Positions 1-64,000 of a stretch of DNA of 64,000 bases are shown here, one piece after another. The stretch lies in NCBI GenBank assembly GCA_021029095.1, contig JAJOHG010000066.1, forward strand, positions 87,617-151,616, in the 5' to 3' direction. Source of the DNA: Phellopilus nigrolimitatus (lineage: Eukaryota; Basidiomycota; Agaricomycetes; Hymenochaetales; Hymenochaetaceae). The number at the start of each line of letters is the position of its first letter. The first letter of the stretch is position 1. Under the pieces are notes generated by a model. It searched no databases. It was not told the DNA's origin and was given only the letters and a program-made list of their open reading frames with translations. The position numbers were made by a program, and so were the translations under genes.

Positions 1-1113
1 CGGCGCGTAAATCGTTGCAGCCGACGGCGTAACATTAACACGGGAGGTTCTTCAAGTTTTCAAGTGCTGCAGCCGCTAAGTACAACGTTTGACGCCGCTT
101 GCAGCTGAAGCTCTCCGTGAGGACCAGCGTGAACGTGGAAACTAAGCACGAGAAGAACATCCCCCTCCCTGTTCGTTCGCTGGCAAGATTTCTTTCTTTG
201 CCGCCGCCGACTTGCAGAACAGAGGCCAAACGCAGATGCACCCGAGTGAGGCTAAAATAAAGTCGTCAAAAGACGTCTCTCCAGAGCATTTGAGATGTAC
301 CAGGCTCGAGTTGCTTGCAAGTTTCGATTCGTCTTGGTGGTAAACCGAAAAAGAAGCAAAATCTCACGCCACCGCGTGCATGCGAGTCTTTTATTTAATC
401 GACACGTAATCCCGATTTGAGAAATCTCGTTCGCTTCGAGTTTCCGCCAGTGGTCGATGCTGCAGCAGATTTTACTTCAATCCTACTATTTTCTTCCATC
501 ACTTGCGCTATGCATTCGCTCGTACCGGATATCCTCCCGAAAAAGAGACGTTTATAATAAAAAGGGGGTAGTCTTCGTCATACATAGTGCTTTGTGTCAG
601 AGACAACGCCGTCCACTCACTGCCCGTGCATCTTGGTCATCTTCATCCGATTCTTCCGCTTTCGTCCCCTTCTCTCGCTCCATCGTATTCACCAACAGAC
701 ACCGCAACATAGCTCCACGCATCCAATTCATCGCCAATTTGTGCTTAGCCCGCCTTAACTGCGTCGCGCAGCGACTTGCAGAACTCCTGCTAAGCGCCGC
801 TCGAAGGCATAAAGGAATGCAGGCGTCTTCGATGCTCACGGCTTTTGCCTTTGATGTGTGTAGTTGTAGCTAGCTGATAAGGACTTTGACGTTGGTGCCG
901 ATAAGCAAAAGGCAAAGAGACTTTAAAGTATGCAAGCTGCAGCTCCTGATCGGCGGTCAAAGATCGACGGGTACGAGCGTGGCACCATTTAATCCAAAAG
1001 CAGAGTACTACAAATAACGAACACCAGAGTCCAACCAATTTCGACATTCTCGTAACATGAACTTGTGGTCACGAACGAAAAGTCGTTCGTGCGAGAAATT
1101 AGCCCGTGTGAGT
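1..1113. other. no gene recognised
   Basis: Open frames here are short, overlap on both strands and show no spliced structure, signal peptide or family motif. The stretch ends just downstream of the stop codon of the minus-strand secreted-protein gene, so part of it is that gene's 3' flank. Nothing else was supported. Confidence 0.5.
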
Positions 1114-1892
1114 CTACAATCCGAGTAGGCCGAGTAGGCCGAGCACGACGCTCAGCCCGAGCCCCTGAAGAATGACAGCGACGTCGACGAGTCTGTAAAT
1201 AACGAGAAATTAATTAATTTAGAGTCACGTCTCCAGGTAGATGAAACGAGACGCACAGGGAGGAGACGAGAACAAGGATTCCCTCGAGGAGCACGCCGAC
1301 GCTGATCAATACCTCGTCAAGCGCAGTGTCTAAGCCGAGGAGGATGACATCGAGCCCAGGGACGACACCGATAATGGGGTTCAACCCGTTGGCAATGTCC
1401 TGAATTGAAGTTCGTTTGTCAGTTGAACCGTAAGCCAGAAATTCAGTTGATTCTTTGACAATAACGGACCGACACGACACCAGCAATTTGGGCTGCAATC
1501 GCATCGTCAGACTGGCGCTTGACGAGGCGAGAGCCGGCGGGGGTTGCGGTGAGAGAGCCGTGCGCAGTGTTGAGCGCACTGACGAGCTGGTTGACGAGGG
1601 GCGTGACGGTGCTGGAAGTCGCGTTCCCGCTAGCCACTAGGCTACCTGTACAGACAAATGTGGTCAATCAGCATGTTTCTTTTAAAAATTTCCATACGAC
1701 TTTGAACGTCAGAGGTCGCTTACTGAACTGAGGGAGGACCGCGTCTGCCTGTGACTTGAGCGTGGTGAAGACACTCGAGACGGTCGCGCTGCTGCTGTCG
1801 GAGCTCCTGACACCCAGAACCGGGTTGGCGGATGTGAAGACAACAAGGGTCGTAAAGAACGCAAGGAAAGAGACGGCGCGAGTGAACAACAT
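1114..1892 (-). CDS. small secreted hydrophobic protein, unknown function
   Basis: Four exons give a 188-residue protein: 1892-1724, 1645-1470, 1399-1257 and 1192-1114. All junctions are GT-AG and the phases join cleanly. Residues 1-23 form a typical signal peptide (charged start, a run of Phe/Leu/Val/Thr, small residues before the predicted cut near Ala-Asn-Pro). A Lys-Arg pair follows in the middle of the protein, a possible Kex2-type site. The last 90 residues are strongly hydrophobic and rich in Leu, Val, Gly and Ile, ending in repeats of Gly-Leu-Leu. There are very few cysteines, so it is not a hydrophobin with the eight-Cys pattern. It fits the small secreted proteins common in Agaricomycetes, perhaps a surface or wall-associated protein. 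The start is the only ATG giving the signal peptide. I do not recognise a named family. Confidence 0.75.
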
Positions 1893-4786
1893 GGCTGGAT
1901 AGTTGCTGGTAGCTCGTAAGGAGGAGTCAAATGCAGGTGCAAGAGAGATCGCTTGCCTACTGGATTACCAGGAGTTCCTTACTACTGGTTTTATGGGCGG
2001 CTTTGGAGGCCCAAACATACCCACAACACGGAAAGGTTCATGGCGTCAAAGCAGTCAAGAATGAGTAAACAAGGGAAACAACAAGTACAATCGATCAGCC
2101 GAGCTAGCTCCGCACGAAGTCGTTTCCTTGAGGAGAACAGACAGAACCGCGAGAACGCGAACCATTGCAAATCACCACATAGGTACAATATGCAGGTACA
2201 GGCGTAACCTCGTCCTAAAGATGCCATCTAGATGAACACGTTCATGTTTTGAGACCGGGCGCTCCACACAGTGCAGCAAAAACGTCCGACGAGAAATGAC
2301 GAGTCCGACAGATGCGGAAGAGCTGTCTTAAGACATTCAGATGACGCCTCGAAACGTTTCGAAAAAGCCGGCAGTGAAAATTAAACATTATGCGAGTTTT
2401 GAAATTAGGGAGAGGCTACGAGGTTTGGAAGATCGTCAATAGCGATGGGCAATTGAGCGCGGCCAGGAATAGACAGTGGATACACCAATTACAAGTGAGC
2501 AGTGCGGAAGACATTGCCATCCATTTGACAGATCCTTCAGAAATTGGTGTGAGTTGACATCGAATGCCACTTACCAAAGTAGTTTCATTTGATATAGAAG
2601 GCTCGAACCATCAAATGCTCGCTCGTGTTGAGTGCTTCCTTGCTTACTGAAAATGACTGGGGCTCAATTTCGGGGGCTTTCCTTTTCTTCCAAGTTCGGA
2701 TGAAGCAGAAATGCATGTACAAGACTCGCTTCGAAGACTTAGAAATATATCTGGCTTGCGACTTGCAGATCTAGGAGCCCTTCCATTTCTTAAAAGATGG
2801 GTGGTAAATTGCGTATGTATCCCAAAGGAAAGGAGGAAATAGAGTACCTGGTCCTGCCTGTTTCTTGTAAGGGTGTGCTTAAGAACACCTTACAAACGCC
2901 AAAGTTGTGTAGCACGAGTCATCCAAGCCGCATCACCTTCTGCCCCAAACATTCTCGCACAGAGCTACTTCAAATTAAAGAAAGAAGACAAGGGAGTCGG
3001 CTAAAGCACCGGCACAAAGCGAACCCCGGAGCAGCGAGAGACAGAACAAGTCAGGAGGGTGCTAGATGATCACACTTGAATCACGTACTAATCTCGAGTC
3101 CGCAACGAGGCGTTCAGGAAACACGGTATGCTCGAAAATATTCCTCGAACCCACGTCTTTCAACAGCCGTTTGTTATGCTCTCTTTCTCTCCATGGCGCA
3201 ATAAGCACGACAGACATTCTTCCCCACCAGAGCGGAACGGAGAAAGGTCCGTGGGAAGGATTCTAAAAAAGAAGAAAAGCAAAAATCGCGACCGTGACGT
3301 GCAGTTCATCAATGATTCGGACTGTTCTCTCAAGAATTCCCCGAGTACAGGTCCTGGCTTCAGAAGGGGAAAAGCGAAGTTAGTTTCGTCAGAGGCAAAA
3401 CATTGAAAACACTACTATCCCGTTTTTTATTTTCCATGCATTTCGATGGTTGTCCGGCGAGAAAGTGCGGAGGTATTTTCCCTTGGTACACGAACATAAT
3501 GCTCAGCTCACAGTGCTTACCGTAAGCCACTTCTGCAAGTTCATAAAGCTCGAGCTCTTTTCTGCACCTCTGGATGGGCAGGTCATTCGTGCTATGTTGT
3601 CTGTTTGTTTATAAGCTTGGAACTGTGGCAAGTTTCGAGTGGCGCTTATTTCGTTTCATTCGCTGTACAGGGAAATGCAAGATCATACAATGTTGGCATC
3701 GACATGGCATCGCAGCCAGTGACTGCCCAGATCGAGTAGCGCTGGTCCTTTGCATCAAAACGTACGCGTGCGAAGCAAGCAGCAATGGACGCGGCTCGTA
3801 CATGCAGTAACGAAGTCAGCTCCGCTACACAGGACGCACCATCGGATGACGCCAACGCGTTTGGTGCATTTTTTGCATCTGGACCGCGTCGAGCTGCCAA
3901 GACGGTCTGAGCAAGATTCTCGGCCTGCGATGCCCTCTGCCGGTGACCTCGTGATGATGCTCGAGGCGCAATCGAAGAATGCAACTAAGAGCAACGCACG
4001 TTTGCTGAAAGAAGTACTGAATGTTTTTCCTGTGCGCTCCTTCGTTGCATATTTCATGCTACATTAGAAGCGCGCTGGGGTTTTTGCAAGCAGGCGGTTT
4101 TGACGGAATCAGGCACGGAATGCCCGTGACCTTCTTCTCCAGTGTGCAACACGCACGGCATAACCAGTCGTGTCCCAAAGGGTTGGGTTCACCCCAATTA
4201 TACAATATTTTACGCACAGGTTGGCTATGCGGGTTCTTTTGATTGGGAGAACGGCGAAAGAGGAGACGCGGCCCCGCGAGATTTTCTACCTAGGCGGCTC
4301 GAACTCAACTTATTCGCGTGTGCCGGGATGCAGTCCGCGTTGCGCCTCCGATGCTTTACGGACATGAATCGGAAAATGCGATTGAGTCGAGGAATCAACA
4401 GAGCTTCAGTTTGCGGCGTGAATGACAGTCATAAGGCTTGTAAGGAATAGTTGGAAGTCAAGCCGGGGCTGAAAAGGGCGCCTAAGGAAAACCTGTCTTT
4501 CACTTACCTGAGCTCCCCGTGCCTCGCAGGCTACACGAGGTGTTATCCATCGAAACCAAGGAAGCTTGATGTAAAGACGATATTGGATTTCCGGACGTGG
4601 CTTATAGCTGACACTGGTCCCGCCTTCTAGTCAGAAAAAGCGAAACATAAACTTGCACGGCTTTTTGAGAATGAGGTTGCGGTAGTGTGCACCAAGCGCA
4701 TCCCTTGTTCTGCTTGTGCCGTTGGCCTCGAGTTCAGTATGAGACGAAACTGCTGGAAAGATTCGGTCTTGCATCGCACTCGTATA
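1893..4786. other. gene-poor stretch, no supported gene
   Basis: Nearly 2.9 kb without a convincing spliced gene. The most protein-like piece is a plus-strand stretch near 3936-4020 encoding a Met/Leu/Ala-rich helical segment. It has no partner exons or recognised motif, so it is not called. The other frames are short and overlap each other. No terminal repeats or long inverted repeats were noticed before the MITE at 4787. Confidence 0.4.
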
Positions 4787-5061
4787 CAGGGGGATGTAGA
4801 AAGTCGTGGTGATCGACATGGACATCCAAAAAAGGAAAATATCCCCAGACCTGTCTATTTATTTTGTTTTCTTTGAGGCAACCCGGGATTAAGGCAAGAA
4901 AGGCTGTATAATGTCAACGGGACACTTTTTTCTGTGAATCAGGTCAAATTCCGGGCATCGAAGGTAGATGTGGAGGGTTCGAACGGTTATCTACGGTGAT
5001 GTGAATCTACTTCCTGATTTGGAAGCAAATGTCGATCACCACGACTTTCTACATCCCCCTG
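4787..5061. mobile_element. MITE copy 1, TA target duplication
   Basis: A 275-bp element bounded by inverted repeats of about 33 bp. The left end begins CAGGGGGATGTAGAAAGTCG and the right end is its reverse complement. Both ends are flanked by TA (4785-4786 and 5062-5063). A second copy of similar sequence lies at 17546-17809. The short length, lack of a transposase frame, long perfect inverted ends and TA duplication suggest a non-autonomous Tc1/mariner-type element, although the CAGGGGG end is not the textbook one. It lies about 375 bp upstream of the first STNATA gene. Confidence 0.85.
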
Positions 5062-5437
5062 TATATTGCCAGGAGGTGCAAACGGCCGTCGGTGGCGTGG
5101 GATATTACTCCCTAGGAATCCCATCAATCCGCGGGTTCATTTTCTTTCTCGTATCTTCCTAAGGCAGGCAATATAATAGATGACATATTTCCTGGCGCTC
5201 TTGAGACTCTTACTACTGTATGTACATTGCATTAATCTCCAATGACCTATCCTTGGGACTCGGCAGTGCATTAGGTTCAAGCCGTATACTTACCAGTGTA
5301 GGCCCGGCTGTGTCCTTGATTCTTCGCTAGAAAGGTCTGCAACTGGGACGGGTTCTCGTCTACGTGTCCCGGCTCAAGTCTTTCTTAATATTTCTCACTC
5401 GCGGCTACTCGCTAGCACGACATCTGACAACGTATAC

Positions 5438-7933
5438 ATGATGTCGGCCTCCGAATTATCTTCTATGGCTGACTCGGACCAAGTTTCTTTGGACTCTGTC
5501 AGCACGAACGCGACAGCAGACGACCTCCCGGGCCCTGGACGTACAATTGGCTTATTATACAACTTCGCAGGGCGACACCTCGAAATGCATCTTGGTCGGG
5601 CCGCGGAGAGAATGGGAATCGGGCATCGAGGGACAGCGATTAGGACTGAGATGAACTGTACGACCATCGCGCTTGCGTCTGAAAATTCAGAACCACCGTT
5701 TTGCGCATCGGATCAAGCTTCGTTGATATCAATCAGTACAAATGCAACTGCAGACAATCTTCCCGGTGCCGGACGTACGCTCGGATTATTCTACAGCTTC
5801 GCAGGGAAACATCTCGAAACACGACTAGGTAGGCTGGCGGGAAGATTAGGCCACGGACCTCGAGCAACGGCCCTTAGAATTCAAGAGAACAGTGGGATTG
5901 TCACACTCGCATCTGTCCTGCCACGACCTCTTTCTCTTATGAAAGCAAGAAATAGGAAAATCCAAAAGGACTGCAAACGCTTGCTTAAATATGTCGGGTA
6001 ATTCATCTTCAATCCCTTTCGAATTTGAAGATGGATTAATGACGCAGCTTAGATCAAATGCACTGTCTACGAGGGGACAGGCATTGGACCTTATCATTGA
6101 TTTATCGCTGGACGATCATATCCGAAATTTTCTCAAAGTCGTAGGTGCAGAACACCTCATTGAACTGGCGCATAAAGAACTCTTTATACGATACGATTGC
6201 AATGCTTCCCTTCTTAGTCGCTCGCGCAAAGCGCTTGTCTCAGTCGCCGATGACGCACTCATGCAGGAGATTAAAACTCTTAGTGAATCAGGAGGACATG
6301 ACTTCATTTACCGGTATGACAATGTATCGGATTACATGAGGTACAACTATTTCTTTTCTCTTACTACGATGCTTCATAATTGTCGATCGCAGGGATCCAG
6401 ATCGCTCGTTCATCGTCGTCAGATGTTTTGTGCGGCTATTCTGTCCTCCTACAAAGGCCGATTTCAAATTTTCAGCAGTACAGGGTCTTTTCCTAGAGTA
6501 CTTGATCATGAGCATCGATATTGCCCCAGAATGGGAGAGTGTCGATCTGTTTTTAAACAGTATTCTTGCGATGGAAGTAGATCAGGCACCTCAATGGGAT
6601 TCCTCTAATGACATCGAATTAATTGGAAAGACACTAGAAATAGTTCTCCGGTAGGATTTTTACGTCCTTTTACTTCTTTGGAACAGCCATATTTACCTCT
6701 CCCATAGACACGCTGATAAGCTACCACGAACAGTTGGTTCAAGGACTTTCCGATGGTTCATTGGAGACTGTATAATCGCGGAGAACGATGAGGCTAGCAG
6801 AAATAGGCACGCAGCTTGGACAGTTGCTCTTCTGCTTAGTTTCATACACCAAAATGACACAGTTCGAGGGGACTTCTCTTGTATCGATTACAACCATATG
6901 TGGAATTTGTATCCGCACCCCGTGCTACGGCCTCTTTTCATCAGGCTCTCGAGTAGGCCGAACCTTCTATTTTACAAGATCGTTCACGAACGGATGGGCG
7001 ACAACATATACCCTTCTGACATGTCCCGGGTTGTCCAGTCTGAATCCACAAAGAAGTTAAGCCAGGAACTCGCGTTGTTTACTGATAGGTTATTTTTCAT
7101 TCTTGTGATATACTCCCTTCGTTCACACTCATTATTATAGTGAAGATCCACTGCTATCATTCTATTCCCGACAACGCGTTGCCCCTCTCCTTGTCATGGA
7201 CAACTATAGTCGAACCGAGATAGTGGAGGCACTATCTACAACTCGATATGCAGGAACACCTGAGTTTGTGCAGTCGATTGAAGCGCGACAGGTTTGTAAC
7301 TCCGTATCGAACGATGGATTTCCCCATATTTTGCTATATCGACACTGTGACGCTGCTGGGGACCTGGTACATATCTGTGTAAGCCCTCTAACTCTATTCC
7401 GATCTTCCGTCTAATCACGGGCCGCCAGTTTCAACTACTAATGATCCCTTATCATTTTCACACTTTAGGACTTTAACTGTGTTTCAAACGGCGATAAACA
7501 TAGACTAGGAATAAACAATGAAGCCGTGCTCGAGCTGCACGTACAGCGCGGGGAAGCATTCTCCAGCGCAGGCCACCATCCAATAGTCGCTGGGCGCATC
7601 AAAAACCAAGGGCTTGCCTATGTTGCGGAGGCTCGTTTTCAGTCTACTGATAGATGTTATTGCGCAGTCACTGATGGAATGAAACCCGAGAACTTGCGTT
7701 TTGCAAAGCAAGATCGGTACTCCCGAAATCATCGGGTGCACACAGCAGAATTGCTCGTCGTGTATGTCCTGCGCTACTCACCGACTATGTACGCTGTGAC
7801 AGATCGAGGTGTCTATGGAGCTGACGAGGGCCTGGATCCAACTGGCCCATTTTCCTGGAAACCCGTGAAGCCTGCAGTGGATCAAAATCCATATCGATCG
7901 TACAAGCATGAGGTGTCCGTAGAAGAAATCTAG
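5438..7933 (+). CDS. STNATA-family protein, copy 1 (unfamiliar family)
   Basis: Six exons (5438-5997, 6053-6340, 6393-6650, 6708-7088, 7141-7378, 7469-7933) give 729 residues with consistent phases; introns are 52-57 nt except the last, 90 nt. Residues ~13-64 and ~91-142 are two copies of one motif: Ser-Thr-Asn-Ala-Thr-Ala, then Leu-Pro-Gly-x-Gly-Arg-Thr-x-Gly-Leu, an aromatic residue, Gly, and an Arg/Leu-rich helix. Residues ~187-575 look all-helical, with no motif I know. The C-terminal exon (~600-690) carries a GHHPIVAG stretch followed by Tyr-Val-Ala and Cys-Ala-Val-Thr blocks, resembling a DM9/DUF3421 repeat. There is no signal peptide or membrane segment, so it is probably intracellular. 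The adjacent copy 2 has the same six exons and nearly the same exon lengths. An in-frame Met at 5441 is an equally good start. Function is unknown. Confidence 0.85.
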
Positions 7934-8625
7934 GCAGACCGTGAAGTAGGCAAGTCCGGCGGAGATGATTAGAATATGTCTAGGAAATAATCCGCAATTC
8001 TTTTCGATTAAATTCCTTTTGGTCTTAGAAACGAGTGATTAGTCGAAGTCATGCACAAGCAAATATGTGTCGCCTGCATGCACGGGCTCGCGCGCTCGGC
8101 CATGAATACTGCAGACACTGCCTACAACCCGATATCGATATGCAAGAATACCTAAGTTCACACTGCTAGTTGAAACACGCCAGACCGTAACTTTACAACC
8201 CCTCCCCCACTACTCGAGCGATTCTACTGCAGAGTGCAGCAGACGGGTGGCGTGGGAGTGCTACGAAATTGGGTTAATGCTTTTGGTTTTCGTTCTTCCT
8301 GTTTATCTCCTTTTTTTACTCCTTCTGAATTCTTTGACTGGGCTACGTTACGGTGGACACACTTCTTGCACTTTCGTAAGACAGGAAACTCAGAGGAGAA
8401 AATGATCCAGTGGCTAGCGCCTGCTACGGGCCGTGGCCCGCACCATGCTTCGCATCACGTATGACCTCCATACTTTATTCTGTGATTGAGAAATCGAGCT
8501 CAAGCCGTATATGTGTCATTTGTAAGCCTGGCTGTGTCCTCTGCGACTGGTTTTGGCCTTGTGTATCCTTGTTAACGTAGCCCTCATTCACAGTTACTGG
8601 TACGATATTCACCGGCGAACGCACG
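7934..8625. other. intergenic region between tandem copies
   Basis: No gene is supported. Around 8105-8200 there are scraps resembling exon 5 of the neighbouring genes (the stretch encoding the Ile-Glu-Ala/Thr-Arg-Gln segment), which suggests a degraded remnant from tandem duplication. The final ~100 bp is the presumed promoter of copy 2 and resembles the region upstream of copy 1 (a run around 'gcctggctgtgtcct'). Confidence 0.4.
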
Positions 8626-11154
8626 ATGTCGATCTCAGAACTCTTCTCTGTGGCCGATTCCGATCAAGCTTCTTTATGCTCAGTCAGCACGAACGCGACC
8701 GAAGACAACCTCCCCGGTCCTGGACGCACGATTGGCCTATTCTATAACTTTGCAGGACGGCACCTCGAAGTCCAGCTTGGCAGGGCCGCGGAGAGAATGG
8801 GCCACGGCTCGCGAGGAGCAGGAATTATGACTGGGAATACCTGTACGGATCTCGGGCTAGTATCTGAAAATTTAGAACCACTGCTCTGTCCATCAGATCA
8901 AGCTTCGTTGCACTCCGTCAGCACGAACGCAACCGCAGACAACCTTCCCGGTGCTGGACGCACGCTTGGCTTGTTCTACAGCTTTGCGGGGAAGCATCTC
9001 GAAGCACGGTTAGGTAGGCTGGCGGGAATATTGGGCCGCGGACCTCGGGCAACAGCCCTTAGAATCCAGGAGAACCAGGGGGTTGTCGCTCTCGCATCTG
9101 TTCTTCCACTACCTCTTTCTCCTACGAAAGCAAGAAATAAGAAAATCCAAAAGGACTGCAAACACTTGCTTAAATATGTCGGGTAATTCATCTTCAATCC
9201 CTTTTTGCATTGAAGATGGACTAATGACGCAGTTTAGATCAAATGCACTGTCTACGAGGGGACAGGCATTGGACCTTATCATTGACCTATCACTGGACGA
9301 TCATATCCGAAACTTTTTAAAAGCCGTGGGGGCAGTGCACCTTATTGAACAGGCACATAAAGAATTATTTATACGAAGCGATTTCGATTTGTCCCTCCTC
9401 AGTCGCTCACGCAAGGCGCTCGTCACTGTCGCCGATGACGTACTCATGAACGAGATAAAGACTATTGGTGAATCAGAAGAAGAGGCCTTGTATTTTCGTT
9501 CTGACAAAATATCATATTATTTGAGGTATATAACTTTTCCCCACTTACTCCGACTGTTGGCACGTTCTAATCTTTGAATACGGATGATAGGGATCCAGAC
9601 CGCTCGTTTATTGTTGTCAGATGTTTAGTCCAGCTATTCTCTCCTCATCGAAAGGATGACTTTTTCTTTTTCCAAATGTGCCAACATGTTTTCCTGGAAC
9701 ACATGGTCATCGCCATTGAAACTTCTCCAGAATGGGAGTCTGTCGATCAATTACTCAACAATATTTTCGTAAGAAGAGAAGATCTCCTATGGCCTTACTT
9801 TGATGACTTTAGGTTGATTGGATTGGCACTCGAAATAGCACTCCAGTTAGTGATATATTAACTAAACTTTTGTTTTCTTTCAGCATTTTTAATTGCTCCG
9901 ATAGGCACGCTGATATGCTACCACGAACCATTGGTTCGGAGACTTTTCAGTGGCTCATAAAAGATTGTGTCTTCACGGAGGACAATGTCACTGACAACGA
10001 TGGACTCATCCATGCAGTTTGGACAGTTATCATTCTACGTAACTTGCTGCGTCAGAACAATACAGCCGGTATGGAGCTTGGTTGCATTGACTTCAAACGT
10101 ATTCGGGACCTGTATCCGCACATAGTACTGCAGCCTCTTTTCGCCAGGCTCTCGAGTGCACCGGACCTCATATATTATCAGATCGTTCACGAACGAACAG
10201 GCGACGTAGAACATTCTCCCATATCTTGGGTTGTCCAATCTGATACCTTGAGGATGCTGAGCCAGGAACTCGCGTTTTTCGCTGACAGGTGCTTATTTAT
10301 TGTCCTATTCCTAATATGCTCGCCTCACTCACATTTATCCTTGTAGTGAAAATAAACTGCTATCGAATCGTGCCCGGCGTTGCATTGCTTCTCTCCTTGT
10401 CCTGGACATCTATTGCCGAACTGCAATATTGCAGGCACTATCTACAACTCGATATGCAAGTACGCGAGAGTTTACGCTGTTGATCGAAACACGACAAGTC
10501 CGTAATTTTGTAGCGAAAGAGCTATTTTCTGGTGGTCGGCCGTATCGACACTGTGATGCTGGTGGGAACTTGGTGCACGTCTGCGTAAGTCTTCTAACTC
10601 TACTTCAACTTAATGTGCAATTACTCGCTCACTGATGATTCCCATCTGCACATTAGGACTATAATTGTACTGAAGACTATATAGGCGGTAAAAAGCACGA
10701 ATTGAGACTCAGCATCGAAGCTGTGCTCGAGCTGCACATACAGCGCGGCGAGGCCTTCTCGTGCGCGGGTCATCATCCGATAATCGCTGGGCGCACCGCA
10801 AATGGGGAGATCGCTTATGTCGCTGTGGCTCGTTTCAAGTCTTACGGCGGACGGTATTGCACAGTCACCGAGGGCATGAAGCCAGAGAACTTATATTTAG
10901 CAGTGCGAGATCCGGATTCCAATGTTGTGCGAATGCGCACACCCAAGTCATTCATCGTTTATGTCCTACGTTATGCACCAGCTGAGTACACAACGAATAT
11001 GGACTGGAATTTCTATGGGGCCTCCGCGGAATTGGATCTGACGGGTCCATTTTCCCAGAAGCCTGAGAAAGATAATGAAGGAGATGGGTCGAAAGAAGAA
11101 GATCGGAAGACAGATGAGGAAGAATCCATATTCACCCCGGCCAGATCCGGGTAA
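8626..11154 (+). CDS. STNATA-family protein, copy 2
   Basis: Six exons (8626-9182, 9238-9525, 9591-9845, 9905-10288, 10347-10584, 10657-11154) give 739 residues. Exon 2 is 288 nt and exon 5 is 238 nt, exactly as in copy 1, so this is a tandem duplicate with conserved intron positions. Both N-terminal STNATA motif repeats are present; the second keeps Leu-Pro-Gly-Ala-Gly-Arg. The C-terminal DM9-like stretch reads GHHPIIAGRTANGEIAYVA, closer to the DM9 consensus than copy 1. The C terminus adds about 30 charged residues rich in Asp, Glu and Lys. There are no stops or frameshifts. It ends 115 bp before the convergent CTP1 gene. The protein is probably intracellular; its function is unknown. Confidence 0.85.
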
Positions 11155-11269
11155 CGAATTAACTGCTGTGGAGGAACTTGGTTGGAACACAGTAAGAGTC
11201 ATGCGCCTTAGTCGTGAAAGCACAGATGAGCTCCACATGTAGATATTGAAGAATGATATTAGTGTACAT

Positions 11270-12611
11270 CTACGCTTTTGTTTCTTCTCTTCCCCCAATA
11301 ACGTTGATAATCTTTTCGTAAATAGTGAAAACAATGCCTCCGCTCATCTAGATGATTGAAATGAGGATGACAGGCAAAGCAAACGAGGGATATGGACAGT
11401 GCTTACAACAAGTCGTGCTAAACGCGGTGTCGTCCCGGTCCAGAAGCGGAGGACGCCCTCCTCAGTGAAAATACGGTAGGCGCAATGGAAGGAGTTGCGA
11501 TAGTGCTGTCGCGCTTCTATAGATTGCATGCGCGTTTTGATAACGCTGCAAATGCGAATACAGAATCAGCACCCAACACGGAAATGTCTCAAGAACATTT
11601 CGACGCACTCAAGCGGCATAGTCGAATATACCGTAACGAGACCTGCTAACGCGCCGATACCAAAGGTGATGCTCGTCGGTATAGGCTGCCCCGGTCGCGC
11701 ATTTCCCTGTACAAACTGCTTTAACGTCGTGTACGTCGTAAAGCGCACTGCGGAGTTGGCGCCCTGCCGCATCATCTGACAGTAACAAGATACCATATAG
11801 ATTCAACGCGTTTAAGTCACAACGAAGAAAATTTGCGCACCACAGGGAAGAGACCGCGATAGATGCCGAAAACTCCCTCCTGCTTTATTATGCTTGCTGT
11901 ACCATGTATTAATCCGCGGTACTGCGGATTCGGGCGCTTCGCGTCGTCGATGAGTTTCGTTCTTGAAGTTCATTAAAGGATGAAAATGAATGACTGAGCC
12001 TCAATTACTTACTTTATGGTTTCAGACGGAGTCACAGCAAAAACTGCTTCCATCATTCCTGCACCGAGACCCGCTACAGAAAGTAACAGTTCTTAGCTCC
12101 CAGCTCTGAAACTTTTTGTGAAGCATTTCGCACCTAGTAGACTTCGCGGTGCACTGACTTTTCCCTGCGCGTGGCTTGAGCAGTATTATAAGGAAGCTGG
12201 ACCGACACTCACCTGCGGGTCGGCTAACTGGTGCTTGAAGTGGTCGTAGCTCAAGAACCGCACCCCAGCCTTCGTTGCGTTCCCCACAATCAGCGCAGTG
12301 CATCCCGAGTACAAGCCAGTCACGCCCTTCGTCCTCAGCGTCTCCCGAATGATCGCAATGGGTTTCTCTTTCTACAGAGTTGTCACTTATCCGCGGCTTG
12401 TGGTGACAGACGCAAGATGCAAAGCTCACTTTGCCGCCGAATTGTGAACGCGTCTTGACGAACTCCGTTGGGTATGTCACTAGTCTGTACGGACAATGCT
12501 AAGGTATGTAAATCCGTTTGATGATTAACGCAGCTGCACGCACGCTTCGACTGCTCCTGCAGTTGCCCCAGCAATAAGCGAATGCACGGGTTTTTCCCGC
12601 TTCATCGCCAT
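11270..12611 (-). CDS. CTP1: mitochondrial citrate/tricarboxylate carrier
   Basis: Nine exons (12611-12544, 12484-12430, 12371-12213, 12164-12134, 12073-12013, 11961-11841, 11775-11609, 11545-11407, 11347-11270) give 292 residues, the usual size for this carrier. The three mitochondrial-carrier signatures Pro-x-Asp/Glu-x-x-Lys are all visible: YPTEFVKTR, TPSETIKTK and MPLDVIKTR, one per Solcar repeat. Family hallmarks such as VTGLYSGCTALIVGNATKAG and MMRQGANSAVRF are intact. The family exchanges citrate for malate across the inner mitochondrial membrane, supplying cytosolic acetyl-CoA. Exon 4 is only 31 nt but preserves phase. The start is the first Met of Met-Ala-Met-Lys; the second Met is also possible. 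It is divergent from ERG24 across 248 bp. Confidence 0.93.
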
Positions 12612-12859
12612 TGTTTGAGATTTCACGGCGGAACAGAACCTCCAGTTTTGTCCAGAAGAATCTTCCGGGGACTTCGGGGCAAAGTAGTATAGTCAGATAT
12701 TACCCAGGTTGAAGAGTGTACGAAAAGGAAATAATAAAGATAGAAATAAATAAATATGTACATACGTAATCAGCCGACTTTCAAAGTCGCGTGTTCTGTC
12801 AACGCGCCTCTTTCCTTACAGCCACACGGTCACTGCGCACTGCTCTGTTCCAGACCACC
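12612..12859. promoter_or_regulatory. shared divergent promoter of CTP1 and ERG24
   Basis: Only 248 bp separate the start codons of the divergent citrate carrier and sterol reductase genes, so both promoters must lie here. The centre is AT-rich, with a run of aataaataaatat near 12740 that could act as a TATA-like element for the ERG24 side. No binding site for a named factor was recognised. Citrate export and sterol synthesis both draw on cytosolic acetyl-CoA, so co-regulation is an inference. Confidence 0.5.
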
Positions 12860-14404
12860 ATGTCCTCATCGACGTCCTCGTCGGTATCGCCGTCGGTGCC
12901 AAAGAAGGACGCCGCAACGCTGAATCCCCGTACGACATCTTACGAATTCTTCGGGCCTCCTGGCGCACTCTCTGTCACCCTTGGGGTACCCTTTCTCACG
13001 TATGCACTGTATTTTTCGTGTTCGGAGACATCAGGCGGGTGCCCACCGCCAGTCGATTTGCTCGGAAGCCTGACCGCAGCGGTCTCAGACCCCAACTGGT
13101 GGATGAATCTCTGGGACACGCAGGCCGCGCTCATCTACCTCGGGTGGTACGTTTTCTGCATCGTTGCATGGTTCGTGCTGCCCGGCGACTGGGTCGACGG
13201 CGTGGTGATGCGCACGGGTGAGAAAAAGAAGTACAAGATCAATGCGTTTTCGACGTTTTTACTCGCGCTCGGTCTGACATTTGGATACATCTACCGGAAT
13301 GGCGAAGAGTCTTTCACGTTCCTTTATGAGAAATGGGTTGGGTTCGTCACCGCCTCGCTCGTAATGTCAATTGCGCAGGCGCTATATGTCTACGTTGCGT
13401 CGTATCGGGGAGAGAAGCTGCTTGCACTTGGAGGAAACTCAGGGAACTTTATTTATGACGTGCGTCTTTGTGAATTTGCATCTTCGGCCCGATCTAACTC
13501 TTGACAACAGTTCTATATTGGTCGCGAGCTGAACCCCTCCATTGGCTCGTTCGATATTAAGTCATTCAATGAGCTCCGTCCGGGTCTCATCCTTTGGGTC
13601 CTCATTGACATCAGCATGATTTGCGAGCAGGCCGTGCGCCGCGGTGGATTCGCAAATGTCACTGATTCGATGTGGCTGGTCTTGGCTTTCCAGGGATGGT
13701 ATGTCGCCGATGGGCTGTATAACGAGGTAAATCATCCAATCTTTAGATTTAAACCTGTCTAATTTTACTCTCTCCAAGCCTGCCATCTTCACAACCATGG
13801 ACATTACGACTGATGGCTTTGGTTTCATGCTTGCTGTCGGCGACCTCACCTGGGTGCCGTTTGTCTACTCCCTTCAGGAACGCTACCTCGTCTTCAACCA
13901 GGTCGAGCTGGGCTGGTTCTGGACTGCTGCCATTATCTCAGTTAATGGACTTGGATACTACATCTTCCGGGCAGCGAATGGCGAAAAGAATGACTTCAGG
14001 AATGGGCGCAATCCGAAGAGTGCGTGATTGATGCAAACATTCGTTATACTGGTCTGACTGTGCTTTTAGACCTCAGATATTTCGAAACGAAATCTGGTTC
14101 GAAGCTGCTGATTACAGGCTGGTGGGGCTGGTCAAGGCACCCGAATTACTTGTGCGTAACTGTTCTATCGCCGTGTTTTAATATCTTAACCTCTTACGGC
14201 AGCGGCGATATCCTTATGGCGTTAGCTTGGTCCCTGCCCACCGGCTTCGAGACACCCGTCACTTACTTCTATGTGGTATATTTCGCAGTTCTGCTAATTC
14301 ACCGCCAAATGCGGGACGACGAAAACTGCGAGAAGAAGTACGGAAAGGACTGGGAGAAATATAAGAAGATAGTCCCCTACCGCATCATCCCCTATGTGTA
14401 CTGA
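12860..14404 (+). CDS. ERG24: delta(14)-sterol reductase (C-14 reductase)
   Basis: Five exons (12860-13459, 13511-13726, 13779-14019, 14070-14151, 14203-14404) give 446 residues, normal for the ERG4/ERG24 family. Several hydrophobic spans fit a multi-pass ER membrane protein. The signature GDLTWVPFVYSLQERYL lies in exon 3, and LLITGWWGWSRHPNY followed by FGDILMALAWSLPTGF spans exons 4-5. The C terminus ends Tyr-Arg-Ile-Ile-Pro-Tyr-Val-Tyr, as expected. The enzyme uses NADPH to reduce the C14-C15 double bond left after lanosterol 14-demethylation in ergosterol synthesis. The Met at 12860 is used; an upstream in-frame extension has no ATG. HEM4 follows on the same strand after 289 bp. Confidence 0.95.
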
Positions 14405-14693
14405 TTGCATCCTGCCTATCCTCTCGCGTCTTGTTTTTGACTGCATCTGTTGTCGTACTAAATTGCACATCTATATTCTCTTCTATTTTATTAAGAACGA
14501 AAGTCTCGTGATTAGTCACTACATAATTACTTAGCGGAAGGCCGACTCACGCGCTCTCGGTTCTCCTTCGGCAACAGAACGCGATCACTTCGATGTTTCT
14601 TCGAGGGTGGTCCTTCGCACTGCGCCTTTCGCCGTATCCAACTAAGTCTAACTTTATGCGAGGAGTCTCGCCAATGCCGGTATCAGCTTGATC

Positions 14694-15869
14694 ATGACCC
14701 ACGTACTCCTCCTGCGTACGCCCGAAGGTGGTGTCAGTGCTAGCGGAGGCGGCGGCGTCAGCGACGGCAAGAACGGAAGCAAAGATCCGTACGAGGCTCA
14801 GCTTGCACCCGCGACGTCCGTGGCCGTGTACGAGACCGTGCAGACGCTCAACGAGCTGCAGTGGATCCTCGAGACTGGGCCCGGATTCCACGGCTACTGT
14901 GGTGTCGTCGTGACGAGCAAGCGTTCCGTCGATGCGTGGGCGGCGGCGGCGAAGGACGTGCCCGCGCCAGTAGACGAGCGAGGTCCGTGTTTTCACCGTG
15001 GAAAATTTTCGTGCAGAATTGAACCGTGGGTTGAGCAGCGCACTGGACGAACGTGCCGTTCTATGTCGTCGGTGCCGCGACCGCCAGTGCCGTGCGGGAC
15101 CTGCGCACCACGCTCGCCGACGCGACGCACCTCGTGCCAATCGAGGTGCTCGGCGCCGAAGAGGCCGGCACGGGCGAGAAGCTCGCTCATTTCATCCTGG
15201 AGTATCTCGCGCAGGCTCGCGCGAAGGAAGAGGCCTCCACATCTCTCTCTACCTCCGCGTCAACGTCCGACACATACCTCAACGGCAGCTCGCCCTCCAT
15301 CGACAAGCTCGTTGTCTCCCCAGAGGCTGCCGCGTGGTCGCGGAACCGAAGAGGTTCGCGTCCGCGCCGCCCGACGAAGCTGCTGTTTTTGACGGGCGAC
15401 AAAACGCGCGATGCGCTCCCGACGATCCTCACCGCGGACGGCAGCGTAGAACTCGACTCTGTGCAAGTATACGCGGCGAAGCCAGCGCCAAGCTTCGCAG
15501 CCGAGTTGCAGGCTGCCGTGAAAGCCCTGCCTAAAGGTGCGTCGCATATATAAATGTGTCTTATCTGTTCTATGTTTACATTTTCTGTGTTGGTTTCTCG
15601 TATCCACAGTAAAGACATGGTGGATCACATTCTTCGCGCCCTCTTCGGCGGACTACGCGCTTCCGTACCTGCTCGAACACTTCACGCTCCCGGACCATAC
15701 CCAACAGAACCAGAAAAAGCGGAAGAAAGGCCCTCCAGTGGCAAAAATTGCTGCAATCGGACCGACGACGGCAGCACATGTGCGCGACACACTGAAGCTA
15801 CATGTCGCGGCCATCGCGGCCAAACCAGGACCAGAGGAACTCGCCGCTGCAATCAAGAGCGCGAAGTAG
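14694..15869 (+). CDS. HEM4: uroporphyrinogen-III synthase
   Basis: Three exons (14694-14982, 15039-15536, 15610-15869) give 348 residues. The N terminus reads MTHVLLLRTPEGG and is followed by VVVTSKRSVDAW, then VPFYVVGAATASAV at the start of exon 2. Later come KLLFLTGDKTRDALP and, in exon 3, FFAPSSADY and AAIGPTTAAHVRDTLK, the usual HEM4 order. The enzyme cyclises hydroxymethylbilane to uroporphyrinogen III in haem synthesis, in the cytosol. The protein is longer than the bacterial form because of low-complexity inserts rich in Ser, Thr and Gly near residues 18-28 and in the middle of exon 2. The upstream TTG in the same frame is not used; the first ATG at 14694 fits the conserved start. Confidence 0.92.
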
Positions 15870-16691
15870 CTCGCTCGAGCGGTGCTGTACTTTGGATCAG
15901 AATATCTCTAATTTTTAATATTTAGCGCAAAATGCGTTTATTCTCTCGCTACCGCATAATTGTTCGACTATTCATTAGCAAATTTTTTACTCGTTTCTTC
16001 TTCCATTTGCACGTTCCCTTTTTTTAAATACCTGCTCTGGCCAGAGTCTCATGCATTGTACGTTGATCAACATCGGATTACATTATCTCGTTTCTCTTCG
16101 TCGATTGACTCAAAATGAGTGACTTCTGCATTAGGCGGCTTTACGCAGAGCATGCGAGTGTAGGATATTTTACAGGGCAAATGCGTGTTCTTCAGATCAA
16201 AGTAACACATGCCCGACCAGTCACTTCGTCATGAGTCCTCTTCATCCACCACTATGTGCCTGCAATTCGTCTACGAGCGTCCCCTGCCTGTACATGTACG
16301 TGGTAGGAACTAAAATTCAAGCTGATTAAAGAACATCCATTCGATTGGTCTCGTCATACCCCAGCCGCCGTCGACTATATGCTTTTTCTGATTCCGAAGT
16401 CCTTCTTTCCGCGCCGTCGAGCCTTGAGAACTTGTATGATGTATCTTGTCTCGAATGTCCAAGTTAGTTTGTACTGGCTTCTCCAATCTGATCCGCTGAA
16501 CTGCTTTCCGCTTTTATGTGGACTTGTATGATGTTTGTATCCGTCTGCTTGTCCTTCTCCTCTCTTGGGAACACAACCGTCTTTCTACAATAGATCTCAT
16601 TTTCTTCTACAGCAGAGAAACAAAGAAGTCAAGAATTAATAGACTGCGGAAAGGACTTCTGCAGCTTTAATACACATACAATCACTGTATC
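15870..16691. other. convergent intergenic region
   Basis: HEM4 (plus) and the third STNATA gene (minus) converge here, so the stretch holds both 3' flanks. It is AT-rich, with several T runs. No open frame with a motif, no inverted repeats and no target duplications were seen. Confidence 0.5.
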
Positions 16692-19575
16692 TCAGAAATA
16701 CACTCTCCTTGGAATTGAGGTTCCAACGTCTTTGATTTTGCGTTGCTCCCAGTAACACGGGCCTGTTGCATCAACGTAACCCACTTCCGCGATCATCTCA
16801 TCCAATAAACCATCGGCGTCCGGGTCAAACCTCAGCACCATGACTTCGAATTTCGTTGACCGCTTTATCTTCCCTCGGTCGACGTATATCACATCCTTTG
16901 CTCCCTCAGCGACGGTACAGAAGTGCTCGACGCGCTGTGTGCTTGTGCCATTTGTACGCATCGTGTGTACCTGAACGACGTATTCCCTCTCGCCGCGGGC
17001 ATTCACGCCTGCCAGCACGGGATGATGGCCTTCAGAAGAGAACGATTGACTGCGTGCAAGTGAGACGGCAAGCCAAAGAACTTGGTAGGAAGTTTGCTGT
17101 AGTTCTTCGCAATCTTCGATCGACTCATCTAGATCCCAACTTCCTTGTGCGCTGCAGAGCTCGCACGGCCATTTGGGGGAGAACGGAGTAGTCTGTATAC
17201 GAAGCATTGTCAGAAATCGGAAATGGCAAATCTCGCGACGCAGGTGTCTTACCGGGCGGATGTGCATCCGGCCGTCGCGTTGTGACCAATGGCGGAAGAG
17301 GTTGTTGGACGTTCCTTTAAAGTCTAGTGCACGGAAGAAACGGCGTAAATCCGCAGACTCCACCGCCTCTCGAGAGATGTTCACGTATTCCTGGCCCGAG
17401 ATTTGCTGAGACACGGCGAGAAGTGCGTCCATCATCGACCGCCAGAAGTAGCGGTCGAGGAATGTGATACGTTTGATGCAGCGAATTGCATCTGCGAGCA
17501 CTTGCGGGTCCGTGCTTCTTTGGGAGTCAGTACCAGATGAATATACAGGGGGATGTAGAAAGTCGTGGTGATCGACATTTGCTTCCAAATCAGGAAGTGA
17601 ATTCGCATCACCGTTCAAGCCCTCCACATCCTACCTTCAATGCCCGGAACTCAACCTGATTCACACAAAAGTGTCCTGTTGACAGTATACAGTCTTCTTT
17701 GCCTTAATCCCAGGCTGCCTCAAAGAAAATGTAAGAAATAAACAGGTCTGGGTTTTTTTTCCTTTTTTGGATGTCCATGTCGATCACCACGACTTTCTAC
17801 ATCCCCCTGTAGTGTACGCATGAATAACCTGCCTCAAGAGATAATTGGCCATCCTCCCACACATGGTGCGCCTCTTTCCTTCCGGTACTACTTCACAAAA
17901 TCCAGAGAAAGTATTTCCTCTATAATGTTCCCAGACGATGTCTGACATCAGCATATATGGACCAGACAAAACTCTCCACAAAGGGCGGAGAGCTTCATTC
18001 CGGTAAACGAGGCGCGACTCTGACGATTCGAAAGCCAGAATTTGCAAGAAATCCGAGCTGATACCCAGACATGCTAAGCGTACCAGTCGCGAATAGATGC
18101 ACGCACTCAACGAGGGTATAATCTCATTAAACATATCGAGAGAGGCGCTGATATCGCTCAGACGAGTGATGCAGCTGATTGTATGGGGGAAATGGTCCGG
18201 CGAACTTGTAGTAAAGTATATTAGATTAATCATAGACAGAAAACGAGATGGAATAAAATTTCACCTGAGAACGGCATCAACGATCCGGATCCAGACGGCT
18301 GTCACTCTCTCATACATGTTGGTACGCCTGGCGTAGCGGTTGTAATCCACAAGACCCTCTCCAACGAGATAATCCACACACACCCAGTCCAAATAGTCAG
18401 GTGCACTGAGTATCAGTTCTGTAACTAGCTCCATACATTTTATCCACACGTCGCACAAATGACGGGCTCGTGAGCCGTTCCGCGCTGGACCTGAGAGAAA
18501 CCGTCGAATATGCCGAAGAGCCATAAATGAAAAGTTTTGATCACTAATATGTCATCAATCAGTCATAATCTCAACTTGAGTAACAAAGAAAGGAAATCAA
18601 ATAATCCAAAACTCACTCGAAAAACCCAAATAAACTCGACACCTTGTTCAGAATCACCGCTATGTCGCACTTGCGATCGTCCAGACCACGCGCTACGCTG
18701 TTGACCTCAACTTCCGAAAGGGAGAACAACGCCCTGCGTGAGTCCGCGAGAAGTATGTCCCTTTCATTGATATGCCACTTGTAGAGGCGGTGTTCAGTAG
18801 CTCTTATGCTCTCGAAGGCACCTAGGCTGACAAAAACCGCTCTCAGCAATGTATTTTCAATGCTTAACGTCGCAATGTGCTGGAGCGAACGTCTTTGATT
18901 CGAAGGGTTGTCTGAGCTGGAACATCGCAAAGAAGTGAGTGGCGCAGCGTCCACAATAAAAGCCCGTACTCACGTCGCATGCTTCAACAAATACCGGCAC
19001 TCTCTGACAAGTTTATTTTTGTCGTCACATATCATATCCACCGCGCGGTGAATCTGGGTTTCTTTGCGGTGTCTCGCCGAAGTCGCGACGAGCAACCTAT
19101 CGAACGAAGCATCGGGCCCCATTCCCAAATTAGTCGCAAATCTATTCAGACGTTTCTCCAGGATGCGACCTCCAGCATCGTATCCCAGTCCAAGAATCCG
19201 GCCTGGCCCAGGTAGGTTTGGAGCAGTGGCGTTTGTGGAAAGCGTAGAGACGGTGATATCGTCGACGTCTTCTGCGACGTCGTCGTCATCACCACCAGCT
19301 TCATCGTCGTCACCATCAGCTTCATCGTCGCACTGGGGACTTTGAAGGCGTGATTTCCTGAGACTGCTCGCAAGACCGTTAAAACCGTCCTCAATCAATT
19401 GGCCGATAGCATCGTAGGCTAAGCCCAGTGTCCGCCCTGGACCTGCAAGTCCAGGTGCAGTCGCGTTTGTTGATATCGAAGTAGTAGACGTGTTGACGGA
19501 AGAGAAACGGCGGACGTGATCCCATTCCCAGTGATAGTTGCTTGAAGGATCTTCGAGCTCTGACGCTTGTACCAT
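16692..19575 (-). CDS. STNATA-family protein, copy 3, with MITE-bearing intron
   Basis: Six exons (19575-18974, 18916-18617, 18543-18265, 18204-17818, 17514-17253, 17192-16692) give 776 residues with consistent phases. Intron positions match copies 1 and 2. The two N-terminal repeats, residues ~31-80 and ~117-165, read STNATAPGLAGPGRTLGL and STNATAPNLPGPGRILGL. A highly acidic linker of about 30 residues rich in Asp, Glu and Gly separates them. The C-terminal exon has GHHPVLAGVNARGEREYVV and a Cys-Thr-Val-Ala-Glu-Gly block like the DM9-like end of the other copies. Intron 4 is 303 nt because it contains a 264-bp MITE; without it the intron would be only about 37 nt, so this acceptor is the least certain. 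A Met near 17627 would read out of the MITE and is not the true start. Probably intracellular; function unknown. Confidence 0.8.
17546..17809. mobile_element. MITE copy 2 inside intron 4 of an STNATA gene
   Basis: A 264-bp relative of the element at 4787-5061, with the same ends and TA on both sides (17544-17545 and 17810-17811). It sits within intron 4 of the third STNATA gene, only eight bases downstream of the GTACAC donor, and in the same orientation relative to that gene as copy 1 is to copy 1 of the gene family. Its inverted end carries an open frame encoding His-His-Asp-Phe-Leu-His-Pro-Pro. This produces a misleading in-frame extension of exon 5 and explains an identical peptide in the unrelated copy near 5030. 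Confidence 0.88.
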
Positions 19576-19955
19576 TCGTAAAATGCGAATCGAGTGACGT
19601 GAAATCGATAGGAGACTCTGCTTATCTTATATACTTGTCCGCGGATTTAGCTGTGCAGGCATTTAATGAGTCGGACGATGGCAAAAACCAGTAGTTATAA
19701 AACCAGTGTCTGTGAAGATGATCCCGTCGCCCTGTGGACAGCACCGCACAAATCGCTAGAACAAATCGGATAAGACGGGACTTTACGTATAGTCCCTGGA
19801 AGTCCCTGGAGAGCTCATGTCCAGGATAGGCCAAAGAGGATCTCGTAGAAGCTTGTACATTGAATACAGAGAACAGGGTACGCGCGAAATGCGCAAGAGT
19901 CTGAGCCGATCATGCCGACGAAATCGGAGGCTAAATATCGGTTACTCCCGCAGCC
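18470..19955. repeat. source segment of a segmental duplication (copy at 54866-56352)
   Basis: Exons 1, 2, the start of exon 3 and about 380 bp upstream of the third STNATA gene reappear at 54866-56352 in the same orientation. Exon 1 and exon 2 lengths are identical between the copies. By eye the exons are far more alike than the upstream DNA, which has several indels. Confidence 0.85.
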
Positions 19956-19989
19956 ACGAGGCGCAAATACATATCTCCGTGTCGATCTC

Positions 19990-20318
19990 TTTACCGCGTT
20001 TGCATCAGCCTCTTCGATATGATTAGTTGTACTTAGCCACAGTTCGGCATACGCACTTGCGCCGTTGCTGAAAGGTGCTAGGTATACAATTTTCTGCTTC
20101 GTCACTTCCGCGATCGTGTGTTTCCGCACGCAGCTTGAGCTTCTAAATTCTCAATAACAGTCACACAGGTACTCCAGAAAGTATTCGCTCCCAATAAGAA
20201 TCAAGCACAAAATAAATAAAATAAAATACTACATCCCGATCGCAAACGCCATTTACATGTAACCATAAAATTAAAGTTGCGAAGCCTGAGAGCCACTTTT
20301 GTCAAAATAACAAGCCCG
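19990..20318. repeat. 3' flank shared by SDR copies 1 and 2
   Basis: The 330 bp beyond the SDR copy 1 stop closely match the region beyond SDR copy 2 (about 26830-27161). Shared runs include 'gtgtgtttccgcacgcagct', 'cagtcacacaggta' and 'gtattcgctcccaataag'. A weaker match lies at about 36815-36995 beyond SDR copy 3. This shows the duplicated unit extends past the coding region. Confidence 0.75.
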
Positions 20319-21480
20319 TCATATATCTTTTACCTGCTCCTCCAGCCAGTCCCAAAGCTGCTCCCCCGTCTTCGGGTCCTGCGTGTCCGCGCGCGGCTCG
20401 CCCAGGCGCGCCCACGGTATGAGGTACTTCCCATTGAGCTCCGCCGTCTCGGGCATCGTCCCGCCCCAGAGCTGCGTCAGTGCGCCAAACGGTGCGGGAA
20501 ACTGGAGTAAATTTTGCTGCGGAAATAAGTCTATTGATCTGACGAAATTATGCCTTGGATGAAAGAAGCGACTTACAGTGAGCCACTGCTCGGCCTTGCT
20601 CACATGCCGATGGAGGTCCGTCGTGAGGTTGCCGGGATTGACTGAAATAGAGACGATGCCTTCGTCCGCATACCGGCGCGCGAGCTCCTTCGCTACCACG
20701 ACGTTGCCCTATGTCAGTGTGTCAGAACCAGGCGAAAAAAAAGGATACGGCGGAGCTGCGCACGAATTTGCTTTGACCGTACAGCAACCACTTGTTGTAC
20801 TTCCGGAGCGCGGGGCTGTCGAGCGTGTCCCATTTGAGCCCTGGCCCGTGGAACATGTGCACCGATGAGGAGGTCGTGATGACGCGCACGTGCTTGTCGT
20901 TTGTCGACTTGGCCGTCTCGATTAGCGTGGGGAGGAGGAGCTTCGTGAAGTAGAAGTGCCCGAGGCAGTTCGTCCCGAATTGGAGGTCGTAGCCGTCCGC
21001 GGTGAGCTGCTCAACCGGGGGAGCCATGACGCCTCTATAATACTCGGTTAGCATGTTCGCAAGGTGAGCCACGCGTGTACTCACCCGTTGTTGAATAGGA
21101 TATGTAACTGCGACTCCTTGCTAAGTAGATACGCGTAAACAATAAATATAACGACGAGTCGGCACATGCAAACCTCTGGAACTCCTCCGCCGCCTTCTTT
21201 ATGCTCTTCAGGCTCGCGAGGTCGAGCTCCAAAAAAAGCGCCTCCCGCCCAGTCTTGGTCTTGAGCTCCGCGATGGCGGCTTCCGCCTTCGGCTGGCTGC
21301 GCGCGGCCATGTACACCTTCGCGTTCTTGCGGAGGAGCGCGAGGATGGTTTCCTTTCCCACGCCGGTGTTCCCTCCAGTAACTATAATGACCTTGCCAGA
21401 GAGGTCCGGGATGTCCTCGATGCTAAACGCGGGCGCCGCTGGTCGTAGAGCATGCGGAGGTGCGTCAGCGTCTGGCCCAT
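20319..21480 (-). pseudogene. short-chain dehydrogenase copy 1, frameshifted
   Basis: This is the same five-exon gene as the intact copies at 27162-28347 and 36996-38172, with matching splice sites. Exon 1 is 307 nt instead of 317. A 10-nt deletion directly after the codons for Leu-Tyr-Asp-Gln shifts the frame, so translation from the conserved ATG at 21480 runs into a stop. Downstream, the NAD(P)-binding [14 protein letters not shown] and catalytic Tyr-Gly-Gln-Ser-Lys are all still encoded. The rest is open, so the break may be recent, or an internal start may be used. If translated it would lack the first ~15 residues. Likely a pseudogene. Confidence 0.75.
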
Positions 21481-22090
21481 GGTCGGCAGTCGCGTTCGTC
21501 GGTGGAAGGGGTTGAGAAGCCTATCTGTGCAGGGGGGATGAAGAGACGCGTTCAAAAGCGTGTATACCATCCTATTTATATGCCAGGACGCGTGAGACGA
21601 GCCGCCGAGCGTAGCATCAAGCACTTGCGTAGTGCTTCGTCATACGCGCTGCCGATCCTCTGAGCTCACTAATCCGAGACTGCTTACGGCACGTAGCTTA
21701 TCCAATGAGAATATTCGAGCTGAGAAAAAGTTTCGTTGAGCTTTGCATAAATACTCGGTTTGGCTCGGAACTAGATCAGCAAAGTTTTTACAAATACCTT
21801 GCTTATCCACCCTATAGAGTAAGCCTCGCAAAATGGTCCCTGGCGGTATTGCTATGACGGTGGTTACAGGGCGAATGGGCGTGCTTCCTGGACGTCATGC
21901 AGCGCACAGAGGCGTCGGGGCTCATGAACGTGTCAGAGGCGTCCTTTTTTTTCTTTTTTTCTTTTTTTCTTTGGTCTTTTTTCCGCTTTCCTTTTTGCCT
22001 TATTTGTTGTGGGACGAAGACTGGTATGTTATTATTGCTTGCCTTTTATTCGAGAGCCTTCGCTTAACTCGTCTTGATGCATTAGCTACA
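21481..22090. repeat. SDR copy 1 upstream region, shared with the other SDR copies
   Basis: About 380 bp upstream of SDR copy 1 recur upstream of copy 2 (28348-28800) and copy 3 (38173-38300, continuing at 39965-40200 after an insertion). Shared runs include 'gtgcttcgtcat', 'ccgagactgcttacgg', 'aatactcggtttgg' and 'agtaagcctcg'. The site 'cggtattgctat' at 21844-21855 corresponds to the empty target of the element at 29027. A pyrimidine-rich tract (mostly T) occupies about 21947-21990. No gene is seen. Confidence 0.65.
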
Positions 22091-22380
22091 CTTGTCCTCA
22101 TCTCTGGCAACTGCCCGCCGTTCCGTAAGTCTGAGCTCGAGTACTACACCATGCTCTCAAAACCGACTGTGCACCACTACGCCGGCTCGAACATCGCGCT
22201 CGTCTCTCCCTCTAGGCCACTCGCACATCCAGCTTCAACCGCCCTTGTCGGCCGGCCACGGCCACGGCCAAAACCGAGCGGCGAGGCGGCCCCCGCGCGC
22301 CACGGGCCGCGCGCAGGCGAGGCGACGTCGTGCGGCGTGCGGGTCTGTGCGGGCGACTCAGCGCCGGAGAGCGCGAGCAA
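22091..22380 (+). pseudogene. ribosomal protein eL30 (RPL30) fragment
   Basis: Positions 22091-22201 encode 37 residues matching the core of eL30: [19 protein letters not shown], then Thr-Met-Leu-Ser-Lys and a [11 protein letters not shown] end. The N-terminal part of the protein is absent upstream. Where the next residues (Gly-Thr-Ala-Cys-Gly-Lys...) should follow, the frame enters GC-rich unrelated sequence. A possible decayed remainder (Thr-Ser-Cys-Gly...Ala-Gly-Asp-Ser) appears near 22327-22365, but this is weak. eL30 is an essential 60S protein, so a working copy must lie elsewhere. This is a captured or decayed exon. Confidence 0.7.
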
Positions 22381-22961
22381 GGACGCGTTTACGCTCGTGC
22401 AGGCGCGCATGCCCAGCTACTGCTGCGGGGACGACGGCGAGCCCAACCGTGCCTCTTTCCCTCTCCCGCTCGCGCATACGCGAGCTGCTCGTCGGCGCGA
22501 CGTGGGACGGCGTGCCGGGCACAGAGGAGGCCGTCGGCGTGGTGTGCCGCTGGGAACACTCATATCGCCGTCGCTGCTCCTACGACCATCGCACAAGTTC
22601 ACGAAGCTGCATGTTGTGCTTTCTTGACCATTTGAACACAATGTTTACTTTTATTATGCAGGCTACAGAGAATATTCAGCAGGAGAGGGATCCGCTCGCT
22701 CGCTCGGCTGGCACGTCTTGCGGTGGCTCGCGCCGCGGCCATGATAGTGACAACAGCTCGTTCGCAGATTGGACCCGATGGGTGGGCTGTCACGCCTGAC
22801 CCTTCGAGACCGGCCGACAAAGATAGTGATCTGTCGGGCTTCGGAAAGACCGCGAAGAGCAGCGGACCCCTGACTTTCGGCATGTCAAGTGTCTTCAGCG
22901 CGTACGGGCCGGAGCATGAGCATGGACGGCCGCGACAAAAGGCCGCCCAGCTCGCTGCAGG
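22381..22961. other. GC-rich stretch, no gene recognised
   Basis: Several long frames are open on both strands because of GC-rich composition, but none shows a domain or a spliced structure. The base composition differs from the neighbours. It may be part of the same captured fragment as the eL30 exon. The stop codon of the minus-strand kinase lies at its right end. Confidence 0.4.
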
Positions 22962-25513
22962 TCAGACTGGCGGCGCACAGAAGGAGAGGGTCGGAGACAG
23001 AGATGGGGAGAAAGACGGGGATAGGAATACTTCTGAAGGCGAGAGCGGCAGCACGAAGTTGTCGTTCTCGGCGCTCGTGTGCTCGACGGCAGGGGCTTCG
23101 CGTGCAGGTGCTGGAAGCTCATGGGTACCCGCGGGTACTAAAAACTCGTGGTATGCTCCCGCTAGGTCTTCCATGGAAAGTTGTATTTCGATTGAGTCGA
23201 TCGCCGGATCCGAATTCTCGCGCGCTGGTACTGGGTGTTCTGAGAAGAGATCCCTGAACGCCGGTGTGAGATCCGCCCTCATGCGAGCCTCCGATGCCTC
23301 TTCGTGCCTGCCTAGCTTTGACAAATCAACACTCATACTGCGAAGACAGTTGGGAAGAGCTGAATTGATTCTATTCGGGTCCGTCTCTGCCTCCCTTATA
23401 TAAAGTTCTTTCCGATAGGCCTCCAATGCCTCTTCAGGCCTTCCTAGACTTGACAATTTACCACCCATTCTGTTGAGAGAGTTGGCAAAATCTTGATTGA
23501 ATCTATCCGGGTCCTCCTCAGCAAGTGCCTCTCTGATAGAAACTGCCTTCTGGATAGCCTGCAATGATTCTTCATCTCTGCCTAGCTCTCCTAGGCTAAA
23601 CCCCACACCATGGAAAGACTTTGCTAGATATGGATTGAATCCGACTGGGTCATTCTCTGCAAGTTCCTCCCTGATAGAAACTGCCCTCTGGTAAGCCTGC
23701 AATGCCTCTTCATGTCTGCCTAGCTTTCCCAGGGTATACCCCATATCATGAAGAGATTCTGCAAGATCTGGATTGAATCTGTCCGGATCCTTCTCAGCAA
23801 ATGCCTCCCTGATAGAGATTGTCCTCTGGAGAGCCTGCAATGCCTGCTCTTGTCTTCCTAGCTCTGACGAAGTACCTGGCATATCACAAAAAGGATGTGT
23901 AATTAATGTGCCACTCGCCACCGTGGTCAAGTGCTGCTCACTTGTCTCAACCGCATCAAGGACAGTTTGGGCGATCAGCTCGGTAGGTAAATACGGGAGT
24001 CGTATGACAGAGCTATGTTCTAGAGATGAGCCTAGTGTGCTTTCATTATGCTCCTTTTGTACGAACTCCTCTTCGTTAACTCTTTCCCTTCCTTGGTTTG
24101 GATCTTTGACGTTATCAGGACTATCAATTGCTGCGAATGTGTTTTGTCAGAACTGCGCCGAGGAATAACGGATGACAAGTCGGAGCCTTACTTTCAGGCG
24201 AGTTTAGATCTATAGCTTCGACAGGCTGTTCAACAATGGGTTGCACGATCTGCTCATGATCTGCAATAGTTGCTTGTAAGGATGTACTATCACCATCGTA
24301 GAGCGAAACAGTGAGAGAGTACTGACACGAGAGACGAGGACGTTTGGACGGCCGCTCATCTCGTAAGGCGTTCAAAGTCACGACAAGATCATCGATTCCA
24401 GGCCTTTTCACAGGAATATCCCAGCAAGTCTGACACAAGTCCCATAACTTCTGGTAACGAACAGGCCGCGTCTCTATCGACGCGGGACGCAAAGGCTGGT
24501 TACCCTGGAAAATATGAAGGATCACCTGTGCGTCGTTCTTCAGATGAAAGAAAGGTAATCCCTTCGTAAGCAATTCCTGTGAGCGTATAAGGAGAAATTA
24601 AATATACCCAACACAAGAACAGCTGCGCAGGAAATAGCACTTACGTACACCGTCATGCCAAAAGCCCAAATGTCCGACTCCATCGAATGTGTATTCGGAG
24701 GCTCACAAATCTCAAGCAGCTCTTTGGACATCCACCTCAATGACCCCTTTGTTCCATTGTTCTGTGAGCTAGTCCCACCGAACGTCTGCGACGAAATAAG
24801 AATTCGAGATATTCCAAAATCACAGATTCGAGGTAGCCCATCGTCCGAGATTAAGACGTTTTCCTGATTTAATGTATGTGTACAGTCCATCAAAGGAAGA
24901 AAGCGAGCTTTAACTCACGGCTTTCAAATCAGAATGTATGACGCCTTGGCTATGAAGGTATTTGAGGCCCTCTGCTATCCCGATCACCTAATGATTGAAA
25001 ATGAACCTGACCGCAGGTGAACCACTGATAAAGAATTGGAACATACCAAAGGCAAGAGGTCGAGGTCTGGACGTCTTTCCAGATATCTCCTGACTGTTCC
25101 ATTCTCCATCCATTCTGAGATAAGGGAAGGAAAACTGCCTTCTAGCATGTATCCGCAGAACGGCAGAATATTGGGATGGTTGAGACCTGACCACACGTAA
25201 ATCTCCCGTGCAAGATACTGGGTTTATAGGTGCAGTGAGTCCGCGCGCTTGAGACAGAAACTGAAAAGCCCAAATTTACCCTTGTGAATTTCGCTTCGCC
25301 GAGATGTATACGGATACGCTTGACTGCGACTTTACACGGCTCGGAAGAGCCATCTTTAAGCCATCGACCTTCGAAGACGTCGCAGTATCCGCCGCACGCT
25401 ACCATCTCAGGATTTTTCTGCACGACGTCCGTGAGGTCCAAATGCGACACCTTTGCGAGAACCGAGTCTAGCATCTCTCTGGGAATGCGACGAGGCGCTG
25501 TTTCTTCGTTCAT
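22962..25513 (-). CDS. TKL-type protein kinase with C-terminal TPR repeats (kinase A)
   Basis: Six exons (25513-25280, 25217-25047, 24987-24919, 24863-24645, 24576-24192, 24130-22962) give 748 residues with consistent phases. The kinase domain covers about 32-310: glycine loop CGGYCDVFEG at 40-49, ATP-binding Lys in VAVK (65), catalytic loop HSDLKAEN split by intron 3, and metal-binding ICDFGI in exon 4. A GTKGSLRWMSKEL stretch marks the activation-segment end. All catalytic residues are present, so it should be active. From about 440 onward there are roughly five 42-residue TPR units of the type LGRHEEALQAYQRAVSIREE, as in kinesin-light-chain/NB-ARC TPRs. The end is Ser/Pro-rich. Probably a cytosolic signalling kinase; the partner is unknown. 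Kinases B and C at 32.3-35.3 kb are paralogues. Confidence 0.85.
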
Positions 25514-26160
25514 TGGTCTAGAAGTTGAATACAGGTCAAAGACGAATACGACGTGCAGACTGATGTATGTTCGGGGGAGAGTGAGTCCGAGTGTCGTCGT
25601 GGCCGTTCAGGTTCGAGTCGTCTCTCGCAAGGCGGTGAACACGTTGTATCAGGATGTTGCCTAGAAGCTCTGCCGTTGATAGATTACAAACTGCTTTTCT
25701 TAGGCGCCCAAATGCCCAGAGCCAGGTTTGTCAGTACATCCCACCGATGCACTGAGAAGTCACCACAGGAGCTCCAGCTGAAGTAATAGATTGAGTATGA
25801 CTTGACGGGCCGATTTCCAATTCTTGCTAAAAGCTCTAGCAGTGAAGCACTGTATTGCAGTGTCCTGTGAACAGCAAGAGTAAACGTTCGTTTCGAACGT
25901 GAGGCTGCGCCACCGCGGTGAAATTGTCCACTAGAAGCGCCATACTGTCGATTCCGAGTGGGCAGTGCGGCGCCAATGCACTATCGCGACTCGCTCAATC
26001 TCCTCCTACATGTACTTACAATTTGAGCCACTGTAACGAACGAACAAAGCCCGAGGCACCAATTGATAAAAATGGCTCGTAAAGGTCTCGCGAGTTTTCA
26101 ACTCAGAGAGCTGAATTCATCTCCGCAAGAGAGCGGAAACGCGGGGTCATAGAAGTACAT
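25514..26160. repeat. kinase upstream region duplicated at 35308-35975
   Basis: The DNA upstream of kinase A matches the DNA upstream of kinase C almost throughout. Shared runs include 'ggtctagaagttgaatacag', 'attgtccactagaagcgcca' and 'tatcgcgactcgctcaatct'. The match ends near 26160 in this copy and near 35975 in the other, after 'gcggaaacgcgg'. It includes the presumed promoters. Confidence 0.8.
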
Positions 26161-26195
26161 GTATTAGTCAGTATACTTCTCTTTCGTTCACTACA

Positions 26196-26576
26196 AGTAC
26201 GCACGTGCTCCAGAGAAAAACCCATACAGCGCAGCGAAGGCAGCGACACCACTGATAATGCGAGCATGCAGAATATGAGCACGGTAGAGCTAGCCGTCGA
26301 GAACACCAGCATGTTTGCAACACCAAGAGAACGAACGAGAAAACCTGGCATGAGGGGTCCGATAAAAGAAACGCCGTTGAGTATGGAGAGTTGGTTTGCG
26401 TGGATTCATATCTTATCGAATGCCTTTACTACTAGTAAAGGCATTCGATAAGATATGAAGAAAGGAAGTCTAAACGCACCGAATAACAAGCGAAGGGTTT
26501 GACTCAAGGCCATGCTCGATCGCATCTAGTTGGAGGTAGAAGTTCAAGAAGAAAAAGACCAGTTCGAAGAGCGTCA
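26196..26576 (-). pseudogene. MFS monocarboxylate-transporter-like fragment
   Basis: Reading from 26576, the frame gives Met-Thr-Leu-Phe-Glu followed by FYLQLDAIEHGLESNPS, which matches the mid-region of fungal monocarboxylate permease-like MFS proteins. A further piece reads SILNGVSFIGPLMPGFLV and continues through a hydrophobic helix to Cys-Met-Leu-Ala. There a one-base deletion shifts the frame, and the alternative frame continues as AAFAALYGFFSGA, again a family hallmark. Only two or three transmembrane helices of twelve remain. A perfect 26-bp hairpin lies between the two pieces. A broken fragment, not a gene. Confidence 0.65.
26405..26459. repeat. perfect 26-bp inverted repeat, 3-nt loop
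   Basis: The arms TTCATATCTTATCGAATGCC+TTTACT (26405-26430) and its exact reverse complement (26434-26459) are separated only by ACT. Such a perfect palindrome is unlikely by chance. It sits inside the MFS fragment, between two of its coding pieces. It has no mate elsewhere that I noticed, and no target duplication is evident. Confidence 0.9.
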
Positions 26577-27161
26577 TTGAGGTCCGACTCGGAGATGCGG
26601 CTAGCCCTCATCGTAGAAGCGCCCGAGGGGCGCCAATGTGTGGCCCATGGTCGACAGTTTCCTTTTTCCGTGTCAGAGCTCGAAATGCGAGCGTCTGGGA
26701 AACGGAGACTGGCATAGTGGGGTGGCGCGATTCCGTGCATGCCTGCGGACGTTATATGCCCAGGGGGCGGCGACGGCAGAGGGTTGCGGGAAGCAAGTGC
26801 TTGGTCAGACTGTGCTGCTTTGCCGGTCGATCTCTTTTCCGCCTTTGGATCAGCCCCTCCGATATGATTGGTTGCCACACTTCGGCGTACGCACTTGCGT
26901 GTCGCTGAAAAGCGTTAGATACAATTTTCGGCAGGCTTTCGTCACTCCCGCGGTCGTGTGTTTCCGCACGCAGCTTAAGCTTCTAAACTTCTCAATATCA
27001 GTCACACAGGTACCCCAGAAAAGTATTCGCTCCCAATAAGAATAAAGCACAAAATAAAGGAAATAAAACATTACATCCCGATTGCAAACACCATTTACAT
27101 GTAACCATAAGATTAAAGTTGCGAAGCCTGAGAACCACTTTTGTCAAAAATAACAAGCCCG

Positions 27162-28347
27162 TCATACATCTTTTACTTGCTCTTCCAGCCAGTCCCAAAT
27201 CTGCTCCCCCGTCTTCGGGTCCTGCGTGTCTGCTCGCGGCTCGCCCAGGCGCGCCCACGGGATGAGGTACTTCCCATTGAGCTCCGCCGTCTCGGGCATC
27301 GTCCCGCCCCAGAGCTGCGTCAGTGCACCAAACGACGCTGGAAATAGAAGTACCTTTTGCTGCGAAATAATAATGAAAAAAACGGCTTTATTAATCGGGC
27401 GCAATTATGCTTTGGATAAAAGACGTGACTTACAGTGAGCCATTGCCCAATGTTGCCCACGTGCCGCTGGAGGTCCGTCTTGAGGTTTCCGGGGTTGACG
27501 GAGATGGAGATGATGCCCTCGTCCGCGTAGCGGCGCGCGAGCTCCTTCGCGACCACGACGTTGCCCTGCGTCCGCGGGTCAGAGCTCAGCAAGAAAACAG
27601 ACTAAACCTGCGCACGAATTTGCTTTGAGAATACAGCCCCTGCTTGCTGCACTTTTTGCGCGCGGGGCTGTCCTTTAGCGTGTCCCACTTGAGTCCGGGC
27701 CCGTGGAACATGTGCACTGATGAGGAGGTCGTGATGACGCGCACGTGCTTGTCTGGCGCGGATTTGGCGGTTTCGATTAGCGTGGGGAGGAGCAGCTTCG
27801 TGAAGTAGAAATGCCCGAGGCAGTTCGTCCCGAATTGGAGGTCATAGCCGTCCGCGGTAAGCTGCTCGACGGGAGGGACCATTACGCCTCTGGAATATTT
27901 TATTGGCGCGCTTGTAACACGAGAGACTCGAATACTCACCCGTTGTTAAACAGTATATGTAGCTGCGACTCCTTGCTGTATAAACAAAAGCGTTAACAAC
28001 ACATATAATAGCAAATCGGCACATGCGTACTTCTGAAACTCCTCCGCCGACTTCTTTATACTCTTCAAGCTCGCAAGATCGAGCTCCAGAAACAGCGCCT
28101 TCCGCCCAGTCTCTTTTTTGAGCTCCGCGATGGCTTCCTCCGCCTTCGTCTGGCTGCGCGAGGCCATGTACACCCGCGCATTCTTGCGGAGGAGCGCGAG
28201 GATGGTCTCCTTGCCCACGCCGGTGTTCCCTCCAGTAACTATAATCACCTTGCCAGAAAGGTCCGGGATGTCGTCGATGCTGAACGCGGGCGCCGGCGGC
28301 CTGCTCTGGTCGTAGAGCATGCGGAGGTGCGTCAGCATCTGGCCCAT
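27162..28347 (-). CDS. short-chain dehydrogenase/reductase, copy 2
   Basis: Five exons (28347-28031, 27975-27940, 27889-27616, 27565-27434, 27359-27162) give 318 residues. The Rossmann signature [10 protein letters not shown] begins at residue 38. LDLASL, LFNNGG, TTSSSVH and the catalytic Tyr-Ser-Gln-Ser-Lys follow in order, then [11 protein letters not shown]. This is the classical SDR layout of the retinol-dehydrogenase/WWOX-like group, an NAD(P)-dependent oxidoreductase of unknown substrate. There is no signal peptide or obvious membrane span. Exon 2 is only 36 nt. Two paralogues with the same gene structure lie at 20319-21480 (broken) and 36996-38172 (intact). All catalytic residues are present. 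Confidence 0.88.
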
Positions 28348-29026
28348 GGTCTACAGATCCGTTTTGTCGGTGGACAGAATCGGGAATCAAGGCCTGTCCA
28401 GGGGGATGAAGAGACGCATCGACGAGCGTGTATACAGACCCATGTATACATTATATACATATATCAGGGCGCGTGAGACGAACGGCCGAGCGAGCGTGCG
28501 TGCGTATGCTGCACGGCAGAAGCATCCGAGGAATTTTGGATCCAGAAGCATTTACGTAGTGCTTCGTCATACATAGTAGGCCCGCCCACGATGCCGATAC
28601 CAGCTCTCCAATCCGAGACTACTTACGGGTAATCATGGGAGACCTAGGAATCAGAATTGGGCCATCTTACGAAAGATTTTTGTCAAGCTGAGTTTACTTT
28701 TATAAGTACTAGGTTTGGCCAGGGCTAAGGAAAACTTGCATAGTTAGTCAAAGGCCGGAAGAGCTTTTACGAGCCGCCCTATAGAGTAAGCCTCGCTGTA
28801 AGGCTGTTACGCGGGATCACACCAATCACTAGGAATCCGGTGTATATCTGAGCTAGCTGAGGAACAATAGGACGTCGTATGGGTAAGTGCTACAGGACCG
28901 AAGCGTGCCAGCACAGCGAGATACCGGCCGCGCTCTAACATCACCAAACACCCCACTCTCACGCCACCCGAGCGTATGTCTCCTACACTCGCAGAGTGAT
29001 ACAAAGTCTTCATGCGGTATTGCTAT
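28348..29026. repeat. SDR copy 2 upstream region
   Basis: This is the promoter side of SDR copy 2. It shares blocks with the other SDR upstream regions ('gtgcttcgtcat', 'ccgagactacttacgg', 'cctatagagtaagcctcg'). About 28805-29000 has no match in the other copies and holds no gene. The last 12 bp, 'cggtattgctat', match 21844-21855 and include the 8-bp target of the element that follows. Confidence 0.6.
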
Positions 29027-29345
29027 TGAGGGGAGGCAATCCCTGCCAAAAGAGTCTGCACGCTTTGTAATCTGACAAATGATCGGCACTTCCCAAATTA
29101 AGAAATTTTGGTGGCAAAAATTTACAGATGGCCAACTTGATGCAATTCAGCCACTCCTTGCTGATTTTTATTCTTTTAAAGTCATAGAACTGTATTTTAA
29201 GGCTATACATACAATAATCACTTGATATAATGTAGCTCGTTTCTGAGGAAAGATTTATAGCAAAGAAAACAGCAGGAGGTGAGCGCATTTTCGGTTGGCA
29301 CGTGACCACAGCGCACAGGAATGCCCGCGCATACATGCAAACGCG

Positions 29346-29614
29346 CAGAACGATTTTTTGAGCTCAATTCTTATCCTTTTTGCAAGATTTAAGCTGGTAA
29401 ATGCTCTGGTGATATGGGGCTGGGAGGTCTCTGTTGTCAATTTTTTAATTTCGCCCTCAAAGCGTCAGAACTACCATCTAAGACCACTATTCTGACACTT
29501 TGAGGGCGAAATTAAAAAATTGACAACAGAGACCTCCCAGCCCCATATCACCAGAGCATTTACCAGCTTAAATCTCGCAAAACGGAGAAGAATTGAGCTC
29601 AAAAAATCGTTCTG
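29346..29614. repeat. 125-bp near-perfect inverted repeat (fold-back)
   Basis: Arms 29346-29470 and 29490-29614 are nearly exact reverse complements around a 19-nt loop. Arms include 'gggaggtctctgttgtcaat' and its complement. Only a few mismatches or indels are visible. The structure would extrude or transcribe as a long hairpin. It is internal to the hAT-like element. Confidence 0.88.
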
Positions 29615-29715
29615 TAACCTTTCTTTCACTCATGAGCCGCAAAATTTTCGTTTTCGGTAGACATGTAAGCAACTACAAATGCACACTCTTTTGGCAGGGA
29701 TTGCCTCCCCCCATT

Positions 29716-30517
29716 TCATCCCCTCTTGATCTCTTACCACCACCATCCCCCCGTGGGAAAGCGTGCTGGTGTTGCAATTCGAGCTGGGGGTCTCGCAGGC
29801 CGTCTGAGGCTGGACCCCTCGCGCGCTCACAAAGTTCTACAGGCCGCTCTTAGGCCGCTTGAACGTGAGTCGTACGAGTTTGCTCTGGCCAAGAACAGCT
29901 GACTGCCACTGTGGGGTGGCTGGTCGCCCCCCCTATGGCTCCTAGCGAGTCGGCGTAAGCCCACGGGTAAGGACAGGGTTGTTGGACCAGACGTGCCTCC
30001 CTGCATGCGCCAGCCTTAAACGCGGCTGGAGGGGCTAGCAGATTGCCCGTACTCCTCACCCGGCAAGCACACCACTCCGCGATGACGTTCATGGGACTGC
30101 CCCCAGTCGCCATCTCCACACCCCTGACGAGTCACAAGGCCACGCTCCCTCCTCCTTTGTCCGAGTTATCTCGGATCATTACTAAGGGAAGTGCGCTGAC
30201 TCATCACACCCGACAATAGCGGCCCAGGAAATACCCGGCTTCAGTGACCGGGGGCTGCTACCTCCCGACCGCGTACCCCGTCCCCACTGATGGGTGCGCA
30301 CCCACGCGAAAACAGACGGGTGGCTCCCGCGCTGTAATGTATCATGTTTGTACCGCTCCACCCCTCACTCCCGCCCAGACATGGGCACACCGCATAGGCG
30401 TGTCAAGGCCGCGAAGTCGTATAAGTCCTTGCACGCATCACACATGTATACAGCGCATTTGTACTTAGTTTACTGACCGCGCTATATAAATTTACTCAAA
30501 AAAAAAAAAAAAAAAAA
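29716..30517 (+). mobile_element. poly(A)-tailed retroposon (5'-truncated LINE or SINE)
   Basis: An ~800-bp GC-rich insert ends in an uninterrupted run of about 20 A. It is flanked by a perfect 13-bp direct repeat GCCTCCCCCCATT at 29703-29715 and 30518-30530. A 3' poly(A) tail directly followed by the target duplication is the hallmark of target-primed reverse transcription. No reverse transcriptase frame is recognisable, so it is either a 5'-truncated LINE tail or a SINE-like element. The target is the right end of the hAT-like element. Confidence 0.8.
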
Positions 30518-30535
30518 GCCTCCCCCCATTGCTAT

Positions 30536-31470
30536 GCCACTTCGGCAAGACTAATCAAACGTAGGCACGTGAGCGATTAGTCAGAGTCAATAGTGGACCG
30601 CTGACGGTGCTGCGGCACTGCTGCCGTCGTCGCAATTCCTATCGTAGAGATTATGTATGGACCAACGCCCTTCATCGCCGCGTTCCGCTCCGACGCATTT
30701 CCCACTTTCCCGTCGGTGCGTTAGGGCATTCAGCTCGACGCGGTGCGCCTGACTTGACGCGTACATGCCTTTTCAGACTGGAGTTCTATCGCCTCGACGT
30801 GCGGAACGGTTTAGGTGCGTAATTTGAAGACAATCAGACCGCCGCTTTCCGCACTACCACCATCCTCGCTTCTGTTTTTGTCTTGAAATAAAGCTGATAA
30901 GTACTAAAGTACATTTAAGCGAGCTACTTCCATCGCTCGCTAACGGAAACCCGTCTGTGAACTCGAGCGAGAGACATCCGCTCCGCCGACAGATAATGCG
31001 CTAATGCAACATCAAATTTAACAATGCCACTCGAAGGTGCATCTGGCGAAAGTCGAGTCGTCTGGGTCGCAGGGACGCGACGAAGGCGTAGGCACAGACG
31101 CGCAGCGCGAAGGCGGGGCTGCAGGTGCGTTTATTCTTTTCCTTGAATAATCATTTTCCGCTTTTCCCTTGCGTCCGCTTTATGAATCTTACCTTTTCTC
31201 TAAAGCTGACATCCTTATAACAACTAGCTCCTTGTCGGACGTATTCACCGTTACCTGAAGCAGCGGATGCAGCACAACGTGCGCACCGGTCCGAAAGCTG
31301 CAGTGCACACATCTGCTATTTTCGAGTATCTCACAGCCGAAGATTCTCGAACTCGCCGGTTCGGTTTTCGAATTTTGCATTTCAAAAAGTGTCTAATTCA
31401 TATACTTTGATTCTCTAGAAATGTTGGTTTCTATCTCGGTTTACGTCTCGCTAGACAACACCTCAACGGG
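30536..31470. other. possible 5' part of a decayed histone gene, otherwise empty
   Basis: A Phe-Pro-Val-Gly segment is encoded near 30707 and a short Leu-Glu-containing piece near 30779, in the order expected for an H2A-type histone. Similarity is too weak to call exons. No other gene is supported. Confidence 0.3.
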
Positions 31471-31600
31471 CATGCGCGTGAAGCGTATTACCCCGTGGCA
31501 TCTGCAGCTCGTGGGGACGAGGAGCTCGATGCCCTCGTGTGCGCGACGCTTGCGGGAAGAGGTGTTTTTCCGTTCATCCACAAAACGCAAAAAAACGCAC
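31471..31600 (+). pseudogene. histone H2A.Z fragment, frameshifted
   Basis: The frame at 31471 encodes VKRITPWHLQL. After a short deletion, a different frame continues with Gly-Asp-Glu-Glu-Leu-Asp-Ala-Leu, a Thr-Leu-Ala-Gly-x-Gly-Val segment and FPFIHKT. These two blocks are contiguous in H2A.Z ([20 protein letters not shown], then the docking region), and the wording fits H2A.Z better than canonical H2A. The lost residues are Ala-Ile-Arg, so the join removes a non-multiple of three bases. A decayed copy; the cell must have a functional one elsewhere. Confidence 0.7.
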
Positions 31601-32294
31601 ACTTTAAGCGGGAAGGCGAAAAAATAAAATCGCTGGCGGCGCCTGAGTTTGATGCATAATTGGACATCACATGAGACTCAGGGACACTTGGAAAACAGGA
31701 GTGCATTATCTACCTGGCTGTGGTTGTACGTCTCGTTCTCTTGCTTTCGACCGATGTCCTACGGATCTTCATTACCTGTTTATCTTCTCTATCCCGTTTT
31801 TTGGCTGTTTTTTTGTCGAGATGCATAATGATTCATTTACGAGTCGTTAAAACAAGTGCTTACATTTTTTGTGTCTCTTGCCTTTTTTATTTTTGTCATT
31901 TCCAACGTCAATTTCGAGGAGGCATTTGGTTGTCATTTCCCTTCCTCTTTTACTTTGGCCGTTGCTGATTTGCTACTTTCCCCGATATTAATTTCGTCAT
32001 GAGCTCTAATCATCTGTAGGCATCCTGCTGCTCTCTCTTGCTCAGATAGTCATTTGAGAAGAAGGCACATTTGAAGTTTTCATGAAAAGAGTGCAGAGAG
32101 AACATTTTTATTAACCAAATAACGGAATTTATTTACCATACTACCAGAAACCGAAATGTCCGATGAATCAAGTGAACAAAATACTACTCTTCATAACATG
32201 AGTTAAGCCACAAAGTCATTGGATCCTGCACTCACTGTTTCTCAGAACCTCTACAGCTCTGCCGTTTGCGACCAGTACCATCCAGAGTCCAGAC
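31601..32294. other. no gene recognised
   Basis: Short frames with T-rich composition, including a run of hydrophobic codons near 31720-31960 without spliced structure or motif. The right end is the 3' flank of kinase B. Confidence 0.4.
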
Positions 32295-34053
32295 CTACAC
32301 TATTCTCCGGATCCGATCCATAACTTGAAGAGAGACTGCAAGATCCAGACTAAATCTGTCTGGGTCCTCTTCTGAGAGTGCCTCCCTGATCAAAACCGCC
32401 CTCAGGATAGCCTCGAATGCCTCTTCATATCTGTCTAGGTCTGACAAATTAACACACATGTTGTGAAGAGAGCTGGCAAGATCTGGATTAAATATATCTG
32501 GATCCTCCTTAGCAAGTGCCTCCCAGATAGATACAGCCCTCTGGTCAGCCTCCAATGCCTCTTCATGTCTGCCTAGGTTCGACAAGTCAAATGCTGCGTT
32601 GTGAAGAGAGTTTGCAAGGTCTGATTTGAACCTGCTGCCTATATCCACCTTAGCGAGTGCCTCCCTAATCAGCACTGTTCTCTGGCTGGCCTCCAATGCC
32701 TCTCCAAATCTGCCTAAAGCTGACAATTGAGAACCCTTATTGTGAAGAGAATCTGCAAGATCTGGACCGAATCTGTATAGGTTACTCTCTGAAAGTTCCT
32801 CCCTGATGTAAATTGCCTCCTGGACAAACTCCAAGGCCTCTTCATGTCTGCCCAGGTCTGACAAGTGAAGACACATATTGTCATTTTGTAAGGCCTCCAA
32901 AGCGGAGTCAATTTGATAGATCGTAATGCGTCTGCCAGGGTAAAGATGCCAGCAAGCACGACATAAGTTCCATAGCTTCTGATAACAAATAGGCCACGTC
33001 TCTGTCGACGCCGGACGCGAAGGTTGGTTACCCTCGGAAATGTGTAAGGACACCTCCCGGTCGTTCTCCAGATGAAAGAAAGGTAGTTCCTTCGTAAGCA
33101 ATTCCTGTGAGTGTATAAGCAGGAATTAAATATACCTAACATAAACCAGCTGCGCAGGCAATAGTACTTACATATACCGTCATGCCAAAAGCCCAAATGT
33201 CTGACTCCATCGAATACGTTATCGGCAGGTCATGCATAGCAAGCAGCTCTTTGGACATCCACCTCACTGATCTCTTTGTTCCGATGTTCTGTGAGCTAGT
33301 CCCGCCGAATGTCTGCGACGAAACAAGGATTTTCATTATTCCAAAATCACAGATTTGAGGTAACCCATCGTTCGAAATTAGGACATTTTCCTGGTTTAAT
33401 ACATGTGCACAATCTGTCAAAGGAAGGAAGTGTAATTGAAACTTACGGCTTTCAAATCAGCGTGTATGATGTTTTTGTCATGGAGGTATTGAAGGCCCTC
33501 GGCTATTCCGATCACCTAACGATCGAACATGAATCTGAATCTGTCCATAGGCGGACTACAAATAATAAATTGGGACATACCAAAGGCAAAAGGTCATGAT
33601 CTGGATGCCTTTCTAAATACCATCTGACTGATCCATTCATCATCCATTCTGAGACGAGGGAAGGAAAATTGCCTTCTAGCAAGTATCCGCAAAACGGCAG
33701 GATATTAGGATGGTGGAGACCTGACCACACGTGAATCTCCCGTGCAAGATACTGGTTTTATAGGTACAGTGAGTCTGCGCGTTTAAGGCAGAAACTGAAA
33801 GACCCAGACTTACCCTTGTGAATTTCGCTTCGCCTAGATGTATACGGATACGCTTGACTGCGACTTTATGCGGTTCTGAAGAGTCATCTTCGAGCCATCG
33901 ACCTTCGAAGACGTCGCAATATCCGCCGCACGCCACCATCACGGGACTAATCAGCTGCACGGCGTCCGTAAGGTCCAAATATGCACGCTCCTCGAGGACC
34001 TCCTCGAGGACTTCTCTCGGACTGCAACGAGGAGTCGCTCTTCTTTCGCTCAT
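32295..34053 (-). CDS. TKL-type protein kinase with TPR repeats (kinase B)
   Basis: Five exons (34053-33814, 33751-33581, 33515-33447, 33390-33172, 33104-32295) give 502 residues. Exons 2-4 have the same lengths as in kinase A (171, 69, 219 nt). The kinase motifs are all present: CGGYCDVFEG, VAVKRIRIHL, HADLKAEN and ICDFGI. The last exon continues directly from the kinase C-lobe into about five TPR units such as LGRHEEALEADQRAVSIWEA; kinase A has an additional linker exon of ~130 residues instead. The protein ends soon after the last TPR. The chosen Met is the one matching the paralogues; the frame is open upstream, but that part overlaps the 3' end of kinase C, only 40 bp away. Confidence 0.8.
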
Positions 34054-34093
34054 GAGAATTAACCGATACAGTGCTGAGGATGTTCTGTCATCA

Positions 34094-35307
34094 TCATCGG
34101 AGTGCAAAATAACGAGAATACTGACTCGGGAGGTCGAGATCTTGGTTGAATCGTGATCGAAACAAAGTAGAGATGATATAATCAATGCTTGACCGTTTCC
34201 CAGGGATATCCCAGCAAGTCTGACATAAGTCCCATAGCTTCTGGTAACAAACAGGCCGCGTCTCTATTGTTGTTGGACATAACGGCTGGTTGCCCTGTAA
34301 TATGTTACTCATCACCTGTGCATCGCTCTCCAGATGAAAGAAAGGTAATTCCATCGTAAGCAATTCCTATGAGTGTATAAGGAGGAATTAAATATACCTA
34401 ACATAAAACCGGCTGCGTAGGCAATAGTACTTACATATACCGTCATGCCAAAAGCCCAAATGTCTGACTCCATCGAATACGTTATCGGCAGGTCATGCAT
34501 AGCAAGCAGCTCTTTGGACATCCACCTTACTGATCTCTTTGTTCCGATGTTCTGTGAACTAGTCCTGCCGAATGTCTGCGACGAAACAAGGATTTGCAAT
34601 ATTCCAAAATCACAGATTTGAGGTAACCCATCGTTCGAAATTAGGACATTCTCCTGGTTTAACACATGTGCACAATCTGTCAAAGGAAGGAAGTGTAATT
34701 GAAACTTACGGCTTTCAAATCAGAGTGTATGATGTTTTTGTCATGAAGGTATTGAAGGCCCTCGGCTATTCCAGTCACCTAGGAATCGAACATGAATCTG
34801 AGCGCAGGTGGGAAACAGATAATAAAATGGGAGCATACCAAACCCACGATGTCACAATCTGGCTGTTCCTTTAGATATTTCCTGGCCGTTCCCTTCTCCA
34901 TCCATTCTGAGACAAGGGAAAAATAATTGCCTTCTCGCCTGTACCCGCAAAACGGAAGGATATTGGGATGGCTGAGACGCCACCATATATAAATTTCCTT
35001 TGCAAATTGCTTTTAAACGCGTTCAGCGAGTTAGCATGCTTGGACAAATCCAAAGAAATCGCCGATTTACGCTCGTTAACTCAGTATCATGTTGAAGATG
35101 TATACGGATACGCTTCACAGCGACCTTGCTCTTGCAGGAGCCGTTACGCATCCACCGACCTTCGAAGAGGTCGCAGTATCCGCCGCACGCCGTCATTACG
35201 GGATTGGTCGGCTCCACGCCGTCCGTAAGATCCAAATGCGAGACTTTCGCGAGGATCGAGTCCAGTATTTCTCTGGGACTGCGACGAGGAGCTGTTTCTT
35301 CGTTCAT
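34094..35307 (-). CDS. TKL-type protein kinase without TPR tail (kinase C)
   Basis: Five exons (35307-35071, 35009-34839, 34778-34710, 34653-34435, 34366-34094) give 322 residues. Exons 2-4 again have lengths 171, 69 and 219 nt. The catalytic Lys (VAVK), HSDLKAEN and CDFGI are present, so the kinase could be active. Exon 1 diverges just before its 3' end, where the paralogues have Gly-Glu-Ala-Lys-Phe-Thr-Arg. The C-lobe ends 30 residues after Cys-Trp-Asp-Ile-Pro with no TPR repeats. The stop lies only 40 bp before the start of kinase B, so this copy probably lost its TPR exon in the rearrangement that made the tandem. Its start Met-Asn-Glu-Glu-Thr-Ala-Pro matches kinase A. Confidence 0.78.
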
Positions 35308-35975
35308 TGGTCTAGAAGTTGAATACAGATCAAAGACGAATACGACGTGCTGCTAGTATAGACTAAGGTATGTTCGGAGGAGGGTGAGTCCAAGTGTCGT
35401 CGTGGCCGTTTAGGTTCGAGTCGTCTCTAGCAAGGCGGTGAACACGTTGGGTACACGTTGTATCAGGATGTTGCCTCTCTGCGATTGATAGATTGCGAAC
35501 TGTTCTTCTTAGAAGCCCAAGCGCCCAGAGTCGGGTTTGTCAGCACATCCCGTCGATGCACTGAGAAGTCATCACAGGAGCTCCAGGCTGCCGCTGAAGA
35601 AATAGATTGAGTATAACTTGACGGACCGATTTCCAATTCTTGCTAACAGCTCTAGCAGTGAAGCACAGTATTGCAGTGTCCTGTGAACAGCAGAAGTAAA
35701 CGTTCGTTTTGAACATGAGGCTGCGCCACCGGTGAAATTGTCCACTAGAAGCGCCATACTGTCGATTCCGAGTGGGCAGTGCGGCGCCAATGCACTATCG
35801 CGACTCGCTCAATCTCCTCCTACATGTATGACCCGACAGTCCTTGTGAAGAACGAACAAAGCCCAAGGCACCAATTGACAAAAATGGCTCGTAAAAGTCT
35901 CGCGAGTTTTCAACTCAGAGAGCTGAATTCATTTCCGTAAGAAAGCGGAAACGCGGGTTCATAGAAGTAACAGCT
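35308..35975. repeat. kinase C upstream region, copy of 25514-26160
   Basis: Collinear with the DNA upstream of kinase A, with small indels (for example an extra 'gggtacacgttg' near 35450). It shows that the kinase and its promoter were duplicated together. Beyond 35975 the two copies diverge: one is followed by the MFS fragment, the other by the PalI-like fragment. Confidence 0.8.
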
Positions 35976-36329
35976 GTATGTACGTATGAAAACCAGACGA
36001 TCCGGACTCGACCGTCAGGGGACGGATGCCGTTGAAGCGACAAAATATGTACAAAACTCAATCAGCCGAAAAGGCGATCAAGAGGGGCATAGAGAATATA
36101 AGAGACCGCAAACAAAACCGGTATTGGTGAGGACAAGTCGAGTCGGGACGTATCGCAAAAGGAGAAAGGGAAAAAAAAAAGTAAGTATCATATTCAGTGA
36201 TCAGCGTCGCGTGAGCAATACGGAGATGCAAAATTACATCGGTTTTCCGATACTTTTGCAGAGCACAGTCAGAGTACAAAGGTCCGCTTTCTCTCGTCCT
36301 CCTCGCACTCAATAGTTGCGAACGGAAGC

Positions 36330-36676
36330 GCGTCCAGTTGGTCGATGGCATGCGGTGTGCGCCGTTCGCGGCGTCCACGTAGCCTGCAAGGAGCAGCTGG
36401 ATGAACGAGATGAATGTCAGCAAGAAACCTGTATAGACAACCAAGGATTAATCCTAGTCCCCAAGCTTTGCACTCACCCGACACAGTGATGGTCGCGTCT
36501 GTGTTCTGCAGGTGGGCGGACAGTTCATGGCGCACGAACGCGCGCGTGGTGATTACGGTGACGAAGGAAAGCAGCGAAGCGACGAGGGTGGACGTGACGT
36601 GCTACGAGAAGGAGAAGGTCAACGTGAGGAAGGTCATCGCGGCGGCTGTGGACGCATGGCAGAGCGGCGTCGCGTA
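36330..36676 (-). pseudogene. PalI/SUR7-like membrane protein fragment
   Basis: Reading leftward from 36676, the frame encodes Thr-Pro-Leu-Cys-His-Ala and a Met-Thr-Phe-Leu-Thr-Leu segment. It hits a TAG, and continues in the same frame as HVTSTLVASLLSFVTVITT and RAFVRHEL. After a plausible GT-AG intron it reads FLLTFISFIQLLLAGYVDAA. The order 'TSTLVASLL... VRHEL... F-LTF-S----LLAG' is that of fungal PalI-domain proteins, which act in pH sensing or plasma-membrane organisation. One hydrophobic segment is shortened, the stop interrupts the frame, and the end degenerates. Family assignment is from memory of the pattern and is moderate. Confidence 0.5.
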
Positions 36677-36995
36677 ACGAAGGTTGATCAAGGCACGTGA
36701 TCAATTTGTGGTCGGGACAGCTCACGCGTGACACGCCGGCGGCGCTCCGCCGACCACTTACCTCAGCGCACAGCCCCCGTGTCCTTCCTCACGTGATTTC
36801 GGCGGCATTTTCTGTAGGCTTTCGTCACTCACGCGGTCGTACGTACTTCGAATATCCGCAGCTCGCACAGGTAAAAGTATTCATACCACTTAGAACTATG
36901 CGCAGTCGTACAGAATAGAGAATAAAGAATACAAAGGAACAATAGAATGAAAGTTGCGAAGTCTGAGGAGCGTCTTTGCGGAAACCATAAGCCCG

Positions 36996-38172
36996 TCATA
37001 CATCCTTCACCTGCTCTTCCAGCCAATCCCAGAGCTGCTCGCCCGTCTTCGGGTCCTGCGTGTCCGCACGCGGCTCGCCCAAACGCGCCCACGGGATGAG
37101 GTACTTCCCGTTCAGCTCCGCCGTCTCGGGCATCGTCGCGCCCCAGAGCTGCGTCAGCGCGCCGAACGGCGCGGGAAAGCACATTAACGTTTGCTGCAAT
37201 ATCGAGTTTGTCAGTCCGCCGTAAATATGCGGTGGAGAGAGAAGAGCGACTTGCAATGAGCCATTGCCCGACGTTGCCCGCGTGCCGCTGGAGGTCCGTC
37301 TTGAGGTTGCCGGGGTTGACAGAGATGGAGACGATGCCCTCGTCCGCGTAGCGGCGCGCGAGCTCCCTCGCGACTACGACGTTTCCCTGCGTCCGTCAGT
37401 GAGTCAGAACCAGGTAGAGTAACGAATACACCGAAGCTGCGCACGAATTTGCTTTGCGCATACAGCGCCCCCGTGCTCCATTTCCTGCGCGCAGGGCTGT
37501 CCTTGAGCGTGTCCCAATGGAACCCGGGCCCGTGGACCAGGTGCCCCGACGAGGAGGTCGTGACGACACGCACGTGCTTGTCTGGTGTGGATTTGGCCGT
37601 CTCGATTAGCGTGGGGAGGAGGAGCTTCGTGAAGTAGAAGTGCCCGAGGCAGTTCGTCCCGAACTGGAGGTCGTAGCCGTCCGCGGTGAGCTGCTCGATC
37701 GGGGGAATCATGACGCCTCTGAGATGTTCGGTTAGCAAGTTTGCAAGGTGAGAGACGCGGGCACTCACCCGTTGTTGAATAGGATATGTAGCTGCGTCTC
37801 CTTGCTGCAAAAAAGCGTTAACAACAGATATATTAACAAATCGGCAGTTGCGTACCTTTGAAACTCCTCCGCCGCCTTCTTTATGCCTTTTAGGCTCGCG
37901 AGGTCGAGCTCCAGAAACAACGCCTCACGCCCAGTCTTCGCCTTGAGCTCCGCGATGGCGGCTTCCGCCTTCGGCTGACTGCGCGAGGCCATGTACACCT
38001 TCGCGTTCTTGCGGAGGAGCGCGAAGATGGTCTCCTTGCCCACGCCGGTGTTCCCTCCAGTAACTATAATGACCTTGCCAGAGAGGTCCGGGATGTCGTC
38101 GATGCTAAACGCGGGCGCCGGCGGCCTGCTCTGGTCGTAGAACATGCGGAGGTGCGTCAGCATCTGGCCCAT
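36996..38172 (-). CDS. short-chain dehydrogenase/reductase, copy 3
   Basis: Five exons (38172-37856, 37805-37770, 37718-37445, 37386-37255, 37193-36996) give 318 residues, the same as copy 2, with identical exon lengths. [23 protein letters not shown] and catalytic Tyr-Ala-Gln-Ser-Lys are present. The donor of intron 4 reads GCAAGT where copies 1 and 2 have GTAAGT, so this gene would need a GC-AG intron, which fungi do splice at low frequency. The substrate is unknown. The upstream region matches the other SDR copies but is split at 38300 by an inserted transposon cluster, which separates this gene from its more distal upstream DNA. Confidence 0.82.
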
Positions 38173-38455
38173 GGTCGGCAGTTGCGATTTGTTCGGTGGA
38201 AAGAGTTGGGAATTGAAATCTGTCCAGAGCCTGCCTATAAACGTATCTGCTACGAGAACGGCCGAGCGTGGCAGCGCGTGCGTATGCTAGACGGCAGAAG
38301 TAGTGATGCCGGCAAGGTGCACCTTACCTTGAGCGCTAACCATATCGGGCACCTTAAGGTACCTTAAGGTCACCATCTGTTAGTGGTAAATCTCAGGCAA
38401 GCCGAAGTCGGCAATCATTTGTACAGGCGGGTCAGAAAAGTCTTCGGCCCCCTTA

Positions 38456-38938
38456 CAGGCTTTCCGGAAAACCTTGTCAGTACGCACTTTTTTTTCACAA
38501 CTTTTGTGCTGTATCTCCATTTGGCAATAGTTGCTATGTATGGTAATAGTTGCTAAAATCAGTAATAGTTGCTTAATGCGGACACTGTCATTTGTGGGTG
38601 ATCGGCTTGTGGACACGACAAGTCCCGAGTCACGAAAGACTTCAGCAGTACTCATGCCCTTCCGAAAGATCAGTGAAGACATAAAAATGTGTGGCTACAT
38701 GACAATAGCTATGCTCCTCATGACATCTATGAAATACTTGACTTCTCTGAACGCAGTCTTCACCGCTGGCAACACAACTGTCCACGCGCCGATCACCCGC
38801 AAATGGCAGTGTCCGCATTAAGCAACTATTACTGATTTTAGCAACTATTACCATACATAGCAACTATTGCCAAATGGAGATACAGCACAAAAGTTGTGAA
38901 AAAAAAGTGCGTACTGACAAGGTTTTCCGGAAAGCCTG
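38456..38938. mobile_element. fold-back element with ~155-bp inverted arms, TA target
   Basis: The ends CAGGCTTTCCGGAAAACCTT and the reverse complement bound a 483-bp element, with TA on each side (38454-38455, 38939-38940). The arms run about 155 bp (to ~38607 and from ~38786) and differ by very few bases; the centre is about 180 bp. Open frames on opposite strands start with the same peptide because they lie in the two arms. It sits inside the hAT-like element. Confidence 0.85.
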
Positions 38939-39366
38939 TAAAAAGAAAGGTGGTTCTCGTCCGTGTCGATCACACAAAAAAATGTCAAAAATGTCGTAAA
39001 ACTATGTGAGCCTTTGCCCTAGATACTTACGAGAAACAAAACTAAGTATTCCTTTTTCTTTTGCATGATTTGAGCTGGTAGCGTACCGTAGGCGACACCG
39101 CGAAATGACGCACTACGCAGGCGGGAGCTGCCTTCCTTTCCGAAGACTTTTCTGATGTACTGAAAGTACCCGTCGGGTACATGGCACACGGTGATCTGCT
39201 TGTGACACATTGTGACTTAACTTTCTTCTCATGACTCATGATTTCCTAATGTGGTAATCACCTTAAGGTACCTCGTCAAGGTTGTCCACCTTGCCTCCCT
39301 TGAGGTGATCGAGGTGCTTACTAATCAAGGTGGGGGTCACCTCCACCTTGCCTCCCGGCAACACTA

Positions 39367-39954
39367 CGGTGCATAAAGGCATGAAGCATCAATTGTCTGG
39401 AGGCCGGAATTTTGCGAATTTCGGATTTCTTTTTTAGTTTCGCTAATAGAAGTAAGCAAAATACGCAATTTCTCGCAATTTCCCGGTTTTTTTGGGATGT
39501 TTCAAAAACTTTCTGAGAAAAAAATTAAAATAAAATAAAATAAAATAAAATAATAGCAAATCACGTGTTATATCTGTTTGTCAGGGAGTCCGCATGGAAT
39601 ATTTCTACTCTTCTATGCTGAAATGTGCAAGAAGAAATGTCAGATACTGACTGGCTAATACGAAATGGTCATCCGAAATGCCGGACTTAATTCAGATTTG
39701 GGCGCTTATCTTATATAATAACCTATATTAGGCAATTTTAAACGCATTTTAATCATTATTATTATTTGTTTCAAAATTTCAGTGGCCGAAAAAGAAAAAG
39801 TCGACAATTGAGAAATCTATGAGACAAGATCTGTAGACACGCATGGCCTCTAACCAATGCGTATAAACAAATAGGCCATGAATAATTGTGGCAAATGTAG
39901 ATAGAAAAGTAATTCGGACCTTTCCGGCTTGTTGACTTATGCCTTTATGCACTG
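39367..39954. mobile_element. 588-bp inverted-repeat element, TA target, at the tip of a hAT element
   Basis: The left end CGGTGCATAAAGGCAT and the right end ATGCCTTTATGCACTG are inverted matches. TA flanks both sides (39365-39366 and 39955-39956), and these are the last two bases of the hAT-like element's CACTA end. The interior is AT-rich, with no coding frame. A mariner-type MITE is the simplest reading. Confidence 0.83.
39522..39553. repeat. AAAAT pentanucleotide microsatellite
   Basis: About six tandem AAAAT/TAAAA units within the 588-bp element. Simple repeat, likely slippage product. Confidence 0.85.
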
Positions 39955-40204
39955 TAGGCAGAAGCACTCGCTACGTAGGTGCTTCGTCATTGCCGATCCG
40001 AGGCTGCTTACGGCACGTAGGCCATATACATATAATATCGAGCTGCGAAGGAGTTTTGTTGAGCTTTGCAAAAATACTCGGTTTGGATCGGGCTTAGAAC
40101 AGCTTGCATAGACAGTCAGAAGTCGGCAGAGTTTTTATAAGTACCTCGCGTATTCCAATAAAGCAAGCCTCGGAAGGTAATACAGGAACTTTGCGGTCTC
40201 TGGC

Positions 40205-40652
40205 TGCATGACAGTGGCTAGCTAGTAGTAAAACCGAGTTCATGATACATGTAGTGATATGAGACGTGTTTCGGGCTGATTAGCTACCGGATCAACTGCT
40301 GATGGTGTGCCGACATTATAATATTACGGCCTCACTTTCTATCATTTCTCAGCTTGGCCTACCGGGAGTTCTTGGAAAAGTGGTTCAAAGTCAACGAAGG
40401 GCTAAAATGCTCAAATGTACATATACTTAGGTATGAGGCTTGCCAGTCCTGGTCAAACGTCGGTAGTTGGACAAGGGGATTTTTTCAACAAACCTGTGAT
40501 TCCCATGCGTGACCGAAGCGCCGCGACGTAAAAACCAAAACGAAAGTCAGCAAGTCCAACTTAGTTCCAAAAACAACGTAGGCATACAAAATTTCAGCTG
40601 GAGAATAGCAAACGTCGGACGCATGAGTGTAAAATAAAGACTATGTCGCGTC
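40205..40652. other. no gene recognised
   Basis: This lies between the shared SDR copy 3 upstream region and the next transposon. It has no motif-bearing frame. The final 8 bp (GTCGCGTC, 40645-40652) are the left target copy of the following element. Confidence 0.4.
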
Positions 40653-41347
40653 TAGTGTTCTCAAAGGCCGGGTCAGACCCGCTCTGACCCGAGGTCGACC
40701 ACTGACCTGACCCGCGGGTCAGGTCACAAGCGGGTCAGGTCAAGCTGGGTCAATACTGGGTCGGGTCAAGGTCAGCATCCGCCAGAATTTCCCGACCCGC
40801 CTTGACCCCCGACCGACCTTGACCTGACCTGCGACCCGAAAGCATTTGAGAGATCGGCAAGAACATATTATAAGCTGCGAAATCTTGAGAAATTTCGGAC
40901 CGAAGTCCACTTAAACATGTACTTTCCTAAACAGACATAAATTTAAGTTCTTTGTGTGACAAATTTACTGCATATGGTGCATGAAATTTAGTGTCACTGC
41001 TTACAAAGCTAAAGCCAGTTTATATGCACCAACTAGATTTTTTTTTTTTTTGCTTCCTCAAGAAAGGGGTGCTTTTGCGCAGGCATTTTATTATGGTAAG
41101 TGTCTTATAGAGTGTAAATAGCATCTATAAAATATTTTTGGAGGTACATTCTGTAGCAAAATAGGTTTACTTGCAGGTCGGAGGTCGACCCCGGGTCGAC
41201 CCTGGCCTGACCCGCTGGGTCAGGTCAGCAGCGGGTCACATGGGGTCAGGTCAAGGTCAGCAAAAATCAGAAAACTCTGACCTGGCCAGGTCGGGGTCGG
41301 GTGGAAAAGTGCTCTGACCTGGCCCGACCTGACCTTTGAGAACACTA
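40653..41347. mobile_element. hAT-like element built of GGTCA-type motifs
   Basis: The ends TAGTGTTCTCAAAGG and CCTTTGAGAACACTA are perfect inverted repeats. They are flanked by the 8-bp duplication GTCGCGTC (40645-40652, 41348-41355). The 695-bp element has two subterminal regions (about 40668-40850 and 41175-41340) packed with many copies of GGTCAGGTC and GACCTGACC in both orientations; the middle is plain AT-rich DNA. There is no transposase. The 8-bp duplication and the TAGTG/CACTA tips match the element at 38301, so both may use the same transposase. Confidence 0.88.
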
Positions 41348-41491
41348 GTCGCGTCCCCGAAATATCTTTTTTTTTCCGCAAGTTAAACATCGCGAATTTG
41401 CATATTTACCCATCCCTCTCGCGACTGAGACATTGAAATTCAGGATACAGTACAGAAAGACTCCTGCGTCTTTGACATACATACAAGTATC

Positions 41492-41880
41492 TCAAAAGTA
41501 CATTCTCCTTGGAATTGAGGTTCCAACGTCTTTGATTTTGCGCTGCTCCCAATAACACAGGCCTGTTGCATCAACGTAACCCACTTCCACGATCATCTCA
41601 TCCAATACACCATCAGCGTCCGGATCAAACCTCAGCACCATGACTTCGAATTTCGTTGACCGCTTTATTTTCCCTCGGTCGACGTATATCACATCCTTCG
41701 CGCCCTCCGCGACCGAGCAAAAGTCAAAAGTGCTCAATGCGCTGCGTGTTCTCGCCATTTGTACGCATTGTGCGTACCTGGGCGACGTATTCCCGCTCGC
41801 CCGGAGAATTCACGCCTGCTAGAACAGGATGGTGGCCTTCAGAAGAGAACGATTGACTGCGTGCAAGTGAGACGGCCCAT
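41492..41880 (-). pseudogene. STNATA-family C-terminal exon fragment
   Basis: This matches the last exon of the third STNATA gene (16692-17080) almost throughout, including GHHPVLAGVN and the Arg-Arg-x-Tyr-Phe C terminus. A tandem duplication of the 7-mer ACTTTTG near 41725 shifts the frame inside the conserved Glu-His-Phe-Cys-Thr-Val-Ala region, so the fragment cannot make the domain. Homology ends abruptly at about 41880 and is followed by the RRP44/DIS3 fragment on the same strand. The other five exons are absent. Confidence 0.85.
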
Positions 41881-41984
41881 CGGCCGTGAGTGATAAGGTA
41901 TTAAGTAATTGGATGCGAGTTGGCATCTGGAACTCGTGTAGGGTCACAGGTGAGCTTCCGTTCGTGGGCTTCTGCACCAGGGCG

Positions 41985-42399
41985 ACTATACAGCGGCAGC
42001 GAACGATGCCTGACCTCCTCCATCACCGTCTGCAGGAGGACGATCGGGGGTGTAAACAGGCCGGACTCGATGACATCCATCTGGTGCAGAAAGACATTCG
42101 TGTCAGGCAGCACGAAATGGCCAGTTGGATACAGTCTGTGACCTGATTCTCCCAGCGCGGGGAGGCGGGTCCCAGACGCCTCGTTGCATGCCGAGCAGCC
42201 CTCGATCCCGCATGTCACATTGTCGCGCAGATACCGCTCGCGGAGGACTGGAGAGTTATATGGGCTTGAACTGTATGAAGTTTCTCGAGAATGTGCACGC
42301 ACCCTTGACGACCTTCCCGCGTGCCGTTTTTTTGAAGAATTTACGCTAAGTTGCGACGGCGTCTGTGCGCGGGCGCTTTCGGATCGTTATTTCAACCAT
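41985..42399 (-). pseudogene. exosome exonuclease RRP44/DIS3 N-terminal fragment
   Basis: Encodes FFKKTARGKVVK, an intron (GTGCGT to CTCCAG), then LRERYLRDNVTCGIEGCSAC and GHFVLPDTNVFLHQMDVIES, then IVLLQTVMEEVRHRSLPLY. These are the N-terminal CR3-like cysteine cluster and the beginning of the PIN endonuclease domain of Rrp44/Dis3, the catalytic exosome subunit. Homology stops just after Leu-Pro-Leu-Tyr-Ser-Arg; the rest of the ~1000-residue protein is missing. A TAG at 42346-42348 precedes the first block in the only ATG-initiated frame, although it could lie in an intron. A captured gene fragment. Confidence 0.82.
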
Positions 42400-42509
42400 G
42401 GCGGTCAAGAGAGGGATTTGGACGCGAGGAAATTTGACGGCGGAGCTTCGACTAGAGTAATTCAAAAGTCTACCTTATACCACCATCATCTAATCTCAAC
42501 ACTAGAAAT

Positions 42510-44953
42510 ATGCAGACTACTGTAAGCCAAGCACTCATCGACCTATTGAATGCGACTGCTACCAGTCATCGCACAGAATTCTCCCACCCGCGATCTAAGC
42601 CGCAGGACGTTGAACCCCGTCCGTCTTTCGTCACACACGCGATTCGGCATGGAAACGGACATGAAGCTGGAACTGGCCCAAGCCATTTTTCAATCAAAAG
42701 ACCTTGTCGATGCGGTGTTTGGGCATCTCGTTGATCTGCGCAAAGCTGAGGAGTACGTCGAGAAACTCATCGCTCAAGGTCGCGTCTCCGTCAAACAACC
42801 CAAGATTTCCGACGACGCTGTGGATGCTCGCACGGCCATTCTCAGCGCCTCAGAAGCCGCTCAAGAGTATCGACTGGGCCGGTCTCGAAGCGAGGATAGC
42901 TATGTCTGGTCTTGGACTGATGATATCTGCACGGATGATGGCTCAGTTAAATTCCTGAACGACATCATCCAAGGTTGCTTATCTGACGCCGATATAAATA
43001 ATCTGTTTGTCGCTCCTTTCGACACCATCCATGCATTCCCGTTAGCATATGGATGACGAGAAGACATGAGACCTGATTTCATACTCCTCTCTAAGGACAA
43101 TATGTTCGACGCGCTGTATCACAACTTTTCTGTCATCTTGTCTCCTGGAGAGCTCAAGACCTCTGACGCCTCCGATTCTCTACTCCAAGTCAGTCGCTAC
43201 AACCGCGTTATAAACTTAGCTCAACCAGGTCGTCGGTTTGTCGTTTCTATGGCATTCACTGGTCCGACGGTCACTCTGGTCAGAACAGATCAAAGTGGTA
43301 TGGAGTACTGCACCCTCGATATTACTTCGTCTGGGGGAGCAATCAACTTCATCCGCGTTCTCGTTGGGTTCGCTATTGCTAGCGATCAGGATCTCGGTCT
43401 GGATCCCAACGTCGTCTTCAAACCGAAGAAATGTCACGCTACCATTTCTACATTGCAAAGCGAGGATCCAGATCTAAGCGAGGATGACTGGCTATCAGAG
43501 TCTGAAGAACCGGTCGACGCGCCGCCAAAGCGAGTTGAGCTCGTCGCACGGACGGCAGGAGGCATCGCTTGTCGACGATCTGCCACAGATACTGCTCCTG
43601 TGCATTATAAGATTCTCGGGCTTATTTACAATGCATCGTCTATTTGTGGCAGGGGCGTTCAAACATACGTTGCGCAGAAGGAAGGAAACAAGGGATCGCG
43701 TCTTCTGGCTCTGAAGCGGTCTTGGCAGGAAAATAAATGTTTGATCAGTGAACAACGATTTCACAGACTCGCTCGGGATGGTGGAGTGACAAACGTTTTA
43801 CTCGCTAACGAGTTCGTCTTTGACACGTCCTTCGCACGCATTTTCGCCACTGACTTTGTCGTAGAATATATAGGAGCTACGTGAACGAGAGGGAGGATAC
43901 GACATTGTATAACATTCGCAATTTTGCGGGGGGCGCAGCGGAGGCCCTTGGTGTCGAAAACCGGACGCTCGTGTACTTGGAATTCGATTTGAAACGGCCA
44001 ATTCGGTATTTCTGGAGCTTGCAGGATTTCGTAATGGGGATTGCGGATGCGATGGAAGGTATGTCCCTTTATTGTGTCTTTCTAGGATAGAGTCCGATTC
44101 CAGTGCAGGCCACAAATTTCTCGTCGAGAAGAAAATACTACACCGTGATATTAGCGAGAATAACGTCGTGCTCGCTCTCAATCCGTCTGAGTCTTCGAGA
44201 GCTTACCTGATTGACCTTGATATGGCTACGGATTACAGTTCCGAAGAACAACCCTTTGCGAAAGGAGTAAATGCATTAATGGATGAGTCGGAGTTGGCAA
44301 TACCACGTAGGGATGAGGTTGTTGAGAACTATCCAGCACAGAAAGGGGACAGGACTGTAAGCAATGTCTTCTTCTCTCTCTTACTATGATAATTAAACAG
44401 TTATAATCAGGGAACGACACCATATATGGCTATCAGTGTTCTGAAAGGCGGGAACCACGGCGTTCGTGAAGACCTCGAATCGTTCTTCTACGTCATATTC
44501 CTCTTCTTCTTCTCTTTCAGAGGGCCCCTTCCTCAGGGTGTGTTGAAGGAGGCGCATGAAAACGGGTACATTAAAAGACTTGGCGACAAAGGAGCTGCAT
44601 ACAGAACGCATATACTTCTTTGGCCAGAGCTCATGCAACAATGGTCACATGGTTCTTTCTCGGCCATAGCAGATTCGAAAAGAGGATTTTTCGAAGACAA
44701 AACAGAAGTAGGAAAGGCGTTTCAGCAGCGGGCTATGAACGGGTGGGACAACGAGTATGCATCTATGGTGGTTCTGTTTCCTCGGATCTACAATATGTTC
44801 GTAAACGATTCGCCCGTTCCGAGCCACGATTCTTTTATCGGTATCCTCCGTGATTGGCTGAAGAGATTTCCTGTTCCGCCTGCAGGACGGAACAGCTGTC
44901 CGTTTCACGTGTGTATCCCTTTACGTCTGCACCTACATTTTGTCTCATACTAA
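42510..44953 (+). pseudogene. FunK1-type fungal protein kinase, damaged
   Basis: The frame contains the FunK1 order: MRPDFILL, Gly-Glu-Leu-Lys, SRYNRVINLAQPGRRFVV, then kinase motifs LHRDISENNVV and LIDLDMA (the FunK1 form of DFG), then GTTPYMA and the C-lobe. Splice sites at 44058/44109 and 44356/44411 give clean joins. Lesions: an in-frame TGA at 43054-43056 directly before the MRPDF block; a frame change near 43880 that could be an undetected intron; and a possible one-base shift near 42645 in the N terminus. FunK1 kinases are greatly expanded in Agaricomycetes; their substrates are mostly unknown. Probably a recent pseudogene, or a gene with an assembly error. The 3' end after 44910 is uncertain. 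Confidence 0.72.
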
Positions 44954-45328
44954 TTGTTCTTTTTTCTGTCGGTTTTTTATCGGGAAGAATGGCAAGGACC
45001 AACTCGTCTAGAACTCCTTGTGTAGTAGCTTTTTTGGGGATTCAAATCTCTATGAAAAACGATTTGCACTTCACAGAAGTATACCAACAGAAAGGGTGCG
45101 CCAATGTACATGCATAGGTATTACTTGGCGTTGGTACTAGAAGCTGTTTATGGATGAAACGTATTCCCCGTAAATAATGGAATATATGGTTTCGGATCGT
45201 TTTTCATAGAACTTGAATATCGACATTACTCACTGTCAAATCCAACATCCGGAATACGTTCAGATAAATAAGCACCACCGTAGCACTTCTCAAACAGAAT
45301 GTTCATAGCACATTTTCTGTACACTGTC
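44954..45328. other. no gene recognised
   Basis: 3' flanks of the FunK1 locus and of the GFA-domain gene. AT-rich, no motif. Confidence 0.45.
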
Positions 45329-45833
45329 CTATGTTGCTATAGAAGACGAAGAAGAATTTACATAAATACTGAACATCGGTCTAAGTTTGTCAATCTCGAT
45401 GCCATCGAACGCGCGCGCTTTGACGCCGACAATGCCGCTGCCGCTGTAGAGGAGGCTAACCCCGCATGTCGGGCAGAACCAGCGCGTGACGATATTCTTG
45501 TACCATTTGTACCCCGTGAGCTTGTCGAACGAGCCGGAGTTGAAGCGGAAGGCCGTCTCTGGTCCGTACCTGAGGCATGGTATAATTGTCTCGGTAAGCG
45601 ATACTATAGAATATCAGAGGGAGAGAATATAGAAAGACGCACACGAAAAGCTCCGCCTTCTGGGCGCAGATGGTACAGTTGCACGTCACAGGCTGGCACG
45701 CATCGAGAACTGGGTGTTCCAACTCGTACGTGAACCTGCGGCAGTGGCACCCGCCCGTCCGCGTCTTCACTTCCGCCCCCTCGGGCCACTTTCGGAAGCA
45801 CGGCAGGTCACGAATATTGAACTTGGCAGACAT
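45329..45833 (-). CDS. GFA/CENP-V domain protein (Mss4-like zinc fold)
   Basis: Two exons (45833-45643, 45569-45329) give 143 residues. The zinc-binding cysteines follow the family pattern: GGCHCRRFTYEL, then CNCTICAQK, then FCPTCGVSLLYSG. YRFNSGS-type wording appears as RFNSGSFDKLTGYKWY. The family is named for glutathione-dependent formaldehyde-activating enzyme (Gfa) and CENP-V. Fungal members of this length are usually annotated as Mss4-like or carbon-sulfur lyase-type proteins, so the reaction cannot be given. The intron is 73 nt, with clean phase 2. There is no signal peptide. The short C terminus is Ser-rich. Confidence 0.85.
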
Positions 45834-46255
45834 CGCAAACCAAGAGGAAGGATTCTAGGTGCTAGTGTTGGATATGCATCTGGCTATTACCTTCCTGGAC
45901 CTTAAATACTAATCCGCGTAAGTGCTCCGTGGTTCAGAGCGCAGCTTCGGTGATAGGCTATAGGCCATAGGGTTCGGCGTACACAAGGAGGGGATTGATG
46001 GCTTCAGCACGCGACGACCAGAAAATATTGATTATTGAAGGACAGGAAAGTAAATTTCACGAATATCCAGTGAGCAAACTAAACATTAGCCGCGCTAGGT
46101 AAATGTCCATGTACATATTTACATACAAACTTGTCGGCTCTTGCGCCGCCGCCCTGATTATCTAATGTTCCCACGACATTTCAGCCACATCTACGCGACG
46201 CTGTTATTGAACACCACATACTCTCTAACTCTATCCTCTTTCATCAACTTCATCC
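45834..46255. other. promoter region of the F-box cluster
   Basis: No gene. The last ~100 bp before the start at 46256 (including 'ctgattatctaatgttccca' and 'tctacgcgacg') recur upstream of the intact F-box gene at 49335-49451, so both copies share a promoter-proximal segment. Confidence 0.5.
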
Positions 46256-47204
46256 ATGGTCGCTACTCGAAGCTCAACGTGAGTACATCCGTATTTAAAC
46301 CGTTCGTGCATGAAACATATGTAAAATGAATTCATTTAGAAGAAATCTCCCCCCGAAACGAGCAGCGCCTGACTCTGACTCTGAATCCTCCGAGACGGAA
46401 CAACAGGCGAGGCCGAAGAAGCGAGCCAAGGTTCAAAAACGCAATCAAGGAGCAGATGAAGATCAAGGAGGTAAAACTCCAGCGGTCGCCATGAAGTCAC
46501 ATAATTGTAGGCGGAAGTTGCGCAGGCTGGCTATGATGATGTCAATGCCCATCGATGTATTCTGCGAGGTGAGTTCACTACCTGCGATCTCTTCTATCCA
46601 TTATTGTGAATACACGTTTTACTTAGATCGCGCTCTATTTGGGCCCGCACGATCTTCTTAGCATGGCGCGAACGTCCAAAGCACTTCGGAATCTCCTGAT
46701 GACCAAAGATTCAAAACCAATCTGGCGTGCAGCGGAAGATTCTGTTGGGCTTCCCGAATGCCCTCTGGATCTCAGCTCTCCTCAATATGCTAGCTTCATC
46801 TTCGATGCGTTTTGCACGGTGCGTTTCGAGAGTCCTAAGTAAAGGTTCACACAATTGAAATTGGCCTTAGCATTGTTTTCGTACGAAGGCGTACAATCAT
46901 TTGACACCTTTGAGAATTCGGCTTTGCAAAACCTGCATGAAAGAAAAGTTAGTTTATTTTCTGCTGATGAATCCTCAATGTCATATCCCAAGTCTATTTT
47001 AGTTTGCAGAAAGCAAGGTCATGGTCACTCGTGTGTCTCGATATGCCGAGGAACGATAAAGAGTCGTCCTCTGTATTAATGCTCGTCAACGGGTTTTCAG
47101 GTACGCACGACTCGTAGTTCCAAAACACGTTCACTCATTTTTTTTTCAGTCGATTCTCCAGCAAAATTCACTGATGAGGAGAGTACCAAGTCGTTGGAGG
47201 GCTG
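46256..47204 (+). pseudogene. F-box protein, 3'-truncated copy (F1)
   Basis: Exon 1 (46256-46278), exon 2 (46340-46568), exon 3 (46627-46818, the F-box), exons 4 and 5 and the start of exon 6 match the intact gene at 49452. The F-box exon reads LGPHDLLSMARTSKALRNLL, followed by Trp-Arg-Ala-Ala and GLPECPLDLSSPQYASF. Exons 4-5 are open when the intron with a GTTAGT donor is removed. In exon 6, about 18 residues in, homology stops and the sequence passes directly into intron 1 of the next copy. No complete product is possible without read-through. Confidence 0.78.
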
Positions 47205-49159
47205 GGAGTTGAGCAAGCAAACATCGCATTCGTACAGATCATACAAATGAATTTCTTTAGTGGAAAGCTTCCTCCGTCAAAACGCGCAGCCGCGCACGAC
47301 GACTCTGACGCCCCTGAGACGAAATAACACGCAAGGCCGAAGAAGAGGGTCAATGCTCTCAAAGGAAGCCAAGGCGCAGACGGTGATCAAGGAGGAAATG
47401 TCCAAATAATCGTCGCGAAGCCACGCAACTCCAAGCGGATGTTAGGCAAGCTAGCCATGATGATGTCAATGCCTATCGATGTATTCTGCGAGGTGAGTTC
47501 ACAGTCTGCAATAGAGTATGTCTCGTAGCTTAACTACATCATTTCCGCCTAGATTGCTCGTTATTTGGGCCCGGACGATCTTCTTCGCATGTCGAGGGCG
47601 TCTAAGAAACTTCGGAACCTGCTGATGACAAAATACTCAAAGCTGATCTGGCGTGCAGCGGAAAAGGCAGTCGGGCTACCCGAATGCCCTCTAGATCTCA
47701 GCTCTCCTCAATATGCTAGCTTCATCTTCGATTTGTTCTGCTCGGTGCGTTTCGCGGATCGTAAAATTTGAAGAGACTGACAAATGCATAGCATTGCTTT
47801 CGTACGAAAGCGTGAAAGCATTTAACTCCTTTGAGAGTCCGACTTTGCAAGACATGCTCGAATCAAAAGTTCGTTTCTATCCTGCTGATGAGCGCTTACT
47901 CACCGTAGGTCCTTTGCAGTCTGCAGAAAGTAAGCTCATGGCTGGGCGACGAGGGACTCAATATACAGAGCAATGAGAAAGAGCTGTTCTCCGTATTAAT
48001 GCTTGTTAACGGGCTCTCAAGTACGCACGCTGATAACGACTTAAAATACGCACACTTACTTTTTCTTTTCAGTCACCTCCTCAACTGAATTTACTGACGA
48101 GGAAAGCGTCAAGGCGTTGAGTATCTCGGACCTGCGCAACTTCATGTTCTACGTTCCTCAAGTCAAAGCTGCTCTCGTTAAGTATCGGTCATTTGATGGA
48201 ACTTGTGAACAACGAGAGGGATGTTTGGATGCAGGACATGAAGCAACCCGTCAAAGATATCTGGTGAGTACACTTTTATATCGTTTCAATCAACGTATAT
48301 AAATCGACACCACTTGAATTAAGTCTGCGCATACGCTAAATCGATCGCTCGAGCACATAAAAGAAATGAAGTCGAAGGACGAGCAGATCGCGACGGAAAG
48401 ACGCGAGAGAAGGTACAGGCTTCGAGCTCTCTCGATCATCTCATGGTACTGACTTTCTCGCGACAGCATTATAATTAAGCTCAAAGAGCTTGGTTATACA
48501 AATGTAGATTTCCAAGTTTATAATGACGAGGAAGGTTGGAAGTGGTTCAATCTGATTAGACAGCCGCGGGCCCTTACCGACCGAAGTAGGTCTTTTTTTT
48601 CGTTTCTTTGTGAAGCACTGACTAGATAGCCGATCAGTCTGGAAAACCATTTGTCCCCAACTCGAGGAGACTATACGCCTCAGAAGGGAAAACTTAATTC
48701 AAATAGAAAGGGAGTATCGTCTCGAGGAGCGTCTCGAGGAGCGTCGTCAAGAGTTGTGCCAGATCGCAAAGGGGTTTGTCTGGGAAGAAGGAAAGACCTG
48801 TTACATCGTTCCTTCCGAGCTTTTCGAATTGCCGGCTGCGAAGCTATTCTTCGAAAGCGGCGAGACAGTAACTCACATTCATGAAGCGCAATGGCTCTCT
48901 ATCAAGCAGCAAATGGTCGAGTTCAGCAAAGTACGTCAGCACGAAATTGAAAAGGAGGGTGCTTCAGCAATCGTCACTGCTCGACGCAAGGCTGGACTAC
49001 CAGCTATCACCACTGTATCTGTCGAGTCTGCGGGTTGTAGCCGAGAAATTCAAGGCGGGGCAAGCAAGAGCGACGATATCCTGCAGCACCCGATGGCGTT
49101 ATTCATGGGCGGGCCTCTCGGCAATTACCTGAATACACTCACTAACATTCTAGAAGATG
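47205..49159 (+). pseudogene. F-box protein, doubly truncated copy with nonsense codons (F2)
   Basis: This begins inside intron 1; exon 2 starts at 47261. Exon 2 has a TAA where the intact copy has Gln (after Glu-Thr-Lys) and exon 4 has a TGA (after Thr-Lys-Ala). Exon 3 (47553-47744) is an intact F-box exon of 192 nt. Later exons include GYTNVDFQVYNDEEGWKW and the Ile-Trp-Lys-Thr block. Exon 9 is long and open up to 49159, where homology ends before the cysteine-containing end (Cys-Leu-Arg-Cys-Asp). The first exon is missing. Clearly a pseudogene. Confidence 0.82.
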
Positions 49160-49451
49160 TCTACTTTGTTTTGTCGTTTCTCTTACGAGAAGTTCATATG
49201 TCTTCGCGGAAGTTGGCAAGGAAATTCCAGAGTAATTTATTTACGATAATGTGTAGCTTCATTTGTGAAACATGGCTATCGTTTGATCAGATAACAGACT
49301 GCAATTTTGGCAAGTCATCATCAATGACTGTACAAAGCTCTCTGATTATCCAATGTTCCCACGAATGCCAGCCACACACGAAGAAAGATCTACGCGACGC
49401 GTCTTTTGTTCGACTTGCCCTCCACATACACCTCTTTCACCAGCTTCAACC

Positions 49452-52161
49452 ATGGCTACTACTCGAAAATCAAAGTAAGCAAACGGATATCACTTACATG
49501 CGACTAATGCAAATGGGTTCTTTTAGTGGAAAACTTCCTCCGTCGAAACGCCCAGCCGCGCCTGACTCTGACTCTGACTCTGACGGCTCTGAGGCGAAAC
49601 AACATGCAAGGCCAAAGAAACGAGTCAAGACGAAAAAAGAATGCCAAGGTACAGACGATGATAAGGAAGGGCACACTCCAGTGGTCGTCGCAAAGGCACG
49701 TAATCCTAGGCGAAAGTTGAGCAGGCTGGCTATGATGATGTCAATGCCCATCGATGTATTCTGTGAGGTGAGTTCACCATCTGAGAGTTCTCCTTCCTTT
49801 TCATATGTATACACGTTCGGCTTAGATCGCTCGTCATTTGGGCCCACATGATCTTCTTCGCATGGCGCGAACGTCCAAAGCACTTCGGAATCTCCTGATG
49901 ACCAAAGACTCAAAGTCAATCTGGCGTGCAGCGGAAGATTCGGTCGGCCTACCCGAATGCCCTCTGGATCTCAGCTCTCCTCAATATGCTAGCTTCATCT
50001 TCGATGCGTTTTGCACGGTGCGTTTCGAGAGTCCTAAGTAAAGGTTCACACAATTGAAATTGGCCTTAGCATTGTTTTCATGTGAAAGCGTACAAGCATT
50101 TAACTCCTCTGAGAATCCGTCTTTGCAAGAAATGCATGAGTCTACAGTTCGTTTCTATTCTTCTGATGAATGATTGATGTCTTACCTGCAAGTCTGTTCC
50201 AGTCTGCGTAAGCCAGTTTCATGGATTCTCACTGGGCGTCTCGATATGCCGTACGACGAGGAAGACAATTGCAACGTATTAAGGCTTGTTAATGGACTCT
50301 CAAGTACGCATGTCGCTAACGACTTAAATACGCTCACTTATTTATTTATTTTATAGCCACTTCTTCAACCGAGAAAAATATCAAAGCGTTAGATTATTCG
50401 GACCTGCGTAGCTTCATGTTTTACGTTCCTCAAATCAAAACCGCTTTCGCTAAGTATCGGTCACTCGGCGAGGCTTGTCAACGACGGGAGGGATATTTGG
50501 ACGAAGGAACCCTTCAAAGATATCTAGTGCGTATAATTTTACATCGTCTCAATTAACGTATATAAATTGACTACACCGAACTCCAGTCTTCGCCTGCGCT
50601 GGATCGATGCCTCGAGAATATGAAAGCGGCGAGGTCAAATGACATTCAAAATGCAAGGGATAGTCGCCTACGAAGGTACAGACAACAATTCCGCGTCATC
50701 GCTTTGAAGTATTGACTTTTCTTCGATAGCATTGGCGTTAAGCTTGCACAGCTAGGCTATACAGAAGCTGATTACCGAACTGGCGATGATGAAGAAAATT
50801 GGAAGTGGAACAGCCTAGTTGACCAGCCGCGGCCCTTAACTGACCGAAGTACGTGGGCCTCTTCCCTTTCTTCATAAAACGCTGACTGATTGATCAACCA
50901 GTCTGGAAAAACATCCTCCCGCAGCTTGAGGAGACTATACGCCTCAGGAGGGAGAAGAAAACCCGGCTAGAAAAGGAGCAGCTCTTCAAAAAGCGTCAAC
51001 AAAAACTGCGCGAGATTGCAGAGACGTTTGTCTGCTCTGAAAGCGGCAAGACCTGCTACGTTGCTCCGGCGGAGCTATTTAAACAGCCGCTCGCGAAGCA
51101 ATTCATCGAAAGCGACGGAACAGGAACTGACCTTTGTGAGGCGCAATGGCTGTCTATTAAGCAGCAAATGGTCGAGTTCAGCAAAGTACGTCAGCGCGAA
51201 ATCGAAGAGGAGTATGCTTCAGCAATTGTCATTGCTCGACGCAATGCGGGCCTACCAGCCATCAGCACTAAATTGATGGAGTCTTCGGAGGACAAACGAG
51301 AAACTCAGACTGGGAAAAGCAAAAGCGACGGCGTCCTGCAGCACCCAACGGCGTTCTTCGGGAGCCGTTACCTAAAACTATTTACCAGCATCCTGGAAGA
51401 TCGTCACGATTACTGTTGGAGAGAGTTCCGTTGGTCCCGTGGTAACCAATGGGAACACAGTCAACCTGCATGTAATGGTATTCTTTATGCCGATGCATTA
51501 TATTCGGAACTCGATCTTCCATCTACGACAATGGACGATATGCTAGCGCTTGAGAAATCGTTTGTATGCTTGCGCTGCGATCCAACGTTTCGCGAGTTGA
51601 TGACATGGACAGATCTAGTGCGTATATTATTTTTTGTCTTCTTCGCTACACCAGTAATAATTGCTTGTATACACAGGTGAAACATTTTTACAGAGAAAAT
51701 AATTCTTTTGAGGAAATGGAAGTAGTGAAGAAACGGTCCGCTTACTAGTCCCATGATAACATTGTCATTGATCTGATCCTTTTCCAATAGCCTCACTGAC
51801 TGTGAAGTTGGAAACGTAAACGACCACGATCGGACAAAACCTGAGAGACTCGCCGCATATACCGGTGACATCACCGTACTGCGAGATGGCTCACTGGCGG
51901 CTACTAATCCGTCCGGGCTCGAGAAGTGGATCCAGACGTGTACATGCGAGACGCATACCGGTAAAAGGCTTGTTGACCCATTTTGCTCGCCTTGCTACAG
52001 GCTAGGGCAGCACTACATCAGATTTTCGTGCCAGGGGCAAATGGATATACATCATAGAGCAAAGTAAGTCTGCTCGTGAGCCGCAGAATAGTCCGACCTA
52101 CGGCATGCTCACCCTATATTTATTTTACCTCAGACATGCGCACGGACTAGATCAAGCGTAA
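49452..52161 (+). CDS. F-box protein of an expanded Agaricomycete family (F3)
   Basis: Twelve exons (49452-49474, 49527-49767, 49826-50017, 50070-50146, 50203-50303, 50357-50526, 50587-50675, 50730-50848, 50902-51617, 51677-51735, 51791-52063, 52134-52161) give 695 residues with all phases consistent. After a Ser/Lys-rich N terminus, the F-box (~80-120) reads LAMMMSMPIDVFCE then LGPHDLLRMARTSKALRNLL. RIRLCKKCM in exon 4 is a Cys pair. The Gln-Pro-Arg-Pro-Leu-Thr-Asp-Arg / Ile-Trp-Lys-Asn junction and CLRCDPTFRELMTWTDL are hallmarks of the family. A second cysteine cluster (Cys-Thr-Cys ... Cys-Ser-Pro-Cys) lies near the C terminus. F-box proteins recruit substrates to SCF ubiquitin ligases; the target is unknown. 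Several donors are weak (GTTCGT, GTCCGC). Confidence 0.75.
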
Positions 52162-52559
52162 TTTGCGAAGTAGGAAGATGTGCTTTGTGCAAATACTACA
52201 GAATCCACAATCGCACATCTGGATAATGCAGGGGTCATTGAATTCCTTTTTTACAGTGAATGAGGACATTTGCCTCTGCCACATTGAAACGAAAGACTTC
52301 ACAAGTCATTTGTGCTTAGGCAAATTGGATGCTCGTTACGTCGTGTATTAAAATACTTTTTGTGTTGAGTAGATCCTCCATCCGAAGCGCGTTGAAATCT
52401 CGCGAAGTCCAAACCTGATCCGCGACTGTCATCATTTATGCAAAGACGTGTAATGATAAAGTTCTGATGTGTACTATTCGCTATGCAAGACCGACTTGCT
52501 CAAGGAAATCTATTCAGTTTATGCATTATTAGTAGCATTGCCGGGAGGCAGACGACTAA
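52162..52559. other. no gene recognised
   Basis: 3' flank of the intact F-box gene. A piece near 52230-52350 resembles the C-terminal Cys/Gly-Lys-Leu-Asp-Ala-Arg stretch of the F-box family, probably a degraded end of another copy. The last three bases are the TAA target of the following element. Confidence 0.4.
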
Positions 52560-53137
52560 GGCCCCGCTCGGCTGCACGAGTTGTCTAGCTAACTTGACAG
52601 TCGGGGATTGCCGCACTGGGGCTAATCCGCGCCCGGGGAGTTAGCTAGGTTCTGTCACATAATGTCACGTAGTAGTCACAGAACGTAACTTTTGGGTTAA
52701 CGATCGGCGCTGCCAAAAAAGGAAGATAAAAGGCTTTTCCTCCTTATTTGGCAGCGGTGATCGCTTATGTAGCTCGTCATCTTCTACATAAAAATACCTA
52801 TGTACAACAAGCCTATGCATTCGCAACCGTGCCAACTTCATCGAAAATTTTCTGCGATGCATAATGACCCTATCTATGTCCAAGCATACCTTCCAAAGTC
52901 TGTATGCGCGCAGCGAAAGGAGAAAAAAGTGTCCAGTATACTACATACAAGCGAGTCGGCAGTGACAGCCGGTTGCTACCGGCAAGTCACCTCATGTCAC
53001 CCAGTTAGCTAAATTGGCCGTGCACCGAACAGACTTTTCACATCGAGTTAGCTAACCGGAGTTAGCTAACCGGAAAGTTAGCTAACTCGTGATTTTGGCG
53101 GGGAAAAGTTAGCTAACTTTTGCAGCCGAGCGGGGCC
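52560..53137. mobile_element. Harbinger-like MITE, TAA target duplication
   Basis: The inverted ends GGCCCCGCTCGGCTGCA and TGCAGCCGAGCGGGGCC bound a 578-bp element flanked by TAA (52557-52559 and 53138-53140). Three-base TAA duplications and GG-starting ends fit PIF/Harbinger elements. Many copies of GTTAGCTAAC-type motifs are clustered near both ends. No coding frame. It abuts the remnant of F-box exon 8 of the next copy. Confidence 0.82.
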
Positions 53138-54536
53138 TAATTGACCAAACGCGGCCCCTGACTGACAGAAGTACGTGGTCTCTCATTTTTCATTTTCCTT
53201 CGTAGAGCGTTGATTGAAGGGTCAACCAGTCTGGAAAAACATCCGGCCTCAGCTTGAGGAGACTATACGTCTCAGGAGAGAGCTTAGGACACGGCTGGAA
53301 AGAGAGCGCTGGATCAAAGAGCGTCAACGAAAGCTCGCCGGAATCGCAAAAAGTTTTGCAGACTCTGGGGACGGAAAGATGTGCTGCATTGCCATTTCAG
53401 AGCTACTCAAGCTGCCGATTGCGAAGCAAATACTAAATAGCGAAGAGCCAGGATCTGATATTCCTCAAGTGCACCAGACCACTCTTAAGCAGCAAATGGT
53501 TGAGATGAGCAAGGGGCGTCAACTCAAACTCGAAGAGGAGGGATCTTCTATGGTCTTGAGCACTCGGCATGCTGCTGGACTCAAAGTCTTCAAGTCTACA
53601 ACAAGAAATTCTTCAGAAGACAGACGTGGCAAAGCTCGAAACGATGCAGGCGGAAATGAAGACATTCTACAACACCCGACCACACTCTTCAAGCGTCGGC
53701 CATTCGGTGAAGCACGTCTAGCCCCGTTTTCTGAGATGCTGAAAAATCTTCGAGACCACTGCTGGAGCTTTCGTACTCATGATGACGCTAACATACCCTT
53801 TAAGTGGACGCTCTGTTCACCCTCGCACAATGGCATTCTCTACGCCGAAGCGCTATATTCAGCAGTCGCTCTTCCTTATAAAACCATGGACGAGATGCTA
53901 GCGCTTGGCGAACCCTTCATATGTCTGCGCTGCGACCCAATAAACCGTAAGCTGATGTCATGGACTTGTCTCGTGCGTAAAGTATTTTCTACGATTCCGA
54001 GGACGCTGATTACAGTTGATCTATGCTTAGGTGAATCATTTCTACAACGAATATAAACAGTTCGAAGAAAGAGAGGCCTTAAAGAAACGGTTCGCTCTGC
54101 TTATACATCTCTTGTTCAGTGACAACGCTGAGTCCTGATAACGACCTCCTTCTGCATCTCATCTTTAGTCGCAATGACTGTGTGATTGCAAACATAGAGG
54201 ACCACGATCGAAAAAAGGACAGGCCGCTCGCGGCGTATACCGGTAACCTGCAGGCAGGAGTGACCTCAGCCGACTCTCTGGAAGTCCCAAACTCGACCGC
54301 ATTAGAGAAATGGATTCAGCGCTGCACTTGCGAGTCCCACGCGTCTGATATTTATCCCAGAAAAAAGATATGTCCAGAGTGCCAAACATTAGGCATGAGG
54401 TATTACTCGCATCCCTGCTTCGGAAAGCTGGACGCACATAGGCGTGCAATGTAAGTCTGCTCGTGTACAACATCAATTCTAGCAGGTGGTATGCTGACCC
54501 CCTGCATTTATTCAATCTAGACACGCGCACGGATAA
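53138..54536 (+). pseudogene. F-box family protein, 5'-truncated copy (F4)
   Basis: Only the end of exon 8 (Arg-Pro-Leu-Thr-Asp-Arg) and exons 9-12 remain: 53230-53972, 54031-54089, 54169-54450, 54521-54536. Exon 9 is fully open over 743 nt and keeps CLRCDPINRKLMSW. The C terminus keeps the Cys-Thr-Cys and Cys-x-x-Cys residues and ends His-Ala-His-Gly, as in F3. There is no F-box. Exons 1-7 are gone and the 5' breakpoint coincides with the Harbinger-like element. The open frame suggests recent truncation, or use as a short protein from an internal start. Confidence 0.75.
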
Positions 54537-54865
54537 GAATATAAGTTCCAGACTCTCAAGATTAGGAACTGATTGCTAGAGTTGATCAATCTGATGATCC
54601 ACCTGAAGAAAGTTACAATTACAATCTCGGACTCGCCATAGACTCTCCATCGTTTGTTCGATTATGTCTATTCTCAATACAATAAATAGATGCTGGTGTT
54701 TTAAGGAGTTACAAAAGCGGAACGAACAAATGCAGAGAGTAAAGGAAACCCCTCAGACCATTACAGCTCGTCGTGTGAACGGAACGGCTCCTGGTCGTCA
54801 TCATCCGGCTCCGGGGCGTAGTCACCGCCACCACCACTGTAGAGTTTGCTCGTAATCGGGCTCGC

Positions 54866-55971
54866 GAGCTATTGAGCGCCGGACCTGAGAGAAATCGTCG
54901 TATATGTCGGAGAGCTATGAATGAAAAGTTTGGATCACTAATATGTAATTAAAAAATCGTTATTTCAATTTGAGTAGCATGGAAAAGGTGAATTGAATAA
55001 TCCAAAACTCACTCGAAAAACCCAAATAAACTCGACACCTTGTTCAGAATCACCGCTATGTCGCACTTGCGATCGTCCAGACCACGCGCTACGCTGTTGA
55101 CCTCGACTTCCGAAGGGGAGAACAACGCCCTGCGTGAGTCCGCGATGAGTATGTCTCTCTCGTTAATATGCCACTTGTAAAGGCGGTCTTCAATAGTTCT
55201 TATGCTCTCGAAGGCACCTAGGCTGACAAAAACCGCTCTCAGCAATGTATTTTCAATGCTTAACGTCGCAATGTGCTGAAGCGAGCGTCTTTGATTCGAA
55301 GGGTTGTCTGAGCTGGAACATCGCAAAGAAGTGAGTGGCACAGCGTCCACAATAAAAGCCCGTACTCACGTCGCATGCTTCAACAAATACCGGCACTCTC
55401 TGACAAGTTTATTTTTGTCGTCACATATCATATCCACCGCGCGGTGAATCTGGGTTTCTTTGCGGTGTCTCGCCGAAGTCGCGACGAGCAACCTATCGAA
55501 CGAAGCATCGGGCCCCATTCCCAAATTAGTCGCAAATCTATTCAGACGTTTCTCCAGGATGCGACCTCCAGCATCGTATCCCAGTCCAAGAATCCGGCCT
55601 GGCCCAGGTAGGTTTGGAGCAGTGGCGTTTGTGGAAAGCGTAGAGACGGTGATATCGTCGACGTCTTCTGCGCCGTCGTCGTCATCACCATCAGTTTCAT
55701 CGTCGTCACCTTCAGCTTCATCGTCACACTGAGGATTTTGAAGGCGTGATTTCCTGAGACTGTTCGCAAGACCGTTAAAACCGTCCTCAATCAATTGGCC
55801 GATAGCATCATAGGCCAAGCCCAGTGTCCGCCCTGGACCTGCAAGTCCAGGTGCAGTCGCGTTTGTTGAAATCGAAGTAGTAGATGTGTTGACGGAAGAG
55901 AACCGGCGGACGTGATCCCATTCCCAGCAATAGCTGCTTGACGATTCTCCGAGCTCTGGCGTTCGTGACAT
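54866..55971 (-). pseudogene. STNATA-family 5' fragment (exons 1-3 only)
   Basis: Copy of the third STNATA gene: exon 1 (55971-55370, 602 nt), exon 2 (55312-55013, 300 nt) and the first ~70 nt of exon 3 (from 54937). Both STNATA repeats and the acidic linker are intact and exons 1-2 remain fully open. Homology stops near 54866 after Gly-Ser-Arg-Ala-Arg; exons 4-6, including the DM9-like end, are missing. The first 15 residues differ from the parent while the rest is nearly identical. It could express a truncated two-repeat protein. Confidence 0.83.
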
Positions 55972-56805
55972 TCGCAGAAGGTAAGCCGAGCGACATGAAA
56001 TCGATAGGAGACTCTGCTTGTCTTATATTTGTACGCGTATCTCTAATATGCAGTTGTGCAGGCGTTTAGTGATGGCGAAAACCAGTGTCTGTGAAGATGA
56101 TTCCATCGCCTCGTGGACAGCACCGCACATATCGCTTGAATGAATCAGATAAGACAAGCCTTCCCGTATAATCCCTGGAAAGCTCATGTCCAGAGTCAGC
56201 CAAAGAGGATAAAAGCATGGACATTGAATACAGAGAACAAGACATCGCGCAGCTTGCAAGGACGAGAGCAAGACTTGACGCGAGTCTCGTGTCGGCGTCT
56301 CTGTGAGCCGATCATGCCGATGGGACGGAGCCTGAACCTCGGTTACTTCCGACGAACTTTTTTTTCGTTCCTTGCCACAAGATCCTTACTTATGCAGGAG
56401 AATGGGGACGTCGAGAAGGCGTATTTTCAGTAAACACTTTCGATATCGTTGAGGTGAGAAAAAGAATATAAATGAAAGGACAACCAATCGTCACCATGGG
56501 AAGGATTTTCCATTGAAACATGATTACATGCAGAAAAAAAAAACATTCGTCGGATTCGACCTTCAATGGAAAATGTAAGGTGATAATAATCATCGCCCCC
56601 TTTGTCTTCCTTCATCTTCTTCCTTCTGGTTTCCGCTGACCCTCAGCGTCGATTTGTTGATGAGAAGTAAAAAAAGAACGAAAACACTTCCTAATTGAGA
56701 GATCGACGTCATTGTTGTCTACGTTGAAGATTGTGCTCCGAGGCTTAGATTCTCATCGTCGTGTCTTATCATCCTAGCCTTTCTGAGCTCGACGTAGCTC
56801 TTACC
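55972..56805. repeat. duplicated upstream region, then an empty stretch
   Basis: To about 56352 this matches the upstream region of the third STNATA gene (to 19955), with several indels. From 56353 to 56805 no gene is seen; it should contain the promoter of the following F-box gene. Confidence 0.6.
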
Positions 56806-58888
56806 ATGTCTTCCAACCTGCAAGAACTTCCCGTGGAAGTGATTGCAAAGATTTTTGCTTTCCTAGGCTTCAAAGATCTCATCTCAGTTTCTCGTCTGAA
56901 CCACTTCCTGCGCGATGTCTACGAGGGCTTTCCGGAGCTTCAGTACAGTTTCGCGCTGCAAGTTGCAGGGATGGTAGATGGAGAGCCGTCGTTCGACATA
57001 CGGCGCAAGCTGGAGGAGTTGAACCGGCGGGAGGAAGCATGGCGGACGCTCGATCTGTCGCGTGTGGTCAACGTGAAGATACCGCACAGGACTTCGCACA
57101 TATACGACTTGTCTGGAGGCATTTACCTTTTGGGTGACTGCTTCAACTACACGGTTACTCGGGATACACACTCTTTGAGAATGTTTGACTTGGCATCGTG
57201 CGCGTCTGGCCCGAGTATCCGCACGGAGAGTTGGCGGGAAATTAAGCTGGACACACACATCATAGACGTCGGCTTCTGCCTGCGCGAGTTCGATCTGCTT
57301 GCTGTTGTGGGTATCAAGAAGGGGTGAGTCAAAAGTTCAAGCACTGTGTATATCTTCTCTAACATTAACATCCGCCAGGCAAGAGGGGGAAAAAGACTCC
57401 ATCGTTGTCTACCTCATAGAGTTCTCTACTGGTCGGCCACATCCTCTGGCTCAAAATCCTGAAATCGTCGTAGGGGAGTCCACGAGTGAATGGGGAAAAA
57501 TGTCGATCATGATGGAAATCGTTGGCCCGCGCCTTCTTTTGCTTTTGACCTGGCGTTCCCTCCCGCGTCGGACGGAGAACCGCGCCAGAGACATTCTGAT
57601 ACTCGTCAACTGGTGGGAAGGACGAGCTATCACGGTAAGTCATTCTTTGACGCGTCGCTCCCCCGATACTGACCATTACTTAGGCAATTTCTTCCGCGCT
57701 GGCAACGTGGGACGGGTTTGTCTTCCTCACTCCGGACCTTATCTTACTCCCCAACCGTCATCGTGAGCAGTTCGACATCGTCGAGCTCCCTGATGTCACG
57801 GCACCTCAAGCATCCGTAGCTCCGGAGCTCAAGACAATCCTCTGTCTTGGGCTCCCACAGCTACAGCCGTCTTGCACTATTGGCGCGATCGCGTGCCGTG
57901 CCGATCCCAACCCTGTCGGGGCGCCGCATCCAGCGGTGCATTCGCAGAAACGCAAGGCACGCGGTTCAGTCATGCCGGATCCTGCCAGCGCGCTCGTCCT
58001 CATCCAGTTCTACCTCCGTGAATTCAGCAACGCGCACGACTTCCTGCTCGGACAGTGGGGCGTGCTCCGCCACAACGTCACGCTCGTCGTGCACCGCGCT
58101 GCGCTGGTGGAGCTTGCGCGTGCAAGCCAAAACGGCACATTGGAGAAGAAGACCATACAACAAGAAGGTATACCTGGGCCGTTTCTGCCATGGGCGAAGT
58201 GGCGCGCCAAGGCGCGCTTTTGCGCGGATGACGCACATGTTTCGAATTGGATTACGACGACTGCGGGACAGCGGTACATCGGGATGACAGACTCTGGGCG
58301 CATCCTCGTTAAGGATTTCAATCCTCATAGCGTGCAACGAGCGCGTGCCAACGTAGCTGGTGGACCCGGGATAATGGATGTCGATTCTGAGCAGGGACTT
58401 GAGGATACGACCATGCTCACGGAGTATGGCTTCGGTGGAAATACAGACGCGAATTCGAAGTGGGGCTTCTCCAACAGAAATGCAGCGACGACCTCTCGCG
58501 ATTTTGATTTTACGACAGAGTGGGATGACGAAGACACATGCGATGACGAGCATGTTGGGTCTGACTTCAAGGAGAACTCAAGCTCCACATGGCGCTCTGT
58601 CCGTCTCGTCGAGTGCTTCTCTGGTGAAGAGGTAGTCGAGTTGGAGCGGCTCTTCCTCGACGAGTTCAATGTCCTGCCGCTGCCGTGTGTCGAGTACGTC
58701 TCCGCTCGAGAGTATACCTATCACGGCCTTCTGATGGATGAGGAGCGCATTGTCGGTCTTCGAGTGCGTATCTCGTCTTCTTTTCCGTTTTTGGATAAGC
58801 TGTGACTTCTCTGACTGCGTGCCTTCTGATTTTCTAGCACGACGAGAATACCGGTGCAATCGTCGAATTTGACGTCTTCACGCTGTAA
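56806..58888 (+). CDS. F-box protein, second type
   Basis: Four exons (56806-57323, 57379-57634, 57684-58763, 58838-58888) give 634 residues with clean phases. Residues ~5-45 are an F-box: LPVEVIAKIFAFLGFKDLIS, then SRLNHFLRDV. The rest is a long region with periodic Trp and hydrophobic stretches, similar in style to Agaricomycete F-box proteins with irregular beta-propeller-like C-terminal halves (inference). An acidic, Asp/Glu-rich loop lies near residues 480-560. The upstream GTG-initiated extension is ignored in favour of the ATG at 56806, which places the F-box at the N terminus. Presumed SCF ubiquitin-ligase substrate receptor; target unknown. Unrelated to the 46-54 kb F-box cluster. 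Confidence 0.85.
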
Positions 58889-59614
58889 CAAGGCATTTTA
58901 GGGTCGCGTACTATGGCACCGGAATTTGGGTATTGGGAGGCTAGTGTGTTTCGGTACTGTATGCAATTCAAGGACTTTATGTTAGTATCATCGAGCGGCA
59001 AGCGGATTCACGAATCTCGTGATTATACTGACACGAGCTGCATAAAGTAGACGTACCTGAATTTCCAATAGGTTGCAAACGGGCGCCATTCTTCAAGCTC
59101 AGAGTGACAATATTCGTAGTCGTTTGCGGTCGGGATGATATTCTGTGTAAGAGCCTTGAGCGGTAGCTCGTAATGGGAGTCCTGTATAACTTCGCCTCGT
59201 TGGTGTCGTTGTTCACAATATCAAGTTCTACTTTGCACCTGACGACTATAACAGGAGCCCTCTAAGTCATATAAGAAACCCTCTCGCAATGATACTCCTT
59301 GAAAAGGGTTCGGATCCGTCACATGGTTCCAAGGCCCAATCTGCAACGTTTTCGAATGGAATCCTATGCGTTTGCGTCACTTCAAATTTTAGAAACTGCG
59401 ATAAAACGAGCATATGAATTTCGGATTGGTGCTTTTTGCAAATTGTCTTCTATCGCACGTGTGTCAGCAGCCACGAGATTAGCGAACGTTCCGGTCACAG
59501 TTCCTCCGGCCCTCTGGTACTATTCGTCTCCCGATATAAATGTGATCATGGCCTCCGATGACCTTCAACAGCTCAGTTGTTTCTGTCAGTACTGGTACTA
59601 TTGATACTCCGGCC
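58889..59614. other. intergenic region, no gene recognised
   Basis: No motif-bearing frame. The right half should contain the acid phosphatase promoter. An in-frame ATG at 59558 lies just upstream of the chosen start. Confidence 0.5.
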
Positions 59615-61572
59615 ATGGCTGCTCATAATTTCTTGGGAATCCTCCTGTTCATCTTGTCATCGCTGCTTGCCATGCTCACTGCGTCGGTGTCCACATTGCC
59701 CGCCGTTAACTCTACTGGTGTATACAACACGTCTATCACACCTTCTTACCTTCCTTGGAACACGTATAACTACTGTAACGCGCCTCATGTCAATACTGCG
59801 CACTACTCCAAGCCTACGAATATATCTGAGGCGGAACTCGTTTATATGAACGTCATGATTCGGCACCATAAGGTTTGGTTCGCGCTGTGTATACAAGCCG
59901 TTTATTTGGACGACTGGCTGATATTCCATCTTTTCAGCGCACTCCGGACAACTTGTATCCTGATGAGAACGCACTGAACCCCGCAGATGGTTGGGACTGC
60001 ACGAACTTCCTCCAGATGAACTACGGCGCGGGCGGAGCGCCCGTCTTTCACAAGACGGATATTCCATCCTGGCACCCCTTCCTCAGCCAGATTTGGAACG
60101 GAACGTGCGATTCAGGTCAGCTGACGGCTGGTGGTCTGAGAGATGCGGTAAAGCATGGCCAGGTTTGCATCTAGCTTCCTAGTATAAAAATTACAAGTGC
60201 ACAAAACATGGCGAGCCTTTGTCTATCTTTAGGACTTCTGGTCTGTGTACCACAACAAGCTTGGGTTTCTAGACAGCGTAAACACGCGGGATATCCTTAT
60301 CCGCACGTCCACCGAGCCACGGACTTTTCAAGTGGCGAGCGGCCTGCTCTTCGGAATGGATCCCGCTACAGCGTACCAAACCTGGCCCGTCACCACACAG
60401 CCGGATAATGTAGGTCTTTCCCTTCGCATCCTCCAGCTTCACATAACCGTTTCTCCGTGCGAATAATTTATCTCTGATCCCTGGCTTTTTTCGATATATT
60501 GAGAAAAAAAAAAAAAAAAACAGATCGACTCGCTTCCTCCAAACTACTCGTGCGACTTTGCCTCCGATGTTCGCGACGCATACCAGTCGGTACCGGCGTG
60601 GACGGACCACATCGTGGAGAACGCGGACTTGCAGGACCGACTGAGCGCTATGCTCGGCACCACGGGGCTTAGTGCGTGGTCGTCGTGGTGTGAGTTTCTT
60701 TCTTTCTTTCTTTTTGTTTCTTTCTCTTTTTTTCTTGGAGTGGAGACTTATACATCGTCAAACATGTAATTGGCTTTAGATGATCACTTCTTTGACACAT
60801 TCAGCTCGCGCACTTGTCACGGTCATCCACTGCCATGCAACGCCACCGGTGCATGCGTTTCACAGGAGGACGCGAACCGTGTGTTCGCCCTTGGCGACTT
60901 TGAATACAAGTGAGGAGCGCCTGCAACACCTCTATTCCTATTTTATTTTATTTTGGCCTGTCTGAGAACTGATTCAAACCTGACTCTCGACGCTGGTACT
61001 TAGCTATATCTGGAATACTGCTGAAAATTCAACGCTGTATAACCAGCTCACGTTTGGTAAGATGTCATTTGCATATCATATTGAAAGCATGAAAAGTTCC
61101 CTGAAACATTGCCATTTCTTCTCTAGGCGTGATGTTTCAGGAGCTCGCGATGAACTTTAGGAGCTTCCAGGCTGGTGAAGAGACTCGCAAACTGCGATTT
61201 TATGTCGGGCATGATGGCTCTATGATCCGCTTGGCTTCGGGCCTTGGCCTCGGCCAAGTTGCGCCACTGCGGTGGCCTGCTCTCGGATCCGAGATTGTCA
61301 TGGAGGTGAGCCGGGCTTTCCTCTCTCTTTCTTTCACCTTTCTTTCCCCCTTCTTCCTTCTCCGCGAACTAACACATTATACATGACATCAGGTCTGGCA
61401 GGGGTCAACGCAGCTCGGCAGCCTAAATACGGACGAACAGTATGTGCGCGTCATGCACGAGGGCTCACCTGTGCTCGGACTTCAGTGGCTCCCCCTGGCC
61501 GACTTCGTTCAGTTATTGGAAAGCAATGTCCCTGATAATTTGTTCGAGACTTGTCAGACTGGAGCTGCTTAA
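59615..61572 (+). CDS. secreted histidine acid phosphatase family protein
   Basis: Eight exons (59615-59872, 59938-60162, 60233-60409, 60524-60689, 60780-60909, 61004-61056, 61127-61305, 61393-61572) give 455 residues with consistent phases. Residues 1-27 form a signal peptide (Leu/Ile/Ser-rich). The catalytic motif is Arg-His-His-Lys, split by intron 1, followed by Arg-Thr-Pro-Asp-Asn (the basidiomycete RHHKRTP variant of RHGxRxP). The distal proton-donor motif is YVGHDGSM in exon 7. Many Asn-x-Ser/Thr sites and several cysteines fit an extracellular glycoprotein. The family hydrolyses phosphomonoesters; phytase activity cannot be inferred. The Met at 59615 gives the better signal peptide than the in-frame Met at 59558. 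Confidence 0.9.
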
Positions 61573-61909
61573 TTAACGCGGGCTTACTGAATCCGATTCA
61601 GCAAAATCGATTACCGGTTTGAATTTTATCTGAAAATTCAGGTATGGTCTGTCAGTTCTTTTGAGGGGACTGGAGGTAGGTTGGGGTTTTGATTCTCTCG
61701 GTAGCACCCGAAGAGCGGGAAACAAGTATCCAGCGCTTGCACTGAGGCACCGAGATTGGTTCGCGAAGTATCACGTTAGTCTTTCGCGAGCTCGTCTCTC
61801 GCGTTTGAAGCTGTGATGTGGGTCCCTAAGACTCAGAGAGTTGAAAAAAAATCTCGATCTCAGATCACGTGCTTGTTTATACATTGCACGTGAGTCCAAA
61901 CGCGTGCAC
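61573..61909. other. no gene recognised
   Basis: 3' flanks of the phosphatase and of the minus-strand kinase. No motif. Confidence 0.45.
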
Positions 61910-64000
61910 GTTCTAGGTTAGGAACCCTCCCTTGCCATACAAGGCTACAGCATGAGACGCAATCCGAGACCAGCCTGAAGGAAAAAATTTCATCGGATCG
62001 AAGAGTCTGAAGTTATTTTCAGGACGAATTAATCCATTACTTGTCGTGGTGTTAAATACCGCAATTTTGAGTAATCCTATATTTTTAACCCATTGACACC
62101 GTCCGCGAGGTCGCAAGCTAGTCTTTCTATGTTCATTGAACAAGCTCCAGCCATTTCCTCCAGGTTGTGCAGTACTTGAGACGCATCTGGTCTTTCAGAT
62201 GGAATATCTTTCCAGCACTGCTGCATCAGTGCCCACAGCTTGTTGCTAGGTCCTTGCCCTGACAGCTCCGATTTCGAGGGTCGACGTGGCCGCTCACCTT
62301 TGTGGATGGCAATGATTATTTGTGCGTTGTTCTTGAATTCGCAGAAAGGTATATCGAGTGTCGTGAGCTGCGACGAAGTGCAAGAATAAAACAAATATAG
62401 TTACCATCGGGCAGAATTATTAATAAGCGAGACGGTGCAGGCTTACCTCCAGTAGAACCCATACCGAGTGACCAAATGTCCGACGCCCGGCTAACAATCC
62501 CCCTCGCCAACGAACAGCTCAGGCGCCATCCAGCGCGGGTTGCCCGCACTCTGCAATGCAGACGAGATGGGAAGTTTAGTGAGGTCTCAACAATGACTGC
62601 CAGTTCCGAAGTCGCAAAGCAAGGATCTCCTGTGTCAGAAATAAGAACATTGGCCTGAAGGGAAAGAACCTGTCGAAATTTAATCTTGGCCTATGATTTG
62701 TATCGGGTACGTACACCTCTCATATCGCCGTGTACTACAGGTGGTTCGTGCTCATGCAGGTACTGAAGGCCTCGCGCTATACCTTGCGCCTAAAGATCCA
62801 CATGTTAGAGACAGTGTGACGGTCATTTGTGAAAATACTAAACAATGTGCATAATCGGCGCGTGTGGATTCTTCGTGAGATAATCCATGCAATTCCCGTT
62901 TTGTACCCACGGCGAGACAAGACATGTCTCCAAGCCCGGGAGGTCTGCCGTACCTAGAAACACTAAGATATTGGGGTGCTGCAGGCTGTTCCAATAGTCG
63001 CCTCTCTGAGAAACCTCTGAGCCACGTCAGTTGAGTTCAGTTAGAGACAACCAAACTATTCCTGTTCACCTTGGTGAGCCGTATGACGGGTTGTAATTGG
63101 CTTTTTATAATCAGCGTCTTGAGGGCAACAAGCCCAAAACTCTTCAATCTCGCGAGGCGTATCTCGCCAAACCCTCCGCGTGCACAGACGGCACTGAATC
63201 CCAGACCGTCTTCTGTAAGAGTGATAGGTCTGTCAGGTCCCGCACGTCGAGTGTAGGGAGCTCGCTCATCTTCTCAAGCTCGCGGAGTACCTCCGACATT
63301 GTAGGACGCGCATCGGGAACCTCGGCCCAGCAGTGTGTGATGAGCGTCCAGAGCTTGTCATCGAGGCCGTGATGAATAAGCCTGCGATCGGGCCGCATGG
63401 GCCGCCCGCCTTTATTAAGCACATCTATGAGCTGGAAGGGAGAACGGACATCTTTGAAGGGGGTTTCGCCGGTCATTATCTATATAACGTATATAATGCA
63501 ATTTAGCCTGTCGTCACGTGAATTACAACATCCCACTGAAGTAGTCTGCACACCTCGAGTGCCGTCATCGCAAAGCTGTAAGTGTCAGCTTTGATGCTTG
63601 GCCTGAACGTGAGTCGATCCATGTTCTCTGGCGCTTGCCATCGAAGGGGAGTTATACAGCCTTTATCAAATGTCGCAGATGCAAAGCCACCCACAACCGC
63701 ACTTTTGTTCTCGTTGACAAGGACACCACTCTTCCAGCGGAAAATACCAGTCAGCTAGATTGCTGGTTTAGAGTTGATAAAATGTAAACCCTACCGCGGT
63801 CAATAATCCATGGACATAAGGCGGTGAGCGAGAGTGCAGGTAAACGAGACCAGAGGCCATTTCAGTTATCTTTGGCCTCGGATTAATTACATTAGCATGT
63901 AGTGGACGAAATTTTAGACTCACGAGTTTCAGACGATCAGCCCCAGGGTTGTTCCTGACGTAAATGGCGACCGTCTGATTCTCCATCCACGGAGAAACAA
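61910..64000 (-). pseudogene. tandem TKL-type kinase, cut by the window edge, probably decayed
   Basis: Two kinase-like domains follow one another on the minus strand. The first (about 64000-63260; its N-lobe is beyond the edge) has Tyr-Val-His-Gly-Leu-Leu where an active kinase has His-Arg/Gly-Asp, and Val-Gly-Gly-Phe-Ala in place of DFG. It then continues LRWQAPENMDRLTF and a C-lobe ending CWAEVPDARPTMSEVL, so it is a predicted pseudokinase. The second (63230-62080) has GGFGEIRLAR, VALKTL, HPNILVFLGT and VVHGDMRG-ANVLISD. Its DFG triplets are out of frame (read as Phe-Ala-Thr-Ser-Glu), and a five-G run before Ser-Arg-Ala-Ser-Asp-Ile-Trp shifts the frame once more. The C-lobe (CWKDIPSERPDASQVL) is intact. 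Either a pseudogene or a gene with sequencing errors. Confidence 0.6.

Follow-up and report, generated by a model that had tools for sequence, protein, structure and literature searches.

An expanded Agaricomycete family with an N-terminal STNATA motif, a probable armadillo-type solenoid and an optional, probably DM9-like tail

Among the intracellular proteins of basidiomycetes many are multi-copy and lack a name, and little is known about the recognition systems of these fungi. A 64,000-nucleotide stretch of the Phellopilus nigrolimitatus genome (the window) raises the question of what one multi-copy family of this kind might do. As the original prediction had listed, gene models and tblastn place two tandem genes, a third gene and two gene fragments of the family there (Table 1). 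Our tentative answer, to which we give a probability of about 0.4, is that genes 1 to 3 encode intracellular assembly scaffolds with a variable recognition tail and belong to an expanded, unnamed Agaricomycete family. The layout of the proteins suggests the intracellular location. We found no paper combining DM9, armadillo and fungal, and the accessible part of a population paper naming P. nigrolimitatus holds nothing on the locus (PMC12878558).

Gene models and mobile elements

Genes 1 and 2 are intact, as predicted, and all 10 of their introns are GT-AG and 52-90 bp in size. The exon-length series of the three genes are near-identical; the common six-exon layout claimed for them is therefore real. 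Gene 3 had also been called intact. Its intron 4 harbours a 270-bp mobile element, and exon 5 had to be redrawn on that account. In the revised model this intron is 318 bp long with a GC donor, so that an intact gene 3 is likely rather than proven. An exon 5 start at 17630 was rejected, as it falls within the element, which is missing from the other haplotype.

Table 1. Positions of family genes, fragments and mobile elements in the window
Feature	Coordinates	Strand	Remarks
Gene 1	5438..7933	+	six exons, 729 aa; two N-terminal motifs, probable ARM-type solenoid, DM9-like tail
Gene 1 exons	5438-5997, 6053-6340, 6393-6650, 6708-7088, 7141-7378, 7469-7933	+	lengths 560/288/258/381/238/465
Gene 1 motif copy 1	5501..5647	+	~aa 22-70; motif HMM, 83.7 bits (gene 1 among seeds)
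Gene 1 motif copy 2	5735..5884	+	~aa 100-149; motif HMM, 89.6 bits (gene 1 among seeds)
Gene 1 exon 6	7469..7933	+	predicted DM9-like beta domain, core at exon residues 21-100
Gene 2	8626..11154	+	six exons, 739 aa; tandem paralogue of gene 1
Gene 2 exons	8626-9182, 9238-9525, 9591-9845, 9905-10288, 10347-10584, 10657-11154	+	lengths 557/288/255/384/238/498
Gene 2 exon 6	10657..11154	+	predicted DM9-like tail
Gene 3	16692..19575	-	six exons, 771 aa (revised model)
Gene 3 exons	19575-18974, 18916-18617, 18543-18265, 18204-17833, 17514-17253, 17192-16692	-	revised model; lengths 602/300/279/372/262/501
MITE in gene 3 intron 4	17542..17811	.	~270 bp, inverted ends ~53 bp, TA at borders
Second MITE copy, upstream of gene 1	4785..5067	.	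missing from other haplotype
Gene 3-like fragment, exon 6 part	41456..41876	-	86.6% DNA identity
Gene 3-like fragment, exons 1, 2, part of 3, and upstream sequence	54857..56239	-	88.8% DNA identity to gene 3 region
332-bp stretch identical to 55341-55672	18945..19276	-	gene 3 vs fragment

With the three proteins as queries, tblastn found no further family copy within the 64-kb window. This search and the tail set drew on a first gene 3 model that agrees with the revised one in its tail. The only other matches, at 4779-5066, were traced to the MITE part of that first model, and 4785-5067 was rejected as a further gene fragment since the sequence is a MITE copy. Among the neighbouring open frames, of which 30 of 90 were scanned, are ERG4/ERG24, kinase-like exons, TPR repeats, a Pkinase_fungal gene and a short-chain dehydrogenase; none of those scanned explains the family.

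The NCBI model P0001 matches gene 2 over residues 1-367 of 739, then runs into intron 3 and stops. It thereby lacks much of the solenoid and the entire tail, an example of how the STNATA family is partly hidden in public annotation.

Predicted folds of the three parts

Sequence and structure predictions bear out the three-part layout proposed earlier, with a helical middle and a beta-rich tail. The N-terminal motif, of about 50 residues, has a STNATAxNLPGxGR cap and an amphipathic helix with its conserved Gly and Ala mostly on one face. Constraint is strongest in the motif and the solenoid start (the model of the latter was built from 17 sequences, leaving out genes 1 and 2), and the remaining solenoid and the tail vary more. 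The motif had been described as paired, which holds for gene 1 but not as a family rule, as proteins carry one to three copies.

Its tandem repeats are compatible with a motif that would correspond, in basidiomycetes, to the HET-s-type amyloid motifs by which NLRs are paired with pore-forming effectors, and the accessible part of PMC9815663 has HET-s-type (HRAM-like) motifs proposed in Agaricomycete NLRs, Sphaerobolus included. At about 50 residues the motif is longer than the 12-30 residues in the accessible part of the table of that paper. Its periodicity is helical rather than beta (p 0.006, against p 0.66 at 170 degrees; an indirect test against a beta-forming HET-s-type motif), and the structure model also predicts a helix. 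No NLR with a STNATA motif turned up, in searches not aimed at such NLRs. We consider amyloid signalling highly improbable.

The middle, of about 400 residues, is modelled as helical repeats stacked into a solenoid (AF2 of P0003, moderate model quality). Armadillo and related repeat proteins rank top in both fold searches, with low TM-scores, and the solenoid is probably of the armadillo type. No Pfam Arm, HEAT or importin match was found in gene 1 (E up to 10) or in any of 16 homologues (E up to 1). The neurobeachin alpha-solenoid model gave one chance-level match among these homologues (E 0.32), and a PDB sequence search with gene 1 returned chance-level matches only (best E 0.087). The family thus resembles the armadillo-repeat proteins importin-alpha, Vac8 and Armc8 in its predicted helical solenoid of comparable length but differs in lacking a sequence-level Arm match. 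To our knowledge, none of those proteins carries the N-terminal STNATA motif or a DM9-like tail.

Such a solenoid could belong to an ordinary armadillo adaptor, a Vac8- or importin-alpha-like trafficking or transport protein expanded in this lineage, with the motif binding a membrane or carrier and the tail structural only. The fold-search matches include Vac8 and importin chains, and purifying selection with no diversifying signal (see below) suits such a protein. We regard this reading as doubtful, as a large number of variable copies, not all of them with a tail, is in our judgement unusual for housekeeping adaptors and as no Pfam Arm or importin model matches.

The proteins with a tail have a single C-terminal beta domain each, according to the models and the alignment. 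In the models the tail has the fold of DM9 (PF11901) and is probably a divergent form of it; the segment around P-I-x-A-G...Y-x-A aligns with DM9 and with CgDM9CP-1/CGL1 (5mh3). The family tail differs from these in being a single domain joined to a solenoid and in scoring below the Pfam cut-off: against the curated 26.2 bits of PF11901 the best score was 13.2 bits (gene 3 tail), and 0 of 16 homologues lay above. Foldseek with the tail gave no significant match. MFP2 of nematode sperm (2bjq, 2bjr) is one of the nearest proteins for comparison, yet of a different kind. Fungal DM9 proteins as such have been reported before (PMC5712788, accessible part), and at least 10 other DM9 places in this genome were flagged over the PF11901 cut-off, two of them only together with their neighbours.

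According to the accessible parts of PMC4932603 and PMC5712788, the DM9 proteins of the oyster bind both mannose and microbes, and CGL1 has its mannose site between two DM9 domains, with Asp22 and Lys43 required. The DM9-like tail might accordingly mark a cytosolic mannose-binding defence lectin acting like CGL1. The family proteins have one such domain, not two. In our 26-row tail alignment, the Asp22 column holds Thr 17 times, Asn four times, Asp in two Schizopora members (P0017 and P0018), and Ile, Ala and Lys once each; the two Asp speak for the lectin reading. Lys occurs in 0 of 26 rows of the Lys43 column, which has two gaps and is uncertain next to a gap. For this alignment 15 of 25 homologues were tried and 11 entered, the anchor pattern missing P0005, P0010, P0019 and P0021. 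The mannose-binding residues of CGL1 thus appear mostly not conserved, and we consider a mannose lectin very unlikely.

Since the middle is probably armadillo-type and the tail probably DM9-like, parts of the proteins can be assigned to known folds. The family itself had been put forward as unnamed, and so it stands: neither gene 1 nor the gene 3 tail nor any of 17 homologues matched a Pfam family at a score above its cut-off, and no full-length profile match to a characterised family was found.

Family extent, selection and haplotypes

The motif occurs at 71 or more loci in the two-haplotype assembly, and at 20 or more of them a DM9-like tail was detected no further than 4 kb away; both are lower bounds, as the genome searches scored best candidates only. 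The family is thus multi-copy, as predicted. Relatives with the same three-part layout, also anticipated, were found in other basidiomycetes. The relatives found belong to Hymenochaetales, with two distant ones in Sphaerobolus. The homology searches scored only the roughly 8000 candidates sharing most words and say nothing on taxa beyond Agaricomycetes. With Sphaerobolus P0024 as query, only P0024 and one paralogue emerged among the candidates scored.

Between genes 1 and 2, dN/dS is 0.37 and dS is 0.69; between the gene 3 alleles, pN/pS is 0.24. Neither comparison supports diversifying selection. Purifying selection rules out decay of the whole family and suggests that its genes are in use; the proteins are therefore probably used. 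The quick turnover ascribed to the family agrees with the fragments, with a gene 2 allele in the other haplotype whose frame is broken near the 3' end (in exon 6), and with the identical 332 bp, which gene 3 and the longer fragment probably owe to gene conversion. It does not agree with the tandem pair, which is old judging by its dS.

A role in self/non-self recognition or defence had been suggested for such multi-copy proteins. They might form a basidiomycete immune receptor class in which the motif is a common signalling tag, the solenoid and tail are sensors, and the output is cell death or restriction. A common N-terminus with a variable C-terminus follows NLR-like logic, and the tandem arrangement, the fragments and the signs of gene conversion fit as well. 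Against this, scans of gene 1, the gene 3 tail, 16 homologues and P0025 revealed neither a NACHT or NB-ARC domain nor any known effector or cell-death domain, and pN/pS between the gene 3 alleles is 0.24. Genes 1 and 2 are moreover identical in the two haplotypes as far as position 10979, the opposite of what a polymorphic recognition locus would show, although a single dikaryon samples just two haplotypes. These results do not bear out the suggested role, which stays an inference, and we consider a receptor class of this kind unlikely.

A possible scaffold with a variable tail

In the scaffold reading that we favour, the small-residue faces of the motif helices would pack together, either inside one molecule or from one molecule to the next, and so bring the proteins into oligomers or onto a common partner. 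The solenoid may hold a peptide or protein ligand, and the optional tail may supply a recognition surface. If so, members would therefore couple one conserved assembly step to differing ligands. The ligand is probably not mannose in the CGL1 binding mode.

Like the fungal NLRs described in the accessible part of PMC9815663, the family is modular, with a common N-terminus, a variable C-terminus and many copies per genome, but no nucleotide-binding domain was found in the members scanned and its motif is helical rather than amyloid-like. The STNATA motif and armadillo core could on these lines define a basidiomycete-specific class of intracellular receptors parallel to NLRs, a solenoid without a nucleotide switch. 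Its motif helices would assemble a signalling complex once an interchangeable C-terminal module, DM9-like in some members, meets its ligand. We hold this to be quite unlikely.

Three parts open to testing, the motif, the solenoid and the optional DM9-like tail, now allow the family to be defined, and it links what is probably a DM9 fold to a solenoid scaffold.

Architecture of the STNATA proteins

As the original prediction had proposed, the three genes share a layout of six exons, which lie at matching positions and have near-equal lengths. Between genes 1 and 2, identity is 79% in exon 1, falling to 75% in exon 2 and 52-56% across exons 3-6; gene 3 matches the two at about 29-34%. The consensus of the N-terminal motif over 28 seeds is STNATADNLPGPGRILGLLYDFAGRRLESQLGRVAERLGKGPRATAVRIQ; the seed-picking pattern fixes much of the cap (the STNATAxNLPGxGR stretch), so conservation is informative only in the remainder. 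The helical part of the motif is periodic at 90-100 degrees (p 0.006 at 100 degrees, from 2000 shuffles), with no such signal at 170 degrees (p 0.66). Columns 17 (Gly 96%), 24 (Gly 100%), 32 (Gly 57%), 35 (Ala 93%) and 39 (Gly 82%) fall in a sector of about 80 degrees on the helical wheel, and column 41 (Gly 82%) lies off that face, at 240 degrees. The constant motif copy is the one adjoining the solenoid, the helical middle of the protein: single copies have a mean likeness of 56% to it and 47% to the extra copy. Two copies inside one gene are 57% alike, and extra copies between genes 48%.

An AF2 model of the homologue P0003 (14 sequences; mean pLDDT 72.4, pTM 0.65) has helices up to residue 523 and ten strands after it, in agreement with the expected helical middle and beta-rich tail. 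Both fold searches were topped by armadillo and related helical-repeat proteins; because TM-scores were low, this repeat type is likely rather than exact. We put at roughly three in four the probability that these proteins combine a repeated helical motif, an armadillo-type solenoid and an optional DM9-like tail, an anatomy that is fairly well supported.

Homologues and copies in the genome

The 25 homologues came from searches with gene 1 (19), a 14-row alignment (12, five of them new) and the homologue P0024 (two, one new). All carry the label "hypothetical protein" or "uncharacterized protein", with no precomputed Pfam domain for any of them. Their hosts belong to the Hymenochaetales, the order of Phellopilus nigrolimitatus (Phellopilus, Coniferiporia weirii, Phellinidium pouzarii and Schizopora paradoxa), and, beyond it, include Sphaerobolus stellatus (Geastrales). 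The two Sphaerobolus proteins are distant, with the motif at E 2e-11 in P0025 and 9e-5 in P0024 and the solenoid start only at E 0.002, in a small database. Pfam scans returned no family for gene 1 at E up to 10, no match for P0025 and nothing beyond single chance-level matches among 16 homologues (best E 0.066).

The assembly (635 contigs, 56.4 Mb; window at G000:C599:87617-151616) holds two haplotypes at this locus, contig C13 being the counterpart of the window contig. Counting both haplotypes, a search with the first 176 residues of the gene 1 protein gave 76 matches, which merge to 71 loci spread over 38 contigs (contig C68 alone has 10 of them); the gene 1 tail matched 22 places. A motif locus lies within 4 kb of 20 of the 22 tails and a tail within 4 kb of 20 of the 71 motif loci, a single-protein search that overlooks divergent tails (gene 3's own appeared only at E 4e-4). 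Among 15 further loci, several of them cut off before a tail could fit (L019, for example, whose tail falls beyond the stretch searched), a tail HMM matched only the gene 3 allele, of which it includes a near-twin; the stretches of loci L052 and L066 leave more than 1.3 kb downstream of their open frames. The solenoid start was detected at E <0.01 in 14 of the 15, the exception being L065 (G000:C179:98001-102000). This locus carries two copies of a remote motif relative, GPGRxxDKYxYQxxGRLIE, suggesting from its sequence that the motif superfamily extends past the STNATA form.

The public P. nigrolimitatus protein P0001 is identical to the first 367 residues of gene 2, then runs into intron 3 and stops; half of the gene 2 protein is thus missing from the annotation.

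Haplotypes, a MITE and neighbouring sequence

Features of the window
Feature	Position	Strand	Remark
MITE, gene 3 copy	17542-17811		intron 4; absent from other haplotype
MITE, copy 2	4785-5067 (4787-5061 in haplotype comparison)		absent from other haplotype
Duplicated sequence	22962-26157, 32295-35969	minus	
Kinase-like exons therein	24543-24914, 34315-34719	minus	
Tetratricopeptide (TPR) frames therein	22965-24146, 32298-33125	minus	
Additional partial copy	32929-34053		
Gene 3-like fragments	41456-41876, 54857-56239	minus	
Pkinase_fungal kinase gene	43057-44953	plus	between the two fragments
Tandemly duplicated sequence	46154-54056	plus	long open frames of 409, 264 and 280 aa

The 270-bp stretch in gene 3, missing from the allele of the other haplotype (L049), carries inverted ends roughly 53 bp long and is flanked by TA on both borders. 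It is a MITE inside intron 4, by its borders presumably of the Tc1/mariner kind. Intron 4 of L049 measures 52 bp, with a GT donor and the phase of genes 1 and 2; with the MITE inside it, the window intron is 318 bp with a GC donor. In an alternative frame starting at 17630, part of the MITE would be coding. The family is listed at 35 places of at least 180 bp in the genome, this copy included, and probably moved recently, since copy 2 is missing from the other haplotype despite flanks without a base difference over 5.5 kb. Apart from that copy, the haplotypes are identical over 3661-10979 and diverge by several percent beyond; the block may be recently shared, a conversion tract or an assembly effect. 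Gene 2 of the other haplotype has its frame broken near the 3' end, downstream of the DM9-like core.

Both gene 3-like fragments could derive from a single copy, as its two halves, split by about 13 kb. The open frames of the tandem duplication had no Pfam match at E up to 0.01.

Divergence and possible function

The favoured mechanism, in which the proteins would act as an assembly scaffold bearing a recognition tail, is tentative, at somewhat less than even odds. Two of its details are weakened, one set against the off-face Gly41 and the other against two members bearing Asp22, a mannose-site residue of the DM9 lectin CGL1, and this lowers its probability slightly. A role in defence or self/non-self is possible but conjectural. 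Between genes 1 and 2, dN/dS is 0.37 overall, with its minimum over the motifs and exon 1. The gene 3 alleles differ at 36 of 771 aligned residues (pN/pS 0.24), the other allele being 15 residues longer. Gene 3 and the 55-kb fragment have 332 identical bases in common where the alleles of each differ by 3-7%, a sign of gene conversion. Diversifying selection at the locus is not shown by these data; read from sequence, they appear to be the marks of a family that is used and slowly reshuffled.
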